Both the position numbers and the translations under genes were made by a program. From Taxawa tesnikishii (nom. ined.) (lineage: Eukaryota; Ascomycota; Dothideomycetes; Dothideales), in NCBI GenBank assembly GCA_030247885.1, contig JAPDRO010000021.1, forward strand, positions 593,276 to 657,275: a stretch of DNA of 64,000 nt, read 5' to 3'. The notes beneath the pieces are model-generated. The model did not search any database. It was not told where the DNA came from and saw nothing but the letters and a program-made list of their open reading frames with translations. Shown one piece after another: positions 1 through 64,000 of this stretch (its first letter is position 1; the number at the start of each line of letters is the position of its first letter).

Positions 1-39
1 ACGACACTGCTACCACCGTACATACTGATTCCGGTCAAG

Positions 40-2030
40 AGCACAATTCGGTACGACAAAATATTGCTCGGCTTATCTGCGCAACGAACAGTGTACCAAC
101 CGCAACTGTATGTTCCTTCACGAACCCGGAGAAGAGAACGACAGCTTCACCCGACAGGACCTCTCTTCCATGAATGTCATCTCCACTCAACAGCCCGGCC
201 AGTCAAACGCCGCCGCTCCTCATCCTCCCCACAGAGTCAGCAACCGGTCGCCGCTGCGCAAGCTCCGTCGCGCCATGAAACTCCTTCCGTTGCTCCTCAA
301 AGCCCTGTTGACGCTACGGACGCTCCCGGTCTGCCATCTACTGCGAGCTGGGCTTCGAAACCCATTCCACCCCAACTCAGTCGTTCTGCCAGCCGTGCTG
401 CTAGTGGTAGTGCTTCTGTATCTGGGAGCCCGCCCCTGTGACGGTTGCGCCGAAGCAGCAACCCACGCCACGACCCGCTCAACCTGAAGAACCTGCTTCC
501 GCTCCCACACCACCTGTCGAAGAAGTCACGCGGCCCGAGAAGCCACAGACGCCTCCGACAGTACCAAAGACTGTCAAAAGGGAGACGACCGCCGCATTCT
601 ACGGACTGCTCAAGTCCTTTGCCACTGCCGAGTTCAACTTCACTTTCCATCCCAACGGTCTCTCGGAAGAGGAGCTGGCGATTATGCAGAACCTGCCTCT
701 ATTATTTGACCCTCAGGGCGGTGCGAAGCGCCGTGCGCGGAAAGAACGCGAGGAGGACGATCGGAGGCGACTGCAAGAAGCCGAAGCCCAGCTTGCCCTC
801 CAGGCGGTACCTTCAGTGGAGGGCGAGGACGATCCTGAGACAGGCGGAAGCCTGCAGCTCGGAGGAGAACCAGAAGAGCGGCAAGAACAGGCAACTTCAC
901 AACACGCCATTCAGCCTCCTTCGCAGCAACAAGCACTTGGCAATCTTGGAAACGAGCCCGGTAGCGACCTGTCGAACCTCAACATCAACGGCCGCGGCTT
1001 GACACCGGCGCAACAGCAGCAGCTTCTCCTTCAATCCTTCCGATCGCCGTCCGTACAAGGTTCCAGCTACCTCAACCAACAAACGCAGGCAGCTTCCCAT
1101 CCCAGTCACCTGCAGCAGCAACAGCAGTCACAACAAAGCAATCCCCCGGACACGCTCGTAACGTTTCACGATACACATTCGCCAACGACACTTCCTCTGC
1201 CTCGGCCAACGTCAAGCCCGTGGCCAACACCAAACTCATGAACCAACAATCTTCTATGATGCCCTCCCAGACTTCCAACCAAGCCGTCGCATCCGGTTTC
1301 GGCGTAGCTGGCAACGCCCAGCAACATCAGCAACCCTTCTACACCAGCACCGTCCAGGGTCCACCTCCAGGGCTCAAGACGACCGGTACTCCGCCTGTCT
1401 CTGGCGGAGGCATGTTCGGCCAAGGCCATGGCTTCGCGACCTCGGGACTCGGATACGGCGCCAACGCACTCGGTCGGAGCGCAAACGACGAGCTGATGCG
1501 CCAGTTGATGCGCGAACGCAACCTTGGCGGATCCTCCAACTCCGGCGGTGGCGGCAACAACAACAACAGCCAACAGTCGGCAGTACCCGAAAGCAAGCGT
1601 GAGTACATGTTTCCTTCGTTTTTGAACCCCACAACCCATCCAACCCATCGCACCCATCCGTCCCCGCCCCTGGTTTAGCCACGCAACCTTATCTTGCCTA
1701 TGCGTCCCAATCCCCTGCCAGCAGTGCGGGTGGGTTTAGAGACGAAGGTGCGGTCAACGGCAAGAGGAAGAAGGGGAAGAAGCACAGACATGCTAACACT
1801 TCCTCCTCCTCGGGGGAGGTGGTGTAGTCGATGTAGCGGACCCGAGCATTCTCCAGGCCAGGCTCCACCAAGGCGGCGGCAATCCCACAGGCGGTTTGGG
1901 CGGTGTTGGGGGCGTGTTCGGACAGGGGCAGGGTCAAGGGGGTCAAGGTGGGTTGCATAATCCTGGTATGTCCGGCTTGCTAGGTAACATGTACGGCGGT
2001 GGTGGGCCTGGTGGCTTCGGTCGGTGGTAG
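40..2030 (+). CDS. NOT4: CCR4-NOT complex E3 ubiquitin ligase Not4, 3' part (frame broken by four -1 shifts)
   Basis: Not4 is the RING-type ubiquitin ligase of the CCR4-NOT complex, acting in mRNA decay and co-translational quality control. The RING and most of the RRM lie left of the window. The window seems to open inside an intron (branch-like TACTGAT at 24-30, acceptor AG at 38-39). Coding then starts with RAQFGTTKYC and the CCCH zinc finger (KYCSAYLR, then CTNRNCMFLHEPGE) followed by SFTRQDLSSMN, all typical of Not4. Further on are AFYGLLKSF, KPVANTKLMNQQSSMMP and the conserved end KKGKKHRHANTSSSSG, VVDVADPSILQARLH and GGFGRW-stop. One intron (1599-1678, GTGAGT...TTTAG) is supported because it keeps frame. 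Frame is lost by one base near 229-232 (C run), 433-436 (C run), 1142-1147 (C5) and 1811-1815 (G5). All four are deletions in homopolymers, so sequencing error is likelier than a pseudogene. Confidence 0.88.
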
Positions 2031-2731
2031 ACGACCTACCTGCCCTTGCAACTTACGACGGCTCTGGCGTTTTTTTCTTCTTCTTCTTTTTCTTCTTCTT
2101 CTCAGGTTGATGCCTCCCTTTCGTGGCTATGACTCTCTTTTTGCTGTTTCTGATGATTGGCTTGCTTTCTCTGCGTGGCGTTGTCTTGAAGTGCATGAAG
2201 GGGAGCGAGATGGGCAAAAGCATTGGCACATACCTAGCATAGGCTATGGGGCTGCCCGAGGCGTTATTGGGGGTCTACAGTGCATCTGTGGCAAGGCCAC
2301 GGCCCGCTGGCGGTTTCTGAAGGCAGGATTTCTCACATTTCCAAGTCGTGGCCACTGCATGCTTCCTGTACGTATCGCTTCTCACCTTGTCTTTAAAGAT
2401 TGGTAGATTAACAAGACCAGTTCTTCCTCATCGTTCTCAACTTCGCTCGATCACTGTGAAAGAGGCCATGAGAGACACTTGTATATACTCGCAACTCTTT
2501 GTCGGCGGTTCGTCTTCATCAAGTGTATATTAGTCTTCTTTTGTCATGGTTTTCTTTGGTTGGGTCGGGTCAGTCGGGATTGAAGTTGGCCACCGCCGTT
2601 GCATACGACCGCTCAGATCTGCCAGATTCGGTTCACTGAACCACACAGACCTCCCAGCCCTTCTGACCTCACTCCTCGATTCCTCACAGCACTGCTCGTT
2701 TCGGATTGTCCATGCTGACGCGGCCTTGCAG
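2031..2731 (+). other. Gap between the Not4 parts: 3' UTR-like and intron-like sequence
   Basis: The gap follows the GGFGRW stop. It holds a long pyrimidine tract ending in TTCTCAG (about 2068-2105), which looks like a 3' splice site, and a second good acceptor with branch site (GCTGAC at 2714-2719, TTGCAG ending at 2731) directly before the next open frame. No conserved peptide was recognised between them. It is either the 3' UTR of Not4 plus the 5' end of a second gene, or intron-rich sequence inside one long Not4 gene. Confidence 0.4.
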
Positions 2732-2754
2732 AACTCCAATCCGATGATGTTTTC

Positions 2755-5700
2755 ATGTCTTTCCTCCCGTCAGGCCTCGAAGGACTCGGACTCGAAGGGC
2801 TCGGCCAATCCATCCCACTAGGCCTGTCAAGTCCGTCTATTCCGTCCGGCCTCGAAACCCCAAGAAGAGCTACGCCATCTGTACCGCCAGGATTCTCTGC
2901 CCCGACTGCTGTTGGGACAGCAAGTGTGGCGACGAGCAGAGAACAATCGCACCCAACTTCCAGGGTAGGGACGCCCTCAATTCCTCCTGGATTCACAGCT
3001 CCGACTGCGGTGGGAGCATCGCGCGAACAATCACAGCCATCGTCGAGACCAGCCTCGAGAGCGAGTCTCAAGCGCGCCCCATCCGCGATTGTTCTACCGG
3101 CCGTGCCTGCTCTTCAAGCCAGAACTTCGACGCCGCTTCGCGAAGTGGCCACGCCTGCCAAGGTTGTTGTAAGCGCAGCAGCAGCTGCGACACCACTGGG
3201 CGCACCCGAACCTGTGCAAAACAAGGATGCTGTGGATGACACTGGGCGCCCTGTCGCTACGAGAGACAAGTCTGATGCAGCAACCGCTGCGGATTCTGGA
3301 GCAGCGGAAGCCAAAGACGGTGAGTTGGACCACAAGAAGCAGCCATTAGTTTCAGCAGTACAGCCTAGCGCACCTGCCAAGCAGCCAGGTAAAGAAAAGT
3401 CGACCAAGGCAACGAAGCAAGGTAAAGAAAGTGCCTCTACGAGTGCGGCAGGAAAACCGTTTGTTCCTGAGGCAGCAAAAGAGGACAGGCAAATGCAGAC
3501 GAGCTTGCCCGCATCGGCAGCAGTAAAAATCGAGACTCAGATGACGGGTCCAACGCAGACGTGGCCGGTGCCCGCTGCTCTTCCTGACATGCAACTGGGC
3601 GCGACGAAGGACAAGGAGGTGCTGAGACCCCAACAAAAGGAGAATGAGCCAACTATTAGCAAGACAGAAGCCGCCAGACGGAAACAACATCCCGGTAAGC
3701 TGGACATCACCGCCGCCGTGACAAAGTCCGCTCTGCCGAGTCCTGTCGAACGGCACGCCGAAGACGCTACGTCTTCTTCCGCTTTGGGGACCGCTGCCGA
3801 AGCGACCACGGAAACAGCGACGCCGACCAAGGTTTATTCGAAAGCTGGCGTACTGAATGTAGGCGCCGTGTCATCGCGACCGGCCAGCCCGACTGCTGTC
3901 GAAAGCCCGATCAAGAGGTCGGGTCCTCGAACCATCAGGGTGGTGAGCACACCCAAGGCGGAAACGCCCCCGGCTGCGCTCATGCCAGGTGCCACCAAAA
4001 CCCCAAGGACGGAGACTCCACCCCTCCTGTCCCTTCCCTGCCCATGCCGGTCACTCGCCAGCCCTCTCGCCAGCCCAGCCTGGCATCTATCCACCCGCCC
4101 GGCACGCCGTCAAGCTTCGGGCATGACATCTCAGATAACGTCTCGCTGACATCGGCGTCGATCTCGCGCGCCAATTCCCCTCCGCCACCGGGCAAGAACA
4201 TTGTCGGCGCAGCTCCCGTTCGCGCAAAGACCAAGTCTCAAGCGAAAAAGGACAGGCAAGAGAAAGCCAAGGCGCTGCTCGAGGAGGAGAAGAGGTTGGC
4301 TGAGGAGGTGGGCAAGGGGGTTGAAGAGCCGGTCCAAGAAGCTATCATGGGAAGAAAGAAAAAGAATAAAAAGGAGAAAGCGGCTAAGAATGAGACGCCT
4401 ACACAGAGCCGACCGGCCTCGCCTAACACCAAGGTTGAGAAGGCGAGGGCTGAGGAAGCGCCGCTGGTGCCGAAGAGTGAGACCAAGGAAAGGGAAAGGG
4501 AAAGGGAAAGGGAGAGGGAGAGGGAGAGGGAGAAGGCAAAGGAAAAGGAAAAGGAAAAGGAAAAAGCAAAGGAAAAGCCCAAAGCTTCCACTGCAGCAGC
4601 CGCAGAAGCAACACCCAAAGCGGCCTCACCCCCGCCGCCACGCGAGACGGTGCAGACATCATCCCCATCATCCCCGCCTCAGCTTACCGCCGCGTCCCTA
4701 CTGACAGACCTCCGCAACTCCTCATCCCTTCTCACCTCCTGCCTCGACAACTTCTTCCGCTCCACCGCCACCAACCCAAGTCAAACGCACCCTCACAACT
4801 CAGCACAATCAGGGGACCTTTACAAGCCAAGCCAACCCATCACCACCGCCGATCTCGCGGTCCCGAGGAGTCTGAAACGCAATCCTGAGGTCAATATCCA
4901 TCCGAGACAGTTGGAGAGCATGCTACGCGAGGGTCATGGGCTGAGATATGGAGGTGAGGATGAACGGATATGGTCGAGGGGTTGTGTTACGCCCGGCGGC
5001 GCGCACTTGAGACATCTTGAGGAGGAGTTGGAAGAGCGCTTCATGGCGCTCGAAAAGTCGCTCAGATCCCTCGACCCCAATCTACGCTTCCACCCGGCCA
5101 ACGCAGTGAGCGGCAGCAAGAACGCCGGTGCTGGCTCTGGTGCTGCTGGTTCCGGGGTCATTGAGAGGGAGTTTCCTCGAGTGGATCTGTCCAAACTGGC
5201 GGCGGATCTCGAGCTTGACCAGATCGTCGCGAGGGGGAGGAATGCGACGGCGATGGAGAAGGCGGTCGAGGAGGGTAGTAAGAAGGGATCCTTCCTTGTC
5301 GACACTGCATCCAAATACGTAAACGAATTCGTCATGCCGGCCATTCCCACCGCCACCCCGACGGAGGCCAAGGAGCTGCCGAGTGGGGAGAAGAGGACTT
5401 CGGGGAGAAGAAGGAGATCGCAGAGGCCAAAGAGGACGACATGGCGCCTGCGAAAACGGAATCAAAGAAATCTGGTGCTGCCGGCGGCGGCACGCTTGCT
5501 GGGGTGAGCCGTGTGAGTCATGCCGTGTCGGACTTTCAACGGAATAGGCTTTATGCGGAGGTTGAAGCGGAGATGCGCGCGAGCAAGGCGAGCGTTGGCG
5601 CCGGTGACAAGCAGGCGGGCGGTACTGGGGCGACAGCCATAGGGGGTATGGCGGGGATGGGCGGCATGTTCGGAGTGGTGATGAGTGTGGAGGATGTGGA

Positions 5701-5794
5701 GAAGAGTTTGGTGGAGGCGAGGAGGGTGATGGAGGACAAGGAAGCGAATCTCAAGAAGATCATCAAGAGGAACCGAAGGTTGGTTGGGTGGTAG
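2755..5794 (+). CDS. Low-complexity protein with conserved C-terminal domain, probably the extended C-terminal half of fungal Not4 (two -1 frameshifts)
   Basis: About 1,010 residues are encoded over three frames. Order: a Pro/Gly/Ser-rich start with SIPPGF-type repeats (SVPPGF, SIPPGF); Ala/Lys/Thr-rich linker; the motif TIRVVSTPKAETPP; SISRANSPPP followed by APVRAKTKSQAKKDRQEKA; a Lys/Arg/Glu charged tract; then a folded-looking region (HGLRYGGEDERIWSRG, VTPGGAHLRHLEEELEERF) and a C-terminal coiled coil ending KKIIKRNRRLVGW. From memory this is the C-terminal organisation of long filamentous-fungal Not4 proteins, so it may be one gene with the upstream entry. The exon may begin at 2732, after a TTGCAG acceptor; ATG 2755 is the first in-frame Met. 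Frame is lost by one base at the C4 run near 4020-4023 and the G4 run near 5401-5404; adding one base at each restores motif continuity. Alternative: a separate downstream gene. Confidence 0.6.
4486..4568 (+). repeat. GGGAAA/AAGGAA hexanucleotide microsatellite inside coding sequence
   Basis: Tandem hexamers (GGGAAA, GAGAGG, then AAGGAA) encode an alternating Lys-Glu-Arg-Glu tract in the charged part of the Not4-like C-terminal protein. The unit is a multiple of three, so length variation would keep frame. Confidence 0.8.
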
Positions 5795-6677
5795 GCGAAG
5801 AGCGGGTTCGGTATTGCTTGGTGTTGGCTTGGTGTTGCTTGGGTCTGCTGGCGGTGGGCGCGAGATGTACCCATGCAAAGTGTGTTGCTTGGACCGCTAT
5901 CGGAGGTAGGCTTTGCGAGGCCTGCATCATGGCGCAAGATGTATCATTAGGCCAAGATGGTATAGTCGTTGTACGCTATGGTCTGACGGTCGGATGTCAG
6001 GTCAGAACAGCCGGACCCTTTCTTCAATGCGGAGAGAGAAAGCTCCATTCCTTCCGCGACATACTCCATACCTTGGCCCCACAAAGGGGCATTTGAATTT
6101 GCCGCTCTTCACGCCCTCGTCGTGTCGAGATGCCTTTGGCGACATTACAGTGGAAGGCAATCCCGAAGCACTCGCGTACATGCGCATCCAGTAAGACCAA
6201 CTTCAGTCAGTGACGTTCCGATTTTGACCTAAATCTTGGAGAGACTAGGGTGGTGAAGTGAAGAGATGAGTGCGATCAAAAGTACCGCTTTGGGTTCGCG
6301 TGTTAGATATGATGGGTGTCTCCAGGCCAAGCTGCATCCTCCTATGCCTTTTGAGCGATTGTCCTATCTCAGTTGTATTCCTCAACAGATTTCCAATGAA
6401 CGGACCAATGACCTGAGATGCCTAGGCTGCACAATGCCTGCGCGTTCCGGATGTCTGTACCGGAACTTGCGTGTGACCACGTCCTGCATGCTATCCAGTG
6501 ATCAGCCAGGACAGGACAGAAGTCCTTTTCCCTGGACGAGACCGGCCGTGCCGCAGCGATGCAGCGACTCACCCGTACAGCTTGTGACGGCATGTCCCAT
6601 GCAACACTGAGGGCGCGGAAGAGAGGTGCCGCCCAGCGAAGTGCATCCGAGTAGAGAAACCGGACCCTCATCAAGCT
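5795..6677. other. Intergenic region between two convergent genes
   Basis: About 880 bases lie between the stop of the plus-strand gene and the stop of the minus-strand gene, so two 3' UTRs are expected here. Short open frames occur but none shows a recognisable motif or gene-like codon pattern. No RNA gene or repeat was seen. Confidence 0.5.
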
Positions 6678-7574
6678 TCAATACCCACCGAAATAGCTCG
6701 CTCCGGACGAGGGAAACGCCCCAGGCATAGGCACAGCGGGCGGAGCAGCCGAGTTCCTCTTCTCCTTGTCCTTCCTCTTCCGCTTCGGACTCTCCGTCCC
6801 GTCGCCATCCGCACTCGCACTCCCACTCCCACTCCTGCCTTTGGTCTTCCTCTTCTCCTCTCCCTCGACACCCGGAACCCTAAACTCCACCAACCCGTAA
6901 TAATGATCCAGCACCTCGGGATACTTCATCACGGCCGCGCGCCAGTCGGCATCGATCTCGGCCTGCAATTTCGCATCCGCGGCCGCGATCTGCATGGTCA
7001 GGTTGTGCAGGGCGGCCGGTGCGAGCGGCGGGCGGCCGGACCATTGGACATAGAGACTGTAGAAGGGGAGAGAGGTGATGTAGGCCGAGTACTGGGATTG
7101 GCGAAGGGCTTTTTGTTGGTTGAAGTTGGTGAGGATTTGGGCGCGAGCGCTGTTGAGGACCCAGTGTCTTTGTTGTTCTCAGTTGATTTGACCAGCGAAA
7201 GGTGTAGTGGAGTGGTATTACTGGAGAGAGAGGGAGGAGAAGAAGGGAGGGAAGAGAGAGAGAGAGGGGGAAGAAGGGAGGGAAAGGCCAATGTACCTGA
7301 TCTTCTCTAGGCGGTTGGAGGAGGAACTGAGCCAGCGCTGTTGGGCTTGCTGTAGCGCCATGGCGAGTCTCTCGGCCTCGTGCGGACATTCTGGCGTACC
7401 GGGTGCAGGAGCCGGGGCACCGCATATGGCGCAGGAGGCCTCGAAGCTCATCTCGCTGGCTGCTTCTCTACTGCCGAAAGAAGGCGCAGGCGCCGGCGTA
7501 GATGTAGATGTAGGGATAGGGATGGGATATGGGTAAGGCGTTGCGGGAGTCTTGCTGTAAGGCGACTGATGCAT
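6678..7574 (-). CDS. Conserved fungal protein with N-terminal CxxC motif, function unknown
   Basis: Two exons: 7574-7297 and 7167-6678, with intron 7296-7168 (donor GTACAT, acceptor AAAG). The junction restores the codon for Arg in RHWVLNSARAQIL, which supports the splice. The N-terminus is Pro/Ser/Thr-rich, followed by CAICGAP and a later CPHEAERLAMALQQAQQRW segment. This zinc-knuckle-like Cys pattern leads into a helical region (YSAYITSLPFYSLYVQWSG, RAAVMKYPEVLDHYYGLVEF). The tail is basic and Ser-rich (KRKRKDKEKRN), a likely nuclear signal, ending SYFGGY. I recall this architecture as a conserved uncharacterised protein of filamentous ascomycetes; no biochemical role is known to me. The intron contains CT-rich simple sequence. 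The frame is intact, unlike its neighbours. Confidence 0.75.
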
Positions 7575-7703
7575 GGTCGGTCAGGGCATATCCACATGCG
7601 CATGCTCATGTACATGCGCGTCCAGATGCACGTTGCGGTCTGTAGCATTCCAGAGCAAAGAGGAAAATGAGAATGAGGCTGGAGCGGACGGTCGCAAGGC
7701 TGC

Positions 7704-7763
7704 AGGTATGTAGGTATGTAGGTATGTAGGTAGAAGGTATGTAGGTAGAAGGTAGAAGGTAGA
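7704..7763 (+). repeat. GTAGGTAT / GTAGAAG microsatellite
   Basis: Tandem GGTATGTA units pass into GGTAGAA units. It lies in the divergent promoter region. Confidence 0.9.
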
Positions 7764-7833
7764 CATGGTGAGCAAGAGGCGGAGAGTCGCAGAAACGGAA
7801 AGGCGGAAAGGGCGGTCGACTAGTGTGATTGCC

Positions 7834-7900
7834 TGGATTGGATTGGATTGGATCGGATTGGATTTGATTGGATTGGATTGGACTGGATCGGATTGGATTG
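7834..7900 (+). repeat. GGATT pentanucleotide microsatellite
   Basis: About thirteen tandem GGATT units with scattered substitutions (GGATC, TGATT, GGACT). It lies in the divergent promoter region. Confidence 0.9.
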
Positions 7901-8227
7901 CAGCTTCACTGACTACGCTGGGAATCAACGCATCGACAAGAGGAGAGGAGAGGGTGAGCCGATTGACTAGTGTGCTGCACCATGTGCTGTCAGGACCCGG
8001 GCAGACTCGGCTAAGCTGTGGCAGTCGCATATTGGTAGCATGTACACGTACATGTACGAGGCGACGATGTATGCGTACACGTATGAGGCCAAGACATACG
8101 ATACATATGCATTTCTGCATTGACGCGTTGCACAACAACTCACGCCGAACAGTGCCCACGTCTGGTCGCAGTTTTTGCAGCTCATGTCGTGGTTGTGATA
8201 TATACCTCAAGAAGCGTCCCTGTACCT

Positions 8228-8266
8228 GACCCTGTCCCTGTCCCTGTCCCTATCCCTGTCCCTGTC
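8228..8266 (+). repeat. CCCTGT hexanucleotide repeat in the 5' leader
   Basis: Six CCCTGT units, one changed to CCCTAT, lie about 180 bases upstream of the splicing-factor ATG. Confidence 0.9.
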
Positions 8267-8442
8267 ATTGCGGGAACCCTCCCTCCGCTCTCGGCCTCTC
8301 GGCCTCTCCGCCCCGCACCGCTCCGTCCGCACGGTCCGCCGTCCCCGCCAATCTTTCTCGCCGAGACGTCCTCAGCTTCTCATCACGAACTCTCTCCCAC
8401 ACTCACTCCCGAGATTCCTTCATCACCCCCACAGCCGTCAAG

Positions 8443-9521
8443 ATGCAGGGCTTCAACATGGGCCGCTACGTCCCCCCGACCTGGAGGGGACCATCTCCGG
8501 CAACGCCCTCGCGCGAAAACATGCCCTGGGCTCACGAGCACGCAAACTCAACCAAGGCATCCTGACCGTGCGCTTCGAGATGCCCTTCGCAGTCTGGTGC
8601 TCCTCTTGCCCCAAGCCCACAGTCATCGGCCAGGGTGTTCGCTTCAACGCCGAAAAGAAGAAGGTCGGAAACTACCACTCAACCCCCATCTACTCATTCC
8701 GCATGAAACATGCGGCCTGCGGGGCTGGATCGAGATCCGCACCGATCCGAAGAATACCGCCTATCTCGTTACGGAGGGCGGGAAGAAAAGAGACACGGGG
8801 AGGATAGGGTTCGGGAGGGGAGGAGGGCATGGAGATCCTGACCACCGAGGAGAGGGAACGCAGGAGGCAGGATGCCTTTACGGTGTTGGAGGGGAAGAAG
8901 GAGGAAAAGGTACAGGAGAAGGAGCATAGGTTCCGCATTGAGGAGTTGCGTGCGGCGAGGGACAGGGATTGGGACGATCCTTATGAGGCGAGTCGCAGAC
9001 TGAGAAAGGAGTTTCGGGTTGAGCGGAAGGACAGGGAGAACAAGGCAAAGGCTACGGAGGAGTTGAGGGACAGGATGGGGTTGGATATTGAATTGTTGGC
9101 CGAGAGCGACGGTGATGCTGAGAGGGCAGGGTTCGTTGAGTTTGGGACACTCGGGGAGGTGAACGTGGCTTCGAAGCCGTTATTCGAGATCGAAGACGTG
9201 GCCGCCAGCGGGAAGGCGGGGAAGACGAAGGATGGCACGAAAACAAAAGCACAGGTAGAGCTGGAACGCAGAAGGCAGGCGTTGCAACATGAGATACGAA
9301 GCAACACGCGTGCGGCGCGGGACCCGTTTCTGTCTAATCTCAAGAGCAAGCAAGTAGGCCAGCGTACCGCGCACGCCATGTCTGGGATCAAGAGAAAGCG
9401 GCCCATGGAGGCCAGCGAGAGCGCGCGAACGAAAACAACAAAAGCGGGTATCGCAGCGGAAACGCCAAGCTCGCCTCTTCTCCCGCAGCCAATATCGCTG
9501 GTCGCTTACGATTCGGACTGA
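8443..9521 (+). CDS. Splicing factor of the Yju2/CCDC130 (CWC16, DUF572) family (four -1 frameshifts)
   Basis: Family members join the spliceosome around the Prp19 complex and the catalytic steps. The start MQGFNMGRYVPP and the following DLEGTISGNALARKHALGSR are diagnostic, with the zinc-binding pattern VWCSSCPK ... HSTPIYSF ... KHAACGGWIEIRTDP and then TAYLVTEGGKKRDTG. The C-terminal half is helical and charged (DDPYEASRRLRKEFRVE, RDPFLSNLKSKQ) and ends LVAYDSD. It most resembles the CCDC130/Saf4 branch; about 360 residues fits. No intron is seen. Frame is lost by one base four times, at C6 8472-8477, G4 8721-8724, G4 8797-8800 and G4 8817-8820. Restoring one base at each gives an uninterrupted family match. 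Four losses in a conserved gene, all in G/C runs, indicate consensus error. Confidence 0.9.
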
Positions 9522-10432
9522 GCGCGCTGAGCTTACTGCCGTGGCGTTAGAGGTTCCTTGCAGCATTTGCAGGCGTTTTATACCCCCTCGGATTGCTATA
9601 GGTATGCTTTCAAAGTCGAATTGTGACTACCAATTAACATATGCCTCCCTATTCGAACCATCTAGACTTGCGACCCTGTCTCGACTGTGCGTATATACTC
9701 CTTATAGATGTATGATCACGACAATTCCTTACTATAGATCAGATTGAGCGATATAGTCATACGTGGGGAAATGGCTAGTGGGATTACCGAAATCTGCCCT
9801 GACCCTAGCCCTAAGCCCTATTCACCTTGACCCCAGCCCTAGCCCTATTCACCCTGATTCCGGGCCCTTGTAGAAGTGAATGCTATATGGCCTAGTTACT
9901 TCAGGCAGTCCTAAACTTAATCTACCTGCTACCATGTAAGCAATATCAACCTGCGGTTTCTATGTTCAGTCTAGATGTCTCGCTTACGCCAACCTAGATA
10001 TATAACTTCAGCCAGCCATAACGACAGTCTTTGGAGGCACTCTGCCGTAGACCTATACCCTCGCTTTCTAACGGGCATTACTCCGGACTTGCGTATGTCT
10101 CGACCGCCGTCCAAACATATCGAATAAAGCTACGATTTACTTGATTCGCTTGACCCTTCTCATAGCTAGCCTCTCTTCGTATCTTTACTGCTCCGTTCCT
10201 GTCAACCCCGCCAGCCACAGAAGCACCAGAACCATCCAGACTGAATTTAGCTAGCCATGTAAACGAGCTCTGCTACTCTGCATTTCTGTGAACTAGCACG
10301 ATCATTTAAAGGGACCTGGACATCTTCCTTTTCTACGCTGGCCTCTTAATATCGCCAGACAACACTTGCACAGTCTATGTTCTTTCTTCAGGCCTCTAGG
10401 GTACCAAACACACAACCCTTGTCGCCTATTGA
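9522..10432. other. Intergenic region, no gene recognised
   Basis: About 910 bases of moderate composition. There are imperfect CCCTAGCCCTAAGCCCTA stretches at about 9802-9845, which resemble telomere repeats only loosely. Nothing gene-like was seen. It marks the change from conserved genes to accessory sequence. Confidence 0.4.
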
Positions 10433-11784
10433 GCGAATCCCCTTGCCGGAACTCTTTGCTATCATTCAAAGGCAATAACGCTCCTGTCCGTCACCGGCTG
10501 CCTGTTGTTGGTCCTTGTGTCTGTCTGCGCGCAGGCACCCGGCCCCGTAAACACAGACCCAGATTGTGGAACTGGCTCCTATGCGTTATTCGGCTCCACA
10601 TACTATTACTCATCCAGCGACACGGACGACGTAGGCATCACCCTTCAGTCCCTGGGGCCCTGTGACCCGGGATCCTACGGTGCGGTTACACTTGTGACAC
10701 CGATTGGCACAATCGAGTGTGGCTATTTACTCCAAGACGGCCAGTCGCACCTCGTTAGCTGCCCTGACTTTCCCAGAGGCAGTGCTCCCGAAGGATCGTA
10801 TGAGTTTCGAGTCGTCTACGTTTACGACAACTACCGCTACTTCGACTTCTCTATCACCCATAAGCAAGTCACAATCACGGCAGCAACACCGACCAGCACG
10901 GTCACCACCACGCCGACAAGCACAGAAACGGCTACCACTACGACCACGCCCCACTGACACGCAAACCACTCAAGCCACGGTGACCACTCCAGCTGCGACT
11001 AGTATCAAGACTGTTACTACGTTTCTACCTCGTACGACCGTTACGACAACCAAGACTGTTGCCTTCTCAAAGATCATCAAGAAGTACTCCGTTACCACAA
11101 CGACAACCACGAGCACAGCACCGTGCTCCTCCGCCACTCTCACGCCATGTCCGACGAGGAAAGGCGCGGCCAAGCGATCATTAACCATGCTACTAGGAAG
11201 AGCTGTGGTGGGACAACACCTGCGCAAACGCGACACCCCAAATAATGGTGAAGGCATCGATGGCGATGGTCCACTGACTACCACTACAACACCAGATGCG
11301 GCAATCGCAACGGAAACTGCAGCTGTAAGTCTCCTTATCTCATTCCCCATCATCGATCTGTGTCATTGGTGTTGGCGCAATGATGAGTCTCGTCGTTGTG
11401 GCTAAGCTGATTTTGCTTGCTCGCAGGCAACAACCACTACGGCCACTGTAACTGCGACTGCTGCTGACACGACAACCACTATTCCCGGTAACCCTCCAAC
11501 GGTCACTATAGCAAGGCAAGTCGCTAAATCTGCACTCCCCAGCCTGCGTCTTTTCGCGCCCTGCGTACTCGCTAATTGTCTCATTGCGTGTTCTATAACG
11601 CCTTGCTCCATATGCTAATAGGTTCAGTAGCGGCACGGCAAGCTCTACTACAACGACGACCCTTCCACGGAGGACTAGGACGAAAACGCGTTATACATAT
11701 ACAGTTGTAACTGCAACTACAACTCAAGTCATCACTTTTACTCAGAAGGTGGCAACGACGCCCCCTGCAAAAAGTGGATTGTAG
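10433..11784 (+). CDS. Ser/Thr-rich secreted-type protein, function unknown (start unresolved, one frameshift)
   Basis: The frame is open from 10433 with no in-frame ATG. It contains a hydrophobic signal-peptide-like stretch (GCLLLVLVSVCAQA) and then a small Cys-containing domain (DPDCGTGSYALFGSTYYY, GPCDPGSYG, IECGYLLQDGQSHLVSCPDF). After it come long Thr/Ser tracts (TTTTTTST) typical of heavily O-glycosylated wall or secreted proteins, with a Cys pair (PCSSATLTPCP). A frame change lies near 10950 (C4). Introns: 11325-11426 (GTAAGT...CGCAG) and 11516-11621, which has a GC donor (GCAAGT); both keep the Thr-rich frame to the TAG at 11782-11784. An ATG at 10377 could be the true start if one more base is missing. 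I do not recognise a family; an effector-like or cell-surface role is only a guess. Confidence 0.5.
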
Positions 11785-12157
11785 GAAGCCCATAAAGCGA
11801 GCAATGGGCGCAGTAGACGACCGGTTATGCTATGTTCTAAGGGAGCGTATAGTTTAGTGTCTGACGGATAGGAAAGGATCTACAATATAAGGGAGATTCT
11901 ATCGCAAGTCTTTGTGCCAAACGGTATGAAGGGCGTATACCGGCCTCTTGCCCCTTGCCCTATCACCCTCTCTTATCACTGCCTTGAATCCTTCCTAGGT
12001 ACTATCAACGCCGTCATTCCCTAGCGCGCGATGACTCGCAAATCATACACCCCACTACTAAAGTCCCGACTACTACTATCGCTAAAACTAACAGAATTCT
12101 TGGTCTATTAGAGCAGAATGATAAGATTAATTACGCTCCTAATACACCACTATTATC
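11785..12157. other. Intergenic region between convergent genes
   Basis: About 370 bases of moderately AT-rich sequence between two stop codons. No gene, repeat or RNA was seen. Confidence 0.5.
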
Positions 12158-15100
12158 TTAAAATGGCTCATAGATGCCCCATGAACTATTAGTGTTTGCC
12201 TCGTTCGTCGATGCTCTCAGGAAGTCTATCACCGAATCAACCGACGAGATTTCACCACCCACCGAGAGAGTGAAATCTTCTAGAATATCTGGATCGTAAA
12301 GATTTGCAAGAGCATCCGCCTTCTCCCATCCAGGAAGGGAACGGTTCAAAATTTCTGTGAGGGAGTCCTGCACCCAAGGATCGTTGTCAGGTAAATTCTC
12401 ACCTGGGGCGAGGGACAGGTCTGGAGCCAGGGGCTGCTCCAAACCTTCTCCTTGCTGTGCATCCGACAGGTGTTTCTTCGCAACCATGAGCATCTCCTTC
12501 GTCAACTCGGCACATCGTCGTGAGACGACGACGTGTTTCATGGCAGTAAAGATTTCCAAACTCTTTTCAACATCGGTAAGAAGCTCCTCTCCGGTAACCT
12601 TGGCAAAGTCCATTAGCACGAGATAGAGGATGATCATGCTAGCGTAAAGGGTGTAGGTCGCGCAGTACCACCTATGGAAAAGTCAGCGCTTGCGACACAA
12701 AAAGATGACGGACATACCAGGTACGAAGGTATATTCTGTTGACAAACGCATTGTGTATGAGCTGTATTGTCTTCCGTGCTGCATCAAGACAGATGTCGAC
12801 GTGGTCAGAGAATTCAGATGAATGCTGACTGGGACTTGACGCAACTATGAACGGGCGATTGATCAGAATTTGAGCATTGTAGAAGCCTGGTACATCAGTC
12901 ATAGCAACTACGTTGGGGGTTTTCCGCTTACGCATCTTCAAAACCAACTTCTGCTTATAAGCCCATTCGGCATCATTCAAGGAATCGATGTCCAAGTTCA
13001 AGAAGCGAGGTAGATCTGCTTTCCAGTTGTTGAGCTCATCGTTGAGTTTGAGGCTGATTTGAGACATTTCCTTCGTGGGGTGCTCTCTTGACTTGCAATA
13101 GATGTCGTAGGAAGCCTTCTTGAGAATCCGTGCAAGATCCACCATCACAGGAATGATAGCAAGCTCATGACTTTGAACGTCTTCTGACTAATCGGAGTCA
13201 GTCCTCTTGAGATGACGTATGTTTCTGATAGGCTTACACTCCATTGCGGTATTGGTAGAGGGTAATACTCGGGAGGCATAAGAGAGTCGAGCCGTCCTGA
13301 CGAACAACACATCTCACTACAAGTTTGTTAGCTCAGGAGAACTGGCCAACTCCAAGCCTGTGAGTCTGACACTTCATGCGAATATATGCACCTATAGATT
13401 TGTTAGTCAAAAGTTTCTCGAGCGGGCGATCGCTCAATGCAGGGGATCATGGCAGCCGCGCCTTCCAGAGAATGGGACATACCACCATGTCCTTTTCGCC
13501 TCCGCCGTACGTGTGATTCGAGAGCCGTTGGCCAATCCTATCGCTATCGCGGTCCGCACAGCGTTCCCACTGTACATGTAGCATGCGTGTGGCTTGAGCG
13601 CATTCTGGCAAAACACCATCTACACCTGAACGTCAGCATCATCACTCAATCGAGCAGAGAAGACCAACCATCAAGAACAAAGCTTGGCAAGATTCCAGCG
13701 AAGATATCTCCATCATGTCGCCTAAAGCTCGCTTCGCCAACATAAAATATAAGCTTGCCCATTCTAACGAAGTTCTTTCCGTGGATGTCCCATGCCGTTC
13801 GCCCCTTGCTGGGCTCTGGTAGTATCTCGCTAGAGACGAGGTTTGGTCGACCCCACTGTTGATGGCTCCCAGCGCTACGACAGCATAGTACAACGCAAGG
13901 AACTGCGACTGGCAACCAGACGGAGGTGGTTTGGATTGGGTGGGTTGTAGCCGTCTGGCGCACTGGGCTTTGAAGGTCTTCTTATCAAGTATAGGGTGAA
14001 TATAGTGCATGTTGATGAAATACGCCTCGATAAAGACTTCTTCAACTTGTGTTGCACAATGACTTTCGAAACGCTCCTGCGGAAGTATTGCGGATGGCAT
14101 ATACCTCAGAGCTGGTGTCGATGTCGGAGCCTCCGGAGCGGATGCGTCGCTACTCCTCTGCGAGGGCTCGGGCTGACTGAGCCTATCATCTGAGGAGGCG
14201 ATTGTTGCACGGAACGTGTCCTTGCTACCCTGATCTGGAATTCTTGCCCGGTCCGCGGGTGAATGATAATCAGTGCTATACATCAAGTCCACAAGAGAAG
14301 ACTGCTTGTCATTGATATGTAGAAGTTCGGAGCTGGCATCACGCGACAGCGGAGCTTCGTTCCCTGCGGCCGCAAACTCTTCGTTGTGAGATAACGTTGT
14401 GGCGCGCTTGCGAGCCTTTGAGAACAACCTAGCAAGGAATGCCAGATTCGACGACCCACCATAGAACTCAGTGCCGCTCGTATGGGTGTTGATCCCGTCA
14501 AGTCTAGGTGTACCTAGGTTGCTAGCCTGGCCTGTGTGTAGACAGTTATCAGTATTGTAGCGCGCGGGAGACTCTGACTGATCTCCTGTGCCATCTTGCA
14601 TTGGTAGATACGCAATTTGTTCACGATCCCAGGCTGTGTGATGCTCATCCTGAGGATTGCTGGCCTCCCTTCTTGCCAACTCATGTCTATCCGAAACCGG
14701 GTTATCTGAGGTGATCTGGCCGTTGTCATTGTTGTGAATTACTACAGCCTCGGTGATCTGTGACTTGGGTTGAAGTTGACGGGCTGGGTGCGGTGGTTGG
14801 GATCTTCCTTTCGGGCTGCTTCATCATCAATCAACTTTGTGTCCGCCAAAGCCGATCGCCTTGGTACTGCAAAGGCATTCCGAGGATATTGAACACTCTG
14901 GACATTTCCAAAGACAACCTGTGCGGCACATACCTCCTTGCTGCTGAGACCACTGCAACGTCTCCTTTTTGGTCTTTCGACGACGCCCAGTGTCGCTTGT
15001 GCGGTAGATGCACTCGAGAGAGTAGTCTATTGACAGAAGAGTAAGTCCATATTCGAGAAGCTGTAGCAAATCCAATCGGATGTCATCCTCTAGAGGGAGC

Positions 15101-15456
15101 AAGCGTACATGCGCAGTGAGAACATGGACACCTCTGATCACACTAGACAATGAGTCAGTCGTCGAAGGTAACGATTTTCATAACGCAGGGATGCGCGGAC
15201 AGAGCGTGAGGCGTTGCCTCTTGACTCCACCCAACGAGCAGTCAATGACCACGGGAAGGTATAGACGATAGAAGATGGAGAGCTATACCTTTGTCTTGCG
15301 ATCACGACACATCTCGCAAGCACGACTCGCGCGTGGGCGGCGTTTGACCGGGATGACCGGGCCATTCTCGGAGCGTCCGTTGTTCGAGAAGGGTGCCGGG
15401 TGGCGGTCGGAGCTGCTAAGAGGCCCAGAAGACGCGAGGGGATATGGAGAAGTCAT
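12158..15456 (-). CDS. Zn2Cys6 transcription factor with fungal-specific middle homology region
   Basis: Ten exons can be traced: 15456-15289, 15142-15109, 15026-14934, 14866-13669, 13619-13483, 13391-13371, 13316-13238, 13187-12718 and 12671-12158, where the 14866 exon needs one base added near the GGG at 14767-14769 (so nine genomic exons plus that break). The zinc cluster is ACEMCRDRKTK, then CDQRCPCSHC, then YYSLEC, split by two introns: C-x2-C-x6-C-x5-C-x2-C-x6-C. The middle homology region follows (YFINMHYIHPILDKKTF, LYYAVVALGAINSG, FCQNALKPHACYMYSGNA, EMCCSSGRLDSLMPPEYYPL), then a C-terminal helical part to GIYEPF. Introns of 46-146 nt have good branch sites (CTGAC). The ATG at 15456 gives a 56-codon first exon ending exactly at a conserved zinc-cluster intron position. 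It probably regulates nearby or catabolic genes; the target is unknown. Confidence 0.85.
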
Positions 15457-15946
15457 TGTCGCCAGTAGGTCCAGGTGGCCGGTATGGTCACACTTGATGA
15501 TTTCGAATCCGACGGAAGACTGGGAAACATGGATGTAAAACCCGAGAGTTCATCTCGGGTTCTTGACGAAGTCGAGGGCGGACCGAGGTTACCCCGCACC
15601 GTTGGAGATTACGCATCCCCAGTGCGTTGAACGGAATTCAACCTTAATCACAAGTACGGGTGATGGTACAACGAGCGACTGAAAGGCTTGACTAAAGCTT
15701 GACGTTCGCAATACTTGGTTTAGTACTTCTGATGTATGTCGAATCTCAGAACACCACACGCATGGCAAACTCCCCGCTCGGGATGTAGTGCTTTGCGGTG
15801 TCCTGTGATCGAACTATAGGACTAACCCATGTTCTTGTCTGTCTCGGCGGGCTTGTGGCAGGTTCCAGCGATGAGCGAGAGCGAAAAGTAAATTGCGACT
15901 CGTGACTAGCTACGGCCGAGCTGAGATGAACGTGCTTTCCATCACT
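15457..15946. other. Intergenic region upstream of the Zn2Cys6 gene
   Basis: About 490 bases upstream of the regulator and downstream of the dead oxidoreductase, so it should hold the regulator promoter. No clear TATA box or repeat was seen. Confidence 0.4.
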
Positions 15947-16919
15947 CTATATCTTAACGATGAGCTTTCCGGTCGTCTGCTGGCCAGTTGGCTCGTCTTG
16001 AGCGTCGGACAACGAGTCCAGGGTGTATTGACTCTTTAGTGGTACACACACTACCCGTCTGCCAACCAGATCGAGCAACTGCTAACCGCTCTCCATGAAC
16101 TCCTCTCGATCCTCAACATACTGTGCAAGTGTCGGACGGACGAGTTTGACGTTTTTTTGCTCAGATCAAGGATTACAAACTCCTCCACAGGCCCGCTACT
16201 ATTGCCGTACGAAACAAACGTGCCTTTTCTCCGTGTAGCAGCGAGGTTAGTCTTAAAAGTCGACTTTCCTATACTGCTCAACACTACGTGACAGCCTTTT
16301 CCGTCTGTGAATCCCATCACTTCTGACAACACGTCCTGCTCTTTGTAGATAATGACATAGTCACATCCGTGCTGTGTGGCGATCTTTGCCTTTCGTGCCG
16401 TCGACACAGTGCCAATCACAGTGGCACCCAGGTGTTTGCGCATCTGGACCAACAGTCCTCCCGTCACCCTAGTAGCCGCCTAAATTAGTATCACCTGGCC
16501 TCTTTTCACTCTGTGTGAATCCTACACTATGGTCCATGTAGTGAGACCCTGGAGCATGCAAGCTACTCCAAGCTAAGTTGAAACTAAAGCGAGTAGCTTT
16601 AGAACCGAGCTTGCTCGAGTAGCAACATATTGTGCTATGGTTCCCTGTGCGAAAACTGCTACGGAGTTCCCTATCTCCAGATTGAATGACTCGGGTATAG
16701 TAGCGCCTAACTAGACGATGATTCCGGATTACTCTCTTCCCGCAGTCGCCGGCAGGGGAATCTTGTGTAGCCCACCTCGCTAATACATGTCCACGAAATG
16801 GACGCCGGGGTATTCAATTTGACTAAGACTTCGTCTTCCTTAAGAGTCGGGACGGGAACGTCCTCCTCCATTTGGAGGACCGATGAATCGCCTGTAGTAT
16901 GGCAGCGAACTGCCTTCAT
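15947..16919 (-). pseudogene. Quinone oxidoreductase (zeta-crystallin-like MDR family), decayed
   Basis: The family reduces quinones with NADPH using a Rossmann fold. The N-terminus MKAVRCHTTGDSSVLQMEED with VPTLKEDEVLVKLN matches quinone oxidoreductases. The middle (AQGTIAQYVATRAS, GLTT, DSHRVKRG) is broken by stops and frame changes. The cofactor-binding half is clear (GGLLVQMRKHLGATVIGTVS, RKGTFVSYGNSSGPVEEF), and the end QTTGKLIVKI-stop is the normal family C-terminus. Full family length (about 320 residues) is spanned, so this is a whole gene that died in place. Several stops are TAA/TAG where Gln or Trp is expected, which fits C-to-T decay, but the dinucleotide depletion of the RIP blocks is absent. 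Confidence 0.8.
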
Positions 16920-17365
16920 GGTTCTAGGAGCTGACTCCGTTGTGATGCGCCGTAAGGGTTTCAGGTCGTCCCGCCGATTGGCTGCTTCTTTTGATCCTTG
17001 GTGAGAGAGACTTTCGTGTGGTCCAACGAGGCATTTGCAGTTCTTTTTCAGTCAAGCATCACAAAACCTCCCATAGTGCAAAGTGCAAAAGGAGCAGTTC
17101 CGGAATTGTTTCATATATAGGTACTAAATTCATACGTTCAAAGTTGTCATAGACTGTGGAATATTGGCGACCACAAACCCGGGATCGCTCAACGCACGCG
17201 ATGAAGCCTCATCAGGATCAAATGATCTGAACAAGTTCCGTCGGAAGATCCAAGTCGCCGGATCCAGGATCCAGTTTACTGGGCGTCCGGCTTGGCAGGG
17301 CTATAGGGTTTATCAAGCGCTATGGAATCGCGCAATACTAGTACTATCCTCGGTTTGTAGCGTAT
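16920..17365. other. Region between the dead oxidoreductase and the first RIP block
   Basis: Former promoter of the oxidoreductase. It has a GCCAAT (minus strand) at about 16975-16981. A short open frame at 17164-17376 has no recognisable motif. Composition falls sharply to AT-rich near 17366. Confidence 0.4.
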
Positions 17366-17660
17366 TTTACTATTAGTAAGTAACCTTTTAGCGCTAAAGA
17401 TTATTATAATTTAATTCTTAAAAATATATATATATATATTAGTTTTATATATTAATATACTAAGTACTTTAATTAAATATATAATTATACTAAAGATAAC
17501 CTTAAAACATTATTTATAATATTAAGTCTTTACTTTTTATAAATAACTATATTATCTTATAAGTTATAAACTTAATTATAATAATTAAATTAAAGTAATT
17601 AGTTAAATATATAAACTTTTAATAAAAGTATTTTTAAAGTATTAACTTTTAATATAAATA

Positions 17661-17828
17661 TAGTTAAACTAAGTACTTAACTATAACCGAATATATAGTA
17701 AAACTAACTATAACTTATTAATTAATTAAGTTATTTATAATAGTAACTAAAAGATAAAGAAATTCTTTACTTAATTTAATAAGTTATATAACTATCTATT
17801 TAGACTAGGTAGCTATTATCTTATAATA
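17661..17828 (-). repeat. 3' LTR of the copia element
   Basis: 168 bases from TAGTTAAACTAAGTACTTAA to CTTATAATA, repeated at 22985-23152 with mainly C/T and G/A differences, as RIP would leave. Confidence 0.85.
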
Positions 17829-20800
17829 CTCCTCCTTAGTTAAATTAGTCCTCTTTAGATAGTCTAAGTTAATTAATAAACCTCTAGAAATACTAACTTT
17901 AAAGAGACTTTATAAAGCTATTAGTAATTATCTCCTATATACTAATAAAGTTAATATTAATTCTCTTTCTCTTATATAGATCTTTAATATAATAATAGGC
18001 TATATTAATATGCTTTAATCTATTATAAGTATACGTATCTTAAATAAGAGAGAAAGTAACTTAGTTATTTCCTTTAAGTATAATAGGTAATTTAATAGTA
18101 AACTTTAGCTTCTTTTAAACTATTAGCTTAAAAGAGTCGCTACTAATAAGGTACTAATAGCTTATATCTCTTAAGAGTAGTATAAGTTATTATAATTACT
18201 TTAAGTAAGTATATATTACTATATATTTAATATCTATAGTAGAAGTTACTATTAACTTTTACTTCTTACTTATTTAGCTAATTAGCCCTCTTTTAAGTAT
18301 AAACATATTACTAAGGATAAAAATCCTATCTTATTTATCTATTATATAGTTAAAGTTAAAAAAGCTAGTTAGATATTAGTTTTAATATACTCTTAAAATA
18401 ATTACTAAGTTAATATTTAATCTTAAGTACCTTAAGATTCCCTTAGCTACCTTAGTATAAAACTCTACTAGATCTATAAGGTATTAACTTAGTTTACTTA
18501 AGGCGAAGGTAATATTAGGCCTTATTAAAATACTAAGGTAAACTATCTTTTTAATTAGATATTAGTACTCTCTTTAGTTTACTCTTATATCTTAAAGTCT
18601 AGCTAGTCTTAGTATATTATAGTTATTTAATAGTACCTTTACTAGGTAAGCTTTATCTTTCTCTATATTATATTCGGTAAGAATGTCTTTAATATAATAA
18701 GACTAGTCTATTTTAATTATTTTAGCTTCCTTATTCCTTATAATTCTTACTTTAAAGATAAAGTTAATTTTTCCTAGGTCCTTAATTTTAAAGATAAAAG
18801 TAAAAGCCTCTTTAAACTATAGAATATTATTAATGTCCTTATATACTACTTAGATATTATCTACGTAAATAAGGAGAAGTATCTTCCTTTCTAAGTAAAT
18901 TAAAAGATACGAGTTTACCTTACTTTAAATAAAGCTTAGCTTTTAAAGCTATAGTATATAGTTCTAGTTCTAGTTTCTTACTACTTACTTAAGACTATAT
19001 AGACTCCTAAGAACCTTAAGTACTTAGCTAAGGGCGAGATTAATACTAGGTAGAAGTACTATATAAATCTCTTCCTTTAAGAACAACTTAGTAAAGGCAT
19101 TATTAACGTCTACTTAATAGTACTTTAAATCCTCGATTATAATAATAGTTAGAAAGACTCTTAAGGTATTATACTTTAAGGTAAGAGTAAAAGTATATTT
19201 AAAATTAACACCGTACTTTTAAGAGAATCCTCTTACTACTAGCTTAGCCTTTAGCTTATTTAGAGATTTATTTAAGTTAAACTTAATATCGAAAACTTAT
19301 TTACTTAATACGATATTATACTCCTTTAGTAGGGTAGCTATTTTAAACGTTACGTTTACTTATAAAGTATTTAGCTCCTTCTTAATAGCTTCCTTTTAGA
19401 GTTCTCCCTAAATAGAGTTATAAATAGCTTTTAAATAAGTTTACGGAATTAAAATATTTATCTTACCTTTTACTATAAAAGTAAACTCTTCCTCTACTTA
19501 ATTAACCTTAGAAAGAGCGATAACTTAATTTTATTCTTCTTTTATAAGTAGAGTTATAAGAGCCTTAAAAATCTTAGTTAACTTATAGTTAATTTTTAAC
19601 TTATCTTTATCGAGATCTCCTCTTATTTTCTTAAGTATTAAGATTTCGACGTAAGAAAAGACTTTCTTTAGTAAAACTAGGGTAGGAATCTTAACGTAAG
19701 AAAATACGGTTTTTAGCTAAGTTAAAATAACTATTTCTCGCTCCTCTTATTATAGTTCTTTTAATAGAGACTCCTCCTACTAGGTTATATAAAACTCCTT
19801 TTAATCTATAGTCTTAAGAAGCTCCTCCTACTATAGTATATCCTTATAAATACTTAGTATAGGCTTTATTAGCTACCTCCTTAGTCTACTAATTAGCTTC
19901 CTTTAAGGTACTATATTTAAAGTAAATCTAATAAGTATATTAAGTTTAATATTTCCTTTCTTTTTATCCTTAAAGAACTTAACTACTCTACTTATAATTA
20001 TCTTTCTTATATCTAGTACTTAGAGCTTCTATTACTTAGTAGTACCTTTAATATAGCTTATAAAGACTTTAACTTTACTTTTATTTATTAGCTTATTTTA
20101 TCTTAAGAATAAAGGTAAAGATTTTAAGTTTATATAAGTAATAACTTTATAACTCTAGACTCTAATATAGTCGATTAATAAAGTAATTTTAGTAAAAGCT
20201 TCCTTAAAACTAAGCTATTTACTATTAATAACTAGTCCGTTAGATATAAGGTTTTTAAGGTAAATATTAGTTTATATTACCTCGAACTAAAACTCGTTTA
20301 GTAGCCCTACGTCCTTAAGTATTACCTTTATATTAAACTCTATAGTCTAGTTACTTCTTTTAATAACTCTATTTTATAAAGATATTTAAGTAATAGTAAA
20401 CTATAGTTAGACTCCCTCTTATTTCTTTTACTCTTAAAAGACTTCCTTTAACTTAGGAGTATTATTACTTTTAATAGCCTTAAGCTTAGCTTTACCTTAG
20501 AGTTTTACCTTCTTCTTTTATTACTAAAGGTAAGTAGGAACTTTATCCCTAGTCCTTAGTCTATAGATTTAGGCTTTCCTTAAGTAGTTATTTATAATAA
20601 GAAGGAATATAATATACCCTTACTATAATAGTTTAAATAGTTTATAAATATTTATATAAACTAAGTTAAGTACTTCTAACTTTCTTATTAAGAGAAGTCC
20701 CTTCTTATTCCTAATCTTAGTAAGCGTATAAATCTTATATTAATAGCTTTTATTAATTTAAATTAATTTAGTAAGTATTATAACTCTATATAAGTTACTA

Positions 20801-22704
20801 ATCTTTTTAGTCCTAAGATAAGTAAGTCTTTTATATTATAGTTAGTATCTCTACTTTTAGGCTATATCTTTTACTAGTACCTTTTCGGGACTATTTATTA
20901 AATCTTTATATAACTCCTAGAGCTATATAATATTTACCTTAACTTTTATCGGCAAATCCTCGAGTATATTAACTAGCTAATTACTCGGCTCTTAGAGCTA
21001 TATAAATTCTACTTATTAGTAAGTAATCTTATCTCGTAAATTTAATAAAATAGAACCCTAATAAGTACCTAATATAACTCGAAACGTATATTAATTATTT
21101 AGTAAGGTAATCTTATTTATAATATAAATACTACCTTTATACCTTACCTTTACTATAATATTTCCTTATTTATCTTTTAAGTATATACTATCTTCGTCGA
21201 AGGTCCTATAGAGTCCGCTCTTATATATCTTCCTTTTAGATAATAAGTTAGTTTTAAGATTAGGAATATAGAGTATCTTTAATAAAAGAATTAAGTTCTT
21301 ATTTTTATTTATTATTTCTACTATATCCTAGTAGTTTAAGAATAAAACTCTTCCTCTTATTATAATCTTTCGTCTTAGAATATCTCGGAGTAGTCCCTTA
21401 AATAACTAGAGCTAGTTAGTTATATATAAACTTATATTAGTATTAAAGGCCTAGCTTTAGTAAGGAACCTTACTTCTTACTTCCTTAAAGAAATAAGTAA
21501 CCTCCTTAATAAGGTCTATAGACTTTTAATCTTAGCTTAATAGGTTTAACTCTATAGTCTAGGATCTACTTAAAGTTAAAGTTTCCTTAGCTTTAAAGGC
21601 TTTATACTTCCTCTTTTTTACTTTAAGCTTATTCTTTTTACTTTAAGTTTATAACTTCCTTATAGAGCTTATTAATTAGGTCTATTATATCGTTATTACT
21701 CTTCTTTAACTTAACTTAAGACTTCTTTTATTTCCTTTTATCCTTTACTATAGTCCTTATATCTTTAAAAAGAGGTAGTTTTTAGCTAGTAGTTACTATT
21801 ATAAAGATAATACTTAACTTAATTTAGTAACTAGAATTTCCTTTTATTAGACGTCTTTTATTATTAATACCTTTTAGTAAGAAAAGTAAATTAGTTAGCC
21901 TTAGCCTTAAGAAAAGCTTCTTTTTCTTAAAGCTTAAGGATCGACTCTTTAATTAGTAGATTTATCTAAGTATTAATAGTATCTCTTACGATAGTATATT
22001 TATTTAGTAAAGTTTAAAGTAGCTACTAGAGTCTCCTACTTAGCTTCTTAATAACTATTATATCTAGTTAAGTAATAGCTACCTTCTTACTTAGTTTAAT
22101 TAGTTAAGTTTATACTTTATTTATAATTGTCTCTAGGCTTATCTTATAATTAATAAAATCCTATAGGTACTACCTTATTATTATTTAAAGCTTATTTAAG
22201 TATTTATTCCTTAGCTCCTTCTATTTAGTTATAGCTATATTTAGGTCCTTAATTCGGTCTTAGTTATTCTTACTAATATAGATAGTAATTTAGTATTTAG
22301 CTTTTATATTAACTTAAATATAAGATAAGAAGGTAAGAAGCTATATAATTATTATAAACTCTTCCTCTAGAGTTAAAGATAAAGTTATCGTCTATATACT
22401 CTCCTTTTCTTTTAATTTATTCTTAATAATAAACTAGATATTTTCTCCTATTAACTACTCTCTTATAAGTATAAACTATCTCTTCGAATTCCCTCTTATA
22501 AGAATAGAAATAAGCCTCTTCTTACTAAAGAATTTGTTTATTAAACTTATTATAATTATTTATATAAATTAAAACGATATAATAGAATCGAATTAGCGCG
22601 AAAGAGAAAGTAATAAGTTAGTAGACTTTAGTATCTATAAAAGTAAAGTAGGCTTTATAATACTTAGTAAACTTATAATAGTAAAGAACTTTACTTAATA
22701 TAAC

Positions 22705-22945
22705 TAGTCTTACTACTTATTATAGTCCTTTTAATTACTATACCTTATAGTACTTAGTCTTACTACCTTATAGCTCTTTTAAGTACTAGTATACTTCTAT
22801 AAGTAGTCTTACTACTTTTAGTAGCTCTTTTATATATAGGAATTATATTAGTCTTACTACTTATAATAGCCCTTTTAATATAAGTATTAATTATACTAGT
22901 CTTACTACTTATTATAGCCCTTTTAAATATAAAATATACTATACT
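22705..22945. repeat. Five-copy tandem repeat of about 48 bp inside the copia element
   Basis: The core AGTCTTACTACTTATTATAG recurs at 22705, 22756, 22804, 22850 and 22898, each followed by CCCTTTTAA-like sequence. It lies just inside the 5' LTR, where leader or start of gag is expected. Confidence 0.75.
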
Positions 22946-22984
22946 TAATTAAGTAGTAAGCTATTATAAACTCGGGCTTATAAC

Positions 22985-23152
22985 TAGTTAAACTAAGTAC
23001 TTAATTATAACCGAATATATAGTAAAACTAATTATAACTTATTAATTAATTAAACTATTTATAATAGTAGCTAAGAAATAAAGAAATTTCCTACTTAACT
23101 TAATAAGTTATATAACTATCTATTCGGACTAAGTAGCTATTATCTTATAATA
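22985..23152 (-). repeat. 5' LTR of the copia element
   Basis: Partner of the 17661-17828 repeat, same orientation and length. Confidence 0.85.
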
Positions 23153-23445
23153 AATATAAAAGTTATAATTTAGTAATATAATTAATCTTAATCTTAATAT
23201 ATAATATATTAATAATTAAAGTTTATATTTTAATTTAATTTTTAAGGAAATATTTCTTATAAGAACTTTATATAAAATAAAACATAAATTTTACTTATAA
23301 TAATTATAACTAAGTAGTTATAATTAATTCTAGTTATCTTACTATACTTTTTATTAGAAACTATATATACTTTAATTAAGTATAAATTATTATCTTAGTT
23401 TTTATTTAATTATTACTTTAGTAGCCTATTAAGTTACTAGACTAG

Positions 23446-23922
23446 TAAACAAATAGAAAGCTAGTAATAGTGTATTAGGCTAGGAATAGGCTAGCAACTA
23501 GTATTTAGACTAGCAGACAAACATACTCTTAAGAGCCGACGGAATGCGTAAACCCGGGAAGGGTTACTTCCTAAAGCTCGTTCGCGTAGCGGCGACGTTT
23601 CCACCTGTTTTGAACTAGCTATCGCAGTTCCCGTCGGCATTCGCTAACGCTCGGAAGGTGTCCTTTCGAGAAACCATTTCGGAACGTAGCCAATGGATCT
23701 GGGCCAATCTAGGCAATCCTCACACCCCGCGTGCGACGGATGGACTCAACTCGCGTCGAGATGCCATTAGTTATCCGACGGAATCGCCCGGGTATGAGAA
23801 GCCCTCAGCATGTGGGCACAGTCCTATAGTCGTATGTTTATCACCTGTCTTTCCTCCTATCCAGTCCCGGCCTCTTCACACGCTCATCATCTGATAGAGA
23901 CGACATAGCACGACAACACACT
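23446..23922. other. Promoter side of the MFS gene
   Basis: Sequence changes abruptly from AT-rich to balanced composition near 23530. An inverted GCCGACGG / CCGTCGGC pair lies at about 23537-23637. CGG/CCG triplets of the kind bound by Zn2Cys6 proteins occur here, but no specific site can be assigned. Confidence 0.4.
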
Positions 23923-25689
23923 ATGGACACAATCGAGATTGCCACCAAACCAGCCCCAGGTACTGAGATCTTGTATGATTATGCGGAGGACGGCACCACT
24001 TCCCGCCGACTGCACCATCTACAGCACATCAAGTCGGGAGATGCCCATATCCTTCTCGTTCCCCAGCCATCCTTGACAGATCCAAACGATCCACTAGGTT
24101 GGTCGACCACGAAGAAATGGGCGACGTTTCTCAACGCTCTGGGCTTCGCCTTCATGGGCTCTGTCACAGGCCCTATCATGACAGGATGCAAGTCGACATC
24201 GTGGTCCTAGACATTGCCTAGCTAACCGAACCAGGGATGGGAGACGCCGCCACCTTCTACGATACTACAATAACGAGAATGACTTACACGGTTGGCGCGA
24301 CGTTGATCTGCCAAGGCGTCTTTACCACCCTGTGGATGTACGAAACTCCTCCCCCATACAAGAGCGATATACTAACGTTCATCCAAGGCCGTTTGCTGTG
24401 AAGTACGGCCGGCGCCCCGTCTACTTGCTCTCGAACACATTGATGGGCCTAGCGTGTATTTGGCTCGGTGTCGCCAGTACAACGACATATGCATCATTCC
24501 TTGCCGGCCGAGCCTTCCTTGGTGCAGTCGAGGCCCCGATAGAATCGATCGTCCCGAGTACTGTCACGGACCTTTTCTTCCTACACGACAGAGGTGCGAA
24601 GGTATCACTGTATGGTCTCTCGGTACTTGGAGGTAACGAGCTCGGCCCGATGCTGTCTGCGTTGATTATCCAGAGTCTCGGCATGAAGTGGACGTTCTAC
24701 ATCGTCGCGTTTATTATCTTCGCAAACACAGTCACACAATTCTTCTTTATGCCAGAAACCATGTATTTGGGCGCCCGCCCATCTACTTCGCTGGAGGAGG
24801 AACCATTAGAGGAGAAAAGCGGGAGCGTCTCACATGTTGAAGTCACTGGGGACACCAGCGTCGACACTACCCCAGTACCCAAGAAGACCTTCCTCCAGGA
24901 GCTCTCCTTTTGGAGTGCTACTGATCCTACCGTTTCGCTGTGGCAGGCATTCGCAAGGCCTTTCGTCCTGTTGTCGTATCCCACGGTTGTTTGGTCTTGC
25001 TGTGTCTATGGAGTTTGCCTCAGCTGGAACGTCATCCTAGCCTGCACTAACGCACAGTTGTTCCAACCGCCGTAAGTCCACTTGTTATTGTTATGCTTGC
25101 TGAGGATTCTAACACCCATTACAGACCGTACAACTTCAGCACGGCGGCGGTGGGCCTTGTGTTCGGGTCTCCACTAGTAGGCTCACTTGTCGGCACCTAT
25201 CTATGTGGTCCCATCTCGGACAACATTGCCAATTACTTCACGCGTCGCAATCACGGTATTCGAGAGCCAGAGATGCGTCTTCCTACAATAATCATCGCGG
25301 CAGTCCTAGTGTTCCTTGGAGCTCTCGTTTCTGGCCTATGCTTCCACTACCAGACGCACTGGATTGGACCCATTGTCGGTTACGGCATCCTGAGCACGGG
25401 TGGTCAGATGGGCGCTACGATCGCTATGAGCTACGCACTCGATTGCCATAGGGAGCTGAGTGTCGAGCTCATGGTGACTGTAGCCTCCGTGAAGAGTGCG
25501 TTTGCTTGGATTTGGACGTGGGTCGTCAATGACTGGCTGATCAGGGATGGTCCCTTAACTGTGTTCATGGTAATTGCCACTGTGAGTATGCTGGTCTTCA
25601 TGTCGACCATCGGCCTCTACTTCAAGGGCAAAAAGATCAGAGTCTGGCTGTTCGAGAAAAATTTCCTTGGAGCGGCCGGACTTGCTTGA
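23923..25689 (+). CDS. Major facilitator superfamily transporter (HOL-type drug/polyamine:H+ antiporter-like)
   Basis: Four exons (23923-24187, 24235-24337, 24388-25071, 25125-25689) give an intact 538-residue protein with about twelve membrane segments. The N-terminal motif PSLTDPNDPLGWSTTKKW is typical of fungal HOL1/HOL3-like carriers; the MFS loop 2-3 motif is KYGRRPVYLLS. A long cytoplasmic loop (about residues 270-330) separates the halves, and the C-terminal half has PISDNIANYF and GPIVGYGILSTGGQMG. Intron 1 has a GC donor (GCAAGT at 24188) with GCTAAC branch. Introns 2 and 3 are standard; intron 2 has a perfect TACTAAC-type branch at about 24370. Likely a plasma-membrane exporter or importer of a small cation, drug or metabolite; the substrate cannot be told. 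The frame has no shift over 1.6 kb. Confidence 0.88.
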
Positions 25690-26227
25690 GGGTGGATTGG
25701 TACTAAGTTTTCGAGCTCCAGAGTTCCTACTTGCGCGTGACGAATCCGGAGTTTGTGGATTAGAGTCGATGGTTTATGTAACAATCCAAGAAGATATTTC
25801 GTCCCGACGCGCTGTTTGAGGCCTTGATGCTTAGATGAAGTAATCTTGCCCCTCATCCAACCGGAATGATCTTTCGAGAAAGGCTGTGTCGAACTCTTGT
25901 TGCAAGCCTGGCGGCTTTGTTGATCTCACACCAAGTCGCGTCGGCACATGCAATACCATCGTGACACGGCACGTGCAATGAGCGACTAGAGATGGCTAGT
26001 AGCACCCCAGAAATGAAGATGACAACGTCAAGACGATGCCTAAGGGCAAGGCACATCAACACTCCAGTGGCTCGACCTCAAGTTGCTTCCGTCCACGGAG
26101 ATTCAAGGGGTATTTCACATGAACATCATATTCTTTAGCCCTCGATAACAATGTGTAAAAATGTACAACCTGCTTCGCCGGAAAACACCCAACCATGATA
26201 CTAAAAATGCCATTAACTGCGGTCATT
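25690..26227. other. Intergenic region between convergent MFS gene and DUF1338 pseudogene
   Basis: About 540 bases of mixed composition with two expected 3' UTRs. No gene, repeat or RNA was seen. Confidence 0.45.
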
Positions 26228-27677
26228 TCACGCGTCGGCCTCCTCCACTTGATCTAGCGCAATGTTCTGCAGCCCTAGCTCTCTTCGGCATCCATCTACG
26301 CTGTCCGCCTGCATGCGCTCGTGCAGAGCAAACGGATCATGGATGCTTTTGGCTAGGCATTTCTCTAGCAGTTCCGGGTCGCCTTTAGATTCTTGTATGT
26401 GTTTGTTACCAATTCCCCTGAGATTGGATGTGAAGATTCCGGCTGCAGAGACCGGTAGGAAGTCTTGGTAAACGATTGGATCGTATGTTACGTATCCATA
26501 GTCTATAAGCTTAGACAGGTTCGGGGAGCTACTGCGCTGGTTGGCTCCCATGTCTTTCCTGTGGTGCGATAGCTGGAGAAAACGAGCTTCTGCGAGCGTA
26601 ACTCAGCCCAGGTATCACGGTATGCTACATAGGTTTCGCGAAGGGCGGCCTGATAACATTGCTCATCACCGGCGCGCTGCGCGAAAGCCCGGTCGGTCTC
26701 TTTCAACAGTTTGTCGTAAAGTTCCCGACCTCTATGCGTGACGGCCGCGCCTCATTGTTCGACTTCTCCGAACCGTGCCGTATGATGACCCTGGATCAAT
26801 CCACCGTTGCCATCGGGAAACACAATCCGCTCTTGAATTTCTTTGAAGCTTGTCTGTCGTAGTAGTATGCTGCATTCTCGCCGACAAGGTCCTTCAATCC
26901 TGTCTTTGGCTAGCATTCCCCTTCGTTCCATCGTTTCTTGAACCATGTCAATGTCTCACGTTCGGGGAGTCAGATGGTTGATATGAGCGCTAGGAAAAGA
27001 CGCAATGTCGGCGACCATTGGATGGTTAGCGTTTATCTCGGCATAGACTTCTTGGATGACGTGCGCAGTTGAGTGCCATCCAAAGATTTTCATGGCTTCC
27101 TTGAGCAAGTTGTCCTCATCTTGCGTTGTCCAAGGTTCTCTTTTTCGGCCTGTCCGATCAGCTCCATGAGGCGATCGCTGAATATCTTCCGCTTCGAAAG
27201 CGCCGTCTCGGCCATAGCCCTGCAGTGTGGAGGAAGGAAGTCCAGTCTGAGCAGACTTGTAAAAACTCTAAAAGGGTTTTCGACAAGTGCAGTACTTGTG
27301 AGAGGTCAAAATGCGGTTGCGTGCAAAGGAAATCCAACAAGGCTAAGGTCATAGTATCCAATGGGATGCATATTGAGGAGAGCAAACATCCTTGCGATTG
27401 TCTTCAGCTCGTGAGCTGTGCCCAATGGTATAGCGCCATGTCTTTCAACTCTATGCCTAGCAGGCAATACCTCATTGGAGACCTATCAACGTCAATATCG
27501 CTGATGTGTCTGCCCGCAAACATGCAACATACTCTCATCACCAACATCTGCCACGATAGAAAGCAAGTCACCGTAGAGAGGGACTTCCTCTTTATACAAC
27601 TCTGACGTTGCTTACGAGAACCTCGTTCGGAGTGCATCCGCATCCCGTATCGTGGACTTAGCTCCGATGAATCCCAT
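26228..27677 (-). pseudogene. DUF1338 protein (2-oxoadipate dioxygenase/decarboxylase family), inactivated
   Basis: The family converts 2-oxoadipate to 2-hydroxyglutarate in lysine catabolism and uses an iron site. From the likely ATG at 27677 the reading is RTRFS-stop-ATSELYKEEVPLYGDLLSIV. Later parts are LGTAHELKTIARMFALLNM, HPIGYYDLSLVGFPLHATAF, NPFRVFTSLLRLD, FPSAHINHLTPRT-stop-DIDMVQ, CSILLRQTSFKEIQERI, HTARFGEVEQ-stop-GAAVTHRGRELYD and YDPIVYQDFLPVSAAGIF to the end. The TGA after EVEQ replaces an expected Arg and the TAA after RTRFS an expected Gln, both explained by C-to-T change. At least three frame changes are also present. The gene is full length, so it was inactivated after arrival. 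Confidence 0.8.
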
Positions 27678-28372
27678 GTTGGTTCCCGATATGCCCTGAA
27701 AGCGCTCTCTAGGGACCGAACGATGTATATGCAAGCAATGCTCGTAGCTCAAAGAGTTCCTCACGGTTGTGCTGCCGGGAATGAAGGCCATGGAATCTGA
27801 ATGACAGCATAAGAATTCTCAAAGATTCCCCTTTATGCTTCCGACAGTTCGCGGCGCGCCCAGATTAGCCAAATGTAACTAGAATGTGCTTATGCTATGC
27901 ACGAAGCATGCAGTCAATGTTATATCCGACGGATACGGAACTACTCCAAGAGTAAACCCTAACTCGGCTTCTATGCGCGATAGATTCGTACTACCTCCGA
28001 CAGGAGTGATAAGGCCTACAAGCTTCGCGCGTTCTGGCATTATTAATTATATAGAGATAGGATTAGGGGCTTAGCGAATGCGGAAAACCCCGACTTAGGG
28101 CACGCAATTTCGCCGCAACGTAGGAGCCGGGCTTCTCGGAGCTAACGCCACGCGAGGAAAGAAGCCTTCGAATCTTTTCGCGGGTAGGGAGACGGCCATC
28201 GCGCCGCATTCTGATGACGCTCTTACACAACAGCTGTTGATCTCAGCACTGCACCCTTCCTACACAGTCCTCATCTCCTCTCTAGGCCTCAAGTCAGAGC
28301 CTGCGCGCCTCCAAGCATCACGAAATTGTCTCTTCATTGTCACTGTGTATCCACTTTGTTGCACAACGCGTG
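27678..28372. promoter_or_regulatory. Divergent region upstream of a Zn2Cys6 gene and the DUF1338 pseudogene
   Basis: About 690 bases between two divergent starts. Inverted CGG-type triplets occur (TCCGACGGATACGG near 27928, GCGGAAAACCCCGAC near 28080), the kind of site used by Zn2Cys6 dimers; this is suggestive only. No gene was recognised. Confidence 0.35.
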
Positions 28373-30789
28373 ATGAGCGCTTCCGATCGTATCTCACCTA
28401 CTTCGGCGACCTCGGTTCCTACTCCTGCACGAACTAGAGCCAAGCGGCAGCAGGTGGTTGTGGCATGCAATCAATGCCGCAAGGTGAAAATCAAGGTAAA
28501 CTTACTTATCTATCTCAAATTGAGTTTTGCTCCCGCTTTGCTGTGTTGTATCTCTGGTTTCCCATAGCTAATGACGTGGATCACCAGTGCGATGGGCAGA
28601 GACCGCATTGTACCCGATGCGACGGGAGAGACATGGAGTGTGAGTATGATGCGGCTCCCGATGCTTACCCAATCATGGCACTGAGGCAAAGATACGAGGC
28701 ATCGCAGAAAGAACTGCACGACCTTCAACGGTTGTTAGGAATGCTTCGGGATCGACCAGAGAGGGAAGCACTTGATGTCTGTCACCGGATAAGGTCAAGC
28801 GCAGATTTATCAGCTCCATCCATATCAGCACTCATCAACGATGGAGATCCTATCACACAAACGCAGACACCTACCATGGAAGTCTCGCGAAGCACTCTCT
28901 CGCCACTTCGGGGGATATCTTACCACCGCAAGCCGCTTCTACGGCTGCGAACTCCCGCTCCAGATATCCACGTTCGTTCTCCCAGGACACAAGCAGTCAG
29001 TCTGGGACAACCATGTCCGAGTCTGAACAGCATGACGCGTCTCTTGCTACGTTGGACCTGCCAACGGACTCTCTGCAACAGATCGATCTCCCGGCCGTTG
29101 TCAACTACATTAGCTTACGAGTACCTATCTTGCGAAATGCAATCACGGCATTCCTTCGGTCCGTCGGGCCGCTGTTCTATAGCTACACGCAGGAGCAAGT
29201 GGATGAAGTGCTGGCCAGGATCACTCAGACCCCTGCCGAACAGTTAACTAACGCATCCATTTGCGAAATCTGCAGCCTGGCTACCATAGGCTCGCAGTAC
29301 GTGCGAGCGCATGTCGCCGGAGTGGGGCATCCGGATACACACCGTCGCAAAGTCCACGCTAAACGACTGCATCGATGCAGCTCCGCTCCGGGCGATGAAA
29401 GTTCATACATTATTGGCGCTGTACAATATCAATAAGGACACAGCAGTGGCTTCGGCCCACGTAGGTATGCTCACTTCTCATATTCCGACTATCATCAGGA
29501 TCCTGCGTGACTGTTTATTTATCTGCCCTTTGGATGTTGGTACGCTGACCGTCATAGAGTTCGGCGTGCGCCTGGCTAACAGCCTAGGTCTACATACTAA
29601 TGGCCCTCAGGGTTTCGATCGCGCGGCATGGGCGGATGCAAAGAAGGTCTGGAGAACGCTGCTATTCTGCAATGGGTAAGCTCATACACTGGTGCATCTA
29701 CTAGTCAGTACTCATGTATGACAGATGGATGGAACCCACGCTAGGATATGCTTCAGGATGGAGAAATTTGTCAGAAGGGTTTAACGTATGCTAAAAATGT
29801 CAAGCATTGATTGTTCTATTGACACAAGCTGACATCGTTTCAAGCATTTCTCGATCGAAGACATGGAAGATGAAACCGATCTCGATCCAGAGGGTTCCGT
29901 TCATGTCGAGGTTATGAAGGTCATTAGACTGAAAGCAGATTTCCTCCACAATATCGCCTATGAGCCCTCATCTGTCGACTCAATGGTAAGGTTCAGGCAA
30001 GGTCTCCAAGAGTGGTATGAGTCGTTGCCTGAGCCGCTAAACTTGACTCAGCTTGCTACAACACAGTCAAACCCACAACATAGGAGGCAAACGTACTACT
30101 TGCATCTTCTTCATCTGAATGCCATCATCACCCTTCATCGGCGTCTACTCTCGCAATGTCTTTTGGAACCGGAAGATTCAGACACGGGCCTGACTGCTTT
30201 GCTCCCACAAATGCGCGAATGGATCGGGGAAGGTGTCGTTGCGGCGCAACAAGCAGCCCGTATGACGTACCTACTGTGCTCGGAGTTTGGTGATTATGGG
30301 CGCTGTTGGGTGTGCATGTAGGTGTCTTACCTTCTGCTTCTTTCCCAAATGCTGACGGTCGATTTCACCAGGTTCAAGGCCTACAGGTCCTGTGTTGTCC
30401 TGCTGTTCGATGGCTTTCAGAGATTGCTCCATGGATTCCCGGAATCTGACTGGAGTAAGAACCTACATGGAGTGGGCAATTGCCTCGAGGTACTCTTGAA
30501 ATATTCTGAGCTGGATCCAATTTCTTTGAGGTTCTACAATGCCTTGAGAATATACAGCGATGTGCTCTACGCTGGTCGGGTCAAAGAGATCCGGACGGCA
30601 CACGCAGCACTCGAACGGTCGGAACTTGCTCAACCTGGACCCCCTCAGACCTCTACATACTTACTTACTCTACCACGTGGTAACTCTCTGTTTCACTGCG
30701 CGGCTCGTCATCTCTTGACTTTAGCAACTAGCCCTTACGGGAGCAAGGAGACAACCGATATTCTAGGCTTGCCTATACTTTCCTCTTGA
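28373..30789 (+). CDS. Zn2Cys6 transcription factor with fungal-specific middle homology region (two frame breaks)
   Basis: Exon 1 (28373-28495) ends ACNQCRKVKIK. Intron 28496-28587 leads to CDGQRPHCTRCDGRDMEC, completing C-x2-C-x6-C-x6-C-x2-C-x6-C. A coiled linker follows (RQRYEASQKELHDLQRLLGML). Further introns: 29465-29557, 29676-29724, 29786-29844 and 30318-30371, each keeping frame. The middle homology region is read from AVVNYISLRVPILRNAITAF through GVRLANSLGLHTNGP, then LQEWYESLPEPLNL and the end GLPILSS. One base is missing in the G5 run at 28911-28915, after which the frame continues through MSESEQHDASLATLDLPT. A second change (+1 or -2) lies near 29305-29315, between GSQYVRAHV and SPEWGIRIH. 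It is divergently placed to the DUF1338 pseudogene, its most likely former target. Confidence 0.82.
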
Positions 30790-31583
30790 ATTAACTTAGA
30801 GGCTACCTATACTCCTACGAGTACTATACCCGATCGGGCTTAGTACTCGCCGCTTATAGGAGCGCTAGAAGAGTACTAAAAGATATTCTAAATATATTAT
30901 AAGATTTATATATACTTATGAAAAAACTTTATTAAGTTAAACTTAATATATAAAAATTATCTTTACTTTTTAAATAATCAACTTTCTTTCTCTTTTATAA
31001 TCTAAGTATCTATTAAATTATACTCTATTAATATTACTATTATTACTGTAGTTCTTCTTAAATAAACTTTATATTAAACTCTATAAATTCTAGAAAGAAT
31101 GGTTAATATATCTTATAGACTCGACTTATAAATCATATAATATAACTTCCCTAAGATAGTAACAAAGCTTAGTAAATCCTAATATGATGACCCTAACTAT
31201 AGGCATTACGTAATTACCTAAGCCGTCAGCGAATTCTTCAGACTACTCCTACGTGCACTATCGTCATATACTTCGTGTTTATATAGCGTCCTGCCCCACA
31301 TAAGCAGCACGGGCGTTAAGAGCAGATCTACATCGAAGTACGAAGACGAGTTGTTCTCCTATCGCAATGGGCAAGTGCGCATGCAAGTCTGTCGTCATCG
31401 TCTTCTACCTAGTCGCGATGATTAGCAACAACGTCAGCTATGACATCGTTGCCGCTACTACCCTTACCCCGGGTCGCAGAAAACTTAGGGACTCCGTCAC
31501 TAGCAACCACACTACACCTGGCCTAAGGAGCCCATTCTGTTCGGAACCTTGCTGAGGCTCTAGCAAGGACTCAACTGCCCGGG
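30790..31583. other. Intergenic region with a small RIP-like AT-rich patch
   Basis: Positions about 30865-31150 are AT-rich and almost lack CA and TG, like the large blocks but only about 300 bases long. No repeat partner was recognised. The rest is of ordinary composition without a gene. Confidence 0.5.
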
Positions 31584-32740
31584 ATGACAAGTCTCTTGTC
31601 GCATGCACCGCTGCCACCGGACGGTACTCCAGGCTGGGGTGGCTTTTTACTCACAGGCCCGTTGGGACCTGTTATGATCACCGGTCCGACCAGTACAAAC
31701 ATTTACTTCAGATGGCCATCCCTTCTCCGGCAGCTTTCCTACCCAAACGAGTCTTTCTTGCAGACTGGCACAACCCCCAGTCGCGACGGGTCCATGTTCC
31801 CGCAGCCAAGTCGGATCTCACAAGAAACGCCTTACGCAGTAGCGGAGCAACGCCTGGAACATTGGACTTACAAAGAACATGCACGCTCGTGCTAAAGGCC
31901 AAGATAAGAACCAGTCTACCATGCTGATCGGGAACACGTTACCACCACAACATCCCGACATCGGCCCCAGCATTCGTAGCAAGGCTTGCCTGTAGTCCGA
32001 ACAGCAGAGAAAAGATCCTCTCGCATCGCACGATGCCAATGACGCCGGACGTGGACTGTCAATGCTTGCACAAGCCACGGAGAATCGCAACGGCGCGCGG
32101 CCATACCACATGCCTCAACAGCAACCGCAAACGAGATACATGCCAAGTGTGCAACACATGGGATCATACCGCAACAACAAGGTACCTCCCCCAACCGAAG
32201 TAGCAAGAATCCCGTAGTCGTTAACACATCAGATTGCACTCAAGGCGGCGAAGGCGACTTTCGGAATAGCGGACACACCGGGCGGGTCAAATCTCAGACA
32301 CGGTTGAGGGGCAAGAGGGGACCAAACACTAAGGAGACATGTGCGAACAAGAAGCAGAAGTAGTAGCAGAATGACGAGAAGTTTGACGATCATTGAATGG
32401 ATCAAGGAACAGGCGAAAGTGGGAAGGAATTGAAGCACGACGAAAAGCGCAAGAGCTTCCTTGATGCTCAGGGCATGCGCAAAATCCATGCGTTGCTTTC
32501 TCCGTTATGCTTACGATTCTGCAGGGTTGTTGCTCTGGAATGCCGCCAGCACGAGGAACAACGGCTTGCGAATTGGCGGCAAAACACTGAAATACCCTCG
32601 ACCCAGAACGACGTGCTTGCTGCTACTGTCACTTAACTTCGTGAGGAGATCGTCGGTCTCAAGTCACTGCTGTTTGCTTACCAGGACTGTTCTGTTTCTC
32701 AAGCTTGGGGTATTAGCGGCACGGCGATGCAGAACATTTC
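31584..32740 (+). pseudogene. AtfA/Atf1-like bZIP stress transcription factor, decayed copy
   Basis: AtfA-type bZIP proteins act below the stress MAP kinase. Degenerate but ordered matches run along the whole stretch: an N-terminus APLPPDGTPGWGGFLLTGPL; YPNESFLQTGTTPSRDGSMF and ATPGTLDLQRT, corresponding to the conserved region LTPNES..TGLTPGGSGSMFP and GGATP.TLDFHRT; GDFRNSGHTGRVKSQTRLRG before the basic region; EKRKSFL followed by an intron-like gap and ALECRQHEEQRLANW (family form ALKCRQRKKQWLAN); then NDVLAATVT, LREEIVGLKSLLFAYQDC and SVSQAWG (family REEIVNLKTLLLAHKDCPVSQAQG). Stops and frame changes occur throughout, and the basic-region KK is lost, so it cannot be functional. It is presumably a duplicate of a core gene elsewhere in the genome. 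Confidence 0.75.
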
Positions 32741-34981
32741 AGAGAGTCTCGACATCTTGCTCATCAATACGGTATGGCGACGCCACAAGGAAAGCCGTAG
32801 CAGGGTATGCCTTCCAAACGGACATGCAAAGGAGCTGAGCCAGCATGGACGTGCTTCTGCTTGCGTTGACACTGATCAAGCGCAGCTCACAATGTATGGA
32901 ATTGACGTTTGGAAGCATGCTAGGTAGTGGTGGACCTCATCGACCCTGCGCATTAGCGTTGGAGAGTAGGCTGCGTCGCAGAGAAAGATTTGTTTTGAGT
33001 AGTGGCCCAACGCCTTACATTCACCCTCTGCCTTTCCTCCTGTCCGTCTTGTCTGTCTTACTTAATCCAGCCGATCGAGTGCTGGAAGCAGTTATGACAG
33101 CGAAGAGATCGGCAGATTTTGCTGCTCAGTGATACCTTCCTATTGACTCCAGCTCCTCTGCAAAGGCGCGAAACTTTTCGCGAATGACCGACCTAGCTGG
33201 CATTTGAGTAGCTGCAAGACGGTTGACCATACATGGCGGTGAAGTTCGTTGAAGTCATCTCCCATGGCAGAGTGTAAAGAGGTGATTTGCCGCGGTGATG
33301 GATGTGCGGACGCAAAACCAATACGCTCTGGAGTACGATTGCAACATGAACAAGATCGGGTTTGCAGTCGGAGCGAATCAATCATCAAGAGCGTGAGTCA
33401 ATATACGTGAGGAAAGTAGCTGGAGGCAGATTGGAAACAGCCAAGAACGGATAACTAGGATTGAGTGCGTAAGGAAGTCTAGCTTTCCTGTATAAATTAC
33501 ACCTTTGCCTGCAACGTGATTCGGTATGGACACAATCCCATTGCTGCTGCTAATGAGTGTTCTGCTGGAAATCTGGATAAATACGATCTGATCTTCGATG
33601 CTCCAAGAACTGCAATCAGGATAGAAACCTTTTGAATCCACAGCCCTCACGGGGCGTTTACCCTGATGACGTCTCATGCAGTTCGTGAATCAAGTCCGAA
33701 GGCCTGCTCTCCGCCTCCGTGCAGACTCGCATCGGTGTCACCTCCGTCGGTACGTAGAAAGTATAACGGCTGGGTTTACTAGTTCACTGTTTGCGCGTCT
33801 TTAGCATCTCTACTTGAAGTCCATATGAGCACGCTCGTCTCTGAAGAAGTGATAATCGACGCTCATCTCAAACTTTCTATGTGCCGACGGAGGTGGTATC
33901 CCTGTTGGAGAAAGTGGTTCCGGCCATTACTAGCTAGACGACGTCGGGTACAATATGTGCATATGTGTTCTTGTCTTCAACGATGCCATTGTACTGTTCG
34001 CTTCAACGTGGGATCATCAGCCCTTTCCCTACAATCGAAACTCTAGCTTGTTCGATCTAACTGCGAAGCTTTTGGTGTTAGGCGAGCTTGCTGCCTAGGC
34101 TTGCCACGTCTGCCATTTCCTCTTTGTCTCTTTCGTATACGAGTAGCAGATCAGCGATTCGGGGCTTGCTGTTCCACTTGTCGCCGCTGCTGCCCTATAC
34201 AGGCTAGAATCCTTTCGAACCTCCCACGCGTGAGGCGTGCTAGTGATCGTGGACTGCATGCCGGCAGTTCGCCTGGCCCTCTGTTTGGACAAATCTACTC
34301 GGGGGCGAAGAGGACTTCGGTGCCGAGCTTGGTGCTTGCTTGCAGATCGCCGATCGTAGTGAGTGCATATGTGCGCAGGACCTGTAGGTAAAATCCGTTT
34401 ACCCTTGTTCGCGTCCCCTCAAACAATACTAGTGTAGTAGGTTGCACGAGAACTACTTGGAGCAGAGAACCCCATTTATTGTGGGTCTTCACGACCCTCG
34501 GGGACTGACGTGTGTTGTTGGAACAGACACTTTGATCGGTTCGACGATCGATTCTTGATACAGCGAAAGGACGTGCAGATCTACCCGTGTGTCAATGCTT
34601 GACTGCGGAGTTTCATCCCGAAGCCGACCATCTCGATGCCTACTTATCGAATCGCCCCTGTTCGTGTTGAGTCCGTGTCTCCGGATGCCAAAGAGTCTGA
34701 TTTAGCGCAACGCAAGGGCCATTGTCCACTATACCGTTGCTCCGGAGTGTTCTTTCTCATTTGATTTCAGACCGACACTACTGCCAAAATTTCGAACACG
34801 AGCGCAACAGGGTATGATGAACAGTCGTCATAGCGGCTATTTGGAACGTCTTCAACTAACGGTTGCGTACCTATAAATTGGCGGTCACGGCTGACTACTT
34901 TGTGGTGGTGAGTTTCCGTTTTTCCTCACTTGGAAACGACTTCTAAGCATTCTTTTGCCGAAATTGTTCCCCGCAACGCCC
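32741..34981. other. Gene-poor stretch, no gene recognised
   Basis: About 2.2 kb of balanced composition with only short open frames on both strands (for example about 33378-33677 minus, 33825-34046 plus). None shows a domain motif I recognise. It may be further decayed sequence downstream of the bZIP relic. The last few hundred bases should hold the promoter of the next regulator gene. Confidence 0.4.
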
Positions 34982-37412
34982 ATGGGGATTGGGTCCGATC
35001 CGCACAAAACTGGTTCCAGATCTCGAGTGTACCTGTCTCCCCAAGTGGGCAGCGCAGATCCAGCACCGTTCATGAGCAGAGAAAAAGAGACGATCACCGT
35101 TTCTGTCGAGCCTGTGAAACGTCCAAGAGGACATATCACTATCGCAGCCTGTGACGGCTGTCGCCGGCGCAAGGGAAAATGTTAGCTTCAGCACCAGCGA
35201 CGTCTAGGATCCTACCCATTGACTCTGAGTTCTTCAGGTGATGGACGTCGCCCTACTTGCAGCAGGTGTGCCGATAAAGGCATGTCTTGTTCTTGGGATA
35301 GGCAGCCCGGGAAACAAGATATGCCGCCATCAAGTTCAGGAATACTTTTTGGAGAACAAGCTGAGCGTTGCTTCCGAAGCTTTAAAAGCAATCCATACAG
35401 GCTCTGTGACCGATGCTCAAGAGACTGTGGCTCGCATACGTAATAGCAACAACATCTCTTCCTTCCTACGGTCCGAGCCAGGCGATGACCTCTCAAGAGA
35501 CTCTAGACGACCATCCATTGAGGGTCTTGGCACAGTGTCTCCCTCTTCTTCACATGCTTCTGAACAATCGCGTTCTCGCGGACTGGTCTCTGGAGATTTG
35601 AGATCAACTTCCACGACCTCCTCATCGTCCTCAGCCGGGATTCCTTCGATGAACGAATTGGCGCTCTCGCTGCAGCCCGTCATCAAGGACGGTGCAGACG
35701 TTACCAATCAGAAATCTGTCGCATCTCCTAGCGTCGGGACTAGGTTCTGCAGGATGAGAGGGATTGGTACCTTCGATTCCAGCGCTCTTCCGGATCCGCA
35801 AACCTTCCATACGGCCCTGTCATCCTTCTTCACTTCTAGTGGCAAGCTGTTCCACGCCTTTAGTATCCAGCAAAGTGAGTCGTTATACAACGATGTCTTT
35901 TCATACTCGATCGGGCCTTTTAACACCGCGTCCGTTGGCAGGCTATGTGCTATCGCGGCTGTTGGATGCTACTATTCTGACGGAAAGATACCCCAATTTG
36001 TAGCAGAAACACTCTACGATATCGCAAAGTACCTCTTAGACGATGTTGTAGAAGAGGATGCTACGGAAGCGGCTAAGTGCTGCCTCATGCTTGCCATGTA
36101 TAACATTGTGGATAGACCCACTGTGGCTCTTACGTCCATAGGTATGCTATCATATATTTCTGCTCCTTGCGAACGCCTGCCTGACAGACCAATTTTACAG
36201 ACATGGGCATGAGTCTTATGCGACGGGGCAATGCGAATGACAGAATCTGCCCCCTGACACACTCCAGGATCAATGGATCGATAGGAAGAGATGTTGGCGA
36301 ACTTTGTCTTTCCTCTCAAGGTTTTAGCTCTTTCTTAGATGTCAGGTTCCATGCTAATAAAGTCCTAGTTGGCTCTGCACTACGCTCGGGTACGTCAAGA
36401 TCGGTAGCGACGACCCAAATCAATTCGGCGTACGTACAATGGCCCTGTTGACAGTGAAATTTAGCACAGAGAACGTCTACTGAATTGAATAGCGCGGTAG
36501 TCTGGAGATACCGGGCGAGTGCCATATAGACGATCTCGTCCAGATAGAAATGGCTAGGATCTGTCTGATTAAGGTAGACATGTTGCGGAAAAAACTTCTC
36601 TTCGGGAAAACGACGAAAACACTCGCCGACTCAACTACCGAGCAACTGTGCTCCTGGTTCAAGGATCTCCCACCCGCTATGCATATTGTGAATGTTGAGA
36701 AGAATTCCCATATGTCGGACAACCTGCGCAGAACAATTTGTTTTGCGCATCTTTCGCACCTCGGAGCATTCATGCTCCTCTACCGCCGGGCCTTATCCGC
36801 TAAATCACCGCAGCCTACCGAGCCAGGTTCACCGCCGCGGCGAACGCTCGCCATTGCAGGGTACCAGGAGGATGCTGTTACAGCGGCGAAACAATCGGTG
36901 CACATCCTTGGCCTGCTGGCGACGGGAAAAGCGATTACTAAGAACTGTTGGCTCGTCACGTAAGTCCTGGCTGGGGGCTCAGAGACTTTTCATGTTCCCT
37001 ATTCCACTGACTCTTTCCCAGGTTACACGCCTATATATCCTGCGTATGCATTCTACACTCAGCCGCAGAGAAGCAACTTGGCGGCTTCCCACGCTCCATG
37101 TGGGAAAACGAGCTCGGCCTAGCAAGGGAGTGCCTCAGCATCGTAGCCTTTGGTGCGGAATCTGATAACATGGCCCGCCACTTCGGCGACTCGCTCTTCC
37201 ACTTCTACGAAGCCTTAGAGACGGTGTCGCAGCCCGACACCCCTGATGGGCAGAAGCCGGTTGGGACAAAGACTATTGTCGACGGTCTCGCGGATCTGCT
37301 ACGCAAGCCTCTCGGTTCTAGTGAGCAGGCAGACTTTACGAGTACCGAATGCGGAGAACACGATTATCTACTCCGTCTGATGACGTTAGTGGACCAGAGG
37401 CTAGAGACGTAG
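34982..37412 (+). CDS. Zn2Cys6 transcription factor with fungal-specific middle homology region (two frame breaks)
   Basis: Exon 1 (34982-35180) ends ACDGCRRRKGK plus one base. Intron 35181-35237 (GTTAGC...TTCAG) joins to CDGRRPTCSRCADKGMSC, an intact six-Cys cluster. Then come EYFLENKLSVASEALKAI, a Ser-rich linker, and the middle homology region: FFTSSGKLFHAFSIQQSESL, VGRLCAIAAVGCYYSDGK, CCLMLAMYNIVDRPTVAL, QWIDRKRCWRTLSFL, WLCTTLGYV, EMARICLIKVDMLRKK, FKDLPPAMHI, HLSHLGAFMLLYRRAL. Introns lie near 36143-36199, 36321-36370, 36432-36465 and 36961-37020. Frame breaks: near 35330 (+1 or -2, before QEYF) and at the C5 run near 36250 (-1). The C-terminus ends at 37412. The ATG at 34982 is the first in frame; 35072 is an alternative. 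Target unknown. Confidence 0.8.
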
Positions 37413-38911
37413 AGATAGAAGGTTTAGGGTAGGACGAGTAATTATAACCCTGCACACCTATGGCTTAGACGCATCGACTCGATTCCTTTGAAGAGCCAAT
37501 TAGCGTATAGTATGCGACGGGGCGGCTCGGGCCGAGCTTTCCTATATCGTCCGTTCTTTACTAACATACGCGGTAGACGGTACTCGTCTACGTAAGCTCT
37601 ACGCGTCGGCAAGTCCCCGTTATGTTATACTATTAAATTAGTATTTAATGAAAGAATAGTAGTCTAAAGATAGACGTCTTAAAATACCTTCCTTAATATC
37701 GAGTTCTTATATATAAGCTTTATAAAGTTACTATTTTACTATAACGTATTTTATTACTAAGTAGTTTACTACTACTAAGTAGTCCGCCCTTACTAATATC
37801 GCGACTATTATAGACTATTACCTCCGTACTATAATACTATATAAAAATATACTTTAGTTTATAATACTATTTAAAAGTATTATTATTATTTAAATTCATT
37901 ATTTCTATAATATAAGTACATATATTATAGTTAGTCTTACTATAATATTTATAATACCTTTACGTACGTACCTTCTTCGTAAGCTATTTAGTACTCTTAT
38001 TATTATTATTATCTTTATTAATTATTAAATCTTATATATTACTTACTATAAGACTTTTCTCTATTTAAATATACTTTCTTTTATAACTATACTACTTTAT
38101 TAACGCTTTAACTAACTTCTAAAGACTTATAATTTCCCTTATTTATAACTCTAATTTATAACTTATAATAACTATAACGTACTTTATAAGTAAGTATATT
38201 ACTTAAGCGAATATATTACTAAAACTTATCTACGTAATAAACTTAATAATAATTTATTATAATATAAAAAATTTATAATAACTATTTTAAGTCGTCTTCT
38301 TTACGCCTATTTATATCTATTCGATAAGTACGTATATTATAGCTAGTATTACTATATTACTTATAGCGACGTTATTACGCTAAACTACTACTTATACCCC
38401 TTTTATTTTTATTCTTTTCTTATCCTACTTACTTTTAAGTACTCTTTTACGCTAATAAGTCCTAGTTATTTCGTAAGGTTATTAATTCTCTTTAATATAT
38501 ATATATCTTCTTTACCTTATAATGCTTACTTAAAGTTTAGTTTACTTTTTTAAAGGAAGTAACTTGATCCTAGAGAAAAGTAACTTAGTATATTATACTT
38601 ATAGTTTCCTTCGTAAACTAGTCGATTACCTAATAAATTAATGTCGGTTTGTTACTTTAATACTTAGTAATTTGAGACTTTAAAAACTCGGATTATAATA
38701 TCGCCTTAATTAGGTTATTTAAAGTCTTTAAAACCTAAGGAGTAAGCGAGTTAGAGTTTAGTTTAAAGGATATTAGCGTACGTAGTTTAATATCTAACTA
38801 GGAGATTACGCTTTTAAACTAAAAGAAATAATCCTAACTCCTCGGAAACTCCCTTAAATATTCTCCTCTATTATTACTTACTAAAAGGTAGCGTAAAATA
38901 TAGGAAAGAAG

Positions 38912-39459
38912 TCTTCCTTAGTAATATAAGTTATATACCTTCGTATTAAATCCTTAATATAGCGACTATATACTTACTTAAGTAAGTTAAAGTACTTAAT
39001 ATTAAGTAGCTAGAAAATATAAAATAAATAGGCTAGTATATAGATAGTAATAATCTTATTTTCCTTATAATATAGCTCGAATATAGTCGAGTAATAGCTC
39101 TCGTAGCCGTCTAAGATAAGTAACTAATATACTCTAGTTATACGACCTTTAATATACTTATTAAAATACTAAATTTATTTTAGACTATACTTATTAGTAG
39201 TCTAACTCCTTTCGCTAATAGCGATAACTTAGTTCTATAGTAATAGGCTATTATAGTACTAAGACAAAAGATAATATTTACTAGTAATAATAATAAATAG
39301 TAGGATTATTTAGCCTTAAGAGTTAACGCTTTAAATTATTATAACTTATTCGCAATTACCTTACTATATTATCTTAACTCTTTTATACTTCTTAGCCTCT
39401 ATAACTACTATTCCTATTACTAAGATAATGCCTATTATAAAGCCCGTCTTATTAAAGTT
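38912..39459 (-). mobile_element. pogo/Fot1-type transposase relic A (catalytic core)
   Basis: On the minus strand about 180 codons stay in one frame with only TAA/TAG interruptions. NFNKTGF (family FDETGF, first Asp) is at 39459-39439. Next is LLFIIT (family PPFIIFAGK), then LLILDGYESYYSTIFELY (second Asp, family DGHESH), then NIKYFNLLK for family PLDV.CF..LK (third Asp region) and VYSRYIKDLIRRYITYITKE. The order and spacing match the intact transposase at 52783-54426. The element ends were not found. Confidence 0.75.
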
Positions 39460-40384
39460 TTAAATATTCTCTTCTATAATATTATACTTAGTAAGTATAC
39501 TTTATAAGAGTTAAAACTATATCGAAATTATCTTCGAATCTTTATATTAAAGCCTTTAGTAGTTATACCTTTAATTAAAATAAGTATAAAAAGCTAGTTA
39601 TCGCTTTATAAAGTTAAATACTTAGTTCTTACTTATAAGTAGCGCGTCGTAGTTACGTAGTAGTTAGTTCGCTATATCTTCTATACTAGTTAACCTAGTA
39701 GGAAATACGCGTAAGTTTAAGTTAAGTATATACTAAACTATTATAAATTCTTTTAAATCCGTAAGCTTTTAGGATTTAAGTATAGTATTATATCGAGATA
39801 GTTAGCTATATTTTCGCTACCTTAATATCTTATAGTTAACTCTATAAATCATTATAGTAACTTATATACTTAACTTCGAGTTATTTTAGATAGCCTAAAT
39901 AACTAAGAGTAATTAACTATCTTTATAACTTAAGCTTATAATTACTAGTTATAATATAAACCCCGAAAGTTTAATCGTCGCGTTAACGTACTTTAGTAGT
40001 ACGCTTACTTAAGTAGTACGCTTACTTATAGGGTACGTTACCTTTAGTAAGCAAATTTATAACTTATAAAAGGAGTAAAATAAGCGAATTTTTATATAAT
40101 TATATATATTTATAAACTAGCGTTATTTACGCCTTTATTTCCTTTAAATTAGTTAGTATTTTAGACTCCTATAAAGTAACTTTTAATAGTACGAGTATCG
40201 GCGTATAAAGTACTATATTAAGCTTTAATAATACTTACTTTAAGTTATAGGGAACTAATTTAGCGCCTTTAAAGCTTACTTAAATATTATCCTTTATAAT
40301 TACCTTATTAAAAGTAATATAAAAGGCTAGTAAGAAGGCTTCTTTCTTAACTTATATAATAAAGTACTATAACTAACTATTAAT

Positions 40385-40878
40385 CTTCGCGTTATATACT
40401 TACTTTAAGGGAATAAAATAGCCTATATTAAGTAGCTATAATAAGTATAATAAGTATAAGAGTATATAAAGAATAATAATCTTTTATTCTTTATAGTAGT
40501 TATAAAAGTCGTAACTATTATAACTCTTATAGCTATTTATAATTAGTAGGTAATATATACCTACTTAATACGCCTTTATATACGCGTTAAAGTACTTTAA
40601 TTACTTTAAAGTAAACTTATTCGTTATCTAATTATTAGCGCTAGTCTTAAGTACTTAGTTATAAGGTAAGTCTATATACTAGCTTAATATAAGGACCTTA
40701 CTACTAAAGATAATAAAGAGTAAAATAGCCTACTTAGTAGCGTAAATACTTTAGATAATTATAACTTACTCCTAGTTACTTAGCTATACCTTTTTAAGAT
40801 TACTTTATTTCTTATAGCTTATAAAGACTATTTAAGTATTAATTATACTTATTCTAAAGCCTATCTTATTAAAGTTAT
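40385..40878 (-). mobile_element. pogo/Fot1-type transposase relic B (catalytic core)
   Basis: On the minus strand about 165 codons stay in frame apart from stops: NFNKIGFRISIINT, LLFIIFSSKVLILS, TNKFTLK-stop-LKYFNAYIKAY, YLLIINSYKSYNSYDFYNYY, LLNIGYFIPLK. It aligns codon by codon with the intact element (FDESGFLMGKISS, PFIIFAGKVLIST, NNKLALAWLKHFDAHTKAY, LLIIDGHESH). It is closer in length to the intact copy than relic A is, but heavily mutated. Confidence 0.75.
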
Positions 40879-41944
40879 ATATATCTTTATTTAAGATATT
40901 ATACTTTTCTTTATCTTTTTAACTAGTTTAAACTAAAGCGTTATAATACGTACGTCTTTATTTAAGGCTTACTAATAATTATATAAACGACTACGTTAAA
41001 GCTTAACTTTCTTAGTACGCGTCTTAAACCTATCTACTTAGTACTTACTAATAGGCCCTTTACTATACGTAGCTAGTAGATTATTAGCTATTTCTTTTAC
41101 TATAGTCTTTATAATACTTATTTCTTATAAGTTTAACTCAGTATATATACTACTATTACTTCCTTCTTTATCTTTTATAACTTCTTTAAGTTAAACTTAT
41201 AGTCGCGTTATATAAGCTTTTATTACGTCGTTATTTTAGAGTTATTTAAAGGACGTTAAATACCTTAAATACGTATCTTTAACTATTAAGAAGAGTTACT
41301 TAAGTAGCCTTAATAATAAGATATAATATACTTTTATTATAAGTTAATTATACGTTACGTTATAAAGGTATTATTATAATAGTTTATAATAGTCGTAATA
41401 TTAGTAAGAGTAGACTACTTAGTAATAGTAGACTACTTAGTAATAAAATACGTTATAAATTATACTACTATATTTATAAGCTTTATATTAATAAGTTACT
41501 AGTACTAGCTACTATTAACCTTACTTAAAGGTTTATAACTAAAATAATACTATTTATATTAAAGTCTTTCTTACTTAACCCTCGAATTAAGTTAATAATA
41601 TTACTATTAACGTAAACTATAAGGAAGCTAACTAAGTAGAAAAGTTAACTACTTAAACGTAACCCTTTTATCTTTAAATATTCTTACTATTAACTATTAT
41701 AATAGGGAGGAAAGGTAGTAGTAATAAGTAGCTATTTCTAGTTCTTATTCTTATAATAAATCCCTTGCTATTATCCTCCGAAAGGTAGATATAAGGAGTA
41801 GAGTTACATAATATAAAGTTACGTAGTAGTACTTAGCTATTTAAGTAATAGTAAGGAAGCGAAGGCTACTTTACTATATACCTCCCTACTCCTTATAGTA
41901 CTTATCCCTTAAGTAATTTATTAAATAGGCTTATTAAACTACTT

Positions 41945-42016
41945 ATTAAATAACTCGTTAAATAACTCGCTAAATAACTCGCTAAATAACTTACTAAAAA
42001 CTTACTAAATAACTCT
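41945..42016. repeat. 12-bp tandem repeat, six copies
   Basis: Units of the form CTAAATAACTCG, head to tail, with small changes, inside the RIP block. Confidence 0.8.
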
Positions 42017-42084
42017 TAAGCTCTTAAGTTATTATATAGCTTTAAGCTATATAAAGTTCTTAGTAAGAATAATAATAAATAGCC

Positions 42085-42560
42085 CTTAGTAGTAATATAA
42101 CTTTTAGTCTAATAGTCTATTTTAATATAATAGCTAATAGTTAACTTAATTACTAGTAGCTAGTCTAATCTAGTAAGTAGTAGCTATTAGTTAGTTTAAT
42201 ATAGTAGTTAATAGCTAATCTAGTATAGTAGTTAATAACTAGTCTAACGATTAATAGCTTATTTAGTAATTAATAACTAGTCTAGTAGTTATTTTAATAT
42301 AGTAACTATTTTAGTAGTTAGTAACTAGTTTAGTATAATACTTAATAGCTAATATAGTAAGTAATAGCTAGTTTACTAATAATAGCTAATTTAGCGATTA
42401 ATAGCTAGTTTAGTAATTAATAGCTAGTATAGTAAATAATAGCTAGTTTAATAACTAATAGTTAGTCTAGCAAATAATAGTTAGTCTAGTAATTAATAGC
42501 TAGTCTAGTTTAGTAATAATAGTTAGTTTAATAATAAACGCTAGTCTAATAATAAGTAAC
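42085..42560. repeat. Minisatellite of about 20 bp (TAGTCTAGTAATTAATAGC type)
   Basis: Some twenty degenerate units of TAGTYTAGTAATTAATAGC repeat over about 475 bases. Many differences are C/T or G/A, as expected if a uniform array was mutated by RIP. Confidence 0.8.
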
Positions 42561-45049
42561 TAGTTAATTTTAGTAATATTAAATAACTCTTTTACCCCTA
42601 CGTTACGAAATCCTAATAAGTAGATTAGCGCGTTATAGTACTAATTTACTCTCTAGTACTTAATCTACTAATCCTTATATCTTAGATTTACGTATTAAAT
42701 CTACGATATATACTTCGATCTATAGTATCTATAGTTCCTAGTATAACTATTAATATCGCCTATAATAATCCTAATAGAATACTTAATATAATCCTAAGGT
42801 ACGAGTCCTTTAGTCCTATTAGGATTTCTAGTAGAGTTACGAGGTATAAACCTAGTAAGTATACTATTACTATAGTTACTATTAGATCTTCCGTACTATG
42901 CGTACAAATTAGTATAAGTATAAGAGATAACATAGTCGTATTATACGCTATTATAGAAATACTTTATCTACTTAGGTTCCTTACTAGGCTTATCTAGCTA
43001 GGCTCTTACTTATATATTTATTATATTAAAAGTCTTCTTAATTACGCTCTATAACGCGCTATTAAGTAGTTTGTCCTTTAAAACCGTTCTATCTTAACTA
43101 ATTATAGGTACTAATATCTCCTCGTTCTCTCTATTATATATATTATAGTACTATATATATAGGCTACTTACGTTTCTAATTACGCGAGTAACCTTAGGCT
43201 TAATATTCTTTTAGAACTTACTCGAAGACGTAACTTAGTAAAAGAATACTTTTTCGCTAATCTTATTTATCTTTACCTTAATAGCCTTTAGTATAAATAT
43301 AGTAAGGGATAATAACTTACTACTTATAAGTATAGATAGTATATATAAACTAATACGCTAGCGCTTAGGGCTCCTATTACTAGCGTTTATAGTACTACTA
43401 ACTTAAGCGATAACTATAAGGAGTAATAACTAAGAGGATATAATAGTTATAGTAAGCGATAATAATTATCGAACGTTTCTATTAATACCTTCGTTACTAC
43501 TACGAAGCTCTAAACTAGATATATCTATAATATATTAAATTATATTAAAAAGGAATAAGAGTATAGTTTACCTTCTTCGCTAAAGTCTAGTCTAGTAAAG
43601 TTATTGCTAAAGATATAGCGCTATTAAGGAGCAACGTATTACTTAATCTTATTATTAACTACGCTAAGCTATTTGCGCGCCTAATATATTATAATAGTAA
43701 GGATACGCTCGTAGTAAAGAGGCCTATTCTCGCGTTACTATATATCTTAGTATTTATTATATATACGCTATATAGTCTTACTACTTAGTATTTTCTACTT
43801 TAGCTTATACGTTATATTAGTCTCTAGTATACTAGTTATTTATAAGTTAATAATATACTCTATAGTTACTACTAAATAGAATAGTATATATAGTATTATA
43901 TCCTAGAAGAATTTACTAGTATCCTCTCGGCCTATAAGGCTACGACGTTTATAATAGACTTTACTTATAATCTCGATAAATATCTTACTTAGGAAACGTT
44001 TCGCCTATTTAGTTATTTAGTACTTAGCGTAATAATGTTAGTATAAGTATTATAATAGTACCTCGTCGCTATCTTAGTAAAGGAAAGCTCTTACCTTTCC
44101 TTTCTTATATACTTATTACTTAAGGTAATTAGTATTATAAGACATATATTTACTAGTAGTATTTCGATTAATATAAGCGTTTATCTCTCTATAAGTAATA
44201 GTAAAGTAGTTATTACGAGCTATTCTTATAAATTTGCGTATTTAGATTTACGTTAATACTTCGAGGATAGCTAGGAATATTATATACTTTAAAAACTACG
44301 GCCCTATATAGGGCGCGTAGTACTTTCGTCTCTAAGTTAACTTCTTACTCGATAAACTAGACGTCTCTCTATATATCCTAAATAAGTTTATCTATCTAGT
44401 ATTCGTTTTAAGATACTAAGTAAAATCTAGGGTATATTATTTCTTAAAAGAAAGTATAACCCTCGAAGTAAAAATAGATATAATACAAAGCTTAACTACT
44501 TCGTAAACCCGAAATATAACTAGAGGTAATAGTAGCTTACTTCGACTAATAATTTATTTAAGGTCTTTTCTTTCTTAATAAAAGAGTACTAAAGGTTATA
44601 TCGTTTATATTCCCTAGTACTCCTCTAGCTCTTAGTAGCTTCGCTTAATATTATAAGATACTCGAATAAGACTTAAGTAATTAGAATTATAAATAAACAT
44701 AGCTTCTATTTAAACTAGGTTATAGTTAATACTATCTAATCCTTAGGATAGCTTAGTAGTACTATAATATATAAGAGATCTAATAATATATACTAAAGAT
44801 AAATAACGTATTAAATAAATAGTTAGTAAAGTTCTACTAAGATATTAGAATATAATATAATAAAACGAACGCGTTAATATAGTTAGGTTAAATAAAAAGA
44901 AAGAGAAAGTTTTATACGTATAAACGCGTCTTAATACTTCCTTTAGCAATTTATAATAGTCCGAGCTATTTACGTAACTCTTAGTAGCTATACTAATAGC
45001 GGCCTTAGTAGCTTCTTTAAGACTTACCTTATTAGTAATCCTAGTAGTA

Positions 45050-45480
45050 CTCCTAGTAGTAATTCTAGTAGTAATTCTAGTAGACTTTCTAGTAGCTTTC
45101 TAAGAATCGCCCTATTAGTAATCCTAGTAGTAATCCTAGTAGTACTCTAGTAGACTCTCTAGCGACTTTCTAAGAATTGCCCTATTAGTAATCCTAGTAG
45201 TACTCTTAGTAGTAATCCTAATAGTAATCCTAGTAAACTCTTTAGTAACTTTCTAAGAATTACCCTATTAGTACTCCTAGTAGTACTCCTAGTAGACTCT
45301 CTAGTAACTTTCTAAGAATCGCCTTATTAGTACTCCTAGTAGTACTCTTAGTAGACTCTCTAGTAGCTTTTTAAGAGTCGCCCTATTAGTAATCCTAGTA
45401 GTAATCTTAGTAGTATTCTTAGTAGACTCTTTAGTAGCTTTTTAAAAGTTACCTTATTAGTAATCTTAGTAGTTAGTATT
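45050..45480. repeat. Compound minisatellite, six units of 60-80 bp
   Basis: A CGCCCTATTAGTAATCCTAG-type core recurs at about 45108, 45178, 45261, 45321, 45380 and 45449. Each unit contains variable numbers of a 9-12 bp CCTAGTAGT subunit followed by AGCTTTCTAAGAAT. Whether it was once coding cannot be told. Confidence 0.8.
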
Positions 45481-47033
45481 AATAAAGTAGTATTACCTTC
45501 TCGACTATTATCTAGTTATAATACTTATTTATATAGTAGAACTCGTATAACTACCTTAGTTAAGTTACTATAACTATTACTATTAAAGTAAGTATTATAG
45601 TAAGTATAAGCTAATATGCCTTAAAATAAGTAATTTAGTAGACTATCTTATATAAAGAGACTATAAGTATTATACGCTCTATAGTTATATCCGCAAGTAC
45701 CGCTACCTTAAAGGTAGTAAATAATTACAATAAAAGGTAATTTAAGACTTACTCTTTATTAGTATTATATATCGAGTATACTTAAAACTTACTATACGAA
45801 ACTTTAAGCTCTTTCCTTATAAATATCGAATCGAAATAAGTCTTTCCTAATTACCTTAATCGTTAATTATAGCGAGCCTTTTATCTTCTTAATTTAATTC
45901 GATATAATCCGAGGCGCTATTTAACTCTTACTTTATAGTTAGTAATTTAACTAAGCGTAATAAGAGTAGATTCTTTAGAGCGTAATAATACCTTATTACT
46001 TTTACTTTAACTCTTATAATCTCGTACGTAAAGCTAATAGCCTTAAACGAACTACTCTTAAGCGTAACTTATATAAGCTTTATAGTTAGGATATAATAGT
46101 ATCTTTTCTTACTATTTCTACTCTTTATCTTTACGCTTTTAGTTTTAGCTTTATTTCCGTCCTTATTACTAGCGCTACTAGTAGCTAGGCTAGTTATAGC
46201 GCGACTTATACTAGAGATTAATTTAGCGTTATTATAAGTAACTTTACGCTTATAGCTACGTTACTTAAGGTTTACGTTAATTTAATATATTAACTTCTAA
46301 AACGACTCTTTTCTATTATTTATCTATATAAATTATATAGTATTGCGGAATTAGTATATTATATTATATTACTTTAGGACTATAATAAAGATCTTAACCT
46401 TAACGTAGTTTTATATTTCGATTATTACGAAACTCTTTCTAGTAAGACGTAACGCTACGAAGATTCTCTTAATAAAAGTATAGAAGTTATAGTATCTCTA
46501 GTCGCTTAACTATAGGTTTTATTTAATTATTTACGTAACTAATTAACTATTATTTTTACTAGTATTCTTTAACTTATAAGTTAAAGCTATAGTCACATTA
46601 GAGGAATATCTTTATAAGAGTATACGTAGGTATTAAGTAGAAGCTTAGTTAGTTTTCTTTAACTTATAAGGCCTTCGGAATTAGCTATATACGCCGTCTA
46701 GTTACTACTTATATATTCCTCTTATTTAAATAGTAGATATTCCTTAATGTCTTATTTATATTCTTTATACCTTTATAATCTAATTATCTTATTAACTTCG
46801 TAGAAGATAGTCCTTATAGGCTACGCTAGTATATATAGGAACTACTATTAGTACTTTACTTTAACTTTATCGATAGTATAGACTTAACCCTTTATTTACC
46901 TACATAAAAGGCTTTTCTTATCGTATTAATTAGTAGTCTAATACTAGTAATTTCTATAGAGTAGTACTCTTCTTCTTTTCCTTTATTATATTATATATAT
47001 AGTTAGGTAGTAAAGTAAGGTATAATTATAGTA

Positions 47034-47250
47034 GGCCTTATTAATCTTTCCTTTATATTTTATATACTTATTCGTTTATATCCCCTCCTTACTTTTATAC
47101 CTTAATAAACTTCCTAGTAGGATTACTAGTAGGGCCTTATTAATCTTTCCTTTATATCTTATATACTCGTTTATTTATATTTCTTTTCTACTTTTATACT
47201 CTAATAAATATCCTAGTAGGATTACTAGTAGGGCTTACTTACTCCTTCGT
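47034..47250. repeat. Two-copy tandem repeat of about 115 bp
   Basis: The segment from CCTTATTAATCTTTCCTTTA to GGATTACTAGTAGGG occurs twice in tandem with mainly transition differences. Confidence 0.7.
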
Positions 47251-47599
47251 TTATACTTTATAAACTTATTCCTTTACTTTTATTTTATATTTCCTTACTA
47301 ATAAAGTCTTCTATCTAGTTATTACCTTTCCTTCTTCCGACTATATTTATATACTTATCCTTTACTACTACTTATCTTATTCGCTTTACTCCTTTATTAA
47401 CTTAGTACTTAATAGTTACCGCGTCTTACGCTACGTTTTCTTAAGCCTTTCGGATTTATATTAGTATAGAGACTCCGTTTATATTATACGTTACGCGTTA
47501 GTTAATAACGCTATCTTTAGCTACTATTATAATATTACTTTCTCGTCCTTTTACGCTCGTATAAGTCGTCTCTATATATATACTAATTACTTCGTATTA

Positions 47600-47715
47600 C
47601 TACCTTCTTATTACGCGCGTTATTATCTTCTTATTACGCGCATTATTACCTTCTATAATACGCGCGTTACTATCTTCTTATTACGCGCGTTACTACTTCT
47701 ATAATACGCGCGACG
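47600..47715. repeat. Minisatellite with ACGCGCGT core
   Basis: Five units of TTCTTATTACGCGCGTTATT type, about 23 bases each. The CG-rich core survives inside a RIP block, consistent with RIP sparing CG. Confidence 0.8.
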
Positions 47716-50700
47716 TAGACTTATACCTTACTACTAGTTCTTCTTTATTTCCTTATTTAGCGCTAAATTTAGTCGCTATCTTATATAGTCGTTCTTATAG
47801 ACTCTCTTTTACTAGTTCGAGGTATTTTTTCCTTCCTACTTACTTATATTATATTTTAACTTATTACGTAGAACGATTATTTATCTTAGTTATTATAGTA
47901 GGCTATTAAAATTACGCTCTTTCTTTTACTAGTCCGAGGTATTTCTTCCTTCTACTTATATATATACTCGTATTAGATTTTAACTTACTACGTAGAACGA
48001 TTATTTTACTTCCGCGCTATTACTATAAGTATACTTACTAATTCTACTATATCCTTCGTACTACTACTTTCTAACTTAAATCCTTTAGCCGATTTTAATA
48101 AGTATAATTCCTTTATATAAATAAAGAACTTACTCTAGTATTTTCTCGCGACTAAGGGCCCGGGTAAGTCTAAAGAAGTACTATAAAGGGATTCGTATAC
48201 GCTACTTTAAGCGTAAACGAAGCTAACTAGTAAATTCTTAAGGATATAGTTATAAGTTATCTAAGGAATTTTAAATACCTTCGTAAAGGCCTTTTAAAGA
48301 TACTTATAATTAAGCGCGAATACTTTAGTATTTAGAATAACTTTCTTAACGAAGTAAAAGGCTAGGCTATTTAGGAATTACTTTAAAAGAAGTCTTAAGA
48401 GAAGTTACTTTAACTCTAGTACTACTCGGACTTATTTTATAAAAGTAAAAACGACGCGAACCTTATTAAGATAGTTATATAGTATCTTCTTTAAATATAC
48501 GTATAAGACGTAAAGTACGAGAATAAAAGCGATAGTAAGGGTAAATATAACTAGAATATTAAAAGTAGAAAAAGAGTACGTTTAACGTTATAATTAAGAG
48601 TACGTTTATCGTTACGCTTAGAGCGTTTATAGAGCTAAATACGTAGTAGTATATATAGTACTATATTATCTACTAGTATAACCGATAATCTCGACGATAT
48701 AATTATTAGTAGCTTAACGTTAAAGAAAGATCTTAGTAATATACTTCTTATATTCGTCTAAGTTAACTCTATCTACTCTAATATAAATATACTTATTAGT
48801 TTATCTATAGTTATACCTTTACGCCTCGGTACTATTTATAATACTAATAAGGGCGTATATAAGCAACCTTTTCTATAAGTTAACTTAGCGCTATTCTAGG
48901 AGCGTTTCGCTACTAGTAGTCTAAGAGCTTATTACTTATATTTAGTAATAAGTAACGCGCGAATTTTAGTAGTTTAACTTAACTATTAATTCTAAAGCGG
49001 ACGTAAATAAAGCTAAATTAACTAGCTTACTATATAATAGTATACTCTAGGAAGTATACTAAAATGCCCTAGTTAATATTAAATAGCTCTAGATATTTAT
49101 TATACGCGATCTCGACTATATTCGACTAATCCCTAAGTCCGAGCTCTATAGATAAAAAGCTATCTTAAATAAGCGTACCCTAGAAGACGAATAAATATAC
49201 TCTAGAGAATATAAAGGTAGTAAAACTATTTACGAAGATCGAGCGTTAACTAGTACTATTACTACTTCCTATAAAGCCGACGCGTTATTTTACTATTAAG
49301 TTTATAATAATAGAGAATAATAGTTTAATATTAGAAAGTAATAATCTATTTAAGCTAGACGTTCCTCCTAGTCCGAAAAACTCCTATTAACTAGAAGATA
49401 ACTACGTTACTATAAAGAGAGTTACTTTTAAAGAAAACAAAAAGAGCTAAATAATAAGGTAAATAATAAGGCTTATAAGAAGGCTATATACTTAACTATA
49501 AAGTTTTTTAGTTAATTAAAAGTAATACTTACGAACCTAGCTCCTCGATAGAGTAAAAGCCGTCTATTACTCTTAATAGTAATTAGATAATATATAAGTA
49601 GCTATCGAGTAGTAATATCGAGGGCTTAAACTTTATTAATAGAAATAATAAAAGCGTAGCTACTAATTTCTAGGCTCTAATATTAAGAGATTATAGTTTC
49701 GAATATAAGGAACTTACTCTTTAGTAAGCTACGTATTACTTCTTTAATAGCGATTTAGATAACCTTAACTTTATATCTAGTATTTTTTATAAGAGCTAAA
49801 ATAAGAAGAACTTCTTATTATCTTACTAGTTTTACTTTACAAGCTAGGCTTTAAAGGAAATACTTTCTAGTAGCCTCGTAGTTTATAATACTTATAATAT
49901 AGGCCTTAATAAAACTTATATCGCTATCGCGTGGCTCTAGGTATTTATATAGATAGTAAAGGAGTTAAGACGTCCTTTAGACGTTAAAGTATACTCGAGT
50001 AACTACTTTAACTCTAAGATACTACTTACTTCGTACGACTAGCTTAAAGACATTTAGCCGTAACTCGAAGTAGGCCTAAGCCTAATAGTTATTATAAATA
50101 AGTTATTCTTAACGTAAATTAATAATATTCGTAAATTTGTTAGGAATAAAATTAAGATTATACTTACTAGTCTAAAGATAATAAAGAGGGACTAAGCCTT
50201 CTTTACTAAGGAGAAAATATATTACTTTATAGATACTATTATTTAACTTAAAAGTATATACTATCTAAGCTAAAAGTAGCTAGAACTAAGGTATACGTAG
50301 TAGGAACTTAATATTCCTAAACCCTTTCTAGTTAGAAATTTACTTAAATGTAACCTTATTAAAGATAGCGAGGAAGATAATAAAGGAAATATAAACGGCA
50401 TATAAAACGGCCTCTCGCTATAGTTTAATAGTTATTTAAAATAAGTCGTACTTACGACTTTAAAAAACTCGTAAGTAATATTTATCTTACTAACTATTAC
50501 TTTAAGGATAAGAAATATAATAAGTAGTTTAGTAAAGTTACTTACGAAAACATAAGTAATAAGAAGCGAAAGATAATAATACGCGTTTTAGTATAAGAAA
50601 ACTCTATTAATACCTTATTTACGCGCGTAATTGTAAATAAGTTTTACAAATATATTAGCGTATTTAAGAGCGTTTAGTTAAATCTAGGCCTACTTTTAGG

Positions 50701-51867
50701 TACTCCGTAGTTTATGTTCGTTAGTAAAACGTTATTTAATAAGGTTACTTCGATTATAAGCTTATACTTCGCCTTTAAAGCCTAGTACTTTAACCTTAGA
50801 AATCCTAGAAAGCGTATTATTAGAAACTAGACTTAAAGCTTTTCGTATTAAGTAGTAAAAGTCGCTAGTAATAAAACGAATCTTAGTAGTAAGTAATATA
50901 ACTTAAATAAAATCGAGTTAAACGCTTAGAAGTAAAGCTAACTTACTTATATTAAATAGCGCCTATTAAGAGTTAACTTCCTATAACTTATAACTACTAT
51001 TAATATAGTTATAAAGAGTAGGGTAAGGTTAGTGCTACCTTACTTAGAAAGATAAGAGACGCTAGAGGCGAGGGTAACAATAAGGAAGACTAAATAAATA
51101 TTAGTAAACTTAGTAAAGAAAGTCTCGAATAAGTCTAGATTCTTAATAAAGTACTATAAGCTAAGACTATTAAGTATAACGTTAACTATCGATAGCTTCT
51201 AAATGTTAAGACTTACTTACGTAAAGAGGGTATAAGAGCTATACTAATACTACTATATTTAATCTTCGACTATATAATTAGAATTCTAAAGAGAGAAATA
51301 AATTATTTAATACTTACTTAGTAGAAGGTCCTTATTAATACGCTTAAGAAAGGTATAAGAAAGTCTAGTTTTAATATATATAACTTTATAATTACTTATT
51401 ACTATTTCCGCGTCCTTATAGTTTTACCTTACTTTAAGAAACTCGAAAACTAATAAAGCTATATATACGAAATTAGTAGAAGGTATAATAGTTAAGATAG
51501 CGCCGACACTTTTAAAGGATCTTTAAAGTACTATTCTCTAGTAATATATAGTAGAGATTAACGCTACGCTTATAATATAAAAGCTTTGCGAAATCCTTAA
51601 GAAGATATAAGCTTAAAATAACTTTACTAGCTAGTTCTTACGTAAGGTTATAATTAGTTCGTTCTTACCCTTTACTATTACTATAGTTAAGATATAAATA
51701 ATATAGTTACTCGAATAAAGGCTAATAGTAACGCTCTTACCTAGAACTTCCTTAACTTTACTAATTTCTTAAAGGACATTAGGTTCGTTAATTTCTAAAC
51801 TAGTAATAAGCTCTAGGTAATTAACGACTTTAAGGGTACTAGTAACGAAGAGTATAAGGACGAGTCG

Positions 51868-52150
51868 GGAGCCTTATTAGCTATTATAAGCTAAATTAGT
51901 AGTAAAATAAATCTAGTTTCTAGTAACTATATTATCTTACTAGACTTTAACTAGACTATATAGAATATATTGTAACTTATCTATCGAGTAAGATGCGCTA
52001 AGATAACGTAAAAGGCAAAGATTATAAAGTACTATTATATTATTTATAACTCTAAGTAAATCCGGATTTAGAGATAAATAAACGATCGTATTATAAGCGC
52101 TAATAAGCTTCGCGCTAAACTAGCTACGTATAATATCGAGGATAAAAAGC
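51868..52150 (+). pseudogene. SNF2-like helicase C-terminal relic
   Basis: In one plus-strand frame: GALLAIIS, SKINLVSSNYIILLDFN, then after stops LIYRVRCAKIT and KAKIIKYYYII. These fit the SNF2 pattern of GLNL..AN.VILLDP.WNP..E.QA..RV.R.GQ..KV..Y in order and spacing if the stops are Gln/Trp codons lost to RIP. Upstream sequence to about 50,500 may belong to the same gene but I could not read its ATPase motifs. It could be an accessory gene carried by a large transposon. Confidence 0.4.
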
Positions 52151-52659
52151 TTAGGAAGTATATAAATTAAGTAATTAATATTAGTAGTAATAAGGAAGGC
52201 GATAACGATATATAAATAAAAGGTAATAGTAATAAAAGACTAGAAATTATACCTATATAAATCTAAAAGAAAAAGAATATACGTAAATTATTATTCCTAA
52301 AAGTAGACTATCTACGTAAATAAGATAGAGATTAATAAAGTACTTAAAATACTAAATCTTATTAGGATACCTAATAGAGTCGAGCGAATAGCTTAGTATA
52401 CGTAACGTATAAGGTAAAAACGCGAGAACGTAAACACTTAATAGGGCCGTATTATATCTATATCTTACGAAGTATAACTACCTTAATTCTTTACTATTAT
52501 ACTATTATTTAAATAATAGTACTATAATACCGATATAAGTATACTCCCTATATTAAAGACTAGGATTTAAGAGCGCCTCTAGGTTATTAAGGTATATTAC
52601 TACTTATATTACTACTTAAAAACTAAAGAACGCCTTATAGGCTAGAGAAGGTATATATA

Positions 52660-52742
52660 ACGTGTTTCACAAGTGAGTCGGCCACCCAAGTGAGTCGGCC
52701 ACCTCACGAAACTAGAACGCTTGCGCAGCAACATTTGCGCAA
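52660..52742 (+). repeat. Left terminal inverted repeat of the pogo/Fot1 element
   Basis: It begins ACGTGTTTCACAAGTGAGTC. The first 53 bases match the right end with two mismatches, and similarity continues to GCGCAA at 52742. It contains a direct repeat of AAGTGAGTCGGCCACC, a likely double transposase-binding site. Confidence 0.9.
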
Positions 52743-52782
52743 CACTACAACACTTTACAGCAGTCTATAGAACAGTATATAA

Positions 52783-54426
52783 TTATTCAGAAACGTCGCT
52801 ATCTTCTGCATCCTCTATTTCTACTTTACAGGTGCGGGAGTTATGCCCAGTCTCGCCGCAACGGCCGCAACGCCGCTCTACGCGCACCCTCTTCGCAGCC
52901 TTCTCGCCGTCATTACCACTGCTACCCTCCTTGGCAGCGACCAGATCAGCTACCTCACCTACTGTTAGAGTCTCCTCTGCCCGTACGTATTGCCTTTTGC
53001 GGCTCTTGCGCTTTGTGGCCGCCTCAATTGCGTCTCGCAGACGCGCTGTTTCTTCGCGCATTAACACCATCTCATGCGCTATCTGCTGAGCGCCCTTGGT
53101 CAGCTGCCTAACCTGCTCATCCAAAGAGCTTGCTGGAGACCCCTGATGTTTTTGCATGCGATTTCGAATTAGCGTTGACTGCGCCTCTATTTCGCTGGCG
53201 TTGCGCGGTGTTTTCGCCTCCCATTCGACTGTACCTGGTGCAGGCGGCGTTGGCGTACGCAGCCTTACATCCAGCTTCGATAACACAGCCTCTGGGTTGT
53301 ATGGGACTAGCCCAGCGCCTCGAAACCCTGCGCAGACATTCTCCTGTGTGAACGCCTTCTTAAAAGCTGCTTTAAAGGCAGTTAGGAAGGTTTCTTTCGT
53401 GATATAGTAAACGCGACTGCGTGCCAAGGCTGAGATCTCGTCGCCATACAGGCGCTTTAGCAGCGAGTAGCAGACGACGTCAAGTGGCTGCAGTAGGTGC
53501 GAGGAGTGTGGAGGCATACAGAGAGCTATAATGTTGTTCTCCTTACAGTAATCCTGGAATTCGACCGAGCAGTGGCTCTCGTGGCCGTCAATAATAAGCA
53601 GCCTATATGCCCCAACAGTATAAGCCTTCGTATGCGCATCGAAGTGCTTAAGCCACGCGAGCGCGAGCTTGTTGTTAGTCCAGCCAGTAGAGGAGACCTC
53701 AACAATCCAGTCACGAGGTAGATCGTTGAACCAGGTTGAGATAAGGACCTTGCCTGCGAAGATGATGAAGGGTGGGATAACGCGCCCCGTAGCCCCGACG
53801 CCTTGTACCAAGGTAACCCACTCGCGATCGCCAGGCTGTAGTTTCTTCTGTTTACCAGGTTTCTCTGAGCCTGTAACAACTAGCTGAGACGATATCTTGC
53901 CCATTAGAAAGCCAGATTCATCAAAGTTGTAGGTGTCCTCATCTGAGATACCATACTTCGCCTTCATTGACTGAACAAGCGCGAACCAGGGCTGGATAAC
54001 CGCCGGATCCTCGCAGGCAGCTCGCTGGCGATCGTACGGACGGCTCCATCGCGTTCGTAGCTCAGGCGTACGCTTAATGAAGTTGTCAACCCAGTTCTTG
54101 CCAACAGGCTTCCCATCACGCTCTCCTAGCAGTTTATCCGCCATATCTCGTATGTTTCCCTTCGAGGGCGGTACGCCACGTAGACTCTCGTCTAGCACAC
54201 GCTGTACTATCACCTCCTCTTCTAGTTTTGTAAGGCGCTTTGATTTCGGCTCGTAGTCGCGTCGAGAGCGCCGTCCAGCGCGTCGGTCTTGCAGCGTTGA
54301 TCGGGGCACAGTATATACTGCTGCAGCGCGTCTCTCGCTTTGAATTTGCTTGGATGTAATATCAGAGATAGCAAGGTATATATCTCCTTCAGTGTAGGTG
54401 TATTGCACGTTGCGTTGTTGAGGCAT
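52783..54426 (-). CDS. pogo/Fot1-type transposase (DDE_1 family), intact
   Basis: 547 residues from ATG 54426; an in-frame GTG further upstream lies inside the inverted repeat and is less likely. It cuts and pastes its own element. Domains: psq-like helix-turn-helix (about 10-55, with TSKQIQSERRAAAVYTVPRS), CENP-B-type DNA-binding region (about 60-130, NWVDNFIKRTPELRTRWSRP), and the DDE_1 catalytic core with D169 (YNFDESGF), D280 (LLIIDGHESH) and D316 (HLLQPLDV), a D-D35-D arrangement typical of Fot1/pogo. There is a C-terminal coiled coil (about 415-465) and a CCHC knuckle CGRCGETGHNSRTC (520-533). No stop or frameshift and all three acidic residues are present, so it may be active. Confidence 0.93.
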   Translation of the reverse strand: MPQQRNVQYTYTEGDIYLAISDITSKQIQSERRAAAVYTVPRSTLQDRRAGRRSRRDYEPKSKRLTKLEEEVIVQRVLDESLRGVPPSKGNIRDMADKLLGERDGKPVGKNWVDNFIKRTPELRTRWSRPYDRQRAACEDPAVIQPWFALVQSMKAKYGISDEDTYNFDESGFLMGKISSQLVVTGSEKPGKQKKLQPGDREWVTLVQGVGATGRVIPPFIIFAGKVLISTWFNDLPRDWIVEVSSTGWTNNKLALAWLKHFDAHTKAYTVGAYRLLIIDGHESHCSVEFQDYCKENNIIALCMPPHSSHLLQPLDVVCYSLLKRLYGDEISALARSRVYYITKETFLTAFKAAFKKAFTQENVCAGFRGAGLVPYNPEAVLSKLDVRLRTPTPPAPGTVEWEAKTPRNASEIEAQSTLIRNRMQKHQGSPASSLDEQVRQLTKGAQQIAHEMVLMREETARLRDAIEAATKRKSRKRQYVRAEETLTVGEVADLVAAKEGSSGNDGEKAAKRVRVERRCGRCGETGHNSRTCKVEIEDAEDSDVSE

Positions 54427-54507
54427 TGCGCAATGTTGCTGCGCAGGTGTTCTAGTTTCGCGAGGTGGCCGACTCACTTGGGTGGCCGACTTACTTGTGA
54501 AACACGT
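54426..54507 (-). repeat. Right terminal inverted repeat of the pogo/Fot1 element
   Basis: Reverse complement of the left repeat, with the same internal AAGTGAGTCGGCCACC duplication (first copy AAGTAAG...). Its inner edge coincides with the transposase start codon. Confidence 0.9.
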
Positions 54508-54509
54508 TA

Positions 54510-57500
54510 TAGCTTATAAAGATAGTAAATATACTAGAACTAATATATAATAGGCCGTATATCTCCTTCCGTACTAGACGCCTTATATACTAATATAGCG
54601 TCTTAAGACCTAATAAACTAGGTAGAGGCGATATTAATACTATAATATACGAGGATACTATATATAACTTAATAAGTAATAAATTACCTTACGAAGATAT
54701 AGGAGAAAGTAATAGTAAATAAACGGAGGAAGACGAGAAGGTTAAAGAAGAGTCTAATAATAATAAAGAATATAACTTAACTAGGGACTTTATAAACTAG
54801 ACGTAAATATTAAAGGCCCTCGACTTATAGCCTAGTAATAGTAGTAATAATAACGATAATATAACTCTTATTAACGAGCGAAAGAAGATAACTAGTAAGG
54901 AAGCGAAAGACGTATATAATACTACGTATAGTATAAGTTTTAACTTAATTTACCTAGGTAGTAGAAGACTATTATTATCGGCGTTAAGTAAGGTACGTAA
55001 TAGTTTTAAAGAAAAGATAACTCTAAAAGTAGGCTCTCGTAAGACGTAGTACGTATAGAATAGAGATTAAATATTAACGTATAGTTAATAGTATCTAGTT
55101 ATAATATATAGGATATAATTAATCTAACGCTACTTAGAAATTTCTAAGACTAGTTCGACTTTAGCTTTACGTAATAAATATACTAAGAAAATATTTCTAA
55201 GAATAGTATTAACTACTTACTTAAGACCCCGGGACTAAAACTCCTACTATAGCGCCTTAATTAAAAGTCGGCTAACTAGCTATAAATAAAGATAGAAAAT
55301 ATACTTATAGTAGCGAATATTAGGTAGTAGTATATAAAGGAAATACGAGTACTAAGTAAGAGTAACCTAACTAGATATATAGCGTATAGTTTATAATATA
55401 GGAATTTAATATAAGTAGTTAAATTCTTCCTAGGCTATATCGGCTTTTAATATAACTTCTACTATAAGTTATACCGCGTATAAATAGACGAGAACTATAA
55501 CTATAGAAGGTATACTAATATACTATCTAGTAATTAGTAGTAAGATATATAAAAATAAGTTAGCTTAACTATACTTAGAGCTACTATTATACTTATTATT
55601 ATCGCAAGTAATAAGACTAAGTTAACGCTTTAATTAGGAGACCTATAAGCTTACGCTATATATATAATAGTTAGTAACCTTAATATAATAACGTAACATT
55701 CGAACGAATAGCCTAGGTTAATATTATTAGTATTACTACTAATAGTTAATAAGAGTAATATAAACTTCAGGAGTAGGATATTCTATTAGTATTTAAAAGA
55801 AGTCTTTAAACTAGTCGTAAATACGTATAAATAAAGAGGAACTAAAATCTCTTATATTAACGGCTAAATAAAGTAATACTTCCTAATAATCGCCGTAATT
55901 ATAACTAATTACGAGGAGTAAGTTAAGCTAATAGGCGTACTTAGTAGTCTATACTATATAATATATAAGATCTATCTTAATTTACGAGAGGATCTTAAAC
56001 TCTTAGTACCCTAGCGAACTAAAGTAAATTCTTAAAATTATATTAAACGTTAGCGACGGACTATTTATATTTATATAAGTCGTAGTAGCCCCTCGGATAT
56101 ATTATTACTAGACGCTAGAGGAGAAGATAAGTAAGAGTCTAATAGTATATTAAAAGACTTAGACTTAAAACTAGACTTAGATAAAAGACTATACGACATT
56201 AACTACTTTATATTTAATATACTAAGTATAGAGATTTACTAATTACTTATAGTCGATATTCTTTACTAGCTTTTAAAGGGCGTTATAATATACGTACTTA
56301 CTTAGACTTAGGCGTTTATATTAGAGTATACGAAGAATAAGAAGGGTACCCAAATATACGAAGTAATAAAAAAGGTAGACGTAGGAAAGAAGTACTAAAA
56401 GGTTACTAATTTCAAAGTAGCTAAAGCTATTATTAAGAATATTATTAATAGGTAATTCGTAGCAATTTCGCCCTTTCTAACGCTTCGTATTTTTAAGAAG
56501 CTATCCGCTATTTCTTAATAGACTAGCGCCGAGCAAAAAAGTATCTTATAGTAAATTATACTAGTATTTATACTATTACTTAAGGAAATTAGTACTACGG
56601 AAGCGAAAGAGGTAATTCGTTTTATACGCGCGATAGTAGATTTTATTACTCTCGCGATATATAATAGTTATAATAAATAAACGCTATATTACTTCGAACT
56701 TACGCTATATAAGATAAATTAATATAAGGAAGTATTTCGAGTATATTATAACTTAAAAGTAAAGAAGATAAACGCTACTTTAACTTCCTTAAGTAGTATA
56801 CCTTAATATACTACGTTTAAATAATTCGCTTATATAGCTACGCGCCTAATTAGAATATAAGCTATCCTAAATATAAGTACTATACTTATATAAAGGAAGA
56901 CTTTCGATAGATAAATAGAAAAGATAAGTAAGAAGATTAGCTAATAAACTATTATTATTATAGCCTAAATATACTCGTACTATAAGATCTTCTTAATAAC
57001 TATAAATAGAAGTCTATAATAGAGACTAGAAAGTAAGTAAAAAGCCTATATTACCTTTTAAGGCCTAGTTTATCGTAGCTATATTTAGCCTTCTTAGACT
57101 ATATTATCGAGTTAAAAAGTATTTATAGTAACTAGTAAGTAAAGTAGTAGAGTACCTAGGTACTAAGGAGGGTAATATTTTCGTTAGGCAATAGCTATTT
57201 TCGTACGTAAGAATAAACTAAAAGAGACAATAATCGCGCCTATAAGCCTAGCGTCTTAAGAAGTAACTAATAACTCGAATAAGATAAAGCTCGATAATAC
57301 GTAGGTAAATAACTATCTTATTTAGCTTTATTACTCTATTAAATGTCGAAAGGAGACTAGTAATAACGCTAGCGACAAGGATATAATAAAGCGAAACTAC
57401 GCGTAATATATCTATAACTAGTAAAAGTCTAGTTAGCTTAAATATAACTAGGTATAAGTATAAGAATATATAGACTTAGTATTAAACGACTATAATATAG

Positions 57501-57740
57501 CTATACTTACGTTTTAGGGACGCCTTTTAGTTTGCCTCCGACTAATTATTACTATAAAGGATATTAGATTTACGCGTCGAAGCTATAAAGAGGCCTATAT
57601 CGACGATAATAATACGGAGAATAGTAAGACTTTATACTATAGTAATATATACGTAAATATTTATATAGCGAAGAGAGTAAATAGTAAGGCGAACGACGAT
57701 TATAAGATAACTATAATTAAGTCTTTAGTAGTATACCTAC
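54510..57740. other. AT-rich RIP block, right part
   Basis: Same dinucleotide signature as the left part; the two were one block before the pogo element inserted. It contains the Plavaka-like relic. It ends abruptly at about 57740, where ordinary composition resumes. Confidence 0.88.
55760..56960 (+). mobile_element. Plavaka-like (CACTA-related) transposase relic
   Basis: Plus-strand fragments in order: KEVFKLVVNTYK then TNYEE-stop-VKLIGVLSSLYYI (family form ADYEEQ..L.G..SGL.CP.C), VDFITLAIYNSYNK-stop-TLYYFE (family DFIYLAQY.SH...TL.YLE.AL), and RYFNFLK-stop-YTLIYYV with NRKD (family HFN.PKLHSL.HY and TNRKEY). This matches the large transposase of fungal Plavaka-type elements as I remember it. 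Stops sit at expected Gln/Trp positions. Element ends not identified; it may have extended left of the pogo insertion. Confidence 0.45.
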
Positions 57741-57750
57741 TCGTAGAAGT

Positions 57751-57853
57751 CAAACGAATGGCCACGATTCGTTTGCTTTTGCGTGGGCTATAACCCTAAG
57801 GGTTAGAGGAACGACCACGATTCGTTTGCACCTGTTGACCACGATTCGTTTGC
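57751..57853. repeat. Three copies of CCACGATTCGTTTGC, the first inside a hairpin
   Basis: CCACGATTCGTTTGC is present at about 57762-57776, 57815-57829 and 57839-57853, same orientation. The first copy pairs with CAAACGAAT at 57751-57759 to form an inverted repeat with a short loop (GGCCACG). It resembles a transposon end or a protein-binding array. Confidence 0.75.
57791..57806. repeat. Head-to-head telomere-repeat palindrome
   Basis: TAACCCTAAGGGTTAG joins one CCCTAA unit to one inverted TTAGGG-phase unit. It is short enough to be chance, but it sits between the CCACGATTCGTTTGC copies at the subtelomere boundary. Confidence 0.5.
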
Positions 57854-58192
57854 CTTCCCGAGCCCCAACCTTCTCGAAACCCACACACTATACTGTCATA
57901 AGGTTATTCTCTCTGCATGCCAAACACCACTCATATATATGCCATATACATGGAACATCAAGGGCGGCGGTCTTAAAAGGAAAAAGATGAGGCGCCTTGT
58001 GCATAGGCCACTCCCGCATTTTCGCAGGGCGGCCTCTCCAAACAAAGACCAGCCCTGTGTCTATGCGACGTGATCAGTACGCTCTAAACAATTGATCCTG
58101 AGCATCACATGGATCCTTTAAATCCTTAGAAGGTAATATAGCTATGTCTGGCCTCGCAAGTATGGCAGCCGTGAAGGCAAGCCAAGACTCAG

Positions 58193-61100
58193 ATGGATGA
58201 TTTTCATCGTCTCTTCCAAGTAGTCGCCCAGCACCGCATCCTTGTTTGCATCCATTGTCAGTATGCAGTCGTACCTTCGCAGCTCGCCAAACATCTTCGT
58301 GTGCATCACAAGCGTCTCAGCTTACAACAACGGCGGGACATTATTGCCAAAGTCGGGTCTTTTACCGAACTTGCGCAAGTCGAGGCAGATGTCATCTATC
58401 CAGCAGCAACAGAGCCTCCCGTAACGGGACTTCCGGTGTACTTCGACGGCGAAGTGTGGCGGGAAAGATGGCGAAGGCAGGCTTTGTCCCTATATATGCC
58501 GCACTCCGCGTGGCATGCAAGATCATTGTGAGCGGCAACACGGCTGGGTCAACGGACAGAAGCGAGGCGGCGATGCTCGTTTGAAGCAGGTCCATACCCA
58601 CAACAAGCTGTGGTCTTGCGACCGCGCCTGTCAGCGTTTCTTCAAGGTCGGAAGCTGGCAGAGGTACTTCGAGGTCAAGTAGCGGACCTGGAGATTTGCG
58701 GTCGGAGGCGAGCCGGTCACCAGCGTGACTTCTTCCGGACGCAAGAAGAAGACATCCTTCAGGCAGAGCGCGACGCCGCATCTGCGGCCAACCGTGTCCG
58801 CGGATTCGACGAGCATCGTTCTACCGTGGTACCATGGCTCAGAGAGACCGGCATCGTCGACCATGTCTGCGGCGAAGAAAGACGAGATCCGAGCAGCGAT
58901 CGCCGTGCCCTCGCGAGACGAAGGATGTCCTCTGCGGACGATCGTCGATGCGATGGAGGACGTGCTCAGGGAGGCGCACGGCTGGTGTTTCGACGGACCC
59001 GACTGTATGCTCACTTGGCCATGTCGCGTCGTTCTCAGTCGGTTCCAGTCGTCGCAGGTCGAGTCGATTGGGAAGGTTCGGCCGTTCGATCCTTACAAGG
59101 AGCCCGGCACGCTCAAGGTCTACTTCAAGCTGGCGTCACAGTTCCTGTCGTACCTGGAGCGAGTGGCGATCTGTGACGAGTACCACTTCAGTGCTGACTC
59201 GGAGGAGACGATCCGGCCAGAGGACGTGATCGAACCGACGGACAAGCAAAGGGTGGTGTGGCATAACCTCCGTCGGTTAGCAGAACGGGGAGCGACGGGC
59301 ACGGGTGAAGGGATCAAGGGCCAACTGAGAGATGGGCTGGTTGAGTTATGGATGCTCGTTATCCGTCACACTACCGGAGCCCGACGGTACCGCTCGCCAA
59401 TAGTGAGCTTCTGCGCGATGCTAAGCATCAAGCCGTCTACGCAAGGCTGGATGGAACCCGGCAACTTCAACAGCAGTCTGTCTGCGATGATATGGGTCGC
59501 GCAGCTGCTGATCTTCTATGACTGTGCTCGCAAAGAGCGGCAGGGTGGGGAGAAACGCTCGCGCTCGTCAAGGAATGCTGTGAGAGTTATCTGCAGCAGA
59601 CGGCCGAGACGCCGATGGGGAGATACTCCGCTGGCGCCTGTTGCTGTTTCGCATCTCGAAGGACAGCGTGGGTGATCATGAGGCCTGTTGGGACGAAAGC
59701 GAACAGGTCCTGACATACGAAGATACAGAGCTGCGTATGGACCAGATCCCCACGCTACTGCTCTCCGAATACCGTGAGTGCGAACGGCTACTGTACGACG
59801 ACTTGCTGCTGGGTCAGAAGGACCTACGCCGCATGCAGTCTTGGGCGCTTAGAGATAGCGGCAACGTCGATACCGTCGGCTGGAGCTTGATCCAGCATCG
59901 TGACAACGCTCTCCTGCTGAGGGGACGGACAAAGCTCTGTTGGCCGCCGTTGAGCGTTCCGAGCAACTGTGCCGCCTTTTCCTTCAGCAAGACCGTCGAT
60001 CAGCGAGCGGCTTCGTTTGGAGGGACAGTGCGCTAGCCGGCTACGAGGCAACTGTGCAGGAGTTCTTGAAACGCTTGTGTCCTCGTTCACATCAGTGGCG
60101 GTCAGCCCATCCGCGAAAGCGAGTTCTTCTCCATGACCTGGCGGAACACGCAACGACGACGATCCATCACACTCCGCCACGATCGTGTCATGATACATGT
60201 CAAATACCACAAAGGTCAGCAGCAGACGGGCAGGTACAAGGAAAACATCCGGTTTCTCGCCAATCCGGTGGGCGACCTGTTGCTGGATTACCTCGTCTAT
60301 GTCGTGCCGCTACGACAGGTCTTTCTGCGGCAGCAATCACCAAAGGCACTGCTCTCCTCGTTCTTGTGGGAGAAAGACGGAAAGGTGTGGGGCGAAGGAC
60401 GGTTGAGTCGTTGTCTGGAGGAAGCCAGTGCTCGGGCGTGCACACCCCGGCTTCACGTTTCCAACTGGCGCCAGATGAGCGTGGCCATCGTCAAGACCAA
60501 GTTTGCGAGCAACATAGGCTGCTTCGAAGTCAACGAAGACGACGAGGACGCCGAGGAGATGGAGGAGGATATCCGAGCGATGACGAGACAGCGCAACCAC
60601 AAGACACGCACGGTCAACAGGGCGTATGCCAATCAGACGGGAGCGACCTTCGGCAACGTGTGGGACGGGCTGATCCGAATGGGACTTCGCGCGTCAACGT
60701 TGTGGCAGGACTTCTGGGAGTGGAGACGATGCTAAAAGGCAAGAAGCGAAAGAGGGACGGAGAAGAGTGTCGACTGAAGGAACGACTTGCCAAGGGTGTC
60801 TATCGGCCCCGCAAACCGTGGTCGGCAGAGGCTCTGCTGGAAGGGCTCAAAAGCTCTACGGCAACCAGAGAATGATGTGGAAATCGAGGGAGCAGGAACA
60901 GACCCTCACCACGATCATGTCGTGGACGGAGCAGGTGGTGGCCATCTTGCCAACCGGAGCCGGAAAGAGCCTGTCCTTCATGTTGCCGTGTACGCTGCCT
61001 GATGCCGGGATCACCATCCTCATCGTGCCGCTCGTATCCCTTCGGGCAGACCTGCTTCGGCGGATACGGGAACTGAACATCGCTCACCTCGAATGGTTGC

Positions 61101-62614
61101 CGGGAGAAAGTCGAGAAGCATCGCTGATAATCGTCAGCGTTGAGGCTGCAGCCACAACACACTTCACGAAATACGCACGAAGCCTGATCGTCCAGCAGAA
61201 ACTCGATCGAATCGTGATCGACGAATGCCACCTGACGGTGACTGCCGTTGACTACCGATCGAGCATCGTCGACCTTACTGCGGTCCGCAATCTCAGGACG
61301 CAGTTTGTCTACCTGACAGCCACACTGCCTCCGTCCATGAAGAGGAGTTTGAGGAGCGCAACTACCTCTACCGTCCGACAACCATCAGAGCATCGAGCAA
61401 CCGACCCAACATATTCTACATGGTCCGCAGGGCAGACCCTCGCAAAGGCAGCCTTCTGGAGCAGAGTGCGGTCGAAGCGCAAGACGCGTGGCGCGACTCC
61501 GACCTGTTCGATCATTCCCGTGACAAGATCGTCCTATACGTCCGAACGTGTGAGGACGCGGACAGCCTGTGCCAACTGCTTGGTTGTGCTGCATACACCG
61601 CAAAGAGCGGAACGCCGGAACAGAAGAAGCTCATCGTTGATCGCTGGATCCATACCTCCGACCGCCCGTATCTCGTTGCCACGACCGCTCTTGCCGAAGG
61701 CTTCGACCACGCTCATGTACGTCTGGTCATGAACGTAGGGGAGCCGGACTCGTTGGTCACCTTCGCGCAGGAGTCGGGTCGGGCCGGCCGCGACGGGATG
61801 GAGGCGTACTCGATGGTTCTCCTGCCGGCGACGTGGCAGGCACAGCTCGAAGACGACGTCGACGTCGGTTCGGAGCAGACGGGCAGCTGCAGGGACGACG
61901 TGTCACTTCGCAAGCGACGGGACAAGCAGGCCGTGCACAAGTACTTACGAGGCGAGCAATGTTTCCGAACTTCGCTGAGCGAACACCTCGATCTCGCTCA
62001 GCACCGAAGGTGGTGCATGCCGGAAGACGTGGCTTGCGACGTCTGCAAAGCGGCTCACGAGGATCAATCGCAGCCTCGGACGCGACAAGACGGCAGACCG
62101 CCCACACCGGACTCGATCTCATCCAGCAAGAGCGGCTGCAGGCTCCTCCGAACTTGTCAACTACCGTCTGGACCTGGCCAGCGTGCGCGGGACATGCTTG
62201 CTCTGCCGTGCGATGGACGAGGAATGGAAGCACGAGTTCTCCAAGTGTGCCCGGCGGCATGAGGTGTTTCACGAGCGCAGTCGAGTACGGCAGCGGCACG
62301 AGACACGCGGACGAAAGTGGTTGCGTCCGTACACGAGCTGCTTCTGGTGCCTAAACCCTCAGTCCATCTGCCAAAGGGCTGAGCTCAGCAAGACCAGTAA
62401 GGAAGAAGCGTGTGAGCACGGAGACGTGGTCCTGCCGCTCTGTTACGGGATATTCGTGAGCGCCGGAGGAGCCAGATGGCTAGAGGACCACTTCCGGCGC
62501 AGATTCGCCGGGGTGGAGGATTTCTTTGACTGGTTGGGAGAGGAGACAAGATTTGGAGGCGGAATGGCGGTACAGGGAGTCAGAGTAGCGGCAAAGGCTT
62601 TATTGTCGTTCTAA
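58193..62614 (+). CDS. Telomere-linked RecQ-type helicase (TLH) with N-terminal zinc-finger region and a recombinase-like middle; about twelve frame breaks
   Basis: TLH genes sit next to fungal telomeres and encode RecQ-like helicases. The start MDDFHRLFQVVAQHRILVCI with GLPVYFDG and CPYICRTPRGMQDHCERQHG resembles the OrsD/DUF3505 zinc-finger domain. Next is a helical middle (RGFDEHRSTVVPWLRETGIV, HGWCFDGPDCMLTWP). The tyrosine-recombinase-like stretch (about 60060-60720) is described separately. The RecQ core has Walker A LPTGAGKS (60947-60970), DECH box (61220-61231), LTATLPPSMK, a second RecA lobe with TTALAEGFDHAHVR, and motif VI QESGRAGRD (61768-61794). A Cys-rich tail follows (CDVCKAAHED, GTCLLCRAMDEEW, SCFWCLNPQ). 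About nine -1 and three +1/-2 frame changes lie near 58457, 58674, 58870, 59553, 59618, 59921, 60085, 60721, 60851, 61341, 62040-62110 and 62157. Catalytic motifs are intact, so assembly error and recent pseudogenisation are both possible. Confidence 0.85.
60060..60720 (+). other. Tyrosine-recombinase-like segment within the telomere-linked helicase
   Basis: ISGGQPIRESEFFSMTWRNT has the shape of recombinase box I (TGLRisEl..L.W.D), with the candidate Arg at 60112-60114. RHDRVMIHVKYHKGQQQTGR followed by hydrophobic residues and LLLDYL fits the beta-hairpin Lys region. LHVSNWRQMSVAIVKTKF resembles box II, with Arg at 60469-60471 but His five residues before it rather than three. NRAYANQTG supplies a late Tyr at 60625-60627. 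The order and approximate spacing fit, while the box II His is off position, so activity is uncertain. Confidence 0.4.
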
Positions 62615-62654
62615 GATAGCGAGGTCAGAGACAACTAATAGCAACGACCTATAA

Positions 62655-62726
62655 GAAAAAACAGAAGAAGTAGTGAAGGAAAAAACAGAAGAAGTAGTGA
62701 AGGAAAAAACAGAAGAAGTAGCGAAG
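62655..62726. repeat. 24-bp tandem repeat, three perfect-length copies
   Basis: Units GAAAAAACAGAAGAAGTAGT plus GAAG at 62655, 62679 and 62703, one C/T difference, just downstream of the helicase stop. Confidence 0.9.
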
Positions 62727-63869
62727 GAAAAAAATAGATAATAGCTTAAGAGGTAAATACGTTAGGTCCTTACTAGCTCCGACAAGCAAGAAAGAGTCCT
62801 AACAAAAAGTAAACGCCTAATAATAAGTTAGTTAGAGTAGTTAAGAAGAAGTCTAATAGATAAGGAAAGTAACTTAGTTAAATAGACTTAAGCTAAGTTA
62901 TAAAGAAGTTAAGAAAGAATCCTAAAGTATAATAAAGTTCTTCTTAAACCTTAGGGATTATATAGGATAATATAGAACTAAGAGTTAGGGTTTAGATAAA
63001 TAAGGGTAAAAAGTAAGTATATAAATGAAGAAGACGATAATCATAGAAAAGCTAAGTTTTAAAGAAAGGAACAATATTTCTCTATATAGGATTTTCAAAA
63101 AAAAAAGGTAATATTTCTCTCTATAACAAGTATAATATTTTAAAGAGAAAAGATATATCTCTTAAGATAAAAAAAGATAAAAGAAAGAAAAAGAAAAACT
63201 AATAGATTTAATAGTAAAGTAAAAGAAATTAAAGTAAAATAGTGGAATATAAAAAGAAAAAGGAGATTAGTTAAGAATAAGAGAAAAAAAGTAAAAGGAA
63301 AGTAAAGTAAGGGAGGATAATATAAAAGAAAAAGAGAGATAATAAAAAGAAAAGGTAATAAAAAGAGAGGAATAAAATAAGTAAGTTAGAAAATAAGAGT
63401 TATAATAAGGAAGGAATAAAGAAAGAAAGTTTAAGTAATAGGGATATAATAATATAGAAATAGAATAAAAGTAAAAAATAGGAAAATAAGAAGAGATAAA
63501 ATAAAAGAAAGAAAAGAAATAAAAGAAAAAAAGTTAAAATAAGAGATTTATAGTAAAAGATAAGGAGTAAAGTAATAGAGATATAGTAATATAAGAATGG
63601 AATAATAAATTAGTAGAGTTAAAGTAATATTTAAAAAGAATAAGAAAGTAATAAAAATATAGTAATAAAGTAATAAAATAATAAAGTAGTAAAGTAGTAA
63701 AGTAATAAAATAATAGAGTAATAAATAGTAGAGTAATAGAATAGTAGAGTAATAGAGTAGTAAAGTAATAAAGTAGTAGAGTAATAAGATATAAGAAGAA
63801 TAAAAGAAGTAGAGATAAAATAGAAAGAAAGAAATAAAGTAGAAAGAGAAAAAAACATTGAAAAAGAGA
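62727..63869. other. Purine-rich, strand-asymmetric subtelomeric collar
   Basis: The plus strand is mostly A and G with some T and almost no C from about 62870 on. Runs of AAAGAAA, GTAATAA and AGAGAAA dominate. No gene is supported: open frames here are low-complexity by-products. The G strand runs towards the telomere, the same polarity as TTAGGG. Confidence 0.75.
63640..63795. repeat. AGTAATAAA / AGTAGTAAA short tandem repeat
   Basis: Repeated AAAGTAATA and AAAGTAGTA units of 8-10 bases over about 155 bases within the collar. Confidence 0.8.
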
Positions 63870-63944
63870 GTGAGTGAGTGAGAGTAAGAATGAGTAAGAA
63901 TAAGAGTGAGTGAGTGAGTGAGTGAGTGAGTGAGCGAGTGAGTG
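63870..63944. repeat. GTGA/GAGT tetranucleotide array next to the telomere
   Basis: Tandem TGAG units, with variants such as TAAGAATGAG and one GCGAG, lead straight into the telomere repeats. Confidence 0.9.
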
Positions 63945-63946
63945 GG

Positions 63947-64000
63947 TTAGGGTTAGGGTTAGGGTTAGGGTTAGGGTTAGGGTTAGGGTTAGGGTTAGGG
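63947..64000 (+). repeat. Telomere: nine perfect TTAGGG repeats to the end of the window
   Basis: Nine uninterrupted TTAGGG units fill the last 54 bases, G-rich strand running 5' to 3' towards the end, which is the correct orientation for a right-hand chromosome end. Confidence 0.98.

Follow-up and report, generated by a model that had tools for sequence, protein, structure and literature searches.

The telomere-linked helicase (TLH) gene in the stretch of DNA analysed here (the window, 64,000 nucleotides) belongs to a terminal unit of ~6.3 kb. In the assembly this unit has one fixed inner end joined to differing non-telomeric sequence, often inside older repeats, with the telomere outside and the unit pointing outward. 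A constant boundary at many unrelated sites is the mark of a mobile element, and the copies display it. We propose, with about even confidence, that TLH is the engine of this element, in which an OrsD region, a tyrosine-recombinase (YR)-like segment and a RecQ helicase act together in joining it at chromosome ends by a chemistry that we infer. The features are collected in Table 1.

Table 1. Features of the terminal unit and of its inner flank in the window.
Feature	Position	Strand	Evidence or detail
AT-rich repeat (RIP-like) truncated by the element	56300..57736	.	
Whole terminal unit (inner end, gene, purine-rich tail, telomere), ~6.3 kb	57737..64000	+	51 copies
Inner terminus, first bases CTACTCGTAG	57737..57756	+	base-exact start of homology
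Perfect 9-7-9 inverted repeat	57751..57775	.	arms 57751-57759 and 57767-57775
Three direct copies of CCACGATTCGTTTGC, 15 bp	57762..57853	+	starts 57762, 57815, 57839
Near-palindrome of telomere repeat (AACCCT A AGGGTT)	57788..57808	.	inverted pair I4
OrsD (PF12013) zinc-finger region	58211..58450	+	E 1.4e-16
YR-like segment, ~220 residues	60070..60735	+	open frame, residues, alignment, profile
Box-I Arg (PIRESEF)	codon 60112-60114	+	
Box-I Glu	codon 60121-60123	+	
Lys (YHKGQ)	codon 60211-60213	+	
Box-II Arg (NWRQM)	codon 60469-60471	+	
His (NHKTR)	codon 60598-60600	+	
Tyr (NRAYAN)	codon 60625-60627	+	
DEAD domain of RecQ core	60890..61342	+	E 5.8e-14
Helicase_C of RecQ core	61510..61797	+	E 1.4e-11
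Purine-rich low-complexity tail, GAGT repeats at its end	62615..63943	+	
Telomere repeats (GGGTTA)n	63944..64000	+	

The YR-like segment follows the OrsD zinc-finger region and precedes the RecQ core, and a YR segment followed by RecQ occurs in five family members. A sequence-only reading had noticed YR-ordered residues upstream of RecQ. This observation holds, as all the residues it named lie in one frame that is open over 221 amino acids, whereas the span it gave to the domain (60060-61830) includes most of the helicase core and has to be narrowed to the segment in Table 1. The TLH gene of the window is broken into several frames, and this copy has indels that are absent from the other 29 fetched copies. 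Across all 51 copies, the frame holding the segment never exceeds 1012 amino acids and is thus too short to encode the whole TLH gene.

R, K, R, H and Y follow one another in the segment in the order seen in YRs, with nine residues from His to Tyr, the spacing that separates W315 from Y324 in Cre (PMC12506042). Conservation was assessed in an alignment of seven members from the same genome (TLH and six relatives with 19-46% identity to its segment), over 235 columns with at least five residues. Only nine columns are invariant, and R50, K83, R169 and Y221 (numbered by alignment position of the TLH segment) are among them; where a letter is present, the box-I Arg is retained in 7/7 members and Lys, the box-II Arg and Tyr in 6/6 each. 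The Arg, Arg and Tyr picked out from the letters alone, and Lys besides, are therefore invariant in this family, and the R, K, R, Y pattern appears to be more than chance. The box-I Glu is kept in six of seven members and the His nine residues ahead of Tyr in five of six, with Arg in its place in L040. As had been suspected, the box-II His is not canonical: the HxxR His is missing in all six members that have box II (S, S, L, Q, S and R), with Ser three residues ahead of Arg in TLH. That the domain is an inactive descendant does not follow from this loss, since a Sanctuary Starship YR has Tyr at the HxxR His position and in HhpA the aligned Tyr is reported to be needed for transposition (PMC12506042).

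The genome holds 51 near-identical copies of the terminal unit, with the helicase gene present at most chromosome ends. Fifty of them point outward, with a contig end at ~6.3 kb; in the 30 copies that were fetched, 6264-6374 bp separate the inner end from the end of the contig. The remaining copy, on the scaffold C2, adjoins telomere repeats and an N gap, and an interior location for it was rejected on these grounds. On the outer side all 32 copies seen enter TTAGGG telomere repeats, and no second defined end or target duplication was found there. The unit includes no reverse transcriptase. The copies vary in small variants, tail length and telomere length. Ten contig tips were sampled from the genome, and five are telomere-capped without the unit. 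Adapter-like bases are present at two contig tips.

At the inner end, homology begins at the same base in 30/30 fetched copies and in the one on C2 (31 read), and the first 35 bp are intact in 51/51 copies; no RIP-mutated copies of the terminus with up to three mismatches were found beyond these 51. An inverted-repeat arm as long as that observed arose in 18 of 5000 shuffles. The direct repeat has 154 genome matches with at most one mismatch, about three per copy, against 1 for the reversed-pattern control. A second family, of two copies, likewise starts abruptly.

The sequence beside the inner end was read in 30 of the 51 copies and in the one on C2, the flanks of the 30 being compared all against all, and the inner end adjoins differing non-telomeric sequence at 31/31 junctions. 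The AT-rich repeat truncated in the window has 17 further near-full-length copies in the genome (88-92% identity), and its copy on C30 runs 496 bp beyond the break point. An uninterrupted homologue is available for 14 of the 31 junctions, and the flanks stop at varied points of repeats that continue elsewhere. When the best-matching homologue is counted at each of the 14, the next bases in the target are CTA, the unit's own first bases, in six cases (background 3.2%; binomial p 2.6e-6) and CT in seven (background 6.5%; binomial p 1.1e-5). L016 and L018 each have one homologue without CTA, and at L019 CT is found in one of three. Upstream of the junction C is weakly favoured at -1 (12/30), and the 30 flanks hold no target consensus beyond this. 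Short direct repeats flanking the copies, which the sequence-only reading had advised looking for, are absent, and since the outer side of each copy is telomere there are none to find; the single junction shows the shared CT/CTA instead.

These data are consistent with a model where the zinc fingers and the YR-like domain would recognize the inner-end repeats, and the tyrosine would cleave the inner end and join it to a target sharing its first bases (CT/CTA). RecQ-assisted copying to the chromosome terminus would then lay down gene, tail and telomere in place of the old end, with exchange among copies maintaining their near identity. An outer terminus would be unnecessary because the telomere acts as one. 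Weighing against the model, neither an excised form nor a transcript or an activity was seen. A putative integrase-helicase fusion had been put forward from the sequence as the explanation of how these genes spread between ends; the exact inner terminus gives that idea independent support.

Host repair could produce similar joins if the YR-like domain were a relic or a DNA-binding module. Fixed-end DNA, such as a linear piece reaching from the inner end to the telomere, would then be captured at broken chromosome ends by end joining through 2-3 bp of microhomology, or copied there by break-induced replication. The shared CT/CTA can be read as microhomology and also suits end joining, the joins lack the target's distal portion, and the HxxR His is absent. 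We nevertheless regard this route as unlikely, though it deserves serious attention. Host copying alone does not give the same first base at 31/31 junctions, so that some factor must set the inner end, and the invariance of R, K, R and Y is unlike a decaying relic.

On the nature of the segment, profile comparison gives a signal that is present but, in absolute terms, weak. Seventeen YR references were collected and one (L142), which was not the integrase, was removed; against the remaining 16, hhalign scored the family profile at 20.5 (probability 1.8%, E 0.027), where true YRs score 262-286 against each other. None of 399 usable column shuffles (400 were made) reached 20.5, and the controls gave 12.9 for the reversed profile, 16.5 for the RecQ part and 13.1 for another part of the protein. 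The unguided alignment to XerD and phage integrases places R, R, H and Y in register. Taken by itself, the C-terminal YR block did no better against YRs than shuffles (256/400 reached its score), and searches of Pfam, PHROGs and PDB with the segment returned no significant match. Relatives were sought in viral contigs, bacterial and archaeal genomes and phage records, and none was found. An AlphaFold2 single-sequence model of the window segment, made with no alignment, has a pLDDT of 33.8 and is too poor to show a fold.

The segment might instead be no YR at all, its R, K, R, H, Y order being a coincidence in a linker domain of fungal OrsD-RecQ proteins, with the inner end set otherwise, e.g. 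by some unrelated activity of this protein as a nuclease or helicase. The empty database searches, the low hhalign probability and the non-significant C-terminal block all suit this. We think it rather improbable, however, given four candidate catalytic residues among nine invariant columns in 235, an unguided alignment that brings R, R, H and Y into line, and a score above every shuffle and control. That assembly software patched or collapsed chromosome ends to one consensus, and so created the identical inner edge, is very hard to credit: near-identical 6.3 kb at 51 places, small indels unequal among copies, the N gap beside the copy on C2 and the adapter-like bases at two tips would fit, but small variants and unequal lengths of tail and telomere distinguish the copies, the junctions show a target base preference, and the five capped tips without the unit indicate that ends were not all patched alike.

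Several known systems resemble the TLH unit in part. Cryptons are eukaryotic DNA elements run by a YR, as is proposed for the TLH unit; they are interior and are not known to carry RecQ, which sets them apart from a terminal unit that does. Academ elements are moved by a transposase of another kind. They are transposons encoding a RecQ helicase (PMC3627910) and, unlike the TLH unit, have no telomere link. In position the unit resembles fungal TLH or subtelomeric RecQ genes, which are repeated RecQ-like helicase genes beside telomeres, as are the 51 copies here. Reported since 1998 (PMC7473861), fungal TLHs are known as helicase genes, and subtelomeric RecQ helicases are reported to have shown no domain besides the helicase core (PMC7473861); the unit described here adds the OrsD region, the YR-like segment and the base-exact inner end. 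Starship captains (DUF3435 YRs) are likewise fungal YR-type enzymes without the HxxR His and have a precise element boundary. However, Starships occupy interior sites, are of very large size and have direct repeats on either side (PMC12506042), whereas the TLH unit measures 6.3 kb, sits at the chromosome end and has a single defined end. Each copy has one junction and the telomere opposite, in place of an interior empty site and direct repeats on both flanks, and no PF11917 (Starship captain, DUF3435) match in the genome exceeded the cut-off (best 17 bits versus 25.8). MoTeRs and FoTeRs are also mobile, fungal and found at chromosome ends, and FoTeRs often adjoin TLHs (PMC12857005), but they are reverse-transcriptase elements within telomere repeats, whereas the inner flank of the TLH unit is non-telomeric.

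We tentatively suggest, as a possibility that we would not yet favour, that a one-ended, telomere-forming YR-RecQ element represents a new order of eukaryotic DNA transposon and that fungal TLH families are the same element. The YR would join a single fixed end at CT/CTA, and helicase-driven copying would build a chromosome end with its own telomere. An integrase-like domain together with an exact inner end provides a testable mechanism for the spread of TLH. If the proposal is true, the TLH element both parasitizes and rebuilds chromosome ends, and would link telomere repair with both YR transposons and RecQ helicases, as a DNA-only counterpart of telomere retroelements.

Fifty-one near-identical copies of the telomere-linked RecQ helicase (TLH) gene were found in the genome (29.4 Mb in 34 contigs, with the window at the end of contig C14), whose OrsD-RecQ gene and RIP-like AT-rich blocks suggest a fungus. 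In 30 fetched copies homology begins at one and the same base, CTACTCGTAG, and the preceding flanks differ; a 31st, on contig C2, behaves identically at its inner end, the side away from the telomere. The first 35 bp of the terminus are kept in 51/51 copies, and a degenerate pattern search of the whole genome found no further terminus copies, RIP-like ones included. Fifty copies, all facing outward, sit ∼ 6.3 kb from the end of a contig; the remaining one is the C2 copy beside an N gap. The C2 copy is interior in appearance only: its outer side carries telomere repeats and then an N gap. These repeats adjoin the gap inside the contig (L146, C2:865200-866400), and C2 is therefore a scaffold joining separate chromosome ends. 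Of the contig tips that lack the main TLH, ten were sampled, and five of these (C16 left, C22 right, C32 left, C2 right, C27 left) end in telomere repeats; thus the main TLH caps most telomeric ends, not all. Near four of these five tips there are family relatives or mutated relics, and none was detected near C32 left. The outer tips of two fetched loci (L013 and L019) have non-telomeric bases with ACGTAACTGAACGA beyond the telomere repeats, presumably nanopore adapter residue.

Features of the window and of its terminal TLH gene
Feature	Window position (strand)	Remarks
Long AT-rich blocks, RIP-like	18000-24000 and 38000-52000	G+C 24-29%, amid normal blocks
DDE-like unit	52670-54513	17-bp unit doubled at either end in inverted orientation (CAAGTGAGTCGGCCACC / GGTGGCCGACTCACTTG)
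Frame within this unit	52783-54513 (-)	576 aa; resembles a pogo/Tc1-type DDE transposase
Common start of TLH copies	57737	
Near-palindrome of telomere repeat	57788-57808	AACCCT A AGGGTT, inside inner end
Tyrosine recombinase (YR)-like segment	60070-60735	single open frame
OrsD (PF12013) in TLH gene		Pfam E 1.4e-16
DEAD domain in TLH gene		Pfam E 5.8e-14
Helicase_C in TLH gene		Pfam E 1.4e-11
TTAGGG telomere repeats	63944-64000	closing the window

The flank in the window belongs to an AT-rich repeat family that has 17 more near-full-length copies (88-92% identity), one of which, on C30, runs 496 bp beyond the point where the window element starts. For 14/31 junctions a homologue continues past the break; just after it the homologue reads CTA in 6/14 (background 3.2%, binomial p 2.6e-6) and CT in 7/14 (background 6.5%, binomial p 1.1e-5), and the element itself also starts with CTA. 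An all-against-all comparison of 30 flanks found no break point shared by any two, the closest pair (L013/L020) having breaks ∼ 8 bp apart in a repeat of 73% identity. Since just one of 30 flanks contains a telomere-repeat dimer (L034, 534 bp in), the element was not joined to old telomere arrays. Within its first 120 bp the element has a perfect 9-7-9 inverted repeat (arms equally long in 18/5000 shuffles) and three copies of CCACGATTCGTTTGC, which has 154 genome matches at ≤ 1 mismatch, about three per TLH copy (control, 1). This layout is reminiscent of the core and arm sites of a recombinase, and the telomere-repeat near-palindrome might be a binding site for a telomere protein.

A YR-like domain ahead of the RecQ core had been proposed in the sequence-only reading, and the observation was confirmed. 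Between OrsD and DEAD the TLH gene has no convincing Pfam match. The window copy is broken across several frames and its indels are missing from 29 other fetched copies; elsewhere the frame bearing the segment reaches 1012 aa, starting upstream of it and continuing through the helicase; the breaks that are left may be introns or sequencing indels. Diverged relatives of the segment (19-46% identity) occur in the genome. A seven-member same-genome alignment has 235 columns holding five or more residues, of which nine are invariant; four of the nine are the candidate box-I Arg, Lys, box-II Arg and Tyr picked out in that reading. Glu at +3 from the box-I Arg (6/7 members) and His at -9 from the Tyr (5/6) are counterparts of Cre E176 and W315 (positions from PMC12506042). 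The HxxR His, already noted as anomalous, is alone among the signature residues in being missing, its place being taken by S, S, L, Q, S and R; in a Starship YR, according to the same source, Tyr replaces this His and Ala the Glu.

Compared by hhalign with a set of 16 YRs, made up of XerD, lambda Int and 14 phage-record integrases, the segment profile scored 20.5 (probability 1.8%, E 0.027), a value reached by 0/399 column shuffles (best 20.2); the reversed profile scored 12.9 and two further regions of these proteins 16.5 and 13.1. The unguided register pairs the box-I Arg, box-II Arg, box-III His and Tyr with their equivalents and leaves the Lys unpaired. The N-terminal block alone scored 20.3 (0/399 shuffles), the C-terminal block alone 8.8 (equalled by 256/400), and halves of the YR set 262-286 against one another. 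Measured against shuffles, control parts and YR halves, homology of the segment to YRs is likely but remote.

The proposal of a fused integrase-helicase holds in part: it gains from the remote profile match and from RecQ sequence downstream of the segment in five members (TLH, L039, L040, L042 and L046), but the match is weak and its C-terminal block does no better than shuffles. Two further members, L047/L150 and L041, have no significant RecQ match within the fetched stretch, and another unit starts shortly beyond; thus the segment seems to occur both with and without a helicase. The OrsD-YR frame of L047 with L150 (C2:1146300-1151000) seems to be such a helicase-free relative. A second family has two copies on C2 (from 850853 and 1149584 onward), 99.9% identical across 3.0 kb, which start abruptly in flanks unlike each other. 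C27, which ends in telomere repeats on its left, carries a diverged OrsD-YR-RecQ member. Upstream of the diverged relative L039, L148 (C2:783300-785600) contains an inverted repeat read by eye (GTTATGGCATGAC / GTCATGCCATAAC) and a telomere-like CTTAGGGTTA. PMC7473861 gives the helicase core as the sole domain found in subtelomeric RecQ helicases, and within the library searched no paper coupled a telomere-linked helicase to a tyrosine recombinase.

At the joins the inner end is exact and always the same, the targets differ, are non-telomeric and share 2-3 bp of homology, and the target's distal part has been lost; the orientation is single and a telomere lies on the outer side. We suggest that the YR domain cuts the inner end and joins it to the target, that the OrsD fingers would bind the terminal repeats, and that RecQ-assisted copying may finish the new chromosome end. 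In the main competing explanation the host does the work, by end joining or by break-induced copying of a form with a fixed end, and the YR domain is a relic; this explanation still has to account for the constant first base. The earlier interpretation of a recombinase that lets these genes spread between chromosome ends is partly supported: homology of the segment to YRs is likely but remote, and spread between ends is helped by the independent element-level finding. AlphaFold2, run without an alignment, gave no usable fold (pLDDT 33.8). The independent result at the level of the element raises the interest of the observation beyond the original claim.
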